Below are positions 1 through 46,402 of a stretch of 46,402 nt of DNA, in pieces; positions within the stretch are counted from its first letter, which is position 1, and each line of letters starts with the position of its first letter. Source of the stretch: Blastococcus sp. CCUG 61487 (GTDB lineage Bacteria > Actinomycetota > Actinomycetes > Mycobacteriales > Geodermatophilaceae); the NCBI RefSeq assembly GCF_005222955.1, contig NZ_LWUA01000254.1, positions 1 through 46,402 on the forward strand, in the 5' to 3' direction. The notes under the pieces are model-generated. The model was not told where the DNA came from, searched no databases, and saw only the letters and a list, made by a program, of their open reading frames with translations. The translations under genes were made by a program, and so were the position numbers.

Positions 1-12
1 ACGCCCGGGGAC

Positions 13-42
13 TTGACCGCCAGGGCATTCCGTGCATACGAT
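13..42 (+). promoter_or_regulatory. Possible sigma70-type promoter for the first MMPL gene
   Basis: TTGACC (13-18), 18 bases, then TACGAT (37-42) lies about 80 bases before the GTG start at 120. It is the only good -35/-10 pair seen in the short upstream sequence available. Not tested; the window begins here, so a regulator gene further left cannot be excluded. Confidence 0.4.
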
Positions 43-119
43 AGCTCCCTATCACTTCCGCTTTCTTGCACGGTGCCCTCATGAGAGCCGTGACGCACTG
101 ACCGGCTCTGGGGGCTGCG

Positions 120-2480
120 GTGTCGACATTGCTGTACAGGGTGGGGCGGGCGACGTATCGGCACCCGTTCCGTGTGGTCGCGGTGTGGGTGGTGCTGCTG
201 GTCGCGCTCGTCGGCGCACTGGCCCTCAATCCCCCCAAGCTGAGCACGGAGTTCCGCATCGACGGGACACCGGCCCAGGAGGTGATCGACGAACTGGCCC
301 GGGAACTCCCGGAAGTGAGCGGCGGTCAGGGTTCGCTGGTGTTCCAGGCGTCGTCCGGCGAGCGTCTCGACTCGGACCGGCTCGCCCCGGTGGTCGCCGA
401 GGCCGTTCAGGGCGTCTACGGGATCGATCCGGTCGTGGATCCGGCCGAACTGACCGGAGCCCGAGAGCCAGGGGGCCCGCCCGCAGCCGGTTCCCCGGGC
501 GACGTACCGCAGCCTCCCGGCGCGGCGGCTGTCGCGCCGGGGGCATTGGTCGTGGACGGCCGGCCGATCCCGGGCGTGATGGTGTCCGAGGACGGCCGCG
601 TCGCGCTGTTCCAGTTCCAGTTCGAGGACCAGCTGTTCGAGCTCCCCCAGGGCACCGTGGCCGACACCGTCGCAGCGGCGGAGGCACCGGCGGAAGAAGC
701 GGGGGTGGCCGTGCTTCCGGGCGCCACCCTGCAGGAGATCCCCGAGATCATCGGCATCGGGGAGATCGTCGGCCTCGCCGTGGCGGCCCTGGTCCTCGTC
801 GTCACGCTCGGCTCCGTGGTTGCCGCCGGGCTGCCGCTGCTCACCGCCCTGGCCGGGGTCGGCGCGGGCATCGGCGGCGCCTTCGCGCTGGCCCACCTGT
901 TCGAACTGAACTCCTTGTCCGTGGTCCTGGCGCTGATGCTGGGGCTCGCCGTAGGCATCGACTACGCCCTGTTCATCGTCAACCGGCAGCGGTGGCTCAT
1001 CCTGACCCGCGGTCTGGACGCAGGAGAAGCCGCGGCCCGAGCCGTGGGCACCGCCGGAAGCGCCGTGTTCTTCGCCGGAACGACTGTCGTCATCGCGCTC
1101 ACCGGGCTGTTGGTCGTGGGTATCGAACTGCTGACGGTGATGGCGCTCATCGCCGCCGCGACAGTCGCCATCGCCGTCGTGGTCGCCCTGACCCTGCTTC
1201 CGGCCCTGCTCGGCCTGGTCAGGGAACGCATCTGCTCACCTCGCGCCCGGGCACACCAGGCCCGGCCCGGCGACCGCTCCCGGAGCCCGGCGCGTCGCTG
1301 GGTCGGGCTCGTCGTGCGACACCGCTGGGCGGCCGTCCTCCTGGTCACCGGGGTCACCGCGCTGCTCGCCCTGCCGCTGTCCAGCATGCGGCTCGGGATG
1401 CCCTCGGCCGAGAGCTACGGCAGCGGCAGCGCACAGCGCGAAGGTTATGACGTGGTCGCCGAGGGCTTCGGCGAAGGCTTCAACGGGCCGCTGACCGTGG
1501 CCGTGCGGACCGCCGAGCCGGGCGCACCGATCGAGCCGCCGACTCTGGAGCAACTGGCGGCAGACCTCGACGCGCTCGAGGGCGTCCAGACGACCATGCC
1601 CGCCGGCGCCAGCCAGGACGGCACCATCGCGGTTCTGCAGGTCGTTCCGACCACGGGTCCGACCGACGAGGCGACCGAGGACCTGGTCGCGGAGATCCGC
1701 GACCGCTCGACGCAGTACGCGGGCGACCTCGGGGTCACCCTCGGCGTCACCGGCCTGACAGCCATCGGCATCGACATGTCCGAGCGACTGTCCGAGGTGC
1801 TGCCCCTCTACCTGGCGGTCGTCCTCGGCCTGTCGCTGATCGTGCTGCTCCTGGTGTTCCGGTCCGTCCTCGTCCCGATCAAGGCGACAGTCGGGTTCCT
1901 GCTCAGCATCCTGGCGACGTTCGGGGCGACGACGGCCGTCTTCCAGTGGGGCTGGCTCAACCAGGTGTTCGGGCTCGACAGCACCACCGTGGTGATGAGC
2001 GTGATCCCGATCATCGCGACCGGCGTGCTCTACGGGCTGGCGATGGACTACCAGATCTTCCTGGTCTCCTCGATCCGCGAGTCCCACGTCCACGGAAGTC
2101 ACGGAGCCGACAGCGTCACCGACGGGTTCACCCAGGCGAGCCGCGTGGTGGTCGCTGCGGCGATCATCATGACTGCGGTCTTCGCCGGCTTCATCTTCAA
2201 CGCCGACCCGACGGTCAAGCAGGTCGGCTTCGCGCTCGCCGTCGGCATCCTGATCGATGCGTTCCTGATCCGGCTCACCCTGGTCCCGGCGGTCATGGCC
2301 ATGTTCGGCGACCGGGCCTGGTGGCTGCCCGCATGGCTCGACCGGCTCCTCCCCGACCTCGACGTCGAAGGTGAGAAGCTCCTCCAGCGGCTCGACGAAG
2401 AGCGCGGGGAGGTTCCCGCCGCCACGGATCAGCCTGGTCGGGAGCCGGCGTCGATCCCCGCGGGGGGAGGATCCCGATGA
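120..2480 (+). CDS. MMPL family (RND-type) transporter
   Basis: A 786-residue inner-membrane exporter of the MMPL/RND superfamily, which moves lipids or hydrophobic compounds using the proton gradient. One N-terminal membrane helix (about 15-35) is followed by an extracytoplasmic domain and two blocks of five or six helices. The MMPL signature GIDYALF is near residue 278 and the matching LAMDYQIFLVS near 639; the paired acidic residues in these helices are those used for proton relay in the family. The start is GTG with a weak G-rich Shine-Dalgarno. It overlaps the next gene by 4 bases, so the two are co-translated. It is a distant paralogue of the MMPL gene at 22759. The substrate is unknown. 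Confidence 0.9.
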   Translation: MSTLLYRVGRATYRHPFRVVAVWVVLLVALVGALALNPPKLSTEFRIDGTPAQEVIDELARELPEVSGGQGSLVFQASSGERLDSDRLAPVVAEAVQGVYGIDPVVDPAELTGAREPGGPPAAGSPGDVPQPPGAAAVAPGALVVDGRPIPGVMVSEDGRVALFQFQFEDQLFELPQGTVADTVAAAEAPAEEAGVAVLPGATLQEIPEIIGIGEIVGLAVAALVLVVTLGSVVAAGLPLLTALAGVGAGIGGAFALAHLFELNSLSVVLALMLGLAVGIDYALFIVNRQRWLILTRGLDAGEAAARAVGTAGSAVFFAGTTVVIALTGLLVVGIELLTVMALIAAATVAIAVVVALTLLPALLGLVRERICSPRARAHQARPGDRSRSPARRWVGLVVRHRWAAVLLVTGVTALLALPLSSMRLGMPSAESYGSGSAQREGYDVVAEGFGEGFNGPLTVAVRTAEPGAPIEPPTLEQLAADLDALEGVQTTMPAGASQDGTIAVLQVVPTTGPTDEATEDLVAEIRDRSTQYAGDLGVTLGVTGLTAIGIDMSERLSEVLPLYLAVVLGLSLIVLLLVFRSVLVPIKATVGFLLSILATFGATTAVFQWGWLNQVFGLDSTTVVMSVIPIIATGVLYGLAMDYQIFLVSSIRESHVHGSHGADSVTDGFTQASRVVVAAAIIMTAVFAGFIFNADPTVKQVGFALAVGILIDAFLIRLTLVPAVMAMFGDRAWWLPAWLDRLLPDLDVEGEKLLQRLDEERGEVPAATDQPGREPASIPAGGGSR

Positions 2481-2908
2481 CCCTCGCGCGGTGGGGACGA
2501 CGGTTGATCACCGGATCCGCCGTAGCGTCGGCGACCCTCCCTTGGCTCGCCGACTGGAACCACGGCCACACCTTCGGTCCCGAGTACGGTCCGCACGCCC
2601 GGTGGCACGGGACCTCCGAGGTCCTCGGTGCGACGGCGGAGGGAGTCCTCGCCCTCTGGCTGCTCCGTGCCGCCGGCGACGAGCATCGGCCCGACGAGCG
2701 TCTGCTCGTCGCCGCCGCACTGCTGCCCATCGTCCGCTGGGCGCCGTTCAACCTCACGCTGCTGGTGCCCGGGACGTCCCCCTACGACCAGCACCGCATC
2801 CCGCAACGGGTCCTGGGCATGCCGGCCGCCCTGCTCAGCCAGGACCTCATCGCGGCCACCGCCGCCGCCGGGCTGCTTCTACGCCGCCTCGCCCGCCGGC
2901 GCCCGTAG
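2477..2908 (+). CDS. Small integral membrane protein, unknown function
   Basis: A 143-residue protein starting inside the stop of the MMPL gene (ATGA overlap). It has three or four predicted membrane segments: an N-terminal one (about 8-25), one near 48-64 after a His-rich loop (WHGTSEVLG), one near 77-92 and one near 115-135. The layout resembles small DUF-type membrane proteins with no assigned role. Tight coupling suggests it works with or stabilises the MMPL exporter, which is inference only. Confidence 0.7.
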   Translation: MTLARWGRRLITGSAVASATLPWLADWNHGHTFGPEYGPHARWHGTSEVLGATAEGVLALWLLRAAGDEHRPDERLLVAAALLPIVRWAPFNLTLLVPGTSPYDQHRIPQRVLGMPAALLSQDLIAATAAAGLLLRRLARRRP

Positions 2909-2916
2909 GGCCGCGG

Positions 2917-2936
2917 GCGGCCGGCCGTCCGGCCGC
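2917..2936. terminator. Bidirectional hairpin between convergent genes
   Basis: GCGGCCGG, CCGT, CCGGCCGC: an 8-bp perfect stem with a 4-base loop. It sits in the 48-base gap where the plus-strand membrane gene and the minus-strand dienelactone hydrolase converge. There is no T-run, as is common in high-GC actinobacteria. Confidence 0.5.
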
Positions 2937-2956
2937 TCGGCGAGCGCTCTGCAGGT

Positions 2957-3685
2957 TCAGCCGGCAGCAGGGTCCCCGTCGTGGAGGTGGTGGGAGAAGA
3001 AGCCGAGGATCCGCCGCCAGGCGTCCTCCGCGGATGGATGGTGGTAGCCGAAGCCGGCCACCCGCTCGAGGACGGCGAGTGGCCCGGCGTTGTGCCGGTT
3101 CATGAAGGAGTGGCCGGCCTGTGGGTACTCCTTGACGTCGTGGTCGACCGCGAGGCCGGTCAAGGCCTCGTCCAATCGCTCGGCCGCACCGGGCAGGGTC
3201 CTGTCGCGACCCCCGTAGCTGGCCACCACGGGGCACGCGCCCTGCAGCACGCGCTCGAGGTCCGATGGGATCTGCCCGTAGTTCGGGGCCGAGGCGTCGA
3301 AGCCGCGGGTGGCTGCGAGCAGGGCGAAGCCGCCCCCCATGCAGAAGCCGAGGATTCCCACGCTCCCAGTGCAGTCGGAGCGCCCCGTGAGCCAGGAACG
3401 GGCAGCCGCCAGATCGTCGAAGGCCGGACCTTCTCCACGGGCCAGCGTCCGGAACGTCGAGCGAAGGCAGCGGACAGCTCCCCCGGCGCTGAACAGGTCC
3501 GGCGCCAGGGCCAGGTAGCCGCCGGCCGCCAGGCGGTCGGCCTGCTGCCGGGTGTCGTCGGTGAGTCCGAAGGCCTCGTGCACCACCACGACGCCGGGCC
3601 ACGGGCCCGTGCCGACCGGCGGTACGGCGAGATAGGCCTTCAACTGCGAGGCGCTCGCGGCCCCGCCGATCGTCGTCTCGGGCAT
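2957..3685 (-). CDS. Dienelactone hydrolase family protein
   Basis: A 242-residue alpha/beta hydrolase of the dienelactone hydrolase (DLH) family. Visible active-site elements are HEAFG (Glu37), the nucleophile motif GFCMGG (Cys115), Asp161 in YGGRD and His192 in AGHSF, which is the Cys-His-Asp set of true DLH enzymes. The reading frame is open far upstream, but the ATG at 3685 gives the family's usual length and falls 52 bases after the BtrH-like gene. It is the last gene of the ligase / thioesterase / BtrH-like / DLH operon. It could open a lactone or cleave an activated ester made by its neighbours; the substrate cannot be read from the sequence. Confidence 0.85.
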   Translation of the reverse strand: MPETTIGGAASASQLKAYLAVPPVGTGPWPGVVVVHEAFGLTDDTRQQADRLAAGGYLALAPDLFSAGGAVRCLRSTFRTLARGEGPAFDDLAAARSWLTGRSDCTGSVGILGFCMGGGFALLAATRGFDASAPNYGQIPSDLERVLQGACPVVASYGGRDRTLPGAAERLDEALTGLAVDHDVKEYPQAGHSFMNRHNAGPLAVLERVAGFGYHHPSAEDAWRRILGFFSHHLHDGDPAAG

Positions 3686-3737
3686 CACGGCCTCCGGGGT
3701 CAAGTACCAGTCGATGAGCTGTGGGGCAGGCCCGGCG

Positions 3738-4811
3738 TCACATGGACGCCCGCAGTTCCTCGGCGGCCGCCTCCAGGAACTCCACGGCCTCCTCCTCCAG
3801 GCCGGGCAACCGGTCGGCCACCTCCGCCACGGCAGCGACCCGGTCCGGCAGCGGGGTGTCGACTCTGGCAGACCGGCCCAGCCGGCTCCAGCCTTCGGCG
3901 CACCTGTCGTAGGCGAGGCCCGCCTGTTCGCTCGCCGCGCTCCCCGTCCGCCTGGCCACGTCATGGCAGCACTCGGCCTGCAGCCGACGGAACAGCCCAC
4001 CCCCGGTGCCCGCCTTCTCGATGAACACGGGGAGGGCAGCCAGCGCGGACTCCAGGGTCACGTCGTCGAGGACCTGCGGCCAGCGGGCCAGGTCGTCGGC
4101 GAATCGGCGGATGCCGGCCAGCCCGGCTGCACTGATCGAGCCCGGCGGCAGGTCAGGGCGGTTCGCCAGCCCGGAACCCCCGCTGCGCATCCCGGCCCCC
4201 GCGGCGGCGAACGCGTCCGCAGCGGTGGAGCGCAGGTCCGGAAGCCGCTCCGGCCACTCCACGGCGAACGTCGCGTGCCGTGTGGGCGCCGGGAACCCCG
4301 TCGAGCGGCGCGCCCGGGCCAGCGCCGCGTAGGGCACCTCCTGGACGTCCTCGCGGTCGTTGTCGACGACGTAGGCGATCTCCCGCTCGTCGTCGTAGCC
4401 GACGATGACGACATCGTGCCGGCTCATCTGCAGCCGGACGCGGAGGTAAGGGAGCTCGGCGATGTCAGCCCACACCATGACGGGCCGGCCGGCGACCAGC
4501 TCGTCGCGGACCCACTGCCACCCCAGCGCCTCATCATCGGTACGCCGCAGGTCCACGCCGGCTCCGAGGCGACCGAGCAGGTCCACCTCCATGTCTCCTC
4601 CCCTGCCGACGAGGTAGACCGGCGGGGTCAGGCCCGGCACCCGCATGTACGAGAAGTGCAGTGCACCACCGAGGCCGAACACCAGGCCTTCCGCGGCCGC
4701 CTCCCCTCCCCAGGCAAGGCCGGCCCACTCCAGCAGATCCCGCAGGGCTCCGGATCCGCAGTGCCCGGCCATGCGGTGGGGGTAACCCTCCAGCAGCCGT
4801 CCCCCGGTCAC
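3738..4811 (-). CDS. BtrH N-terminal domain protein (acyl/peptide-transfer fold)
   Basis: A 357-residue protein with the BtrH_N domain, the family of the butirosin acyltransferase BtrH, followed by a helical C-terminal domain like DUF4872. The N-terminal part has a papain/C39-like active-site pattern: Cys18 in HCGSG, His132 in SRHDVVIVGYDD and Asp150 in VVDND. BtrH moves an acyl group from a carrier protein to an amine. No carrier protein or antibiotic gene is seen here; the partners are an acyl-CoA ligase and a thioesterase, so a CoA-linked donor is possible. It starts with GTG overlapping the stop of the thioesterase (GTGA), which implies translational coupling. Confidence 0.75.
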   Translation of the reverse strand: MTGGRLLEGYPHRMAGHCGSGALRDLLEWAGLAWGGEAAAEGLVFGLGGALHFSYMRVPGLTPPVYLVGRGGDMEVDLLGRLGAGVDLRRTDDEALGWQWVRDELVAGRPVMVWADIAELPYLRVRLQMSRHDVVIVGYDDEREIAYVVDNDREDVQEVPYAALARARRSTGFPAPTRHATFAVEWPERLPDLRSTAADAFAAAGAGMRSGGSGLANRPDLPPGSISAAGLAGIRRFADDLARWPQVLDDVTLESALAALPVFIEKAGTGGGLFRRLQAECCHDVARRTGSAASEQAGLAYDRCAEGWSRLGRSARVDTPLPDRVAAVAEVADRLPGLEEEAVEFLEAAAEELRASM

Positions 4812-5314
4812 GGTGCCACCCTCACCACGTCGCCGCCGCCACGAGCGAAGTGCTCCCGGCCGACGACGACGAAGACGGCGTTCGCTTCGACGACGAGCGC
4901 GCCCCCCTCGTCGGTGCCCTGCGCCCGGACGAACAGCTTCCTGCCCTCCCGGCGCTGTAGTCCGGCCTCGAGCAGATACGGGGTTCCGAGCAGCACCGGC
5001 GCCCGGTAACCGACCTCGAGATGGCGGGTGACAGCGGGCTCCCCGATCCGGTAGAGGAGGAAGCCGAACAGGTCGTCCAGCACCGTGGCGACCGCGCCAC
5101 CGTGCGCGATGCCCGGCGCGCCGACATGCCGCTCGTCGAAGGCGTGCTCGGCGCGGACCGCGTCCCCTTCTCGCCAGACCTGCAGGTGGTGGCCGTGTGG
5201 GTTCTCCGGGCCACAGCCGAGGCAGCGTGGATGGTGCGGGGGCAGGTCTCGGGCATGGTCGTGCCCGGCGAACCCCCGCGCCCAGTCGCCGACCACCGAA
5301 TTCACGTCGTCCAC
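4808..5314 (-). CDS. PaaI-type hotdog thioesterase
   Basis: A hotdog-fold acyl-CoA thioesterase of about 168 residues. The motif AHGGAVATVLDDLFGF is the PaaI/YbaW-type helix with the catalytic Asp region. The HHPRCLGCG start is typical of actinobacterial PaaI-like proteins. The frame is open to 5365, but an AGGAGG at 5323-5328 points to the run of three GTG codons, and 5314 has the best spacing. It overlaps the BtrH-like gene by 4 bases. It probably releases CoA from acyl-CoA made by the upstream ligase. Confidence 0.85.
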   Translation of the reverse strand: MDDVNSVVGDWARGFAGHDHARDLPPHHPRCLGCGPENPHGHHLQVWREGDAVRAEHAFDERHVGAPGIAHGGAVATVLDDLFGFLLYRIGEPAVTRHLEVGYRAPVLLGTPYLLEAGLQRREGRKLFVRAQGTDEGGALVVEANAVFVVVGREHFARGGGDVVRVAP

Positions 5315-5426
5315 CACCACTGCCTCCTGTCGGACCCGTCTGATTGAGATTTCACGCGTGCACACTCCGGCCCGTGCGTCCCGGCGAGCCGGATGGGGGC
5401 AACTTCGGCGTCGCCGACCGGCGTGC

Positions 5427-6974
5427 TCAGCGGTGTACCGCCGCTTCTCCTCCGCCGTGCTGCTGCCGCAACACCGTCTTCAGCACCTTGCCGGTGGCGT
5501 TGCGCGGGAGCTCGGCGACGAACTCGACCCGCGTGGGGCACTTGAAGTGTGCGAGCCGTTCGCGGGCGTACGCGATCAGTTCCTCGGCCGTCGTCGCGGC
5601 GCCGTCCTGGAGCGCGACGACGGCCACCGGTGTCTCCCCCCAGCGGTCGTGGGGGACGCCGACGACAGCCACCTCGCGGACGGAATCATGCCGGTAGAGC
5701 ACCTGCTCGGCCTCGATGGGGTACACGTTCTCGCCACCGGTGATGATCATGTCCTTCTTGCGGTCGACGAGCGTCATGAAGCCCTCGGGGTCCATGCGCC
5801 CGAGGTCGCCGGTGTGGAACCACCCACCGCGGAATGCCTCGGCCGTGGCCTCCGGTAGACCCCAGTAGCCGGCGAACACGTTGGGTCCGCGCAGCACGAG
5901 CTCTCCGACCTCCCCGGTGCGGACGTCCCTGTCGGCGTCATCGACGATGCGCGCCCGGACGTGGAACATCGGCCGGCCGATGGAACCCGCCTTCTCCTTG
6001 ACGTGGTCGGCGTCCAGCACTGACACACCGGGCGCTGTCTCGGTCATCCCGAAGCCCTCCTGGAAGGGCAGTCCCTTCCCCTGGAAGAAGTCGATGACCG
6101 GCAGCGGGCACGGCGCTCCCCCGGACACTGCCAGCTCCAGCGACGACAGGTCGAAGTCGTCCAAACCGGGCACCGACATGAGCGCCGCCCACATCGCCGG
6201 GACCATGAACTGCACGGTGGTCCGCTCCCGGGACATGGCCTCCACGGTCCGGAGCGGATCGAACGACGGCAGCAGGACGTTGGTCCCGCCGACGTAGAGC
6301 AGCGGCAGCGTGTGGACACCCAGGCCACCGATGTGGAACATCGGCGCCACTGTCACCGTGACGTCGCTCTCGCGAAGCCCTCGGCCGAAGGAGAGACTGT
6401 TCACGACGTTCCACAGGTGGTTGTCGTGGGTCAGCATCGCCCCCTTGGGACGTCCCGTGGTCCCGGACGTGTACATCAGACAGGACAGGTCCCGACGGTC
6501 GACGTCGGTATCCACGGGCCGGGGATCGCCGCTGCTCAGCACCTGCTCGTAGTCGAGCTCCCCGTCCTCGGGCTCTCCGCCGACGACCAGGCGGGACCGG
6601 ACCCGCACCCCGTCCGCGGTGACTGCTGCGCGCGCCACTGGCGCGAGGGGCGCCGAGTACACGAAGGTGTCCGACCCAGAGTCGACCAGGAGGTAGGCGA
6701 CCTCCGCCGGCCCGAGCCGCACGTTCATGGGCACGAACACAGCCCCCAGCTTCGCGGTGGCCAGCATGGTCTCGAGGAACGCTGTGCTGTTGAGCAGGAG
6801 CCCGGCGACCCGGTCCCCTTGGCGGACCCCGAGCGCACGCAGCGCTCGGGCCAGCTGATCGATGTTCCTGTCCAGCTCGGCATAGGTGAGGCGCCGGTTT
6901 CCGTCCACCAGTGCGAGCCGGTCCCCGGACAGGAACGCCCTCGTGGCGACCCAGCCACCGATTCCCTCGTCCAT
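5427..6974 (-). CDS. Long-chain or aryl acyl-CoA ligase (AMP-forming)
   Basis: A 515-residue ANL-superfamily ligase. Motifs in order are the P-loop YTSGTTGRPKG, GMTETAPG, GGWFHTGDLG with the ATP-ribose Asp, KKDMIITGGENVYP and the C-terminal Lys in NATGKVLK. It activates a carboxylic acid to acyl-CoA through an acyl-AMP. The ATG at 6974 follows a GAGGG Shine-Dalgarno and gives a normal N-terminus (MDEGIGGWVATRA). It is first in the operon and divergent from the TetR gene at 7088, with two inverted repeats between. Chain specificity is unknown. Confidence 0.9.
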   Translation of the reverse strand: MDEGIGGWVATRAFLSGDRLALVDGNRRLTYAELDRNIDQLARALRALGVRQGDRVAGLLLNSTAFLETMLATAKLGAVFVPMNVRLGPAEVAYLLVDSGSDTFVYSAPLAPVARAAVTADGVRVRSRLVVGGEPEDGELDYEQVLSSGDPRPVDTDVDRRDLSCLMYTSGTTGRPKGAMLTHDNHLWNVVNSLSFGRGLRESDVTVTVAPMFHIGGLGVHTLPLLYVGGTNVLLPSFDPLRTVEAMSRERTTVQFMVPAMWAALMSVPGLDDFDLSSLELAVSGGAPCPLPVIDFFQGKGLPFQEGFGMTETAPGVSVLDADHVKEKAGSIGRPMFHVRARIVDDADRDVRTGEVGELVLRGPNVFAGYWGLPEATAEAFRGGWFHTGDLGRMDPEGFMTLVDRKKDMIITGGENVYPIEAEQVLYRHDSVREVAVVGVPHDRWGETPVAVVALQDGAATTAEELIAYARERLAHFKCPTRVEFVAELPRNATGKVLKTVLRQQHGGGEAAVHR

Positions 6975-7002
6975 GCGCCACCCTCTTCGTCGGGACAACA
7001 GT

Positions 7003-7020
7003 CCGTGACCCAGGTCACGG
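7003..7020. promoter_or_regulatory. Perfect inverted repeat, CRP-family-like site
   Basis: CCGTGACC, CA, GGTCACGG: an 18-bp near-perfect palindrome 29 bases before the ligase start. Its core GTGA-N6-TCAC has the spacing of CRP/GlxR-type sites, with C/G in place of the outer T/A. It may add carbon-source control to the operon. Confidence 0.45.
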
Positions 7021-7034
7021 CAGCTTGGTCCAAA

Positions 7035-7052
7035 CTTGACGGTGTCGTCAAG
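7035..7052. promoter_or_regulatory. Probable TetR operator (shared with 10178-10195)
   Basis: CTTGACG, GTGT, CGTCAAG: a perfect 7-4-7 inverted repeat between the divergent ligase and TetR genes, 36 bases before the TetR start. The same arms recur, with one mismatch, in the divergent promoter at 10178-10195. This suggests one regulator for both, most simply the adjacent TetR. Confidence 0.6.
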
Positions 7053-7087
7053 ATGGAGCCCGCGGCCATCGGCGGAAGGGACGGAGC

Positions 7088-7756
7088 ATGACCTCGGCAG
7101 GACCTGCGTCACCTCCGGCCACGGCGCGTGGCCGCCGCACCCGATCCGCACTGCTGACGGCCGGACGGCAGCTGTTCGAGGAGTGCGGGTTCTCCGCCGT
7201 GGGGATCGATGACATCGCCTTACGCGCGGGGGTCTCCCACGGCACGTTCTACACGTGGTTCGACTCCAAGGAGACGTTGCTCCGCGAGATCGTCAGCGAG
7301 GTCGCCGCAGAGGTCTTCTCGGCGACCTCGATCGGTACCCGCCTGCCGGCCAAAGCTGCGTACGCGCGCATCGAGGCCGCCAACCGGTCCTTCCTGCGTG
7401 CTGTCACCCGGCACTCCCGCATCCTCCGAGTGCTGGACTCGCTGGCGGACACCCAGGAGGACTTCCGACAGCTCCGCTCGGAGATGCGTGAGTCGTTCGT
7501 CCAGCGTGGGATGGAGGGCCTGATCCGGCTGCAGGAGCTGGGCCTGGCCGACCCGCTGCTGCCACCGCGGGCGACGGCCAGCGCGCTGGGCGCGATGGTG
7601 GAGTCCTTCGCCCACGTGTGGCAGGACCCGGTGGAAGAACTCGACGAAGCCGCCGCCGTCGACGTCCTCACCCGGTTGTGGGCGGGGGCGATAGGTCTGG
7701 CGCCGCCGGCCCGACCCGCCGGTGAAGGCACCGCCGAGAGCCCCGGCGCGGGCTGA
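7088..7756 (+). CDS. TetR/AcrR family repressor
   Basis: A 222-residue regulator. The N-terminal helix-turn-helix spans about 22-65 (VGIDDIALRAGVSHGTFYTW), followed by an all-helical ligand domain with aromatic and acidic residues and a Pro/Gly-rich tail. The start has the Shine-Dalgarno GGGACGGAG. It is divergent from the acyl-CoA ligase operon; repressors in this arrangement commonly bind an acyl-CoA or the pathway substrate. The candidate operator is 7035-7052. Confidence 0.9.
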   Translation: MTSAGPASPPATARGRRTRSALLTAGRQLFEECGFSAVGIDDIALRAGVSHGTFYTWFDSKETLLREIVSEVAAEVFSATSIGTRLPAKAAYARIEAANRSFLRAVTRHSRILRVLDSLADTQEDFRQLRSEMRESFVQRGMEGLIRLQELGLADPLLPPRATASALGAMVESFAHVWQDPVEELDEAAAVDVLTRLWAGAIGLAPPARPAGEGTAESPGAG

Positions 7757-7800
7757 CCCTGCTGGGACCGCCGAGGGACCGCGCGGGGCGGCCCGGCCGG

Positions 7801-8865
7801 TCAGTGCTGCACCCAATGCCACGGCGTCTCGCGGCTGCGCCGCACCCGACCCCTGCTCTCCAGGAGAACCAGGTGCGCCAGGGTCTCGGCAACAGCCGCT
7901 CTGCGCATGAAACCCGAGATCTGCTGCCATGGCCGCGACCAGCTCAGCGCGGCGGTCAGCTCCCAGGTCGTGGGCGCCGTCGTCACAGCAGCGTGGATCT
8001 CCTGCAGTCGGGCGTCGTGGTGGCCCACCAGCGCCGACACGCGCGCCGCCAGACCGGCGAAGCGGTACTCGTGCCCGGGCAGCACCTCGTCCAGGTGGGA
8101 GTCCAGCGCCCCGACACGCGCCACGGAATCGATGAAGTCGGCCAGCGGGTTGCCGCCCGACTGCGCGTGCACCCCGATGTTGGGTGTGATGCGGGGCAGG
8201 ACGTGGTCGCCGGAGAAGAGGAGGCGACGACGGTGCTCGTGGAAGCACAGGTGCCCGGGCGAATGGCCGGGAGTGTGCACGGCACGCAGATCCCATCCAG
8301 GCAAGGGCAGCCGGTCACCGTCGCGGATGAGGCGGTCCGGTTCGGCCTGGCGGACGTAGTCGGCGATCTGCAGCGAGGCCCCGGACAGGACCCGGAGCTC
8401 GTCCTCGGGCACTCCGCAGTTCCGCAGCAGTGCGACCATGCCCTCCAGCAGGTCGGTGATGCCGGCCCCGTACCGGGCCGGCAGCAGCGCAGCGTCGTCG
8501 GGATGCAGCCCCACCCAGGCCCCTGACGCCTCACGGACCCGGCCCGCCAGGCCGTAGTGATCGGGATGGATGTGCGTCACCATGACGCCGCGGACGTCGG
8601 CGACCACGTACCCCGCCGTCGCCAGGCCCTGGGTGAGGGCTTGCCAGGCGTCGTCGGTGTCCCACCCGGCGTCGATCAGTGCCACCCCGTCATCGAGCTC
8701 GAGGGCGTAGACGAGGACGTAGCGCAGGGGGCTGTCGGGAATGGGCACCGGGATCGACCACAGCCCCTGCTGGACCCGCTCCACCGGCGGCAGTACGTTT
8801 TCGACCCACGCCCGTTGCTGCTTGACGCCGGTGACCCACAACGGGCCGGCGGACCCCGCGGTCAC
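7801..8865 (-). CDS. Metallo-beta-lactamase-fold hydrolase
   Basis: A 354-residue MBL-fold enzyme with a full metal site: THIHPDH (His98, His100, Asp102, His103), TPGHSPGH (His201), FSGDH (Asp220) and LPGHEY (His265). An extra C-terminal helical region (about 275-354) with RRSRE resembles the winged-helix-like tail of glyoxalase II-type or acyl-CoA-related MBL proteins. It overlaps the acyl-CoA dehydrogenase by 4 bases (GTGA), so it is the second gene of that operon and could hydrolyse a thioester or lactone made in the same pathway. Confidence 0.85.
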   Translation of the reverse strand: MTAGSAGPLWVTGVKQQRAWVENVLPPVERVQQGLWSIPVPIPDSPLRYVLVYALELDDGVALIDAGWDTDDAWQALTQGLATAGYVVADVRGVMVTHIHPDHYGLAGRVREASGAWVGLHPDDAALLPARYGAGITDLLEGMVALLRNCGVPEDELRVLSGASLQIADYVRQAEPDRLIRDGDRLPLPGWDLRAVHTPGHSPGHLCFHEHRRRLLFSGDHVLPRITPNIGVHAQSGGNPLADFIDSVARVGALDSHLDEVLPGHEYRFAGLAARVSALVGHHDARLQEIHAAVTTAPTTWELTAALSWSRPWQQISGFMRRAAVAETLAHLVLLESRGRVRRSRETPWHWVQH

Positions 8866-10031
8866 AGACCCATCCGCTTGCTGATGACCTCGTTCATGAT
8901 CTCGTTCGCCCCGCCGCCGATGCCGAGTATCCGGGCGTCCCGGTAGTGCCGTTCGACCTCCGACTCCCGCATGTATCCCATGCCGCCGAAGATCTGCACC
9001 GCCTCGTCAACCACGAAGTCACAGGCGTAGACGGCGGTGTTCTTCGCCATCGACACCTCGGTGACGACGTCCTCCCCGGCCAGGTAGCGCTGCGCCACAG
9101 CTCGCGTGTAGGTGCGGGCGACGTCGACCTGACGCGCCATCTCGGCGAGCTTGTGCCGGATCACCTGTCGAGAGGAGAGCGGCCGCCCGAAGGTCTCCCG
9201 GTCCCGCGCCCACCCGAGGGCCAGGTCCAGGGCGCGGGCCGCGGTGGCGTAGGCCTGGACTGCCAGGCCGATCCGCTCGCTCTGGAACTGCTGCATGATC
9301 TGCACGAAGCCGGAGTTCTCTGTGCCCACCAGCTGCGCGGCCGGCACGCGGACGTCGGTGAAGGCCAGCTCGGCTGTGTCGCTGCACCGCCAGCCCATCT
9401 TGTCCAGCCGCCGGGAGACGCTGAACCCGGGCGTGTTCGTGTCGATGACGAGCAGCGAGACACCGCCGTGACCCGGTCCGCCGGTGCGCACAGCGGTGGT
9501 CACGAAGTCGGCGCGGACCCCGCTGGTGATGAAGGTCTTGGCTCCGTTGACCACGTACTCGTCGCCTTCGCGCACGGCCCGGGTGCGCAGATTTGCGACA
9601 TCCGAGCCCCCGCCGGGCTCGGTCACCGCGAGCGAACCGATCAGCTCCCCGGCCAGCGTGGGTCGGACGTAGCGGTCGACCAGCTCGGCGCTGCCGTGGG
9701 CGGCGATGTGCGGCACGGCGATGCCGTGGGTGAACAGCGAGGCACAGACACCTGTGGACCCACCCCCGTGCAGGATCTCCTCGGTCATGACCGCCGAGTC
9801 GATCGCGTTGCCGCCGCTGCCGCCCACCTCTTCGGCGAACCCGACGCCGAGCAGGCCCGCGCCGGCCGCCTTACGGTGCAGATCGCGCGGCAGCTCGCCA
9901 TCCCGTTCCCACTCGGCCATGTTCGGAGCGATCTCCCGGGCCACGAAGTCGCGGGCGAGCCGGCGGAGGGCCACCCGCTCGGGCGTGCTCCATGGGTCGG
10001 GGGCGTGCGCGGTGACGTCGGTAGGGCTCAT
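8862..10031 (-). CDS. Acyl-CoA dehydrogenase
   Basis: A 389-residue FAD-dependent acyl-CoA dehydrogenase catalysing the first step of beta-oxidation or a branched-chain variant. It shows the ACAD signatures AVTEPGGGSD, FITSG, DRETFGRP and QIFGGMGYMRESEVERHYRDARI. Where medium-chain enzymes have the catalytic Glu (YEG), this one reads GIGGGANEIM, a common variant in which the base may lie elsewhere. The ATG at 10031 follows GGAGGAG. It is first in an operon with the MBL hydrolase and divergent from the EthD-like gene. Confidence 0.9.
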   Translation of the reverse strand: MSPTDVTAHAPDPWSTPERVALRRLARDFVAREIAPNMAEWERDGELPRDLHRKAAGAGLLGVGFAEEVGGSGGNAIDSAVMTEEILHGGGSTGVCASLFTHGIAVPHIAAHGSAELVDRYVRPTLAGELIGSLAVTEPGGGSDVANLRTRAVREGDEYVVNGAKTFITSGVRADFVTTAVRTGGPGHGGVSLLVIDTNTPGFSVSRRLDKMGWRCSDTAELAFTDVRVPAAQLVGTENSGFVQIMQQFQSERIGLAVQAYATAARALDLALGWARDRETFGRPLSSRQVIRHKLAEMARQVDVARTYTRAVAQRYLAGEDVVTEVSMAKNTAVYACDFVVDEAVQIFGGMGYMRESEVERHYRDARILGIGGGANEIMNEVISKRMGL

Positions 10032-10392
10032 GACTGCTCTCCTCCGGTCGGTCCTCCCGCAGCTGGTACACAGGCGGCCGCGTGCATGTCGAGCAGGGCC
10101 GCGATGCACCCTCCGCGCCTCGAACGACGTGAGCCACTACGACACCTCAAGCAGGTCGTAGGGACGGCCACGGAGGACTTGACGTCACCGTCAGGTTAGT
10201 CGTCCGTGGATGTGGCGCACAACACCCGCATCGTTCGCGCCGGCCATTCCGACAGCGGACTCGCAGCGCCGAGAGGCTCCGGTTGCGCTGGCTGCAGCGG
10301 TGGCGGATGTCGGCTCCACTACGCGCGATCCACCACGTCCTGCGGGAGCGGGAGTACCGCCAGATCGCCCACCAGTGCGGTAGGGAGAACGC
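10032..10392. other. Divergent promoter region between acyl-CoA dehydrogenase and EthD-like genes
   Basis: 361 bases without a recognisable gene. It holds the inverted repeat at 10178-10195. The part from about 10200 to 10380 is open on both strands, but its products (Arg/Cys/His-rich) look like noise. No clear -35/-10 pair was found. Confidence 0.5.
10178..10195. promoter_or_regulatory. Second copy of the TetR-type operator
   Basis: CTTGACG, TCAC, CGTCAGG: the same 7-4-7 arms as 7035-7052 with one mismatch. It lies 147 bases before the acyl-CoA dehydrogenase start, so it could control that operon, the EthD-like gene, or both. Confidence 0.55.
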
Positions 10393-10704
10393 ATGACGCA
10401 CAGATTGCTCGTCCAGTACGGCCGTCCGACGGACCCTTCTGCGTTCGACCAGCACTACCGCGACGTCCACGTCCCGCTCGCACGGAAGATCCCCGGCGTG
10501 GTGCGCTTCGACATCGGCCACGCCAACGCTCTGGACGGCGACACCGCGCCGTACCTGGTTGCCGTGCTCGACTTCGCCTCCGCCGAGGCGTTCGCTTCCG
10601 GCATGGGGTCCCCCGAGGGCACGGCCGCCGCCGGCGACGTGCCGAACTTCGCCACCGGCGGCGCGAGCATGAGCCACTACGACATAGAGGACTTCACTCC
10701 CTGA
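10393..10704 (+). CDS. EthD domain protein
   Basis: A 103-residue dimeric alpha/beta-barrel (ferredoxin-like) protein of the EthD family. The family pattern is clear: FDQHYRDVHVPLARKIPGV near residues 18-36 and a C-terminal MSHYDIEDF. EthD is needed for P450 ether degradation in Rhodococcus, and relatives act as small decarboxylases or accessory proteins. Start ATG after GTAGGGAG. It is divergent from the acyl-CoA dehydrogenase and probably co-regulated through 10178-10195. Confidence 0.8.
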   Translation: MTHRLLVQYGRPTDPSAFDQHYRDVHVPLARKIPGVVRFDIGHANALDGDTAPYLVAVLDFASAEAFASGMGSPEGTAAAGDVPNFATGGASMSHYDIEDFTP

Positions 10705-10709
10705 GCTGC

Positions 10710-10747
10710 CGGGTGCCGTCCTCCGGTGCGACGGGGGACGGCACCCG
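10710..10747 (+). terminator. Strong hairpin after the EthD-like gene
   Basis: A perfect 12-bp stem (CGGGTGCCGTCC at 10710-10721, GGACGGCACCCG at 10736-10747) with a 14-base loop, starting 6 bases after the stop codon. No T-run follows. Confidence 0.7.
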
Positions 10748-10879
10748 CGTCGGTCCAGGGGACTGCGCTCCCTCGACCGATTTCCCATTGCCGGCGGGCG
10801 CGGGAGGCGGCGGCGGCTCTACCGTCGCACCGGTGGGGGGGCTCCGGTGCCGGGTCCCGGGGGCGAGCGGGGCCGCGAC

Positions 10880-11268
10880 GCGGGCCCCTGCTCGTCGCCA
10901 CCGCCTCCGGCACGGTGCTGAACCCGCTCAATTCCTCGCTGATCGCCGTCGCCCTGATCCAGCTGGCGGAGGACTTCGAGCTGTTGTTCGCCTGCGTCTC
11001 CTGGATGATCTCGCTGTTCCACCTGACCAGCGCGGTGGCCCAGCCGGTCTCCGGCCGGCTCGGAGACGTGTTCGGGCCACGCCGACTGTTCCTCGCGGGG
11101 CTCGCGCTGGTCGGCCTGGCCAGCCCGCGGCGCCGCTCTCCCCCGAACTTCGCCACGCTCCTGGCCATCCGGGCGGTCCAGGCGCTGGGCAGCTCCGCGA
11201 TCTACCCCCTCCGGCATGGCGATCATCCGCCGGCTGGTCGTGGAGGGCCGGGCCCGCGCGCTGGCCGT
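10880..11268 (+). pseudogene. MFS (DHA2-type) transporter, N-terminal fragment
   Basis: The translation matches the start of a drug:H+ antiporter-2 MFS protein: ASGTVLNPLNSSLIAVAL, SWMISLFHLTSAVAQPVSG and RLGDVFGPRRLFLAGLALVG. The frame is disturbed at about 11120-11140, where PRRRSPP replaces an expected LAAALSP, and again at the C-run near 11206, after which [22 protein letters not shown] continues in another frame. Homology stops at about 11265, where a fragment of aroA begins. The C-terminal part of the same gene lies at 13503-13821. No convincing start codon was found. Confidence 0.75.
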
Positions 11269-11651
11269 CGATCAGCCCGGCGTTGGGGCGGTCGTGCAGG
11301 TCGCGGGTCGCCGTCCACGGTGACCGGGCCGTCGGCGAGGGCGGCCACCGGGGGGAGGAACCGCAGCACCGTGCCGGCCAGCCCGGCGTCGACCGTGACC
11401 GGACCGCTGAGCGTTCCGGGTGCGACCAGCCAGTCGCTGCCGTCGACGTCGTCGATGCCGACTCAGAGTGCGCCCAGGCCTGCGGCCATGAGGTCGGTGT
11501 CGCGCGCCCTGAGGGGGTGCACGAGCCGACTGGGGCCGTCCGCCAGCGCGGCGAGCACGAGTGCCCGGGCGGTCAGCGACTTCGACCCGGGCAGGGACAC
11601 GACGGCGTCGACCGGAGCAGGGTGGTGCGGCGCGGGCCAGACGTCTCTCAC
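11265..11651 (-). pseudogene. aroA: EPSP synthase (aroA), 5' fragment with a nonsense codon
   Basis: Residues 1-62 read as the N-terminus of 3-phosphoshikimate 1-carboxyvinyltransferase ([20 protein letters not shown], the PEP/shikimate-binding SKS region). An in-frame TGA at 11463-11465 sits where LGVGID would normally be read, and the frame then continues [16 protein letters not shown] and [20 protein letters not shown] further frame change precedes [10 protein letters not shown]. Homology stops at the junction with the MFS fragment, so only about 130 of the usual 430 residues remain. A functional aroA must exist elsewhere. Confidence 0.8.
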
Positions 11652-11693
11652 GAGGTCAGTCTGCCCGCCCGCGCCGCACCTCCCCGCACGTGC

Positions 11694-13145
11694 TCAGCCG
11701 GCCTGCGGCTTCTCGGTCTTCTTGACCGGGACCGTGCGGAGCAGCCGCCGGTTGGCGAACTCGAACATGGCCAGCTCGGAGAGCTCGCGGCCGTAGCCGG
11801 ACCGCTTGACGCCACCGAAGGGCAGCTCCGGGGAGGAGCCGGTGGGCTGGTTGATCCAGACCATGCCTGCCTCCAGCCGCTCGGCCACCGACCGCGCCTC
11901 CTCGGGGTTGCTGCCCATGACGGTTGCACCCAGGCCGAAGTCGCTGTCGTTGGCCAGCGCGACCGCCTCGTCGGCGTTCTTCACCTTGTAGACGACGGCC
12001 GCGGGACCGAAGAGCTCCTCGCGGTAGGCCCGCATGTCGGGAGTGACGTCGGTGAGGATCGTCGCCGACACGAACGCGCCGGCGTGATCGGGGCGCTGGC
12101 CGCCCGCGACGACGGTGGCGCCCTTGTCGATGGCGTCCTGGATCTGCGCCTGCAGGTCCGCGGCCGCCTTCTCGCTCGACAGTGGCGCGAGCGACGTCGC
12201 CGGGTCGGCCGGGTCGCCGGGGGCGAAGATGCCGAATGCCTGCTTCAGGCCCTCGACGAAGGGCTCGTAGGCGTCCTCGGTGACGATCAGCCGCTTGGAG
12301 GCGGTGCAGGCCTGCCCGGTGTTACCCATGCGCCCGGCGGTGGCCGCCTTGACGGTCGCCTCCAGGTTCTCACCGTCGAGGACGATGAACGGGTCGCTGC
12401 CGCCGAGCTCCAGCACGGACTTCTTGAGGTGCTTGCCGGCCAGGGCGGCGACCGACGAGCCGGCCCGCTCGCTGCCGGTCAGCGTCACGCCCTGGATGCG
12501 GGGGTCGGCGATGACCTGCTCGACGTCCTCGATCTTGAGGAAGGTGTTGATGAGCGCGCCCTCGGGGGCGCCGGCGTCACGGAACAGCTGCTCGATCGCC
12601 GCGGCGCACTGCGGGGTGATCTCCGAGTGCTTGAGGATGACGGTGTTGCCCAGCACCAGGTTCGGGCCGGCGACGCGGACGACCTGGTAGAAGGGGAAGT
12701 TCCACGGCTCGATGGCCAGGAGCACGCCGACGGGGCGCGTCTCGATGACGGCCTCTCCGCCGCCCATCATCGGCTCGATCGAGGTCGGCTCGAGGAACTT
12801 CGGGCCGTTGCCGGCGTAGTACTTCAGGATCATCGAGCAGAGGAAGAGCTCGCCGACGGCCTCGTCCCGGCGCTTGCCCATCTCCTTGGTGATGAGGGCG
12901 GCGAAGTCCATGATCCGCTCGTCGAGCAGCTCGGCGGCCTTCTGGACAACGGCCGCGCGCTCCTCGACCGAGCGGTCGCGCCACTCCAGGTACGCGGTGT
13001 GCGCCTGGCCGATGATGCCGTCGATCTCCGACGTCTCGGTGAAGGGGTACTCCTTCTCCGTCTCGCCGGTGAACGGGTTGACGGTCGCGTAGCGCCGCTC
13101 GGCGCTGTCGCTGGCGGTGGTGGGGGCGTTCTGCGTAGCGGTCAC
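11694..13145 (-). CDS. NAD(P)-dependent succinate-semialdehyde dehydrogenase / aldehyde dehydrogenase
   Basis: A 483-residue aldehyde dehydrogenase oxidising an aldehyde to the acid, most like actinobacterial succinate-semialdehyde dehydrogenases. Catalytic Glu246 is in LELGGSDPF and Cys280 in GQACTASKR; the Rossmann motif is near PWNFPFYQ and LTGSERAG. The start is GTG at 13145 with a GAGGATC-type Shine-Dalgarno. It is intact but flanked by a truncated aroA and a truncated SRAP gene, so it looks like the cargo of a displaced chromosomal block. Exact substrate not proven. Confidence 0.85.
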   Translation of the reverse strand: MTATQNAPTTASDSAERRYATVNPFTGETEKEYPFTETSEIDGIIGQAHTAYLEWRDRSVEERAAVVQKAAELLDERIMDFAALITKEMGKRRDEAVGELFLCSMILKYYAGNGPKFLEPTSIEPMMGGGEAVIETRPVGVLLAIEPWNFPFYQVVRVAGPNLVLGNTVILKHSEITPQCAAAIEQLFRDAGAPEGALINTFLKIEDVEQVIADPRIQGVTLTGSERAGSSVAALAGKHLKKSVLELGGSDPFIVLDGENLEATVKAATAGRMGNTGQACTASKRLIVTEDAYEPFVEGLKQAFGIFAPGDPADPATSLAPLSSEKAAADLQAQIQDAIDKGATVVAGGQRPDHAGAFVSATILTDVTPDMRAYREELFGPAAVVYKVKNADEAVALANDSDFGLGATVMGSNPEEARSVAERLEAGMVWINQPTGSSPELPFGGVKRSGYGRELSELAMFEFANRRLLRTVPVKKTEKPQAG

Positions 13146-13281
13146 GCGGTGATCCTCGTCTCTGGGGGGCTTGTTCCGCCTAGGCCTACCCCACGAGTGC
13201 CCGGCTGTCACGGGGCGGCCCGCTGTCAGCGGGCGCACCTACAGGGCGAGAGGTCAGCCGAACCTGTGCCAGGAGGCGCCC

Positions 13282-13545
13282 ATGTGCGGTTGCTACGCCG
13301 CCAGCCGCAAACCCGAGGACCTGGCGCTGGAGTTCGAGGCCGTACCGGCCGGCGGGCAGTCCCCGGTGCCGGCCGACTACAACGTCGCCCCGACCAAGGA
13401 CGTGCACGTCGTCCGCTGGAAGAAGGAGCGCGACGCCGAGGGCGCGCTGACCCGCGGCGTGCACCGCGAGCTCCGGGCGGTGCGCTGGGGCCTGGTGCCC
13501 TCGTGGAGCTGTCGAACGCGGCGACGGCGGGGCTGCTCGCGGTGA
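13282..13545 (+). pseudogene. SRAP (YedK/HMCES-like) gene, N-terminal fragment
   Basis: Begins MCGCYAASRKPEDLAL after a good AGGAGG Shine-Dalgarno. Cys2 is the residue that crosslinks abasic sites in SRAP proteins, and ADYNVAPTKD and ELRAVRWGLVPSW are family motifs. Homology ends after residue 75 (13506); the remaining 12 residues come from the MFS gene read in another frame. About two thirds of the protein, including the later catalytic Glu/His, is missing. Confidence 0.8.
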
Positions 13546-13821
13546 TCGGCGTGAGCGTCGGATCCACCAACCTGGGGCTGCAGACGGCGTTGTACGACAC
13601 GGTCCCGCCTGACGAGGTCGGGGCGGCAGCCGGCCTCTTCCAGACCTCGCGCTACCTCGGGGACCATCCTCTCGGCCAGCCTGCTGGGACTGCTGTTCGG
13701 CGACCAGATCGACACCGGGAACCTGCACCGACTGGCCTGGTGCCTGTTCGCCGTCAGCGCGCTCGTCCTGGTCCTGCACCTGCGTCTCCCGGGACGGCCA
13801 CCCGCTGCGTCCTCGACCTGA
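13503..13821 (+). pseudogene. MFS (DHA2-type) transporter, C-terminal fragment
   Basis: Continues the MFS gene broken at 11265: GSTNLGLQTALYDTVPPDEVG and AAAGLFQTSRYLG are typical of the last third of DHA2 proteins. One extra G at about 13660 shifts the frame, after which TILSASLLGLLFGDQ and LVLHLRLPGR follow to a TGA at 13819. About 200 residues of the middle are absent, so the gene was not simply interrupted. Confidence 0.75.
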
Positions 13822-13904
13822 TCGCCCGTCCGTCATCGCCCGGCGAGGGCCCCGGCGTCATGGCAGGGTTCTGGGGGACGCGGAACCCGGCGGTGGAGGA
13901 TCGG

Positions 13905-14711
13905 ATGCCCGATCAGGCGATCGAGAGCCAAGCGCGGGAGACCGATGTCAGCGGCGTGCGGGTGCTGCTGACCGGCGGCACCAGCGGGCTGGGGCTGGGC
14001 ATGGTGCGGGCTCTGGTGGCCGATGGGGCCTCAGTGGTCCTGACCGGCCGGGACGCCGACCGCGCGCGCCGGGTCGCCGAGCAGGAGACTGCCGCCGGGC
14101 CCGGATCGGCGACCGGAATTGCGATGGACGTGCGGGACGAGGCCTCCGTCGCCGATGGCGTGGCGGCGGCGCGCGCTGCCCTGGGTGGCATCGACGTCCT
14201 GGTGAACAACGCCGGCATCGGCATGCGGACTGTCAATCCGCGGTTCCTGACCGAGCCGCGACGGTTCTACGAGGTCGCCCCGGCGGGCTTCGCCGACCTC
14301 ATTGCCACCAACGTCACCGGCTACTTCCTGGTGGCCCGCGCGGTCGTACCCGACATGGTCGCGGCGGGACACGGCACCGTGGTCAACGTCAGCATCAACG
14401 AGGAGACGATGCGTCGCCGAGGGTTCGTGCCCTACGGCCCGTCCAGGGCCGCCACCGACGCGATGTCCCGCGTCATGGCCGCCGACCTTGCCGGCACGGG
14501 CGTCCACGTCCACCTGCTGCTGCCCGGTGGCGCCACGGTCACCGGCATGATCCCCGACGACCTGCCGGATGAGGCCCGGGGCGGCCTGCTGGAGCCTGCG
14601 GTGATGGGCCCGGCCATCCGGTGGTTGTGCTCTCCAGCGGCGAGAGAGCACAACGATCTCCGCGTCGTGGCCCGGGAATTCGTCCCGCCGGTGGACACGT
14701 CCCCCGCGTGA
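13905..14711 (+). CDS. SDR family NAD(P)-dependent oxidoreductase
   Basis: A 268-residue short-chain dehydrogenase/reductase, likely interconverting an alcohol and a ketone. The cofactor motif TGGTSGLG is at 23-30, NNAG at 101-104 and Ser163 in VNVSIN. The catalytic pair reads Tyr177-x3-Arg181 (YGPSR) where most SDRs have YxxxK. Acidic/basic residues after beta-2 (LTGRDADR) suggest NADP or mixed use. The ATG at 13905 follows GGAGGA; another ATG at 13860 is in frame without a good Shine-Dalgarno. It is convergent with the esterase/BVMO operon. Confidence 0.85.
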   Translation: MPDQAIESQARETDVSGVRVLLTGGTSGLGLGMVRALVADGASVVLTGRDADRARRVAEQETAAGPGSATGIAMDVRDEASVADGVAAARAALGGIDVLVNNAGIGMRTVNPRFLTEPRRFYEVAPAGFADLIATNVTGYFLVARAVVPDMVAAGHGTVVNVSINEETMRRRGFVPYGPSRAATDAMSRVMAADLAGTGVHVHLLLPGGATVTGMIPDDLPDEARGGLLEPAVMGPAIRWLCSPAAREHNDLRVVAREFVPPVDTSPA

Positions 14712-14746
14712 CCGACCCGCGGTTCGTCGCACCCACGGCTCGAGCG

Positions 14747-14785
14747 CCGGGCAGCCGGCCCCCCCGTGGCGGGTCGGCTGCCCGG
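14747..14785. terminator. Bidirectional hairpin between SDR and esterase genes
   Basis: A perfect 11-bp stem (CCGGGCAGCCG at 14747-14757, CGGCTGCCCGG at 14775-14785) with a 17-base loop, in the gap between convergent genes. Confidence 0.7.
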
Positions 14786-14790
14786 ACCCC

Positions 14791-15726
14791 TCAGCCGCGC
14801 AGCAGCTCGCCGAACCGGGCGCTGCTCTCGTCGATCGCGCTCTGCGCTGCCGGCGAGATGGCGCCCATGTCGAAGAACCCGTGGATCATGCCGCCGTAGC
14901 GACGGACGTCCGCGGCGACGCCCGCGGCACGCAGCGCCTCGCCGTAGGCCTCGCCCTCGTCCCGGAGCGGGTCGAACTCCGCCGTCACGACGACCGCAGG
15001 AGGCAGCCCCGACAGGTCGGCGCCGTGCAGCGGCGACAGTCGGGCGTCCTTGGCGTCGTCCCAGGCGCCTGCGTAGTGGCCGTAGAACCAGTCCATGGTG
15101 TCCTTCTCGAGGAAGTAGCCCTTGGCGTTCTCCACGCGGGAGGGGTACTCCCCCTCCGCGTCCACGGCCGGGTAGATCAGGAACTGGCCGGCCAGCGGCG
15201 TCCCGTCGGCGTGCAGTACCTGCGCCACGACCGCGGCGAGGTTGCCGCCGGCGCTGTCCCCGGCGAGGCCCAGCCGCTGGTCCCCGCCGAACTCGTCGAG
15301 GTGCCCGGCGATCCAGCGGGCGGAGGCCACCGCGTCGTCCGCTGCGGCCGGGAACGGGTGCTCCGGGGCCAGCCGGTAGTCCACGGCCACCACGACGGCG
15401 TTGCTGCCCTTGCAGACGTTGCGCGCCATGTTGTCGTGGGTGTCGAGATCGCCGATGACCCAGCCTCCGCCGTGGAAGAAGATCACCGTGGGGAAAGGGC
15501 CCTCGCCTTCCGGGCGGTAGACGCGCGCCTCGAGGTCACCCTCGGCACCGGGCACCGTCCGGTCCTCACTGCTCCCGACCTGGACGACGTGTTCGGGCGC
15601 CCGGGAGCCGTGGGTGAGCGCGAGGTACTGGGCGCGCCCGGCCTCGGCGCTCCCCTCGTACATGGGCGGCATGCCTGCCTGGTCGATCATGCTGAGGACG
15701 GCGGCGATGTGCGGGTCAACCGGCAC
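14791..15726 (-). CDS. Alpha/beta hydrolase, HSL-type esterase
   Basis: A 311-residue esterase of the hormone-sensitive lipase (type IV) family. It has the oxyanion motif HGGG (85-88), nucleophile Ser158 in GDSAGG, Asp252 in EFDPLRDEG and His282 in MIHGFF. The start is GTG at 15726 after AAGGAGA. It lies 73 bases downstream of the BVMO in the same direction, so the simplest reading is hydrolysis of the ester or lactone the BVMO makes. The HSL fold is the same as that of the fused hydrolase domain at 34053-35.8 kb. Confidence 0.9.
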   Translation of the reverse strand: MPVDPHIAAVLSMIDQAGMPPMYEGSAEAGRAQYLALTHGSRAPEHVVQVGSSEDRTVPGAEGDLEARVYRPEGEGPFPTVIFFHGGGWVIGDLDTHDNMARNVCKGSNAVVVAVDYRLAPEHPFPAAADDAVASARWIAGHLDEFGGDQRLGLAGDSAGGNLAAVVAQVLHADGTPLAGQFLIYPAVDAEGEYPSRVENAKGYFLEKDTMDWFYGHYAGAWDDAKDARLSPLHGADLSGLPPAVVVTAEFDPLRDEGEAYGEALRAAGVAADVRRYGGMIHGFFDMGAISPAAQSAIDESSARFGELLRG

Positions 15727-15799
15727 AGGGTTCTCCTTGTGGGGGACGGCTGGGGACGTGCGGGAAGGGACTCCGGAAGCGGTGCGGCGCGACGGCCGG

Positions 15800-17302
15800 T
15801 CAGCCGTACACCAGCGAGCTGTCGTCGAGGTCGAGCGCAGGCAACGAGTCGCGCTCCTCGGCGTACTCGCGCAGGTGGACCCAGGGCTCCTGGTCCCCCT
15901 GCTTGAACATCAGGTGCATGGTGCGCATGACGTAGCCGGCGTTGAAGTTCTCCGGGTCGCCCCAGGGCCGCAGCTGCATACCGTCGTCCTCCCGGCGCAG
16001 CGTGGGGACGACGGTCGCCACACCCCGCTCCTCCATGTGAGCGAGCAACCGGCAGACGAACTCGCTGACCAGGTCGGCACGCAGGGTCCAGCTGGCGCGG
16101 AAGTACCCGAACACGTAGGCCATGTTGGGAACGCCGCTGATCATCATGCCGCGCCACGTGACCCGCTCGGTGAAGTCGACCGGCTCTCCGTCGACTGTGA
16201 AGGCAACTCCCCCGAACAGGCTCAGGTCGAATCCGGTGGCGGTGACGACGACGTCGGCCTCGATCTCCTCACCCGAGGACGTGCGGATCCCGGTCGCGGT
16301 GAACGTCTCGATGGTGTCGGTGACCACCGATGCCTTGCCCTCCCGGATGGCGGTGAACAGGTCGCCGTCCGGGAGTAGGGCGAGCCGCTGCTGCCACGGC
16401 CGGTAGGTGGGGTTGAAGTGCTTGTCGATGTCGAAGCCTTCGGGTAGCAGCGGACGCATCGATTCGATGATGAAGGCCCGCAGTTCGTCGGGCGCCTCCT
16501 TGGACATCCGGGTGATCTCGTCCCCCTCGGCGATGTACGCGCGCCGGAGGATCTCGTGGGTCCACTCGTCAGGGACGTCCAGGGCGCGGAGTGTGTTCGC
16601 CAGCTCGTGGGTCCTGGGGCGGGCGAAGAAGAACGTCGGCGAGCGCTGCAGCATCGTCACGTGCGCCGCCTCCTGCGCCATGGCCGGCACGAGGGTGGCC
16701 GCGGTGGCTCCGGATCCGATGACGACGACGCGCTTGCCGGCGTAGTCGAGGTCCGCGGGCCACTGCTGCGGGTGCACGACATGACCGCGGAACCGGTCCA
16801 GCCCCTCCCACTGCGGCTGGTGGGGCCGGGAGTGGTCGTAGTAGCCCTGGCACATCCAGAGGAAGTCGGTGGTGAACCGCAGCGACTCGCCGGTGTCCTC
16901 ACGGGTCACCTGCACAGTCCAGCGCTTCTCCTCCGAGGACCAGCTGGCCGCGCTCACCCGGTGCCGGTAGCGGATCCGGTCGCCCAGGTCGTTCTCCTGG
17001 ATGACCTCGTCCAGGTAGGACAGGATCTCGTCCGAGGTGGCGATCGACGCCCCCCGCCAGGGCTTGAACTTGTACCCGAAGGTGAACAGGTCGCTGTCGG
17101 ACCGGACGCCGGGGTAGCGGTGGGTCCACCAGGTGCCGCCTCGGGCGTCCAGCGCGTCGAGGATGACGAAGCTCTTGTCCGGGAACTGCTGCTTCAGGTG
17201 ATAGGCGGCGCCGATCCCGGAGATCCCCGCCCCGACCACGAGCACGTCGACGTGCTGGGTCTCCGCCGCGGTGCCGGTTGCTGCTTCTGCCGTCAAGGTC
17301 AT
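15800..17302 (-). CDS. Baeyer-Villiger monooxygenase (EthA-like flavin monooxygenase)
   Basis: A 500-residue FAD- and NADPH-dependent enzyme inserting oxygen next to a ketone or oxidising a heteroatom. It has an FAD Rossmann GAGISG (24-29), RYPGVRSDS, the exact BVMO fingerprint FxGxxxHxxxW (171-181, FRGHVVHPQQW), the NADPH Rossmann GSGATA (196-201) and VTATGFD near 360. The length matches EthA-type proteins rather than the longer cyclohexanone monooxygenases. It heads an operon with the esterase at 14791 and is divergent from an AraC-type activator 62 bases away. Confidence 0.9.
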   Translation of the reverse strand: MTLTAEAATGTAAETQHVDVLVVGAGISGIGAAYHLKQQFPDKSFVILDALDARGGTWWTHRYPGVRSDSDLFTFGYKFKPWRGASIATSDEILSYLDEVIQENDLGDRIRYRHRVSAASWSSEEKRWTVQVTREDTGESLRFTTDFLWMCQGYYDHSRPHQPQWEGLDRFRGHVVHPQQWPADLDYAGKRVVVIGSGATAATLVPAMAQEAAHVTMLQRSPTFFFARPRTHELANTLRALDVPDEWTHEILRRAYIAEGDEITRMSKEAPDELRAFIIESMRPLLPEGFDIDKHFNPTYRPWQQRLALLPDGDLFTAIREGKASVVTDTIETFTATGIRTSSGEEIEADVVVTATGFDLSLFGGVAFTVDGEPVDFTERVTWRGMMISGVPNMAYVFGYFRASWTLRADLVSEFVCRLLAHMEERGVATVVPTLRREDDGMQLRPWGDPENFNAGYVMRTMHLMFKQGDQEPWVHLREYAEERDSLPALDLDDSSLVYG

Positions 17303-17332
17303 GCTTCATTGCCCATCTGCCTGGTGATGTCG

Positions 17333-17350
17333 GTCACGACGGAAGCTAGC
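17333..17350 (-). promoter_or_regulatory. BVMO promoter element shared with 36684-36701
   Basis: On the minus strand the block reads GCTAGCTTCCG, two bases, GTGAC. TAGCTT fits a -10 box about 40 bases before the ATG. The same 16 of 18 bases occur at the same distance before the BVMO-esterase fusion gene. No -35 box is visible at 16-18 bases, which fits an activator-dependent promoter. Confidence 0.5.
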
Positions 17351-17364
17351 CGTGCGAGGCGGAG

Positions 17365-18471
17365 GTGAGCCATGCCACAATCGGCCGTGAGTTGAGTATT
17401 CCGGCCAACCCCCAACACCCCTTCGACGCGCCCGTCCGCGGCACGGGCAGCGTGGCACTTCTGTGTGGGCTGGCCGTGGAGCACGGCCTCCCCCGCCGTG
17501 ACGTGCTGGCCGGCGGGGGGATACCGGAAGAAGCCCTCGAGGACCCGGCTGCCGAGATCACCGGCGAGCAGGAGATGCGTGCAATCGCTGCCATCGCCGG
17601 CTCGCTGCCCGAGGACGCAGGCCTGACCGCCGGAGCGCGATACCGGCTGGCGAGCTACGGCATCTGGGGCTTCGCCCTGCTCTCGAGCCGCACCCTCCGC
17701 GAGGGGACCGAGGTCGCGATGCGATTCGTGGACCTCACGTACGCGCTGACGCGCGTCAGCGCCCGGGAGGACGACGGCGAGGTCCGGCTGTTCTTCGACG
17801 ACCTGGACGTCCCGGAACACGTCCGGCGCTTCGTCCTGCTCCGCGACAGCTCGGCGGCCCTGCAGCTGTGGCGGGAGACACTGGGGCGCCCTGTCGTGCC
17901 GCTGCGCGTGGCGCTGCGACTGCCGCAGCCCGCCGATCCGACGCCGTACGAGACCGCGTTCGGAGTGCCGCCGCGGTTCGGCGCCGCACGGTCGGTCCTG
18001 GTCTTCGACGCTGCCCTCCTCGACCAGCCGTTGCCGCAGGCAGCCCCCCTGACCGCCGCACTCTGCGAGGCCCAGTGCCGGGACCTCCTCCAGCGCCGCC
18101 ACTCACGGCGAGGGACGAGCGGGCGGGTGCGTGACCTCCTGGTGCACACCGGGGGCCGGATCCTCGGACAGGAGGAGGTCGCCGCGGAGATGCACGTCAG
18201 CGTGCGGACCTTGCGCCGGATGCTCCGCGACGAGGCAACCACGTTCCGCGCGATCGTGGAGCAGACACGTGAACACCTGGCGGAGGAGTTGCTCGTGACC
18301 GCCGGTCTGAACGTCGAGCAGGTCGCTCGACGCCTCGGCTACACGGATGCCTCCACCTTCGTCCATGCCTTCCGGCGGTGGAAGGGAGTCAGCCCCGGCC
18401 GCTGGAGGGAGGGGGAAACCCGGCCGTCCACGAGCGGTGACACGTCCCGGCCTGCGGCCGGGCCGGAGTGA
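17365..18471 (+). CDS. AraC family transcriptional regulator
   Basis: A 368-residue regulator with an N-terminal arabinose-binding-like domain of the PF12625 type (about 35-215: AVEHGLPRRDVLAGGGI, YGIWGFALLSSRTLREG) and a C-terminal double helix-turn-helix (about 265-350: EVAAEMHVSVRTLRRML, EQVARRLGYTDASTFVHAFRRWKG). The GTG at 17365 is the first start in frame and its Shine-Dalgarno is weak. It is divergent from the BVMO/esterase operon, so it probably activates that operon in response to a substrate. Confidence 0.9.
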   Translation: MSHATIGRELSIPANPQHPFDAPVRGTGSVALLCGLAVEHGLPRRDVLAGGGIPEEALEDPAAEITGEQEMRAIAAIAGSLPEDAGLTAGARYRLASYGIWGFALLSSRTLREGTEVAMRFVDLTYALTRVSAREDDGEVRLFFDDLDVPEHVRRFVLLRDSSAALQLWRETLGRPVVPLRVALRLPQPADPTPYETAFGVPPRFGAARSVLVFDAALLDQPLPQAAPLTAALCEAQCRDLLQRRHSRRGTSGRVRDLLVHTGGRILGQEEVAAEMHVSVRTLRRMLRDEATTFRAIVEQTREHLAEELLVTAGLNVEQVARRLGYTDASTFVHAFRRWKGVSPGRWREGETRPSTSGDTSRPAAGPE

Positions 18472-18566
18472 CGGCGGCGCGGGCTGAGCTGCGCATCGAA
18501 CCCCGGTGTCGCATCGGAGGGTCGAGAAGCGACGCGCCGGGCCCTCCAGGGCTGCACCGACCCCAG

Positions 18567-18596
18567 GACTGAGCCTTTCCCTGAGGCCGCTCAGTC
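18567..18596. terminator. Hairpin between AraC gene and small membrane protein gene
   Basis: An 8-bp perfect stem (GACTGAGC / GCTCAGTC) with a 14-base loop in the convergent gap. It overlaps the last codons of the minus-strand small protein. Confidence 0.45.
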
Positions 18597-18911
18597 AGAG
18601 GTCTTCGGCGGCCCTGTGCGGTCCCGCTCCGGCCGAACAGCCCGTGGCGGACAGCCGGCCCGCATCCAGGACTCCAGCTCGGCGAACCCCCGCGCCGCCT
18701 CCAGCGCGATCATGACCTGTCGGCGACACGGCCCCTGCCAGGTCGGGGGCCCGGCCGCCAGCCAGTTGGTCAGTACCGCCGGACGCCCTGCCCACGACGT
18801 GCCCATGGCCAGGCCGCCAGTCATGAGGCACCACAGCAGGAACCGCGCCACGGCCCGAAGCCACATCGCAGCGGCCTGGAGATACAGGGTGCCTCTGAGA
18901 TAGCAGTCCAC
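18591..18911 (-). CDS. Small membrane-associated protein, LESW family copy 1
   Basis: About 106 residues from a GTG at 18911 preceded by GGAG; the start is tentative. A hydrophobic stretch (AVARFLLWCLMTGGLAMG) is followed by a polar tail with EAARGFAELESWMRAG. The protein at 21455-21775 has the same length and the matching EAVRGIAALESWLAQA, so the two are paralogues that bracket the MFS/MarR genes. No known family is recognised. Confidence 0.5.
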   Translation of the reverse strand: MDCYLRGTLYLQAAAMWLRAVARFLLWCLMTGGLAMGTSWAGRPAVLTNWLAAGPPTWQGPCRRQVMIALEAARGFAELESWMRAGCPPRAVRPERDRTGPPKTSD

Positions 18912-19152
18912 CGCGCACCCCACTCCGTAGGGGTCCAGCGCCGTCAGGGGGTGAGACAGCACCGCCGGTCGGCGCTTCTCCCGGCGTTGCACGCAGCAAC
19001 CATCGTCGCCCCGTGGCGCCGCAATAGGAAGGGTTTCGGCCCCCGCTGTCCCACGCGACCGGGTGGGGTTGCGACCCGAATGACCCCTCGGGCCTCCGCG
19101 TTTCGGAGGTCGGCGGAGGCGGTCGTGTCGCGGCCGCCGCGGGCGTACAACG
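18912..19152. other. Intergenic stretch with one hairpin
   Basis: About 240 bases downstream of the MFS gene. CCTCCG (19093-19098), five bases, CGGAGG (19104-19109) forms a 6-bp hairpin 44 bases after the MFS stop and may end its transcript. No other feature seen. Confidence 0.35.
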
Positions 19153-20862
19153 CTACGGCCGGGCCTTCGGTGGTTGCGTGCCTGCCGTGCCGTGAGTGTC
19201 GGAATGAGGAGGGCGAGCGACGTCGTCGGTTCCGCGCCGGAGATCGGAGTCCGGAACGACCGCCGTCTCGAAGGCCTCGGCGAGGTCTTCACCGCTTGTC
19301 TGCTCCTGCGGGTGACGGCGCAGCGGGGTCTCCCGCAGGAACAGCAGAACGAGAAAACCGACCAAGGCGAACGGGACGGCGGCGAGGAAGGTGGTCTGCA
19401 GCGCATCGGCGAAGCCTGTGATGACCGCGGTGTACACCGGCTCGGGCAGCGCGCCGATCTCTTCAGGGCTGCCGAGCGTCGGAGCCCCTCCCCCGAGCCT
19501 GTCGGCCGGGACGCCGGCCTCGGCGAGCCGGGACGGGATGGTGTCGGCGAGGCGATGCGTGAGCAGGGCGCCGAACACGGCCACCCCCAGCGCGCCACCG
19601 AGCGAGCGGAAGAACGTGGCACCAGAGGTCGCGACGCCGAGATCTTTCCGCTCCACGGCGTTCTGGGTGGCAAGAACGAGGACCTGCATGACCAGCCCGA
19701 TCCCGGCACCGGTGACGAACATGTACCCCCCGGCCACGACCAGCGAGGTGTCGGCGGCCAGCCGGCTCATGAGTCCCAGCCCGGCGGCGGCCAGCAGCAG
19801 GCCGACGACCGGGAACATCTTGTACCGGCCGGTGGCGGTGATGGCTCGCCCGGACCCGATCGAGGCGCCGAGCAGGCCCACCATCAAGGGGAGCGTGAGC
19901 AGCCCGGAGGCGGTCGGCGACTGCCCCTTGACGATCTGCAGATACTGCGGCAGGAAGACGATCGCCCCGAACATGGCGACGCCGACGACGAAGCCCGCCA
20001 GACTTGTGATGACGAACGTGTGGTTCGCGAACAGGTGCGGCGGCATGATCGGCTCGCGAGCGCGACGCTCCTGCCACACGGCGAGGGCCAGCAGGACGGC
20101 CGCCGCGGCGGCGAGCGCGTAGGTCCACGCGGAGTTCCAGGCGAACTCCTTGCCGCCCAGCGACAGCACCAGCAGCAGAGCGCTGACCGAGCCCACGATG
20201 AAGAACGCGCCCAGCCAGTCGATCGAGCGCTTGCTGCGCGGGAACGGCAGTCGCAGCACCCGCTCGGTGACCAGCAGGGCGGCCACGCCGATCGGGATGC
20301 CTACCCAGAAGGTCCATCGCCAGGACAGGTGCTCGACGAGGAACCCGCCGAGCAAGGGCCCCGCAACGGTGGCAATGCCGAACACCGATCCGATGTAGCC
20401 CTGGTAGCGACCACGCTCCCGCGGACTGACGATGTCGCCGAGGATCGCCTGCGACAACGCCATCAGCCCACCGGCGCCGATGCCCTGGACCGCGCGGAAT
20501 GCAATCAACTGGGCCATGTCCTGGGCGAAGCCACAGGCGAGAGAGGCGAGCAGGAAGATCCCGATGGCGGACTGGAACATGATCTTCCGCCCGTAGAGGT
20601 CGGACAACTTGCCCCAGATCGGCGTGGATGCAGTCGAAGTCAGCAGCGTCGCCGACACCACCCAGGCGAGCTGTTCCTGCCCACCGAGCTCCCCCACGAT
20701 GGTCGGCAACGCCGTCGCCACGATCGTCTGCGACAGCGCCGCGACGAGCATGCCCAGCATGAGGCCGACCAGCACTGTCACGATCTGCCGGTGCCCCAGC
20801 GGCGGCAGACCCTCGCCGCCGGCGGAGTCCGGAGGCGGGTTACGGGGAGCAGGAGAACTCAC
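19153..20862 (-). CDS. MFS multidrug exporter, DHA2 (EmrB/QacA) type
   Basis: A 569-residue, 14-helix drug:proton antiporter. It has the DHA2 N-terminus LMLGMLVAALSQTIVATALP, motif A (GKLSDLYGRK), VQGIGAGGLMAL and motif C (GPLLGGFLVEHLSWRW). A long polar C-terminal tail (about 515-569) is cytoplasmic. The start is GTG at 20862, overlapping the MarR stop by 4 bases. It is regulated and co-translated with the MarR protein and probably exports toxic organics or solvents. It is distinct from the broken MFS gene at 10.9-13.8 kb. Confidence 0.9.
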   Translation of the reverse strand: MSSPAPRNPPPDSAGGEGLPPLGHRQIVTVLVGLMLGMLVAALSQTIVATALPTIVGELGGQEQLAWVVSATLLTSTASTPIWGKLSDLYGRKIMFQSAIGIFLLASLACGFAQDMAQLIAFRAVQGIGAGGLMALSQAILGDIVSPRERGRYQGYIGSVFGIATVAGPLLGGFLVEHLSWRWTFWVGIPIGVAALLVTERVLRLPFPRSKRSIDWLGAFFIVGSVSALLLVLSLGGKEFAWNSAWTYALAAAAAVLLALAVWQERRAREPIMPPHLFANHTFVITSLAGFVVGVAMFGAIVFLPQYLQIVKGQSPTASGLLTLPLMVGLLGASIGSGRAITATGRYKMFPVVGLLLAAAGLGLMSRLAADTSLVVAGGYMFVTGAGIGLVMQVLVLATQNAVERKDLGVATSGATFFRSLGGALGVAVFGALLTHRLADTIPSRLAEAGVPADRLGGGAPTLGSPEEIGALPEPVYTAVITGFADALQTTFLAAVPFALVGFLVLLFLRETPLRRHPQEQTSGEDLAEAFETAVVPDSDLRRGTDDVARPPHSDTHGTAGTQPPKARP

Positions 20863-21380
20863 GCGCGCACGACCTCTTCCGCACGAGTCGTGTCGGCAGG
20901 CTGTCCGCCAGGCGCTGCGTCGCTGGCCAGGCCGTCGAGATCCGCGTTCAACCGTTCCAGCAGCGCCGCGAACATGTCCTGTTCGTCGGTCGGCCAGGAG
21001 CCGACCAGCTCGCGGACGGCATTCCGGCGGAGCTGGCGTGTCTCCGCGACTGCACTCTGCCCGGCGGACGTCAGTCGCAGCCGGCAGGCCCGTCCGTCGT
21101 CCGGATCCGCCTCCCGCGTGGTAAGCCCGGCCTGCTGCAGGGCGGCCACGTGCCGGCTCACCGTCGAGGCGTCGAGGTGCAGGCGGGCCGCCAACGCCCC
21201 GTTGCGCATGGGTCCCGCGTCGTTCAGGAGGCCGAGGATCGTGTACGCGCTCCGGTCCAGCAGCTGTACGGGCCCATCGGTATGAAGCCGGACGCGCTGT
21301 GCTCGGTGGACGAGGTGGGTCAGCGCCTGTTCAATGCGCTCCAGCGACTCGAGGGCAACCCCACCCTGATCCGGTTGCAT
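20859..21380 (-). CDS. MarR family regulator
   Basis: A 173-residue winged-helix repressor. The recognition helix region is NGALAARLHLDASTVSRHVA with wing residues ADPDDGRACRLRLT, followed by a dimerisation helix. It is first in the operon with the MFS exporter. The ATG at 21380 starts about 6 bases after a TATGGT -10 box, so the mRNA may be leaderless. The typical role is autorepression and control of the exporter in response to phenolic or other ligands. Confidence 0.9.
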   Translation of the reverse strand: MQPDQGGVALESLERIEQALTHLVHRAQRVRLHTDGPVQLLDRSAYTILGLLNDAGPMRNGALAARLHLDASTVSRHVAALQQAGLTTREADPDDGRACRLRLTSAGQSAVAETRQLRRNAVRELVGSWPTDEQDMFAALLERLNADLDGLASDAAPGGQPADTTRAEEVVRA

Positions 21381-21386
21381 GTCCCA

Positions 21387-21414
21387 ACCATACTCGGCTG
21401 CTGTACGGCGTCCA
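21387..21414 (-). promoter_or_regulatory. Promoter of marR-MFS operon, possibly leaderless
   Basis: On the minus strand TGGACG (21414-21409), 16 bases, TATGGT (21392-21387), then only 6 bases before the ATG of the MarR gene. No Shine-Dalgarno is present, which agrees with transcription starting at or next to the A of ATG. Confidence 0.45.
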
Positions 21415-21454
21415 GCCGCACAGAGCTGGTCCGCCGCAGCCTCCCCGGCCGCGA

Positions 21455-21775
21455 TCAGGCATCGTCGTCGCCCACCGATCCCGGTGACGCCTGGGCGAGC
21501 CAGGACTCCAAGGCAGCAATACCCCGCACCGCCTCACGGTGCACGACCTGATCGTCGACTCCCGATGGAGGCAAGCTGTCGACGAGCTCGGTCGGCCCGA
21601 GGCGACGGCCGAGCAGGTGTCCGGCGGAGGCGTAGATGCCGTAGCAGGACAAGGCCGCAGCGCCCAGACATGATGCGGCTGCCGCCGTCCATGTGAACAC
21701 GGACAGGGTCTCCTCCAGCAGACGCCAGAGTGCCGCGTCCATCGCTTCCCAGGCCGAGAACGAGACACCGCCCAT
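21455..21775 (-). CDS. Small membrane-associated protein, LESW family copy 2
   Basis: 106 residues from ATG at 21775 (a TTG five codons upstream is also in frame). A hydrophobic segment lies at about 27-53 (TAAAASCLGAAALSCYGIYA), followed by a polar tail with HREAVRGIAALESWLAQA. It has the same length and C-terminal motif as the protein at 18591-18911. It is just upstream of, and in the same direction as, the MarR/MFS operon. Function unknown. Confidence 0.55.
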   Translation of the reverse strand: MGGVSFSAWEAMDAALWRLLEETLSVFTWTAAAASCLGAAALSCYGIYASAGHLLGRRLGPTELVDSLPPSGVDDQVVHREAVRGIAALESWLAQASPGSVGDDDA

Positions 21776-21994
21776 GTCGCCGCCGATCAACCGATGGCGC
21801 CGCGGTCTCCGGGGTCACGGCGCCCAGACGGGAGACAGGCATCCTAATTGACTGAGGGGTCATGACGACCTGTCTCAGTCCCGGCTCGTGGAGGGCGCGG
21901 TGGTCCGCCACCCCCTCACATCTCTCGTCATGGACGGCGGACCCGAGGCGGACGCAGCTGGTGACCCCGCGAGTGGGCTGTTCCGCGGTCCGGC

Positions 21995-22660
21995 TCATCC
22001 GACGGAGAGCATGGCTCCCCGGCGGCGGACTGCCTTGCGGTAGCCGGCGAGCATCTGCTCGGTGATCTCGGTGAGCTCCTCGCGGAGCCAGTCCTCGGTG
22101 ACGTCGGCCGGCGCGGCGAGCAGGGCGCCGGTGAGCGCCTGCAGGGTCGCGCCTCCCCAGACCGCGCCCAGATCGTCCGCCCCGTCCCCCAAGAGCATCG
22201 ACTCCACCTTGCCCCGGAGCCGCGTCGTGAGCTCCAGGACGGCAGGCCGGGACATGGCGGCGGCGTCGCGGACGAGGTAGCCGGCCAGCCTGCGGTGCCG
22301 CAGCAGGTAGTCGACGTATCCCGCCACCTCGATGTCCCGGCTCCGTTGCCGACTCACTCTCGCGCCGTTGATCTCGACCAGTCGGATCAACTCGTCCAGC
22401 GCCGGCCTGACCAGTGCGAGGAGGAGCTCGTCCTTGGTCCGGAAGTGGTAGTAGACGGCAGCCTTGGTGATGCCGAGCCGGTCCGCGATCTCCTGCAACG
22501 AGGTGCCATCGAACCCGTGGGTGGCGAACAGGTCGAGGGCAGCCTCCAGCACGCGCTGCGCTCCAGGAGTGCGCGGAGCCGACGCCGGGCTGAGCGCTTC
22601 CGGCGTCGCGAGCGGTGGGCTGGTCACCACGTGAGAGTAGCCACCCGACCGCATCCTCAT
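21995..22660 (-). CDS. TetR family repressor of the divergent MMPL gene
   Basis: About 221 residues. The helix-turn-helix spans about 45-88 (TSLQEIADRLGITKAAVYYHF), with a TetR_C-type ligand domain after it. The start is uncertain: GTG 22666, ATG 22660, ATG 22654 and GTG 22630 are all possible and none has a good Shine-Dalgarno. It is divergent from the MMPL gene, with two copies of a CTAGCC-N4-GGCTAG operator between them. Confidence 0.88.
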   Translation of the reverse strand: MRMRSGGYSHVVTSPPLATPEALSPASAPRTPGAQRVLEAALDLFATHGFDGTSLQEIADRLGITKAAVYYHFRTKDELLLALVRPALDELIRLVEINGARVSRQRSRDIEVAGYVDYLLRHRRLAGYLVRDAAAMSRPAVLELTTRLRGKVESMLLGDGADDLGAVWGGATLQALTGALLAAPADVTEDWLREELTEITEQMLAGYRKAVRRRGAMLSVG

Positions 22661-22672
22661 AGCCACGGCGGG

Positions 22673-22690
22673 ACTAGCCGTCTGGCTAGT
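22673..22690. promoter_or_regulatory. TetR operator 1
   Basis: ACTAGCC, GTCT, GGCTAGT: a perfect 7-4-7 inverted repeat just before the TetR start region. Confidence 0.65.
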
Positions 22691-22695
22691 AGCCT

Positions 22696-22711
22696 CTAGC
22701 CGATCGGCTGG
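22696..22711. promoter_or_regulatory. TetR operator 2
   Basis: CTAGCC, GATC, GGCTGG: the same motif with one mismatch, centred 22 bases (two helical turns) from operator 1, so both sites face the same side of the DNA. It lies 48 bases before the MMPL start. Confidence 0.6.
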
Positions 22712-22758
22712 TCACTGCTGCCGAGAACCCCACCGCCCTCGACCCCCGGAGCCCGCTC

Positions 22759-24957
22759 GTGGCCGTCTTCCTCCACCGTCTCGGACGCTGGGCCTTCCAC
22801 CGTCGCAAGACAGTCCTCATGGCCTGGGTGCTCGCGCTGGTCGCGCTCGGCGGCCTGGCCGGCGCTGTCGGCAAGGACGCCGACGCGCAGCTCTCCATCC
22901 CCGGCGTCGAGTCGGTCACCGCTCTGGAGACGCTGCAGGAGCGCTTCCCCGACGGTGCGGCGGGTGGCGCCGTCGCCCGCGTCGTCTTCCGAGCGCCCGA
23001 AGGTCGGACGGTCAGCGACCCGGAGATCAGCGCCGCCATCAAGGAGACGCTCGCCAGCGCGGCCGAGGCGGAGCAGGTGATCGAGGTCAGCGACCCCTTC
23101 CAGGATCGCGGCGTCTCCGGGGACCAGACCACCGCCTACGCCACCGTCGTCTACGAGGTGCAGCCCAACAACATCACCGATGAGGCGCGCGCCGACCTCC
23201 TCGACGTGGGGAACGGCGCGCGCGACGCGGGGCTCCAGGTGGAGTTCGGCGGCGAGGCCACACAGGCCGCGCCCGAGCAGGGCATCGCCGAGGCGATCGG
23301 TGTGGTCGTCGCCCTCGTCGTCCTGGCGGTCACCTTCGGCACGCTTCTCGCCGCCGGCCTGCCTCTGCTCTCTGCGCTCATCGGCGTGGCCACCGGCATA
23401 GCCGCGGTGCGGGCTCTCTCGGCCGTCGTCGACATGGACAGCACCACCCCGGTCCTCGGCCTGATGATCGGCCTGGCGGTGGGCATCGACTACGCGCTGT
23501 TCATCATCATCCGGCACAAGGAGCTGCTGGTGGCGGGCACGCCGGCCCGCGAGGCGGCCGGGCGCGCGGTCGGCACCGCCGGCAGCGCGGTGGTGTTCGC
23601 TGGGCTCACCGTCATGATCGCCCTGGCCGGGCTGACCGTCATCGGCATCCCTTTCCTGACCACGATGGGTCTGGTCGCGGCCGGCATGGTGGGCGTGGCG
23701 GTCCTGGTCGCGCTGACGCTGGTGCCGGCCATGCTGGGCTTCGCCGGCGACCGGTTCAGCCGCTGGCCGGTGCCGGGCCTGCGGCGCCGCCAGGCGGCAC
23801 TGGCCACCACGGAGTCGCTGGGCACGCGCTGGGCGCGCTTCGTCACCCGCCGTCCCGTACCCGTCGTCCTCGCCGCCGTCGTGGGCCTCGGCGTCATCGC
23901 CCTGCCTGCCTTGGACCTGCGGTTGGGGTTGCCCACCGACGGCGATCTCTCCGAGGAGGCCACCCAGCGGCAGGCCTATGACCTGCTCGCGGAGGGCTTC
24001 GGGCCCGGCTTCAACGGTCCGCTCAACGTGGTCGTGGATGCCACGGACGCCGAGGCGCCCGACGCCGCCTTCGACGCCACCGCGGAGGCGATCGCCGCGC
24101 TCGACGGAGTTGCGACCACGGCACCGCCGCGGCCGAACCCCGCCGGCGACACCGCCGCGATCACTGTCATCCCGGACGAAGGGCCGTCCGCGGCCGCGAC
24201 GGAGGACCTGGTCAGCGACATCCGCGACCTGCGTCCCGGCCTGACGGAGGAGACCGGCTCCGAACTGGCCGTCACCGGCAACACAGCGCTCGGGATCGAC
24301 ATCTCCGAGAAGCTGGCCGACGCGCTGCCGTTGTTCCTCGCCGTCGTCGTCGGCCTCGCCATGCTGCTCCTGATGGTGGCATTCCGCTCCATCCTGGTGC
24401 CGCTCAAGGCGACCCTGGGCTTCCTCCTGAGCGTGGCGGCCACCTTCGGCGCCCTGGTGGCTGTGTTCCAGTGGGGTTGGCTGGCCGACCTGCTCGGGGT
24501 CGCGTCGACAGGTCCGATCGTGAGCTTCCTGCCCATCCTGCTCATCGGCCTGCTGTTCGGCCTGGCGATGGACTACGAGGTCTTCCTGGTGAGCCGGATG
24601 AGGGAGGAACACGTGCATGGCGCCGAGCCGCGTGAGGCCGTCATCGGCGGGTTCCGTCACGGTGCCCGGGTCGTGACCGCGGCAGCGTTGATCATGGCGT
24701 CGGTGTTCGCGGGATTCGTCCTGGGTCCGGACGCCACCATCAAGAGCATCGGGTTCGCCCTCGCCTTCGGCGTGCTCGTCGACGCCTTCGTCGTCCGGAT
24801 GGCAATCGTCCCGGCGGTCATGACGCTGCTCAGGCGCAGCGCCTGGTACCTGCCGCCCTGGCTGGACCGCGCGCTGCCGAACGTGGACATCGAAGGCTCC
24901 GCCCTCGAACGCCACACCCCGGTGCCGGACCGGGAGCTCGCCGACGTCCGAAGCTGA
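22759..24957 (+). CDS. MMPL family (RND-type) transporter
   Basis: A 732-residue exporter with the same two-block layout as the gene at 120. Signature GIDYALFIIIRHKE starts near residue 240 and LAMDYEVFLVSRMREEH near 601. The start is GTG at 22759. Compared with the first copy it lacks the Pro/Gly-rich insertion in the first periplasmic domain and the long C-terminal tail. Control by the divergent TetR is well supported by the two operators. It probably exports a lipid or hydrophobic compound. Confidence 0.92.
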   Translation: MAVFLHRLGRWAFHRRKTVLMAWVLALVALGGLAGAVGKDADAQLSIPGVESVTALETLQERFPDGAAGGAVARVVFRAPEGRTVSDPEISAAIKETLASAAEAEQVIEVSDPFQDRGVSGDQTTAYATVVYEVQPNNITDEARADLLDVGNGARDAGLQVEFGGEATQAAPEQGIAEAIGVVVALVVLAVTFGTLLAAGLPLLSALIGVATGIAAVRALSAVVDMDSTTPVLGLMIGLAVGIDYALFIIIRHKELLVAGTPAREAAGRAVGTAGSAVVFAGLTVMIALAGLTVIGIPFLTTMGLVAAGMVGVAVLVALTLVPAMLGFAGDRFSRWPVPGLRRRQAALATTESLGTRWARFVTRRPVPVVLAAVVGLGVIALPALDLRLGLPTDGDLSEEATQRQAYDLLAEGFGPGFNGPLNVVVDATDAEAPDAAFDATAEAIAALDGVATTAPPRPNPAGDTAAITVIPDEGPSAAATEDLVSDIRDLRPGLTEETGSELAVTGNTALGIDISEKLADALPLFLAVVVGLAMLLLMVAFRSILVPLKATLGFLLSVAATFGALVAVFQWGWLADLLGVASTGPIVSFLPILLIGLLFGLAMDYEVFLVSRMREEHVHGAEPREAVIGGFRHGARVVTAAALIMASVFAGFVLGPDATIKSIGFALAFGVLVDAFVVRMAIVPAVMTLLRRSAWYLPPWLDRALPNVDIEGSALERHTPVPDRELADVRS

Positions 24958-24989
24958 GGACACCTGCGGCACCAGGCGCGATGCTCAGC

Positions 24990-25030
24990 GTGCGGGCTGC
25001 CCCCCGACGAGATCGGGGAGCGGCCCGCAC
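24990..25030. terminator. Bidirectional hairpin between MMPL and ferredoxin reductase genes
   Basis: An outer stem GTGCGGGC / GCCCGCAC (24990-24997, 25023-25030) encloses an inner stem CCCCGA / TCGGGG (25002-25007, 25013-25018). It lies in a convergent gap 33 bases after the MMPL stop. Confidence 0.65.
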
Positions 25031-25101
25031 CGCTTCTCGCCGCTCCGCCCGGCCGGGCACCTCCCCACGAGCAGGCCCGTCCGCCGGTCGTGCCCGGCCC
25101 G

Positions 25102-26343
25102 TCAGCCGGTGTGGACCAGTCCCTGGGATGCGTGCCAGGTGGCCAGGTCGAAGCCCGGGGCCGAGGCCTCCACCGGGGACGGACCGGCGGTGCCGCCCAG
25201 GATCCTCCGGGCGAGGACGTGGTCACCCGGGCGGTTCACGGTCTCCACGGCCACCAGCCGATCGCCCCGGAAGCGCAGGATGGACTTCTCGCGGGGATCG
25301 GGTAGCGCCAGCTCCACCGTGTCGTCGCCCGGGACGGCGAGCCCCGCGATCTGGATCTTGAGGTCGCCCTGATCGGACCAGAACCACGGCAGGGCGTCGT
25401 AGCTGATCGAGGCGCCCATCAGTCGTGCGGCCACGTGACGCGCCTGGTCGACGGCGTTCTGGACCGACTCCAGCCGGATGCGCCCCCCGGTGTGCGTGCT
25501 CGGGAAGCTGGCTGCGTCGCCGATGGCCGAGATGTCCGGATCGCTGGTCAGCAACCGGTCATCCACCCGGATCCCGTTCTCGATCGCCAGCCCGGCCTCC
25601 TCCGCCAGCTCGGTCTCGGGCACGACGCCGATGCCGTAGACGACCAGCTCGGCCGGTAGTCGCCCACCGTCACTGGTCTCCACGCCGGCCACGTGCCCCT
25701 CGCCGTCGATGGCGGTCAGCGCCTGGCCGAAGTCGAACCGCACGCCCCAGCTCTCGTGCGCCGACCGGATGAACCGGGCGGTCGGCTCGGAGACGGCGCG
25801 CGCCATCGGCCGGTCGGCGAGTTCCAGGACCTGCACCGACGCGTCGCGCGCAGCGGCGACCGCGGCGAACTCCAGGCCGATGAAGCCCGCACCGACCACG
25901 ACCACCTCGACACCGCCGCGGACGCGGCTGGCGAGTGCATCCGCGTCCGCGCGGGTCCGCATGCCGATGACGCCGTCGAGGTGGGTCCCGGGAACCGGCA
26001 GCTCACGGTTGCGGGAGCCGGTCGCCAGGATCAGGTGGTCGTAGGGCAGCGCCCCGCCGCCGGCCAGATGGACCTGGCGCCGGGCGCGGTCGACGGCGAC
26101 GACGCGGTCGAGCACCAGGTCCACCTGCTGCTTGGCGTACCAGTGCTCCTGCCGCAGGAGCAGCTTCCGGGCCTCGAGCCGGCCCAGCAGATACGCCTTG
26201 GACAGGGGCGGACGCTGGTATGGGAGGCCGGGCTCGCCGTGGATCAGAGAGATCGATCCAGCGAACCCGGCCTGCCGCAAGGACGCGGCGACCTGGGCGC
26301 CCCCGGCGCCCGCCCCCACGACGACGACGGATGACAGAGGCAA
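25102..26343 (-). CDS. FAD-dependent ferredoxin reductase
   Basis: A 413-residue NAD(P)H:ferredoxin reductase of the putidaredoxin/rhodocoxin reductase class. It has an N-terminal FAD Rossmann (VVVVGAGAGGAQ), LPYQRPPLSK, LILATGS, a central NADH Rossmann (VVVVGAGFIGLEFAAVAA) and ISAIGDAASFP before the C-terminal domain. The first codon is TTG at 26343, 12 bases after the P450 stop, with no Shine-Dalgarno, so translation is probably coupled to the P450. It passes electrons from NAD(P)H to the [2Fe-2S] ferredoxin at 27826. Confidence 0.92.
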   Translation of the reverse strand: MPLSSVVVVGAGAGGAQVAASLRQAGFAGSISLIHGEPGLPYQRPPLSKAYLLGRLEARKLLLRQEHWYAKQQVDLVLDRVVAVDRARRQVHLAGGGALPYDHLILATGSRNRELPVPGTHLDGVIGMRTRADADALASRVRGGVEVVVVGAGFIGLEFAAVAAARDASVQVLELADRPMARAVSEPTARFIRSAHESWGVRFDFGQALTAIDGEGHVAGVETSDGGRLPAELVVYGIGVVPETELAEEAGLAIENGIRVDDRLLTSDPDISAIGDAASFPSTHTGGRIRLESVQNAVDQARHVAARLMGASISYDALPWFWSDQGDLKIQIAGLAVPGDDTVELALPDPREKSILRFRGDRLVAVETVNRPGDHVLARRILGGTAGPSPVEASAPGFDLATWHASQGLVHTG

Positions 26344-26355
26344 AGGAGGACCCGA

Positions 26356-27705
26356 TCAGTTGCGGCGCGGGATGACGACGGTCAGCTTCTCGTAGCCCTT
26401 GATGAAGTGGTCGGAGTGGCGCTCGGGCTCGCCCACCACCTTGATCTCGGGGAAACGCTTCAGGATCTCCTCCCAGATGATCCGAAGCTGGAGCTCGGCG
26501 ACCTTGTTTCCCAGGCAGCGGTGGATGCCGAAGCCGAAGGAGAGGTGCTGGCGCGGGTTCTTGCGGTCGACGATCCACGAGTTCGCGTCGACCACCTTGG
26601 CCTCGTCCCGGTTGCCGGACACATACCACATGACCACGCGGTCGCCCTTGGGGATGACCTTTCCCTTGATCTCGACATCCCTGGTCGTCCGCCGCGCCAT
26701 GTGGGTCAGAGGGGTCTGCCACCGGATGGTCTCGGACACCATCGAGGGGATCAGCTTCGGGTTGGCCCGCAGCTTCGCGTTCTCCTCCGGGTGCTTGTCG
26801 AGCAGGTAGACCGAGCCGGTGATCGTGTTGCGGGTGGTGTCGTTGCCGCCCACCAGCAGCACCACGCTGTCGCCGAAGAGCTCGGCGTCGGTGAAGTTCG
26901 TCGAGTGGGGGCTGTGCGCCATCAGCGAGACAAAGTCCAGGCGCGGCTCCTCGCTCCGTCGACGGTTGACCATGTCGGACATCGTCATGAAGAACTCGCG
27001 CACCGCCTGGTCGTGCTCTTCCTGCGTCTCGGCAGGCTGGCCCGGACCGGCCGGCGAGGTGATCACGTTCGACCAGTAGGTCAGCTGGCGGCGCTTCTCC
27101 TGCGGGTAGTCGAACAGCGTCGCCAGGGTCATCGCGGTCAACTCGATCGAGACCTTGTCGACCCAGTCGAACTCCTCCCCGATGGGCAGGCCGTCCAGGA
27201 TCGCACCGGCGCGCTCACGGATCAGCGGTTCCATCGCCGCCAGGTTCGCGGGGGCGACACCCTCGGCCACCGCGCCGCGGTGGATCTCGTGGTCAGGCGG
27301 GTCCATGCTGAGCAGGGAGCGGATGCCAGCCTCCTGCCGCCTCCGCATCTCCTCCTCGGTCATCGTGCCGTCGTTGAAGGCCGCCGCCGCCTGCTCGGGC
27401 GTCTGCGGCCTCTGCAACGTGATGAGCCCGTCCGCGGAGAACAGTTCGTGGTTGGTGTCCGCGGCCTGGATGTCCTCCCACTTGGTCAGCGACCAGTACC
27501 GACCGAACTCGGAGTGCTCTTCGGCCGTGAGGTGCACCGGGTCCTCGGCGCGCAGGCGCTCGAAGACCCACTGCCATTCGCCGGTCGGGAAGCGCTCCGG
27601 CTTGGCCGGGTCGAGCGTCTCGAGGGGAGCGGCGTAGATGCGCTCCCGGGCAGCTGCCTGCTCCGGGGAGAGGTCCGTAGCCGCTCGTGACATTGCAGTG
27701 GTCAT
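26356..27705 (-). CDS. Cytochrome P450, CYP153-like
   Basis: A 449-residue bacterial class I P450. The I-helix oxygen-activation motif is GGNDTTRN (286-293), the K-helix ExxR is at 325-328 (ETIR) and the heme Cys397 is in FGFGIHRCLGN. Stretches such as EFGRYWSLTKWEDI, TNHELFSADG, ETIRWQTPLTHMARR and ELQLRIIWEEILKRFPEI match the wording I know from CYP153 alkane/fatty-acid omega-hydroxylases, so a terminal or alicyclic hydroxylase is likely. It follows the ferredoxin and precedes the reductase on one transcript. Start ATG after GGAAGG. Exact subfamily needs an alignment. Confidence 0.9.
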   Translation of the reverse strand: MTTAMSRAATDLSPEQAAARERIYAAPLETLDPAKPERFPTGEWQWVFERLRAEDPVHLTAEEHSEFGRYWSLTKWEDIQAADTNHELFSADGLITLQRPQTPEQAAAAFNDGTMTEEEMRRRQEAGIRSLLSMDPPDHEIHRGAVAEGVAPANLAAMEPLIRERAGAILDGLPIGEEFDWVDKVSIELTAMTLATLFDYPQEKRRQLTYWSNVITSPAGPGQPAETQEEHDQAVREFFMTMSDMVNRRRSEEPRLDFVSLMAHSPHSTNFTDAELFGDSVVLLVGGNDTTRNTITGSVYLLDKHPEENAKLRANPKLIPSMVSETIRWQTPLTHMARRTTRDVEIKGKVIPKGDRVVMWYVSGNRDEAKVVDANSWIVDRKNPRQHLSFGFGIHRCLGNKVAELQLRIIWEEILKRFPEIKVVGEPERHSDHFIKGYEKLTVVIPRRN

Positions 27706-27825
27706 GCGTCTGCCTTCCAGTTCGGTGCGTGGACGGTGGCGGAACCGGTGATCACAGGCGGCGCGGACTCGACGTGGGGGGCGCTGCCTCTCCGTCGCCT
27801 GGGCGTTCGTGCGCCGAGGCGCGGG

Positions 27826-28137
27826 TCAGCTGCCGACGACCTCAACGGACAGACCGTCCAGTTCCTCGGAGGTGGTGATCTGACAGGACAGCCGGCTGTT
27901 GTCACGGACACCGAAGGTGCTGCCGAGCATCGCCTGCTCGTCGGCGGTGCGCTCGCCGGTCGCGTCGCGCCACTCCGGAGCCACGTACACGTGACAGGTG
28001 GCGCAGGCCGCCTCTCCACCGCAGTCCCCGTCGATGCCGGGGATTGCGTTGTCGACGGCCACCTCCATCAGCTTCCAGCCCGGCTCAGCCTCGACCGTGT
28101 GCGACGTCTTGTCCTGCAGGATGAAGGTGACTTCCAT
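27826..28137 (-). CDS. [2Fe-2S] ferredoxin (adrenodoxin/putidaredoxin type)
   Basis: A 103-residue electron carrier for the P450. The four cluster ligands are Cys39, Cys45, Cys48 and Cys85 (DCGGEAACATC, SRLSCQI), in the adrenodoxin spacing. The acidic surface near GIDGD and DEQAM is typical for docking to reductase and P450. It is first in the operon; its promoter at 28174-28202 holds an inverted repeat in the spacer. A 120-base gap to the P450 gene shows nothing recognisable. Confidence 0.92.
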   Translation of the reverse strand: MEVTFILQDKTSHTVEAEPGWKLMEVAVDNAIPGIDGDCGGEAACATCHVYVAPEWRDATGERTADEQAMLGSTFGVRDNSRLSCQITTSEELDGLSVEVVGS

Positions 28138-28173
28138 TTCCGGCCTTCCCTGTGATGCTCTGGAGTGTGACGG

Positions 28174-28202
28174 ACGCTACAACTGACACACTGTCCAGTC
28201 AA
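28174..28202 (-). promoter_or_regulatory. Promoter and overlapping operator of the P450 operon
   Basis: On the minus strand TTGACT (28202-28197), 17 bases, TAGCGT (28179-28174) forms a good sigma70-type promoter. The spacer contains GACA, CAC, TGTC (plus strand 28185-28195) flanked by ACT and CAGT, an imperfect inverted repeat. A repressor bound there would block RNA polymerase; the TetR gene at 28592 is the nearest candidate. Confidence 0.55.
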
Positions 28203-28317
28203 TGTCGCCCCGTCAGCGGTATTGCCGGCGGCGAGCCCGCATCGCAAGGGGCGGGTAGATGCCCGGTCCGGCGTGATGTTCCAGAGGCCTCGCCACGGAC
28301 GACGAGAGGAGAGACAC

Positions 28318-28464
28318 GTGGAGATGTACCTGAACTGCCCCTGTGGGGAAGTCATCGAAGGCGTCGACGAGGACGATCTGGTGACCAAGGCGCAGTCGCA
28401 CCTGAGCGAGGCGCATCCGGGACGGACCTACACCCGCGAGCAGATCGTGTTCATGGCGTCGTGA
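28318..28464 (+). CDS. DUF1059 family small protein
   Basis: 48 residues from GTG at 28318 after GAGAGGAGA (ATG at 28324 is also in frame). Sequence features are NCPCGEVIEG, DEDDLVTKAQSHLSEAH and a closing REQIVFMA, which match DUF1059. The CxC with His residues suggests metal binding. The role of the family is unknown. It lies between the P450 operon promoter and a TetR gene. Confidence 0.8.
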   Translation: MEMYLNCPCGEVIEGVDEDDLVTKAQSHLSEAHPGRTYTREQIVFMAS

Positions 28465-28591
28465 TCCCGGCGTGCGCCGCGATGCGCGTCCCGGGCCGAG
28501 GGCGACCTCGGCGTCAGCGGTCTGCCCACGACACAGGGATCGACGTGGGGGGCGCCCCGGCAGCGACTCCCTCCTGCGAACCGCTCCAGGC

Positions 28592-29419
28592 ATGAGAATC
28601 ACCTATCGTCGCACCGTGGACGCGCTTACGGACAACTGGTCAGGCGCCGGCGCTCCTCCGACCATGACGGTGAGGGAGGAGTTGCGGGAGGCGACCCGCC
28701 AACGGCTGCTGTCCGCGGCGGAGCACATCTTCGAGCGCAACGGCTACTCGGGCACGACCGTCGGGGACATCGCAACGTCCGCCAACGTCAGCAGGGCGAC
28801 GTTCTACCTACACTTCACCGACAAGTCCGACGTCCTCATGACCCTCATGCGGGCCAATCTGACCGAGACGCCGGATTACTGGCACGAGGTGGACGAGGCG
28901 CTGGTCAGCGGCCAACGCACCGAGCTGCGGGCGTCTCTGGGCAACACGCTGAACTGGTACGGGCAGCACTCCAACATGGTCCGGGCGGTGCGCGAGGCAT
29001 TGGCCGCGAACCCACAACTCGCCGCGCAGTTCGAGGGCAGCTTCGCCGGCTTCGCCGACGAGTTCTCCGGATACCTCTCGCGCGTCCCTCGTCAGGAACG
29101 CGATCGCGCACACCTGCGGCTGCAGTTGCTCATGATCCAGCTCGACCAGCTCGCGTACCGGCTCGTCGTGCTGGAGCAGAAGGGCATCGACCGCGAGGTG
29201 ATGCTCGACGAGGTCACCGACATCTGGCTCCTCACCCTGCCAGCAGGGGGGGCAGCCCAGCTGAACCCCGGGCCCGAATTGCAGCCTGGCATGGCCATCA
29301 CGACGGAGCACAAGCACCGGGCCCGAGCACGCCCGTCACAGCCAGAGCCGCGCCTTCATGGCGATCACCTTGGGCGGGATCGTCGATCTGGCTCTCCAAG
29401 ACCTCCGGTCTCCAGCTGA
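28592..29419 (+). CDS. TetR family regulator, probably of the P450 operon
   Basis: About 275 residues from ATG 28592 (ATG 28664 is possible and gives 251). The helix-turn-helix reads TTVGDIATSANVSRATFYLHF. The ligand domain is followed by an unusually long Arg/Pro/Ser-rich tail (last 45 residues), which may be a read-through after loss of the original stop. The nearest regulated target is the ferredoxin/P450/reductase operon on the other side of the DUF1059 gene. Confidence 0.85.
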   Translation: MRITYRRTVDALTDNWSGAGAPPTMTVREELREATRQRLLSAAEHIFERNGYSGTTVGDIATSANVSRATFYLHFTDKSDVLMTLMRANLTETPDYWHEVDEALVSGQRTELRASLGNTLNWYGQHSNMVRAVREALAANPQLAAQFEGSFAGFADEFSGYLSRVPRQERDRAHLRLQLLMIQLDQLAYRLVVLEQKGIDREVMLDEVTDIWLLTLPAGGAAQLNPGPELQPGMAITTEHKHRARARPSQPEPRLHGDHLGRDRRSGSPRPPVSS

Positions 29420-29571
29420 TGCAGGTGAACCTCACCGTACGACGCGCCGAGCCTTCCGTGTCAGGTCGGCTCTGGTAGCCCGATTGGCCCGGCGACCGAA
29501 GCGGCGGCCGGCGTCGCCGTCTCCCCGGTCACCTTCTTCGCTGCCGCACAGCTCGACCTCTGTGAACACAG

Positions 29572-30775
29572 TCAGACCGCTACGGGGTCGGCCTGTCTTC
29601 TCATCCGGAAGCCGTCGTACCCGTTCGCGGCCACCTCAGCGAGCTTCTGCCGGTAGGCGCTGAGCCCTGCCATGTAAAACATGACGGCGTTCTTCTTGCC
29701 CGGGATGTTGGCCCCGAAGATCCACGACTGGGCCTTCGGGAACAGGGTCATGTTGGCGATCTCCTCGCAGACGGCCGTCCACGCCTCCTCCGCGGCCTCG
29801 GTGGGTTCGAGGGTCCGCACACCGTCGCGCTCGGCTGCACGGACCAGCTCGCCGATGAAGTCCACCTGGGCCTCGATGCTCGGCGGCAGGTTGGTGAACG
29901 GACCGTTGGGGCCGAGGATCATGAACATGTTCGGGAAGCCGGCCTTCGCCACACCCAGGTAACTGGTCGGACCGTCGACCCAGTGCTCGTCGATGTGCCG
30001 ACCGCGACGCCCACGCAGATCGAGCGCCCGGTAGTTGCCGTCGACCGCGTCGAACCCGGTGGCGAGGACGAGGACGTCGAGCTGGTGCTCCACCCCGTCG
30101 GCGGTCAGCACGCCGTTCGGCGTGATCCCCTGGATCGGGTTCTCCTTGATCGAGACCAGTTCCACGTTCCCGCGGTTGTAGGTCTCGTAGTAGCCCTCGT
30201 TGCAGAGCGGACGCTTGGCGTAGACGTCCGTGGGGGTCAGCTTCCGCGCGGTCTCCGGGTCGCGGACGATCTCGGTGATCTTCGCGCGGATGAAGGCTGC
30301 GGCGGCTGCATTCGCCTCCGGGTTCGTGGCGATGTCGGAGAACGTGCCGAACATGAACCGGAAGCCGTTGCCCTTGTCCCAGTTCTCCTGGAACACCCTG
30401 TTGCGCTCCTCCTCGGAGACGCTCATCGCCTACCCCGGTCACCTCGGTGTTCAGTTGGATGTCCCGGGCGAGGTCGTAGCGCTCGACGACGTGCTCGAGG
30501 TAGGCGAGGACGTCCGGCTGGTCCAGGTAGCGCGTCGACCAGTCCCAGTCCCGGAGCAGGTCCTTATCGAAGGAGTAGCGGTAGACGAAGCCCTCCGTGT
30601 CGGACTTCGCGCCGGGGTACCGGTTGAAGTACCAGGTGCCGCCGACGCCGCCCCCCTTCTCGAATGCCTTAACCGTCAGGCCGAGCTCGTTCCGGAGCTT
30701 GTGCAGCATGTAGATGCCGCCGAAGCCGGCCCCGATGACGATCGCGTCGACATCGGGGGTAGGGGTGGTGCTCAT
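29572..30775 (-). pseudogene. Cyclohexanone-type BVMO with out-of-frame internal deletion
   Basis: The N-terminal 115 residues (ATG 30775 after AGGAGG) read as a class B flavin monooxygenase: VIGAGFGGIYMLHKLR, GGTWYFNRYPGAKSD and LEHVVERYDL. At about 30428 the reading continues in a different frame with SVSEEERNRVFQENWDKGN and LVLATGFDAVDGNYRALD to the stop at 29572. Compared with 540-residue family members about 140 residues are missing, including the FxGxxxHxxxW fingerprint and the NADPH Rossmann motif. The remaining protein could not be an active BVMO. It is downstream of and in line with the esterase at 30846. Confidence 0.85.
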
Positions 30776-30845
30776 GGGTCCTCCTGCAGATGTGGCCGAC
30801 GGTGGACGCCCCGCCCGGGGCTGCGATGACGAGCGATCGGCGAGG

Positions 30846-31775
30846 TCAGCCCCGGTACCACTTGGCGATCGCGGCGATCTCGTCATCGGCCTCGGGCGCG
30901 TTACCGGCCAGGAACGGGAAGACGTGCTGCATGCCCTCGACCACCGACAGGGTCACGTCCACCCCTGCCGCCTCGGCCTTGTCGGCGAGCCGGGTGGCGT
31001 TGTCGGCGAGGGTCTCCAGGGAACCCGCATTGATGTAGAGCTTCGGCAAGCCTGTGAGGTCCGCGTACAGCGGGTTTGCCAGCGGCGTCTTCGAATCGAT
31101 CGCGCCCCCCGCGAGGACGCCGGCAATCATCCCTTCGAGCAGTTGTACGTTGACCAGCGCGTCGGTCGCGGCGTTGCTGACCAGGGTCTCGCCAGCGTTC
31201 TCCATGTCCAACCAAGGGGAGAATGCGATCACCCGGCCGGGCAGCGGCTTGCCCTGGTCCCTCAGCGCCAGGGGGATGGCGACAGCCAGGTTGCCGCCCG
31301 CGGAGTCGCCGATCGTCGTGATGTCGGCCGGCGCGATGCCGCGCTCGACGAGCGCGGTGAACGCCGCGACGCCGTCCTCCACCTGCGCCGGGTGCGGGTG
31401 CTCCGGGGCTCGCCGGTAGTCGAGGACGAGGGCGGTGACGCCCAGCGCCTTGGCGACGTGCCCCGCCAGCTTGCGGTGGCTGGACGCCGAGCCGACGGCG
31501 AACCCCCCGCCGTGGGTGTAGAGCAGCACCTTCGAGGTGTCCGCGCCGATCGGCAGCGCCCAGATCCCCGGGACCCCGCCGACGGTCTCTTCGCGGTAAG
31601 TCACGTCCTCCGGCTCGCGGGTGGGCTGGTGCCATTCGTCGAAGACGCTCCGGAAGAGCCGCGTGGTCAGGTCGGGAGTGGTCGCGATGATGTCCGACCA
31701 GTCGGCGTAGAGCGCCCGAAGGGCGTCGGACTCCGCGGACGTGCCCGCCGGGCGGGTGAAGGGCGTCGTCGTCAT
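30846..31775 (-). CDS. Alpha/beta hydrolase, HSL-type esterase
   Basis: A 309-residue type IV esterase with HGGG (88-91), nucleophile Ser158 in GDSAGG and His284 in MQHVF; the acid residue is Glu254 or Asp258 in GSLETLAD. The ATG at 31775 follows GGAGGAG. It is the first gene of an operon with the broken BVMO (70-base gap) and divergent from an AcoR-type activator. It resembles monoterpene-lactone or epsilon-caprolactone hydrolases placed next to BVMOs in other actinobacteria. The enzyme itself looks intact. Confidence 0.9.
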   Translation of the reverse strand: MTTTPFTRPAGTSAESDALRALYADWSDIIATTPDLTTRLFRSVFDEWHQPTREPEDVTYREETVGGVPGIWALPIGADTSKVLLYTHGGGFAVGSASSHRKLAGHVAKALGVTALVLDYRRAPEHPHPAQVEDGVAAFTALVERGIAPADITTIGDSAGGNLAVAIPLALRDQGKPLPGRVIAFSPWLDMENAGETLVSNAATDALVNVQLLEGMIAGVLAGGAIDSKTPLANPLYADLTGLPKLYINAGSLETLADNATRLADKAEAAGVDVTLSVVEGMQHVFPFLAGNAPEADDEIAAIAKWYRG

Positions 31776-32090
31776 CTCTGCTTGCTCCTCCGGATGGTGT
31801 CGGAGACCGGGGGCCGGCCTCGCGGTGCATGTGACGCACACCACTCTCGCCACGTCAGGAGGCACACGGGTGTTCCGATGTGGAACACCGCGCGACCGCA
31901 GCAGCGGTGGCGGCAGCGCCGCGACAGGCGCGGCTCCGCGCCCGTCGCACCGCCGGTGACGAATCCGTTCGATGTGCCGGTCCGGCGCACTCCTGGTGCT
32001 GGCGGCCCGGGTGTGATCTAGGGCACGGTATGAGCGTGCATCCGGCGCGCGGCCGAGGGGCCGGCACCGACAGCTGAGAGCAGGGTGGCG
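31776..32090. other. Divergent promoter region, esterase/BVMO operon and AcoR-type activator
   Basis: 315 bases without a gene. It contains the inverted repeat at 31869-31889. No sigma54 -24/-12 promoter was found. Confidence 0.5.
31869..31889. promoter_or_regulatory. Perfect inverted repeat, probable activator site
   Basis: GGTGTTCC, five bases (GATGT), GGAACACC: an 8-5-8 perfect repeat centred 104 bases before the esterase start. Enhancer-binding activators of the AcoR type bind upstream of their target promoter at such distances. The adjacent AcoR-type protein is the natural candidate. Confidence 0.6.
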
Positions 32091-33866
32091 ATGACACGTC
32101 CGGACCGGACCCGCAGCCGGCCGACCCTGTCACCGGCCGAGCTGGAGCGAACCCGACGCACCCGGGAGGCCCTCGTCGAGGGCGGGCTGCTCACCGCCCC
32201 ACCCGGCGCGAGCGGCGTGCCCCGGCACATCGAGATGAGTTGGCGCCGCTGCGTCGGCGACCGGGTACCGGTGGCGCCGGAGCGCATCGATTACCGCGTG
32301 CCCCAGGACGTTCTCCCGGCGCTCTGCCGAGCGGCAGCCCCGGTGCTGAACCGGATCCGGGACAGCCTCTCCGACGTCCCCGTGGCGTTGGTCCTGTCCG
32401 ACGCCCACGGCCGCATCGTGATGCGGCACGCCCCCAGGCAGCAGGGCGTCGTCATGGACCGGGCCAGCGCTGCGGAGGGCTTCGACTACTCGGAGCGATC
32501 GGTCGGCACCAACGGGATCGGTACCGCACTGGTCGAGCGCCGCACGGTGCTCGTCCGCGGTCCGGAGCACTACAACCCCCTGCTCGAGCAACTCACCTGT
32601 GCCAGCACGCCGGTCATCGATCCCGGGAGCGGTCGGGTGGTCGGCTCCTTCTCGCTGGCCTGCTCGATGCGCGAGGTCCACGCGCTCATGGCTGTCATGG
32701 CCGGCGACATTGGGCGCCAGATCGAGGCGCGACTCCTGGACGAGGCCGGCGAACGACGCCAGCGATTCGTGCAGGCCTACCTCGAGCTGGAACGCACGGG
32801 AACGGGAGCACTGGTCGTCGACGAGGACGCGGTGCTGGTGAACCGGCTCGGGCTCGCCCACACGGGACCGGAGCTGCACCCGTTGTTGTGGCGGTTCCTG
32901 TCCGAGCACGGCCCGGACCGGGCCCGGCGGATGCAGGTCCCGCTGCCGGACGGCGTGCACGAGGCGCTGGTGGAACCGGTGTCTGCCGGCGGCACCGTGG
33001 CCTACACGGTGCGTCTGCTGCCCAACCGACCCGGGCGACCGCCGGACGAACCACCCGTGACACCTTGGGGCATCGGGACCGCCGTACGTGTCCCGCCGCC
33101 TGAACCGCTGCACTTCGACGCCGATGTCGACCGCCAACTCCTGACGGCGGCCCGGCACGGCGAGACGGTGGCCGTGACCGGGACGAGCGGCACAGGAAAG
33201 CTGTGGACAGCACTGCGCACCGTGCGCCGCGCGGGGGGCGCCGATCCCCTGGTCGTCGAGCCGCGCCCCGACGCCGACTGGTTCGAAGCAGCGCGTACGG
33301 CCGTCGCGGGGAACCGCGGATTGGTCCTCCGCCGGCTCCACGAAGGCCCTGCTCCCACGCCCCGGCAGCTGGAGGCGCTCTCCGAGCGGGGCAGCCCGAT
33401 CGCGCTGACCGTCGATCTCGACGACGCCGACGACGCCGTGCTCGGCCTCGTGCGCCGGGTGGCCACCACCGTGCGGCTCCCCCGACTGGCGCAGAGTCGC
33501 GAGCACCTGCCGACGATCGTCCGCGCGATGCAGGCGGAGTTGCCGGAACCGGACTGCGCGGCGCGCTTCACACCGGCCGTGTGGGAACGGCTGATGTCGT
33601 GGCACTGGCCCGGAAATCTCACCGAGCTCCGTAACACGGTCGTGCTCCTGGCCCGCCGATCCCGCGGCGGGATCGTCGAGATGGACGATCTTCCCTACGA
33701 GCTGCGGAGCTCACGTCAGACCGTCGGGCTGCTGCAGTCAGCGGAACGGGAAGCCGTGGCCGAGGCCCTTCGCGCTGCCGGCGGGAACCGGAGCCGGGCT
33801 GCACAGGCGCTCGGCATCGGGCGCAACACGCTCTATCGCAAGATCCGCGAATTCGGAATCAGCTGA
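32091..33866 (+). CDS. AcoR-type (Fis family) transcriptional activator without sigma54 contact motif
   Basis: About 591 residues (GTG two codons upstream also possible). A GAF-type sensor domain (about 70-210: SVGTNGIGTALVE, EHYNPLLEQLTCASTPV) is followed by an AAA+ domain with Walker A GTSGTGK (about 364-370) and a C-terminal Fis helix-turn-helix (ALRAAGGNRSRAAQALGIGR). The AAA part is reduced: I see no GAFTGA loop and no clear Walker B DE. Actinobacteria lack sigma54, and family members such as MimR act with other sigma factors. It is divergent from the esterase/BVMO operon and probably activates it. Confidence 0.88.
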   Translation: MTRPDRTRSRPTLSPAELERTRRTREALVEGGLLTAPPGASGVPRHIEMSWRRCVGDRVPVAPERIDYRVPQDVLPALCRAAAPVLNRIRDSLSDVPVALVLSDAHGRIVMRHAPRQQGVVMDRASAAEGFDYSERSVGTNGIGTALVERRTVLVRGPEHYNPLLEQLTCASTPVIDPGSGRVVGSFSLACSMREVHALMAVMAGDIGRQIEARLLDEAGERRQRFVQAYLELERTGTGALVVDEDAVLVNRLGLAHTGPELHPLLWRFLSEHGPDRARRMQVPLPDGVHEALVEPVSAGGTVAYTVRLLPNRPGRPPDEPPVTPWGIGTAVRVPPPEPLHFDADVDRQLLTAARHGETVAVTGTSGTGKLWTALRTVRRAGGADPLVVEPRPDADWFEAARTAVAGNRGLVLRRLHEGPAPTPRQLEALSERGSPIALTVDLDDADDAVLGLVRRVATTVRLPRLAQSREHLPTIVRAMQAELPEPDCAARFTPAVWERLMSWHWPGNLTELRNTVVLLARRSRGGIVEMDDLPYELRSSRQTVGLLQSAEREAVAEALRAAGGNRSRAAQALGIGRNTLYRKIREFGIS

Positions 33867-34010
33867 CGGCGCGCCAGGCGGCGTGTCCCTCGCGGTGCGG
33901 GCGATCTGAGAGTCCTCCCACGGCTATTCCCGCCGCGGGCTCGTATGCAGCGTGTCGCCCGTCGGACACGGTGGGATGACGTCAGCGCTCCGTGCCCCTC
34001 GAGGCGGGTC

Positions 34011-34028
34011 GGCGGTCGTGCGACCGCC
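34011..34028. terminator. Hairpin between convergent activator and fusion genes
   Basis: GGCGGTCG, TG, CGACCGCC: an 8-bp perfect stem with a very short loop in the 186-base convergent gap. Confidence 0.45.
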
Positions 34029-34052
34029 ACCGGACGTCATGCCTCTGGTCCG

Positions 34053-36650
34053 TCAGACCTCCACCGGCTCGCGGAGCAAGGCACCAAGCCGCAGCGCGAT
34101 CTCCTCGCGGACCCGCGCACCGGAGAGCACGACTCCGACCATGGTCAGCGACGTGTGCGTGTGACCGCGTGCCGCAAGGTGCTCGACCGGTACACCGGCC
34201 GCCCGCAGCGCCTCGGCATAGGCGATGCCCTCGTCGCGCAACGGGTCGAACTCCGCGGTGACCACGATGGCCGGAGGCAGACCGTCCAACCTGCCGCGCA
34301 ACGGCGTCGCGGTCGGCTCGGCGCGCTGCGCGGGATCGCAGTAGTGGTCCCAGAACCAGCGCATGAGGGGGGCGGTCAGCACGTAGCCGTCGGCGTTCTC
34401 CTGGTAGGACCGGGTCTTCATGGCGGAGTCGGTCACCGGCGTCAGCATGAGCTGACCGCGCACGACAGGGCCGCCCTCGTCCCGCGCCCGCTGCGTGACG
34501 ACGGCGACCAGGTTGGCCCCGGCGCTCCACCCGGCGACCACGAGGTCGTCCGGGATGCCACCGAGCTCGATCGCGTGCGCGGCGACCCACTGCAGCGCCG
34601 CCCACGCGTCCTCGGCGGCCGCCGGGTAGCGCGCCTCGGGCGCGTGGCGGTAGTTCACCGACACGACGACGGCCTCGGTGCGCACGCACAGGTCGCGGCA
34701 CAACGGCTCATCGGACACCTGGTCGCCGAGCACCCATCCACCGCCGTGGAAGTACAGGACCACAGGATGCGGCCCGGGCGACCCGGGGCGGAACAGCCGG
34801 TACTCCAGCTCGCCGGCCGGGCCGGGCAACACGCCGTCGACGACCTCGCCGACGTCCGGGCCGGGCGGTCGCGCCCCGTTGCTCATCTCCATGAACGCTC
34901 GCGCCTCCGGCGGCGACATGGACTCCAGCGGAGGCAGCTCCATCTGCGCCATGGCGTCGAGGACCATCGCGACGTCGGGCTGCAGCCGGCGGATGACGCC
35001 GTCGTGGCACTGCTCGGCCTCCGGCGCGGAGAGCCGGAAGCCGAGGTAGTCCTTCGCCCGCACCTCGTCGCACACGGCCCGGTAGTTGTCCACCCCGCCG
35101 ATGTAGGGGTAGAAGACCCGCGGCTTGCCCGGCACGTTGGCGCCCATGTACCAGGAGTTGGCGGTCGGGTGCAGCGAGATCGCCGCACAGTCGGCGACGT
35201 GCTGGTTCCAGCCGTCCTCGGCCAGCGGCGTCGGCTCGATCCTGGTCATGCCTTTCGCCCGCAGGTCGACAAGGCAGTCGGTCACCCAGTCGACGTGCTG
35301 CTCGATCGAGACAGCCATGTTGGACAGCACGGATGGGCTCCCCGGCCCGGTGAGGGCGAAGAAGTTCGGGAAGCCGACGGTGGTCAGCCCGAGATAGGTG
35401 GAGGGACCGTCGGCCCACTTCTCCTTCAGGGTGACCCCGGCGCGTCCGGTGACGTCGACGCCGACCAGGGCTCCGGTCATGGCGTCGAACCCGGTGGCGT
35501 AGACGATCACGTCGAACTCGAAGGACTCGGCCGCAGTGTCGATGCCCGCCTCGGTGATCGTCGTGATCGGCGTACTGCGCAGGTCGACGAGCCGGACGTG
35601 GGGCGAGTTGAACGTCGCGTAGTACCCGCTGTCCAGGCACGGCCGCTTGGTGCCGAAGTAGTGGTCCTTCGGGCACAGCGCCTCGGCCGTCTCCGGGTCG
35701 TCGACGATGGACCTGATCTTCTCCCGGATCATCTCCGAGACGATCTCGTTCGACGCCGGATCGACCCCTTGGTCGGCGAAGACACCGAGGATGGCGAACA
35801 GTTCGCCGGCTTCCCACGCGGCCTCGAAGCGCTCCCGTCGGACGTCCTCGGAGGCGGTTCCCCCGAGGATGTCGGTGGCCTCCATCGGGACGCCGCCCCG
35901 CGACCACTTCCCCGCCGTGCGGTAGGCGTCGCGGTCGGCGGCCAGCCGGCCGAGCCGGTCGGCCGATGCCGGACCGTTGTGCGCCGGTATGGAGAAGTTC
36001 GGCGTCCGCTGGAAGACCGTCAGCTGCGCCGCCTGCTGCGCGATCAGCGGGATCGACTGGATGCCCGAGGAGCCGGTGCCGACCACGGCGACCCGCTTGC
36101 CGGTGAGGTCCACTCCCTCGTGCGGCCACCGGCTGGTGAAGTACACCTCGCCCGCGAACCTCGGCGCGCCCTCGATGTCAGGGGCCTTGGGCACGGACAG
36201 GCAGCCCGTCGCCATCACGTAGTACCGGCAGCTGACCGTCTCACCGGTCGAGGTCCGCACCGCCCAGAGTCCGGTCTTGTCGTCCCACTCGGCTCCCTCG
36301 ACCCGGGCGTCGAAGGTGATGTCCCGGCGAAGGTCGTAGCGGTCGGTCACGAACTGCAGGTACCGCAGGATCTCGGGCTGGGTGGCGTACTTCTCCGACC
36401 AGGTCCACGCCCGCTCGAGCTCCGGGTCGAAACCGAACGTGTAGTCCGTGGTCGGGATGTCGCAGCGAGCCCCCGGGTACCGGTTCCAGAACCACGTGCC
36501 CCCGACGTCGCTCGCTGCCTCGAACACCCGCACGGAGAATCCCTCCGCCCGGAGCCGGTGCAGCAGGTACAGGCCCGAGAACCCCGCCCCGACGACCACC
36601 ACGTCCACCTGCGAACCCGCCGAAGCCCCGTTGTTCCCGTCCGCAGCCAT
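34053..36650 (-). CDS. Baeyer-Villiger monooxygenase fused to an HSL-type esterase
   Basis: An 865-residue two-domain protein. Residues 1 to about 580 form a class B flavin monooxygenase: FAD Rossmann GAGFSG (21-26), NRYPGARCD, NADPH Rossmann GTGSSG (191-196) and VIYATGFD. Its fingerprint reads FAGEVYFTSRW (165-175), so the normally conserved His is Phe171. Residues about 588-865 form an HSL-type hydrolase: HGGG (635-638), Ser709 in GWSAG (usually GDSAG), Asp802 and His830 or His832. One chain could oxidise a ketone and cleave the ester formed. I chose ATG 36650 because GGGGAG precedes it; ATG 36674 lacks one. The reading frame is continuous through the linker. Confidence 0.92.
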   Translation of the reverse strand: MAADGNNGASAGSQVDVVVVGAGFSGLYLLHRLRAEGFSVRVFEAASDVGGTWFWNRYPGARCDIPTTDYTFGFDPELERAWTWSEKYATQPEILRYLQFVTDRYDLRRDITFDARVEGAEWDDKTGLWAVRTSTGETVSCRYYVMATGCLSVPKAPDIEGAPRFAGEVYFTSRWPHEGVDLTGKRVAVVGTGSSGIQSIPLIAQQAAQLTVFQRTPNFSIPAHNGPASADRLGRLAADRDAYRTAGKWSRGGVPMEATDILGGTASEDVRRERFEAAWEAGELFAILGVFADQGVDPASNEIVSEMIREKIRSIVDDPETAEALCPKDHYFGTKRPCLDSGYYATFNSPHVRLVDLRSTPITTITEAGIDTAAESFEFDVIVYATGFDAMTGALVGVDVTGRAGVTLKEKWADGPSTYLGLTTVGFPNFFALTGPGSPSVLSNMAVSIEQHVDWVTDCLVDLRAKGMTRIEPTPLAEDGWNQHVADCAAISLHPTANSWYMGANVPGKPRVFYPYIGGVDNYRAVCDEVRAKDYLGFRLSAPEAEQCHDGVIRRLQPDVAMVLDAMAQMELPPLESMSPPEARAFMEMSNGARPPGPDVGEVVDGVLPGPAGELEYRLFRPGSPGPHPVVLYFHGGGWVLGDQVSDEPLCRDLCVRTEAVVVSVNYRHAPEARYPAAAEDAWAALQWVAAHAIELGGIPDDLVVAGWSAGANLVAVVTQRARDEGGPVVRGQLMLTPVTDSAMKTRSYQENADGYVLTAPLMRWFWDHYCDPAQRAEPTATPLRGRLDGLPPAIVVTAEFDPLRDEGIAYAEALRAAGVPVEHLAARGHTHTSLTMVGVVLSGARVREEIALRLGALLREPVEV

Positions 36651-36683
36651 GCGCGCTCCCCGAGTGTGAGACAAAGGTCACTT

Positions 36684-36701
36684 GTCACATCGGAAGCTAG
36701 C
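36684..36701 (-). promoter_or_regulatory. Promoter element of the fusion gene, shared with 17333-17350
   Basis: On the minus strand GCTAGCTTCCG, two bases, GTGAC, 34 bases before the ATG. TAGCTT fits a -10 box. Downstream of it a loose inverted repeat (TGTGACAA ... TTGTCTCACA, two extra bases in one arm) covers 36666-36690 and may bind a regulator. Confidence 0.5.
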
Positions 36702-37424
36702 AGTCCGGCCCGTCCCCCGATACCACGCGCCGTGGCCGACGTCGTGGAAGCGGCGGGTGCGCTCGGTGTCTGCGACGCCGGCGTGACGGGACCCGTCGAG
36801 GCCGATGATCGAGCGCCTGCGCCCCCGCGGTGTACGCGTCGGCGGCTCCCGACCCGGGTCGCGCGGCACAGCGGACCGACATCCCGAACGAACATCAGAG
36901 CCTGCAAGGTGATGCCAGGGCAGTCGTCAGACCGAGGCCAGGGCGGGCAGCCCCTTCTCGCTCGCAGTGCTCCCGCAGCAGGTCCCGCACGTGTGCCACA
37001 ACCGGACCGTCGAAGAGGTGGCAGGAGTCGGCGTACTCGGCGACGTGTCGAGCGTTCGAACCGCTCGGACAGCTCCTCCCGATTCGTTTCGGATCTGCTG
37101 GACGAGGCCTGGGTCCGCCGCACGCCGGCCCGCCTGCGGAGGGGACGCTTGACGTAGGACTCCGCAGACAGTCCGGGAACCGCTCCCCCACCGAGCCGGC
37201 ACATCCGTGCCGTCGGCGGTCGCCCTCTCCTGGACACGGTTGCCCGGCCCGGCTGCCGATCGGTCAGCTCCCTCTCGGGCTGGACGGGGGCTGCGTTCAC
37301 CGCCGTCCGCGGGCTCCGCAATGTGTCCCCCTGAGCACCCGGGCACTGGCCGCGCGGCCCGCCGATCGGGCCCAATCCCGCAGGGAGTCCGGTCGCACCG
37401 GACCTTGGAAGTCGCCGCCGTCGT
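36702..37424. other. Gene-poor region with one decayed gene
   Basis: About 720 bases between the fusion gene and the acyl-CoA dehydrogenase operon. Apart from the luciferase-like remnant at 36950-37095, the open frames are Arg/Pro-rich and not recognisable. Confidence 0.5.
36950..37095 (-). pseudogene. Remnant of an LLM-class F420-dependent oxidoreductase
   Basis: ARHVAEYADSCHLF and VVAHVRDLLREHCEREG match the C-terminal part of luciferase-like F420 oxidoreductases (typically RYADACNLF then VLREHCEREGRD). The preceding GGAVRAVRTL piece lies in another frame and fits the expected IGGxGERRTL region. No start or remaining domain is left. Confidence 0.45.
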
Positions 37425-38552
37425 TCACAGCCCGAGCCGGTCCGCCAGCTGCGCCCGGTGCTCGCCCGGCGTGCCGAACATCAGCTCATCGCTCTTGGCC
37501 CGGCGGTAGTACAGGTGTGCCGGGTGCTCCCAGGTGAACCCGATCCCGCCGTGCACCTGGATGGTGGTCGCCGCTGCGGACAGGAACACCTCCGAGCACA
37601 GCGACTTGGCGGCCGCCGCCAGGAGCGGCGCGTCGGCCCGACCCTCGGCCAGCGCCCACGAGGCGTGGTGCGCCAGCGAGCGGGCGGACTCGACGCCCAG
37701 CAAGATGTCGGCGCACAGGTGCTTGACCCCCTGGAACGCCCCGATCGGTCGGCCGAACTGCTCCCGCGTGTTGGCGTAGGCGGTGGACAGCTCGAGCAGC
37801 CGCTGCGCTCCGCCGAGTTGTTCGGCGGCCAGCACGACCGAGCCGACCTGGACGGCCTCCGCCAGCACCCGCGCCCCGTCACCGGGCTCGCCGACCGGCC
37901 GGGCGGGGGCCGACTCGAGCCGGACGGCGGCAAGGCGCCGGGTCGGGTCGAGCGCGGGCTGGACCTCGCGCGTCAGCCCGGGAGCGTTACCCGTGACGGC
38001 GAACAGACCCACGCCCTCGTCGGTCGCGGCGGTGACCAGCAGCAGGTCGGCGACGTGCCCGTCGACGACGAACCGCTTCGCCCCCGTCAGTGCCCAACCG
38101 TCGCCCGCGCGCACTGCCCGCGTGCCGGTGCCTCCGGCGTCCCACCGGCCGTCGTCCTCGGCGAAGGCCAGCGCACCCACCGTGCTGCCGCCGCTGAGGC
38201 CCGGCAGGTGATCGCGGCACATCGGCTCGTCGCCGCTGGCGAGCAGCGCGGCGACGGCCAGCACGGCCGATGACAGATAGGGGCCGCTGTACAGGCACCG
38301 GCCGGCCTCTTCGGCGACCACCGCGACCTCGCGCCATCCTGCGCCGACCCCACCGAACCGCTCCGGCACGGCCAGCCCGTGCGCGCCGAGGTCCCTGGCC
38401 AGCCGCTGGTGCACGTCCGGGTCGAACCCGCGTTCGCTCTCCATCACCTCACGCAGGTGCGGTTCTGCGGCACGGGTGGCGAAGAACCGCCGGACCGAGG
38501 TGCGAAGGTCCTCCTGCTCGGGTGTGAGCGCGACCTGATGGAGCAGGTTCAT
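37425..38552 (-). CDS. Acyl-CoA dehydrogenase, subunit-type (second gene of pair)
   Basis: A 375-residue acyl-CoA dehydrogenase. It has a typical ACAD N-terminus (LTPEQEDLRTSVRRFFATRA), YANTREQFGRPIGAFQGVKH, QVHGGIGFTWEHPAHLYYRRAK and a short C-terminus without a YEG catalytic motif. It starts ATG at 38552, overlapping the stop of the upstream acyl-CoA dehydrogenase (ATGA). Paired, unequal ACAD genes of this kind form alpha2beta2 enzymes in mycobacterial steroid side-chain degradation (FadE26-27, FadE28-29 types), so the two probably form one heteromeric enzyme. Confidence 0.88.
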   Translation of the reverse strand: MNLLHQVALTPEQEDLRTSVRRFFATRAAEPHLREVMESERGFDPDVHQRLARDLGAHGLAVPERFGGVGAGWREVAVVAEEAGRCLYSGPYLSSAVLAVAALLASGDEPMCRDHLPGLSGGSTVGALAFAEDDGRWDAGGTGTRAVRAGDGWALTGAKRFVVDGHVADLLLVTAATDEGVGLFAVTGNAPGLTREVQPALDPTRRLAAVRLESAPARPVGEPGDGARVLAEAVQVGSVVLAAEQLGGAQRLLELSTAYANTREQFGRPIGAFQGVKHLCADILLGVESARSLAHHASWALAEGRADAPLLAAAAKSLCSEVFLSAAATTIQVHGGIGFTWEHPAHLYYRRAKSDELMFGTPGEHRAQLADRLGL

Positions 38553-39724
38553 ACCCTCACCCGACCGGAGTTCCACGGGCGGCCGGCGTCCGGGTCGGCG
38601 TCGCGAGGCAGCCCGAGCACCCGCTCGGCCAGGATGTTCTTCTGCACCTGCGACGTGCCGCCACCGATGGTCAGCGCGGGCGCGAACAGCCAGCCACGGT
38701 GCCACTCGGCGGACTGCTCTCCGAGCGGGCCCGCTCCCTCGAGCAGTCCGGCCGGTCCGGCCAGGTCGCGGGCCAGGTTCATGATGTCCTGGCCGTGCTC
38801 GTCGGCGAGGAGCTTGCGCACCGAAGCCTCCGGACCGGGCTGCTGCCCCGACAGGGTCGCGGCCAGCATCCGCAGCCGCATCAGCCGCAGCGCCTCGGCC
38901 CGGACGTAGAGCTGGACGAGCCGGTCGCGCAGCCCCGGATCGCTCGTCCCGCCCCGTTGCCGCACCAGCTCGAGAAGGTCGTACGCGGTGGGGCCCGCGC
39001 CCCACAGCGCGCCGCCCGAGGAGAGGCTCACCCGCTCGTTGCCCAGGGTCACCTTGGCCAGCTTCCAGCCGTCGCCCTCCTCGCCGACCAGCGCTTCCGG
39101 GCCGAGGTACACGTCGTCCAGGAACACCTCGTTGAACAGCGCGGCGCCGGTCATCTCCCGCAGCGGCCGGACCGTCACGCCGGGCGCGTCCATGGGGCAG
39201 ATGAAGTAGGAGATGCCCCGGTGCTTAGGCGCGTCGGGATCGGTGCGGGCCAGCAGGATGCCGTACCGGCTGAACTGGGCGCCTGACGTCCACACCTTCT
39301 GACCGTTGACGATCCACCCGTCGCCCTCCCGGGTGGCGCGGGTGGACAGGCTGGCCAGGTCCGAACCCGCCCCCGGCTCGCTGAACAGCTGGCACCAGAT
39401 CTCCTCGCCGGCCAGCAGGGGCATCAGGTAGCGCTGTTTCTGCTCGTCGGTGCCCGCGTGGATGATCGTCGGGCCCGCCCAGCCCATGGCGATCTGGTTC
39501 TGCGGGCGGCGGACCGAGGCCCGCTGGAGCTCCTCGTCGATGATGAGCTGGTGCACCGGGTCGGCGTCCAGTCCCCACGGACGTGGCCAGTGCGGCGTCA
39601 CGTAGCCGGCCTCGGCCAGCTGCCTCGGCGTCGGCTGAGGATGCTCCGCCAGCCACCGCCGGACGGCCTGCCGCCGCTCGTCGTCCTCACCGGGCAGGCC
39701 GAGGTCCATGCCGCTGGTGCTCAC
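38549..39724 (-). CDS. Acyl-CoA dehydrogenase, subunit-type (first gene of pair)
   Basis: A 391-residue acyl-CoA dehydrogenase with LFSEPGAGSDLASL, VNGQKVWTSGAQF, GNERVSL and a C-terminal IGGGTSQVQKNILAERVLGLPRD, which resembles the FadE17/26/29 group of Mycobacterium. The catalytic Glu seems to be supplied differently here (IGGGTS instead of YEGT), as in heteromeric family members where only one subunit carries a full site. The ATG at 39724 lies 25 bases after the stop of the acyl-CoA ligase, so the three genes probably form one transcript. Confidence 0.88.
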   Translation of the reverse strand: MSTSGMDLGLPGEDDERRQAVRRWLAEHPQPTPRQLAEAGYVTPHWPRPWGLDADPVHQLIIDEELQRASVRRPQNQIAMGWAGPTIIHAGTDEQKQRYLMPLLAGEEIWCQLFSEPGAGSDLASLSTRATREGDGWIVNGQKVWTSGAQFSRYGILLARTDPDAPKHRGISYFICPMDAPGVTVRPLREMTGAALFNEVFLDDVYLGPEALVGEEGDGWKLAKVTLGNERVSLSSGGALWGAGPTAYDLLELVRQRGGTSDPGLRDRLVQLYVRAEALRLMRLRMLAATLSGQQPGPEASVRKLLADEHGQDIMNLARDLAGPAGLLEGAGPLGEQSAEWHRGWLFAPALTIGGGTSQVQKNILAERVLGLPRDADPDAGRPWNSGRVRV

Positions 39725-39749
39725 CGTGACGCCTCCACCCGCGGGGACC

Positions 39750-41369
39750 TCAACCGACTACCGGCGCCAGCCGCTCGACAGCGGTCGCCTTGCACCGCTT
39801 GTAGTCAACCTTGCCGTTCGGGGCCCGGCCGATGCTGTCCACGAACAGCACCCGCTTCGGGGACTTGAACCCCGCCAACCGCTGCCTGACGTGCGCGGTC
39901 AGCTGCGCCTCGTCCACGCCGGCCGACGGGTCGGCCTCGACCAGCGCCGTGATCGCTTCGCCCCACTTCTCGTCCGGGACGCCGACGACGACGGCGTCCC
40001 GGACGCCGGGGTGCGTCTTGAGCACCTCCTCCACCTCCTCCGGGAACACCTTCTCCCCGCCGGTGTTGATGCACACCGACCCGCGACCGAGCAACGTGAT
40101 GCTGCCGTCGGCCTCGACCGTCGCGAAGTCGCCGGGGAAGGAGTACCGCTTGCCGTCGATGACCCGGAACGTGCGCGCCGACTTCTCCTCGTCCTTGTAG
40201 TAGCCCAGCGGCACCCGGCCGCCGACGCCGACCATGCCGATGCCGCCCGACCCCGGCTGCACGAAGCGGCCGTAGTCATCGATCACGGCGGCGTTCTCCC
40301 CGAGCTGGAACCTCGCCGTCGGCACGGTCTGATCCCCGCCGGACACCGACAGGCCCATCCCGAGCGCCTCAGAGGACGAGAAGGCATCCATCAGGAACAT
40401 GCCGGGGTGGTGCCGGAGCAGTCCCTGCTTGGTCTCCTCGCTCCACATCACACCGGAGGACGCCATGATGCCGAGGCTCGACAGGTTCCAGCGGTCGGGC
40501 TCCGCGTCCAGCGCCCGGAGCATGGGGTTGGCGAACGCGTCACCGACGATGGCCACGCTGTTGACCTTGTGCCGGTCGATGGCGTCCAGCAGCTCGACCG
40601 GGTCGTAGGTGCGCGTGGTGAGCAGCACCACCGATCCGGCGCGGCTGAGCGCGGACTGCGAGGTGAGCACTCCTGTTCCGTGCATCAGCGGGCACGCGGG
40701 GAGGCCGACCGGCCCGGGACCGACGATCCGTGACCGGACGAGGTCGTAGTCGGGCTCATCCGGCAGCCGGTCATCGGGCAGCGCGGCGGAGTTCATGATC
40801 ACGTCGTCCTGCCGCCACATCACCCCTTTGGGCAGCCCGGTGGTGCCGCCGGTGTAGAGCATGAAGAGGTGGTCGCCGTCGACGTCCCACGGGCCCCGTT
40901 GCCGCGGCGCGACGGCGGTCACAGCCACCTGCTCGTAGGGGACCGCCCACTCCGGGCACGGGCCCGAGCCGTCGTCGACCCACAGCCAGCCCTTCACCTT
41001 GGTCAGCCGGCTGCGCAACCGCTCGATGCGCTCGACGAACTCGCCCTGGAACACCACGGCGACCGCGTCGGCGTTGTCCCAGAGGTAGGCCAGCTCCTCC
41101 TCGGCGTAGCGGTAGTTGGTGTTCACCGGCACGAGGCCGGCCTTGTAGCTGGCGAACATCGACTCCAGGTACTCGGGGCGGTTGTAGAGGTACTGCGCCA
41201 CCTTGTCCTGCTCGGACACCCCCAGGCCGAGCAGCCAGGCCGCGACCCCGTCCGCGCGCCGGTCCACCTCGCGCCAGGTGAGACGTCGCTCGCCCTGGAT
41301 CAGGCAGGGGGCGTCCGGGACGACGTCCGCCGACGCCTCCCACATCCGAGCGAAACTCCAACCGGACAC
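39750..41369 (-). CDS. Acyl-CoA ligase, FadD19/FadD17-like
   Basis: A 539-residue ANL ligase. It has P-loop LYTGGTTGLPKGVMWR, VGDAFANPMLRAL, GYYKDEEKSARTFR, YSFPGDFATVEADGSI, GRGSVCINTGGEKVFPEEVE and the terminal Lys in APNGKVDYK. Phrases such as KGVMWRxxD, IPVGYYKDE-like and GRGSVxINxGGEKVxPEEVE are those of mycobacterial FadD19, a C24-branched steroid side-chain ligase, though the real substrate may differ. Start GTG at 41369 after GGGAGGG. It is first in the operon with the two acyl-CoA dehydrogenase subunits. Confidence 0.9.
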   Translation of the reverse strand: MSGWSFARMWEASADVVPDAPCLIQGERRLTWREVDRRADGVAAWLLGLGVSEQDKVAQYLYNRPEYLESMFASYKAGLVPVNTNYRYAEEELAYLWDNADAVAVVFQGEFVERIERLRSRLTKVKGWLWVDDGSGPCPEWAVPYEQVAVTAVAPRQRGPWDVDGDHLFMLYTGGTTGLPKGVMWRQDDVIMNSAALPDDRLPDEPDYDLVRSRIVGPGPVGLPACPLMHGTGVLTSQSALSRAGSVVLLTTRTYDPVELLDAIDRHKVNSVAIVGDAFANPMLRALDAEPDRWNLSSLGIMASSGVMWSEETKQGLLRHHPGMFLMDAFSSSEALGMGLSVSGGDQTVPTARFQLGENAAVIDDYGRFVQPGSGGIGMVGVGGRVPLGYYKDEEKSARTFRVIDGKRYSFPGDFATVEADGSITLLGRGSVCINTGGEKVFPEEVEEVLKTHPGVRDAVVVGVPDEKWGEAITALVEADPSAGVDEAQLTAHVRQRLAGFKSPKRVLFVDSIGRAPNGKVDYKRCKATAVERLAPVVG

Positions 41370-41675
41370 CGGGGTGCCCTCCCTTCACTCTGACTGCGCT
41401 CCAGTGGGCAGCGACTCCGCCTGGCGCTCGTACTTCCGCCGCGTCCGGTGTGAGCCTCGGCACACCCTAGGCATCGCACGGTCCGACGGACAGGCCCGCG
41501 CCGTGGATGGGCCCGCGCGGCAGGACCAGCGGCCGTAGAACTCGTCCCCGACCTCGCCGACGGGGACCCTGTAGAGGGTGGACGGAGGCCGAGTCCGGTG
41601 ATCGGCCAGGGCACCGGACACCGCGCCCCGGCAGCACTGCTCCGGGTGGTGCGCCGCTGACAGCGGGGGCCGAGC
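41370..41675. other. Intergenic stretch, possible small remnant
   Basis: 306 bases between the ligase and the alpha/beta hydrolase, both minus strand. A minus-strand frame (41621-41385) contains PPSTLYRVPVGEVGDEFYG, which looks protein-like but I cannot assign it. Promoter elements for the ligase operon probably lie near 41400-41470; none is clear. Confidence 0.35.
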
Positions 41676-42563
41676 TCAGCGGGCCGCTGCGGTCCAGGAC
41701 GTGAGAAGGGTGCGCAGGGCTGCCACCAACGGCAGCGGCTGGTCGAGCATCGGGTGATGCCCCGCGTCGGGCAGCTCGATCACCGGAACCCCCACGGGCA
41801 GCAACTGTTCCATCCGCACGGCCATCGCCGGCGGGACCAGCCCGAACTCCGACCGGAGGAGTGCTGCCCGGCAGCGCAGTGCGGGCAGCAGTTCCCGCAT
41901 CAACGCGCGCTGGCCGAACATCGCGGGGTCGAACTTCCAGGTCCAGCCACCCTCCACCTCCCGGAGTGACTGCTCCGCGATGTGCCGGGCGACGAAGGGC
42001 AGCATCACGTCCTGGCGCGGCAGCGTGGTGAAGCGGGCCACCGCCTCCTCCAAGGTCGGGTAGATCCGCCGCGGCCGCATCCGGTGGCGGATTCCCTTCT
42101 CCTCCGGGGGCTGGTCGTTCAAGGGCGAGTCGATGATGACGACGCCGGTGAGTCGCTGGCCGTGCTGGACACCTGTGGTCGCCGCCGCCCAGCCGCCCAT
42201 GCTGTGGCCGACCACCACAGGTGGCCGGGTGATCCCACCGGCGGCCGCCGCAGCCATCACCTCGGTGGCCCACAGGGTCATGTCGTAGTGCTCACGGTGA
42301 CCGCTGTCGCCGTGCCCGCTCAGGTCGAGCGCCACCACCCGCTGTTCGCTGGCGAAGAAGGGGGCCACATGGTCCCACCACCCGGAGTGAGCGGCGCCGC
42401 CGTGCACCAGCACCAGGCCCGGGAGCGCCGGGTCCCCCCAGCAGCGGAGGTGGATCGAACAGCCGTCCACGTCCACGTCCACGTGGTCCGGGCGCGAGGC
42501 CAGCGCCGCCGAGAACCAGCGGGGGGTGGTGGCCGTCTCCGGCGACGGATCGTGGTGCTCCAA
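41676..42563 (-). CDS. Alpha/beta hydrolase fold protein (lactonase/C-C hydrolase-like)
   Basis: About 295 residues of the classical alpha/beta hydrolase family, different from the HSL esterases. It has the oxyanion loop VLVHGGAAHSGWW (52-64), DLSGHGDS, Ser121 in GHSMGG and His in LPDAGHHPML near residue 268. I chose TTG at 42563 because GAGGAGG precedes it by 5 bases; further upstream the frame is open but not protein-like. It may act on an ester, lactone or CoA-independent intermediate of the nearby pathway. Confidence 0.85.
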   Translation of the reverse strand: MEHHDPSPETATTPRWFSAALASRPDHVDVDVDGCSIHLRCWGDPALPGLVLVHGGAAHSGWWDHVAPFFASEQRVVALDLSGHGDSGHREHYDMTLWATEVMAAAAAGGITRPPVVVGHSMGGWAAATTGVQHGQRLTGVVIIDSPLNDQPPEEKGIRHRMRPRRIYPTLEEAVARFTTLPRQDVMLPFVARHIAEQSLREVEGGWTWKFDPAMFGQRALMRELLPALRCRAALLRSEFGLVPPAMAVRMEQLLPVGVPVIELPDAGHHPMLDQPLPLVAALRTLLTSWTAAAR

Positions 42564-43059
42564 TGGATCCTCCTCCGATACGCCACGGCAGGCTATCCCC
42601 GCTGATCCGGGCATCCAGCGGCGGGTGCCTCGCTCCGACGACCAGCCGAACTCCGTCAAGCCGAAGGCGCGCACCGGTGAGCAGCGACGCCCGGGTCCGA
42701 TCGAGCAAGGGGCGGCCCCGCCGCCCCGTGGGTCTGGATCGGCGGGGCCTGACCGCTCGAGCCCCCCGGGGGACGTGGCGGATGATCGGGAGCCTCTCGG
42801 GGCGCCAGGTCCTGAGCGCCCCCGGCGCCGGACCGCCGGGCCGCTTGCCGGCACCCCGCGATGCGACGACGGGAAGCTCCCCGGTGCGCACGAGGTCGCG
42901 GCGACGTCACGGACCTTCCCATCGTGACCCACGCCTACAGCGACGTGTTCGCCCGGCTGAAGAGCCGCTCTTCCGGTGGCGGTACAGGGCGTAAGGCACG
43001 TGGAAGGCACGGCTCCCGGCCTACCCCCAGGTTGACCAGGCAAGATGGCGATGAGGGTG
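42564..43059. other. Non-coding stretch left of the partial tRNA
   Basis: About 500 bases. GC-rich frames on both strands are not recognisable as proteins. No integrase or excisionase gene is present here. Confidence 0.5.
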
Positions 43060-43109
43060 TCCAGCCTTCCAAGCTGGCCATGCGGGTTCGATTCCCGTCA
43101 CCCGCTCCA
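43060..43109 (+). tRNA. Partial tRNA-Gly(TCC), 3' part only; probable attachment-site remnant
   Basis: The anticodon arm is perfect (CCAGC, loop CTTCCAA with anticodon TCC, GCTGG), followed by a 4-base variable loop, the T arm (GCGGG, TTCGATT, CCCGT), acceptor strand CACCCGC, T and an encoded CCA. The matching 5' acceptor GCGGGTG and the D arm are missing: upstream sequence (GCGATGAGGG...) does not fit. Integrases commonly recombine within the 3' half of tRNAs and leave exactly such a fragment at the far end of the island. Confidence 0.8.
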
Positions 43110-43341
43110 CGTCTCGACCAGCTCGTGCGCCCGTCCGGTCAGTTCAGCGGGCCTGTGGCGCCGCTCTTGTGCTCAACGGCGGATGACCTCGTCGTCGTAC
43201 CGCTACAGCGCAGCGATCACGGGCCCGCCGACGCACGAGCGGCGCGCCGGGACTCCGCCCATGGCCCGAAGTCCGAGGCGAACTGCGTACACGGGTTGCC
43301 TCGTCGCCTGCTGTCGGACGCTGATTGCCAGCGCACGCCGA
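43110..43341. other. Non-coding stretch right of the partial tRNA
   Basis: 232 bases between the tRNA fragment and the MocR stop codon. Nothing recognised. Confidence 0.4.
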
Positions 43342-44787
43342 TCAGAGCACGGATGGAAGGTGCTGGTCTGCGGGAACTCGGTGGGGAGAGCTCTGAATCT
43401 CGTTCCAGCAGTCGGCAAGAACTGTGATGCCGCGCTCGAGGTCCGGCAGCGGCGCGGTGAAGGGCAGCCGCAGGAAGCGCTCGTGGGAGCCGTCGACGGT
43501 GAACCGCGGGCCGGCGGAGATCGCCAGGCCACGTGTATGGCACAGCAGTGCGAGCGCGGAGCTGACCGGCCGGTCGAGACCGACCCACAGCGACAGGCCA
43601 CCCTGGACCATCGGGACCTGCCAGGTCGGCAGACGATCCCGCACATGCCTGCACAACGCGTCGCGGTGGGCGCGGAGCTGGGCAGAACGGCGGTTGAGCA
43701 GGTCGGGTAGTGCCTGCATCACCCGGACGCCGACCATCTGCTCCATCTGAGGATTTCCCAGGTCACCAGCCGGGCGCGCCTGGACGAGGCGCTGGATGAT
43801 GCTGCGCTCGGCCCGGACCCAGCCCAGGCGCAGGCCGCCCCAGACCGTCTTGCTGAGCGAACCGACGGTGAGCACTGTAGAACCGGCGCCGGTCATTCGG
43901 TGGCCGTGGCGGGCGAACGGGCCGTCGTCCCAGGGCCGATCGATGGTGAGTTCGGCGGTTGTCTCGTCGACCAGCAGGGTCGTGCCGGCGCGCCGGGCGG
44001 CGGTGAGTACCCGAACGCGATCCTCCGGCAGCATGGATGCTCCGGTCGGGTTGTGAAAGTCCGGCATGAGATAGGCCAGGGCCGGCCGAAGGCGCCCGAG
44101 CAGGTCGATCAAGTGGTCGATGTCCCATCCCTCAGCGGAAACCGGCGTGACGGTGAGCCGGGCGCCGGCGCGGCGCAGCGCTTCGTAGGCGTAGGGGTAG
44201 GTGGGTGACTCGACCAGGGCGTGGTCTCCCCGGTGGAGCAGGGTATGGGCCACCAAGGCTATGGCGTGCTGAGCGCCCAGGGTGATCAGGATCTGGTCGG
44301 GCGCGGTCGGCAGCCCGCGCTCGGTGAAGCGCTGAGCGACAGCCGTACGCAGACCGGGGTTGCCCAGCAGGTCCACTTCTGGCCCGTCCAACGCGGCCAG
44401 GAAGTCCTTGCCCATGCTGGCCACCAGCTCGTCGAGCCCCTCGACCGGCGGAGACAAGGCGTGCGCGAAGTCGACTGCGTGCTGCGAGGCGGCCTCCGCA
44501 TGCGGCAGGGTCGCCACACTCCCGGAGCCGCGGACGCTCACCAGGTGGCCGGTCTCGCGCAACGCCTGGTAGGCCGCAACAACAGTGGTGCGGCTGCGCC
44601 GCAAGGCGGCGGCGATCTCACGCTCGGAGGGCAGCCTGGTCCCTGCTGGAACGCGGCCATCCCTGATCAGAAGGCGTAGACGCTCGGCCAGAGCAACGTA
44701 GGCGTGGCCGTCGCCGTTCCACTCCCCCAGCAGGCCCACCAGCGCGCGGGCGGACAGCCGCGCCCCCCGCTCAACCACCTTGCTCAT
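43342..44787 (-). CDS. MocR/PdxR-type GntR regulator with aminotransferase domain
   Basis: A 481-residue chimera. A GntR winged helix (about 25-95: VPAGTRLPSEREIAAALRRSR) is joined to a fold-type I PLP aminotransferase domain (about 120-465) with NPTGASMLPEDR and the PLP-lysine motif LTVGSLSKTVWGGLRLGW. These regulators sense PLP or amino compounds and control vitamin B6, GABA, taurine or export genes. An inverted repeat overlaps its start codon, which suggests autoregulation and control of the divergent micro-gene. Confidence 0.9.
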   Translation of the reverse strand: MSKVVERGARLSARALVGLLGEWNGDGHAYVALAERLRLLIRDGRVPAGTRLPSEREIAAALRRSRTTVVAAYQALRETGHLVSVRGSGSVATLPHAEAASQHAVDFAHALSPPVEGLDELVASMGKDFLAALDGPEVDLLGNPGLRTAVAQRFTERGLPTAPDQILITLGAQHAIALVAHTLLHRGDHALVESPTYPYAYEALRRAGARLTVTPVSAEGWDIDHLIDLLGRLRPALAYLMPDFHNPTGASMLPEDRVRVLTAARRAGTTLLVDETTAELTIDRPWDDGPFARHGHRMTGAGSTVLTVGSLSKTVWGGLRLGWVRAERSIIQRLVQARPAGDLGNPQMEQMVGVRVMQALPDLLNRRSAQLRAHRDALCRHVRDRLPTWQVPMVQGGLSLWVGLDRPVSSALALLCHTRGLAISAGPRFTVDGSHERFLRLPFTAPLPDLERGITVLADCWNEIQSSPHRVPADQHLPSVL

Positions 44788-44814
44788 CGGTCCACTATCT
44801 CCGACTGGACCGAT
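44786..44814. promoter_or_regulatory. MocR operator candidate
   Basis: ATCGGTCCA (44786-44794), 11 bases, TGGACCGAT (44806-44814): a perfect 9-bp inverted repeat that includes the first base of the MocR start codon. A related direct copy, GGATGGCGATAC, follows near 44838-44849. Confidence 0.6.
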
Positions 44815-44873
44815 ACACGGTAGTCAGAGCCCGATTGGATGGCGATACGCAGGTCCACTCGGAGGGAGATTCG

Positions 44874-45008
44874 GTGCTCATCTGGTGCCTGACGGTGGGC
44901 GCTCTGTCCCTGCTCGGGATCGGCGCGGCGGTCCGTCTCGTGTACACCGGCAACCCGGGTCCGCTCCCGACCCTGGACCACTACGCCACTCGCGCCCCAT
45001 TGCCGTGA
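44874..45008 (+). CDS. 44-residue single-pass membrane micro-protein
   Basis: GTG at 44874 is preceded by GGAGGGAG with 5-base spacing. The first 25 residues form one hydrophobic helix (LTVGALSLLGIGAAVRLVY), followed by a short Pro-rich polar tail ending PLP. It is divergent from the MocR regulator, so it may be its target. No family is recognised. Two other frames here are open but lack a Shine-Dalgarno. Confidence 0.5.
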   Translation: MLIWCLTVGALSLLGIGAAVRLVYTGNPGPLPTLDHYATRAPLP

Positions 45009-45141
45009 AAGGGACGTGAAAGACGCTGGACCGCAGGGCTTCTGTCAGGCACCAACTTCGGACGCATGACGGCGCAGGGGTCGGGGGACCAACCCGGGCG
45101 AACGATGGTGACTGCAGTGCAACGGTGGCCAAGGGGCGGCC

Positions 45142-45851
45142 ATGCGCTCGGAACAGGCAAGTGAGCTGCTGCTGGCCGAGACCGCCGCCTCGATCGGCAG
45201 CACGTCCGAGCGCGCGCACGCGATGCTCGAGGTCCTCCGTCGGATCATCCCGTTCGACAGCGCCTTCCTGGCGTTCGCCGACCCGCTGGGCCACGGCTAC
45301 CACTCCCTGGTGAGCGTCGACCTGGACGTGCGGACCGCGGAGTTCCTCGCCGGCCCCCAAGTCGCGCGGGACATCGAGGCCACCGGGACCGATCGGGCAC
45401 GTCCGCCGTTGGGCCCGTCGGACCTGCCCTACCCGGCCGAGGAACTGCCGACCTGGGCCGAGTGCCTGATCCCCTCCGGTATCCACCAGGGGCTGGGCGT
45501 TGCCCTGTTCGCACCCGGGAGGCGGCACGTCGGCCATCTCGCAGGGCTATCCGGCAGCCGGCAGCCTCCGTCTCCGGCCATCCGGCGCCGGCTCGGGCGG
45601 CTGGCGCCGGTGTTCGCGCGCGGAATCGACCCGATGCGTTCCCTGATCGCTGCAGCGCGGCTGGTCCGGGGGGCCACCGCAGCTGTGGTGCTGCGGGGGG
45701 ACGGCGGCTGCCAGGCGCTGCCGGGCATGCCGGTGGATGCGCGGCTCGTGGACCGCTCCCCCGTCCTGGCCGCCGCACGCGAGCGGGTGGCCGACGGGCA
45801 CCTCTACTCCTCGTTCCTCTGGCCGGTGGGTGGCTCACACGCCCCCGCTGG
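45142..45851 (+). pseudogene. LuxR-family regulator, N-terminal part without helix-turn-helix
   Basis: About 235 residues of a GAF-like sensor: AHAMLEVLRRIIPFDSAFLAF, LIPSGIHQGLGVALFAPG and ADGHLYSSFLWPVGG. This N-terminal domain is normally followed by a LuxR helix-turn-helix in related actinobacterial proteins. Here recognisable sequence stops at about 45850 and the frame runs on into noise to 46119 over a pterin dehydratase fragment in another frame. ATG at 45142 after GGGGCGG. Confidence 0.6.
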
Positions 45852-46045
45852 AGCGCCACCGGCCCCTGCGCGACGCCGTCGCGCGCGCCGAGCAGGACAC
45901 GACCCACCATGCGCGGGTCGAGCACCTGCAGGACACGATGACCTTCGAGGTCTGGACGCATTCGCTCGACCGCGTGACCGACATGGACGTCGAGCTGGCC
46001 CGACGGATCGACGCGGCGATCGCCGCCGTCGGATCCCACGGCTGA
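45838..46045 (+). pseudogene. 4a-hydroxytetrahydrobiopterin dehydratase, C-terminal fragment
   Basis: VARAEQDTTHHARVEHL and MTFEVWTHSLDRVTDMDV then ELARRIDAAI fit the last 60 residues of pterin-4a-carbinolamine dehydratase, with the His-His pair and the later WTH histidine of the active site in the correct spacing. No start or N-terminal half is present; it begins at the point where the LuxR-like gene loses its identity. A deletion joining the two genes explains both. Confidence 0.6.
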
Positions 46046-46096
46046 GCCGCCCACGAGCGCCAAGACACCCACGACCATCAATCGGAAGGCACCACC

Positions 46097-46402
46097 GTGA
46101 CCGATCCGCTCACCCCTGAGGACGTCCTGCGGTACCTGGAGGACGTCGACTACCCGGCGGGCAAGGAGGCCCTGGTCGACGCAGCCGAGCGGGCTGGCGC
46201 ATCGGAGGCGGTGATCCGCAGCCTCCGGGCCATCCCGCCGGTCGAATACCGCAGGCGCGCGGAGGTGGCGCGATCGGTGCACGTCGACCCCGGCGCCGGC
46301 CGATCGGCGAGCCGGGCGGCCGGGCAGCCCGCACCCGTGCCCCCGCGGGGCTCGCGGAGCACATGCGCGGGCCCCGCTAGGTGTTCTGCCCTGACAGGTT
46401 GG
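46097..46402 (+). CDS. DUF2795 domain protein, partial at window end
   Basis: GTG at 46097 follows GGAAGG. DVLRYLEDVDYPAGKEALVD, AGASEAVIRSLRAIPP and EYRRRAEVARSV match DUF2795 small proteins. The frame stays open to the end of the window. From about 46300 the neighbouring frame (ending GLAEHMRGPR and a TAG at 46378) looks more like the natural C-terminus, so a one-base shift near 46290 is possible. Confidence 0.65.
   Translation, partial: MTDPLTPEDVLRYLEDVDYPAGKEALVDAAERAGASEAVIRSLRAIPPVEYRRRAEVARSVHVDPGAGRSASRAAGQPAPVPPRGSRSTCAGPARCSALTGW

Follow-up and report, generated by a model that had tools for sequence, protein, structure and literature searches.

A half tRNA-Gly gene stands near the right end of a contig from Blastococcus sp. 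CCUG 61487, and the question raised by this locus is what such a piece marks. A first-pass annotation, made from the letters alone, had read it as an integration scar that may mark the right end of a single two-ended catabolic island, with older chromosome following on its right, including genes for a MocR-type regulator, a pterin dehydratase and a DUF2795 protein. Here the window denotes the whole stretch of DNA that was analysed, 46,402 nucleotides, which is the entire contig C254 of its genome (G000; 4.11 Mb in 296 contigs). The other genomes compared and their contigs are likewise given by G and C numbers, and the features discussed below are collected in Table 1.

Table 1. Positions of features in the window, read on the forward strand, and the basis of each assignment.
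Feature	Position	Strand	Basis or remark
Recently shared cargo block	19..24958		MMPL, acyl-CoA ligase, acyl-CoA dehydrogenase, aldehyde dehydrogenase (Pfam)
Same block, further genes	19..24958		Flavin monooxygenase (15800-17302), esterase, MFS, regulators (Pfam)
16.6 kb segment	24959..41535		Counterpart of about 370 bp in G019, G010 and G002
Genes of the segment	24959..41535		Ferredoxin-reductase type protein, P450 (26356-27705), monooxygenase-esterase fusion, acyl-CoA dehydrogenase, acyl-CoA ligase (Pfam)
Last shared cargo piece, alpha/beta hydrolase region	41536..42692		95% to G019:C3:236373-237530
Putative right end (P arm) of the left-hand element	42959..43060	+	Likeness to a scar region of G022:C4
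TGACCAG, candidate integrase arm-type site (P side)	43033..43039	+	Position of ACCAG in other scars; putative function
3' scar of tRNA-Gly(TCC)	43061..43109	+	46/49 to the C48 copy; uncalled as tRNA
Arm right of the core (P' side)	43110..43172	+	GACCAG at 43116-43121; putative element origin
MocR-type regulator (GntR + aminotransferase)	43342..44787	-	Pfam
Truncated second copy of a regulator-like gene	45131..45847	+	99.2% over 717 bp to G000:C253:10499-11215
Pterin-4a-carbinolamine dehydratase, C-terminal half	45872..46015	+	Pfam PF01329, profile 43-90 of 91
DUF2795 protein, cut by the contig end	46097..46402	+	Pfam PF11387

The piece is 49 nt long and is the 3' part of a tRNA-Gly(TCC) gene. 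As the first-pass annotation had described, it comprises the anticodon stem-loop with TCC, the T arm with all five of its pairs, the acceptor 3' strand and CCA, together with the variable loop, and it has neither the acceptor 5' strand nor the D arm; the bases preceding it bear no resemblance to the 5' half of tRNA-Gly. When its own genome was searched, the scar and its flank matched the intact tRNA-Gly(TCC) at C48:1226-1299 on the minus strand (E 6.4e-18), which is the single intact copy found in that genome and lies on a contig separate from C254. The two cores agree at 46 of 49 bases, and a match of this strength excludes chance. The three mismatches consist of a T-stem change on both sides, by which pairing is kept, and one T-loop base. 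The resulting T-arm allele, GCGGG-TTCGATT-CCCGT, is shared by five further scars of the alignment and by the intact G001 tRNA. That G001 gene (C29:142258-142334), the only intact tRNA-Gly(TCC) found there, differs in its 3' half: it carries this second T-arm allele and an altered end of the anticodon stem, as if an element had overwritten the 3' half. ARAGORN calls no tRNA in the window, and no Rfam model matches the window at its gathering score. In a relaxed Rfam search (E up to 10; positions 42900-43300), the sole match listed, two lower ones of the same clan aside, was a 15-nt T-arm match to the tmRNA model (E 0.062).

Pieces of this kind are common in the genus. The 23 genomes of the genus that were compared have one intact tRNA-Gly(TCC) apiece, and 21 of them also contain 3' pieces of the gene, 47 in number; none was found in G005 or G013 at E at most 1e-6. 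The count was taken from the 94 rows listed at that limit after exclusion of 21 full-length paralogous tRNA-Gly rows (81-82%) and two further rows (84%). A 5' half in G016 was counted apart from the 47, and a G007 scar at 1404131, which fell below the E limit of the genus listing, was found in another scan. All 22 pieces that share a contig with the intact gene lie on its strand, 19 of them downstream and three upstream. The upstream scars (G022:C11:177784 and 232471; G007:C1:1567617) lie 100-230 kb from the intact tRNA; the G022 segment that carries two of them is 97.7% identical to the array contig of G015, and a composite segment seems to have moved. Six scars in one orientation stand in G007 between the tRNA and the right flank 176 kb off, and G006 has three, with the flank marker beyond them. 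Four scars are present in the window's own genome, one on C254, one on C17 (scanned over bases 1-5000) and two on C77, and the C17 scar alone is tied to the tRNA-Gly locus. A picture of one island with two ends is thus too simple for this genome. A blastn search with the tRNA-Gly 3' half also matched 635 phage and 175 plasmid records. These fit attachment sites but include annotated tRNA-Gly genes, and they were therefore not used as evidence.

Insertion at the tRNA itself can be seen by comparing relatives. G003 and G012 have 16 kb of DNA in common (97.5-98.3%, with one 1.7 kb insertion), which in G003 continues from base 25 of the intact tRNA. In G012 its start is at a scar, and the intact tRNA stands 21.9 kb upstream of that scar. 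An occupied and an unoccupied state of the exact site are thereby seen for the locus, at a junction other than the window's own; G012 has one extra element exactly in the tRNA, unless G003 has lost one. Likewise, a stretch of 41.7 kb is common to G015 and G022 (97.7%); the match stops one base beyond the CCA of a scar, after which the two genomes differ. The distance from the tRNA to the first shared right-hand block varies widely among eight genomes. It is shortest in G008 and G019 (about 2.5 kb), followed by G010 (3.5 kb), G017 and G013 (13-15 kb) and G021 and G011 (36 kb), and it is longest in G007, at 176 kb.

Integrase genes adjoin two of the cores. In G007 a tyrosine-recombinase gene ends 33 bp ahead of a diverged scar, and in G016 one ends 36 bp ahead of the intact tRNA; the two proteins are 62.5% identical, and both genes adjoin HTH_17 genes, that of G016 also a TraG-like gene. 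Integrases 85-91% identical to that of G007 occur in G002 and on G022:C11. Next to the latter lies the 3' end of a different tRNA-like sequence, and no core was evident downstream of the G002 gene, so this integrase family is not bound to tRNA-Gly alone. Related modules carry TraG-like and M23-peptidase genes in G019, and a VirB11-type ATPase domain (T2SSE) with an integrase in G022:C4. On C254 there is no tyrosine integrase among the 13 PF00589 matches of the genome, and no conjugation gene was found among the 31 ORFs of the window scanned with Pfam; the element may extend past the end of C254. A separate arrangement is seen in G016, where the native tRNA-Gly 5' half is stranded with the conserved left flank (C1:521211-521251) and a complete tRNA-Gly stands 37.5 kb onward beside the integrase (C1:558762-558835). 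It seems that the G016 element came with a 5' half of its own and so moved tRNA-Gly to a new site.

The 5' remnant of G016 ends at tRNA base 38, and 25 of the 47 3' pieces start at bases 24-26 (of 74), which would place the exchange near bases 26-38, in the anticodon stem-loop. Short motifs accompany the core on either side. ACCAG is found 24-26 bases ahead of the core in 20 of 35 aligned scars and is missing from the other 15; base-order shuffles (2000) gave a mean of 0.7 and a maximum of 6, the arm motifs having been chosen from the same sequences that were then scored. On the right, ACC[AG]G stands 7-8 bases past the core in 10 of the 35 scars (counted with no shuffle control). Of the 23 intact copies, 11 have it at +5 to +12, against a mean of 0.5 and a maximum of 3 in shuffled sequences. 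The alignment holds the scars of the DNA retrieved for comparison; a core-like match at 2801 of G015b was dropped because it belongs to another tRNA. The T stem is fully paired in 30 of the 35. Both the left and the right motif are carried by the window scar. Its closest counterpart, 88% identical over 184 bp (window 42959-43140 against G022:C4:62882-63065), is the G022 scar nearest the conserved flank. The core and right arm of the window are 81-84% identical to DNA at the intact tRNAs of G010, G012, G019 and G007. An arm like the window's right arm, though less similar (77% with the core), also follows the G017 scar nearest the flank. In G019, where 2.6 kb separate the intact tRNA from the flank, the arm beside that tRNA shows a likeness as strong as elsewhere. 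Because such arms occur near the flank in G017 and G019, the right arm alone is no proof of an element, and in the window it may be native rather than element DNA.

Together with the shared strand of the scars and the exact insertions at tRNA-Gly(TCC), these data identify the half tRNA as a true scar of mobile DNA inserting in this gene, as first proposed. We suggest the following course of events. Mobile elements of the genus would carry a copy of the tRNA-Gly(TCC) 3' half, and a tyrosine integrase would exchange strands in the anticodon stem-loop, such that the incoming 3' half completes a working tRNA and the old 3' half is displaced to the far end of the insert. Repeated insertion would produce stacked elements with one scar at each join, all in the orientation of the tRNA. 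The catabolic cargo of the window would then be the end of the left element, and the DNA on the right would belong to another, older and partly decayed one. It is thus likely that the window scar is a displaced att half at an internal join of accreted islands and not the edge of the core chromosome.

The DNA on the left of the scar is clearly mobile. The shared cargo block is 98.6% identical over 24,954 bp to G019:C3:211054-236004, and matches G010 at 99.4% over 22,681 bp and at 90.4% over the last 2,278 bp; its part from 6420 to 24958 matches G002 at 98%. Such blocks, 16-18.5 kb long at 98-99%, occur in 3 of 22 other genomes. For the genes on either side of the tRNA locus, identity is 81-85% with G019 and G010, and 78-79% with G002. 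Since the cargo is far more similar than the flanking genes in G019 and G010, it is mobile and was recently transferred. The G019 cargo forms part of a 53-kb stretch that G022 lacks at the corresponding place. The DNA adjoining this stretch on the left matches a conjugative-type module of G022:C4 at 90%; the boundary of the stretch shows no tRNA and no convincing direct repeat. No scar was found beside the near-identical cargo in the G019 or G010 DNA compared, and the cargo can therefore move without a scar. More distant relatives of parts of the cargo (72-86%) are found in G015, G022 and G014, each with a tRNA-Gly scar in the same orientation 0.6-3.5 kb to the right. Given this patchy distribution of mobile cargo and the right-hand scar of its relatives, the proposal that island DNA lies left of the scar holds. 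Among the genes of the 16.6 kb segment, that at 34053-36674 (minus strand) encodes an 873-aa protein with flavin monooxygenase-type domains and an Abhydrolase_3 esterase domain, of which an 83% copy is present on G000:C286.

The place of the array that would hold C254 is a separate matter, since C48, C254 and C17 are unlinked contigs. The scar could be real while C254 lies in the island region of tRNA-Leu(GAG), a possibility that we regard as tentative and that agrees with the internal join in all but location. In G019, G010 and G002, tRNA-Leu(GAG) is followed after about 74-83 kb by the 98-99% cargo, and tRNA-Gly scars follow this tRNA by about 1.6-1.7 kb in G019, G002, G010 and G022. Six of the 35 aligned scars lie in the tRNA-Leu region. 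The two scars on C77 point the same way: C77 had been considered as part of the tRNA-Gly array and was rejected, because it continues the tRNA-Leu(GAG) region. Against a tRNA-Leu location, the G019 and G010 DNA compared has no scar beside the cargo, relatives of the cargo do adjoin scars in G015, G022 and G014, and the G015 contig reaches the right flank of tRNA-Gly. Scars in the tRNA-Leu region and upstream of the tRNA are unexplained by stacking at the tRNA; movement of whole composite segments would explain them. The tRNA-Leu-linked scar has a distinct left arm (L268 of G019:C3, 7737-7785; L269; L270; L272; G000 C77:461-509), and the integrase adjoining it is conserved, the full-length proteins being 92-98% identical. 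C77 also encodes (L043, 4063-8790) an exonuclease-BRCT-Lsr2 protein that matches the PADLOC candidate PDC-S48 (E 3e-131). Its gene adjoins one for an ATPase with weak likeness to NACHT, and the two form a candidate defence pair close to tRNA-Gly scars.

The right side of the window bears on the first-pass proposal that a single catabolic island ends at the scar and older core chromosome follows. The orientation of the scar does put an island on its left, the cargo relatives of G015, G022 and G014 also have a right-hand scar, and the window scar has its closest counterpart in the flank-proximal scar of G022. In the genome of the window itself, however, the conserved flank follows another scar: C17 carries a scar at 135-183 and then the right flank that is conserved genus-wide. 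The right flank of G017 matches C17, and G022:C4 has, past its own scar, 10 kb in common with C17. Blastn found nothing like the right-hand stretch of the window in those loci of relatives with which it was compared, and in a genus-wide search (E up to 1e-30) the regulator piece alone of this side matches, at 77% to G001:C12 and 68% to G003:C10. The MocR-type protein is at most 45% identical to its best same-genus match, and its best near-full-length matches reach 41-46% among all 39 other genomes searched. With its low identity, and with the regulator-like gene and the dehydratase truncated, the assignment of the MocR, pterin dehydratase and DUF2795 genes to the core chromosome is unsupported, and a single island bordering older chromosome is improbable. 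In named genomes the MocR matches are 47-54% identical among the best 80 of 401 matches, and the genera in their titles are mostly Microbacteriaceae. One match, a MocR protein 52% identical to that of the window and like those of actinobacteria, is on a contig titled Vibrio cholerae 35D; the assembly behind it has probably been mislabelled or contaminated. The truncated regulator copy is cut where the truncated pterin dehydratase starts, which suggests that the DNA recombined here recently or was joined in the assembly.

An ordinary decayed tRNA pseudogene or dispersed repeat that no integrase produced would suit those pieces that are diverged and far from the tRNA, but is very improbable in view of the clustering of starts at the anticodon stem, the single strand, the occupied and unoccupied pairs, the preserved T-stem pairing and the integrase genes abutting two cores.

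An internal join of accreted islands, the reading we prefer, makes the window scar a further case of tRNA-targeted islands, a kind already known; no earlier report of this locus was among the matches listed in the open-access literature. In elements related to ICESt1, serial site-specific insertion reportedly gives stacked elements with att sites between them. The stacking here is similar, in other hosts and at another target, with a mechanism proposed from sequence comparison. The closest likeness is to the ssrA islands of Dehalococcoides. Several of these stand in tandem at a single RNA gene, a short repeat of whose 3' end bounds every island; they have metabolic cargo and in some cases no integration module (PMC3146451). 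Tandem islands, 3'-end repeats, metabolic cargo and units without an integrase are seen here too. The Dehalococcoides target is tmRNA, with 20 bp repeats, all within 100 kb downstream, and the integrase DsiB is there compared with Ccr recombinases (PMC3146451). Here, unlike in that account, a repeat of about 50 bp derives from tRNA-Gly(TCC) as the target, the integrases match Phage_integrase (PF00589), and some scars lie at the tRNA-Leu locus or upstream. Islands of the Islander collection are reported to regenerate the tRNA at one end and to leave a displaced fragment at the other, with a tyrosine integrase (PMC4383910). A displaced tRNA 3' fragment is common to both; in contrast to that account, there are several fragments per genome here and no integrase in the unit of the window.

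A broader and more speculative picture is that the anticodon arm of tRNA-Gly(TCC) could serve as a genus-wide modular landing pad. Scar-flanked cargo without an integrase would be moved in trans by the integrase of a resident conjugative element and swapped between the tRNA-Gly array and the tRNA-Leu(GAG) island, and the working 3' half would be overwritten repeatedly by element alleles, as in G001. We consider this doubtful as a whole.

For the annotation of such genomes, the locus is a warning that a tRNA half need not equal the border between island and chromosome, since two stacked islands can meet at such a half. Scars can also index elements that have no integrase and that searches requiring one could miss. 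For the genus itself, the locus is a hot spot at which insertion has been very active, the tRNA and the conserved flank being as much as 176 kb apart. A 25-kb set of genes for a flavin monooxygenase and for acyl-CoA and aldehyde enzymes, with the P450 gene outside this block, has very recently been passed between clearly different genomes.
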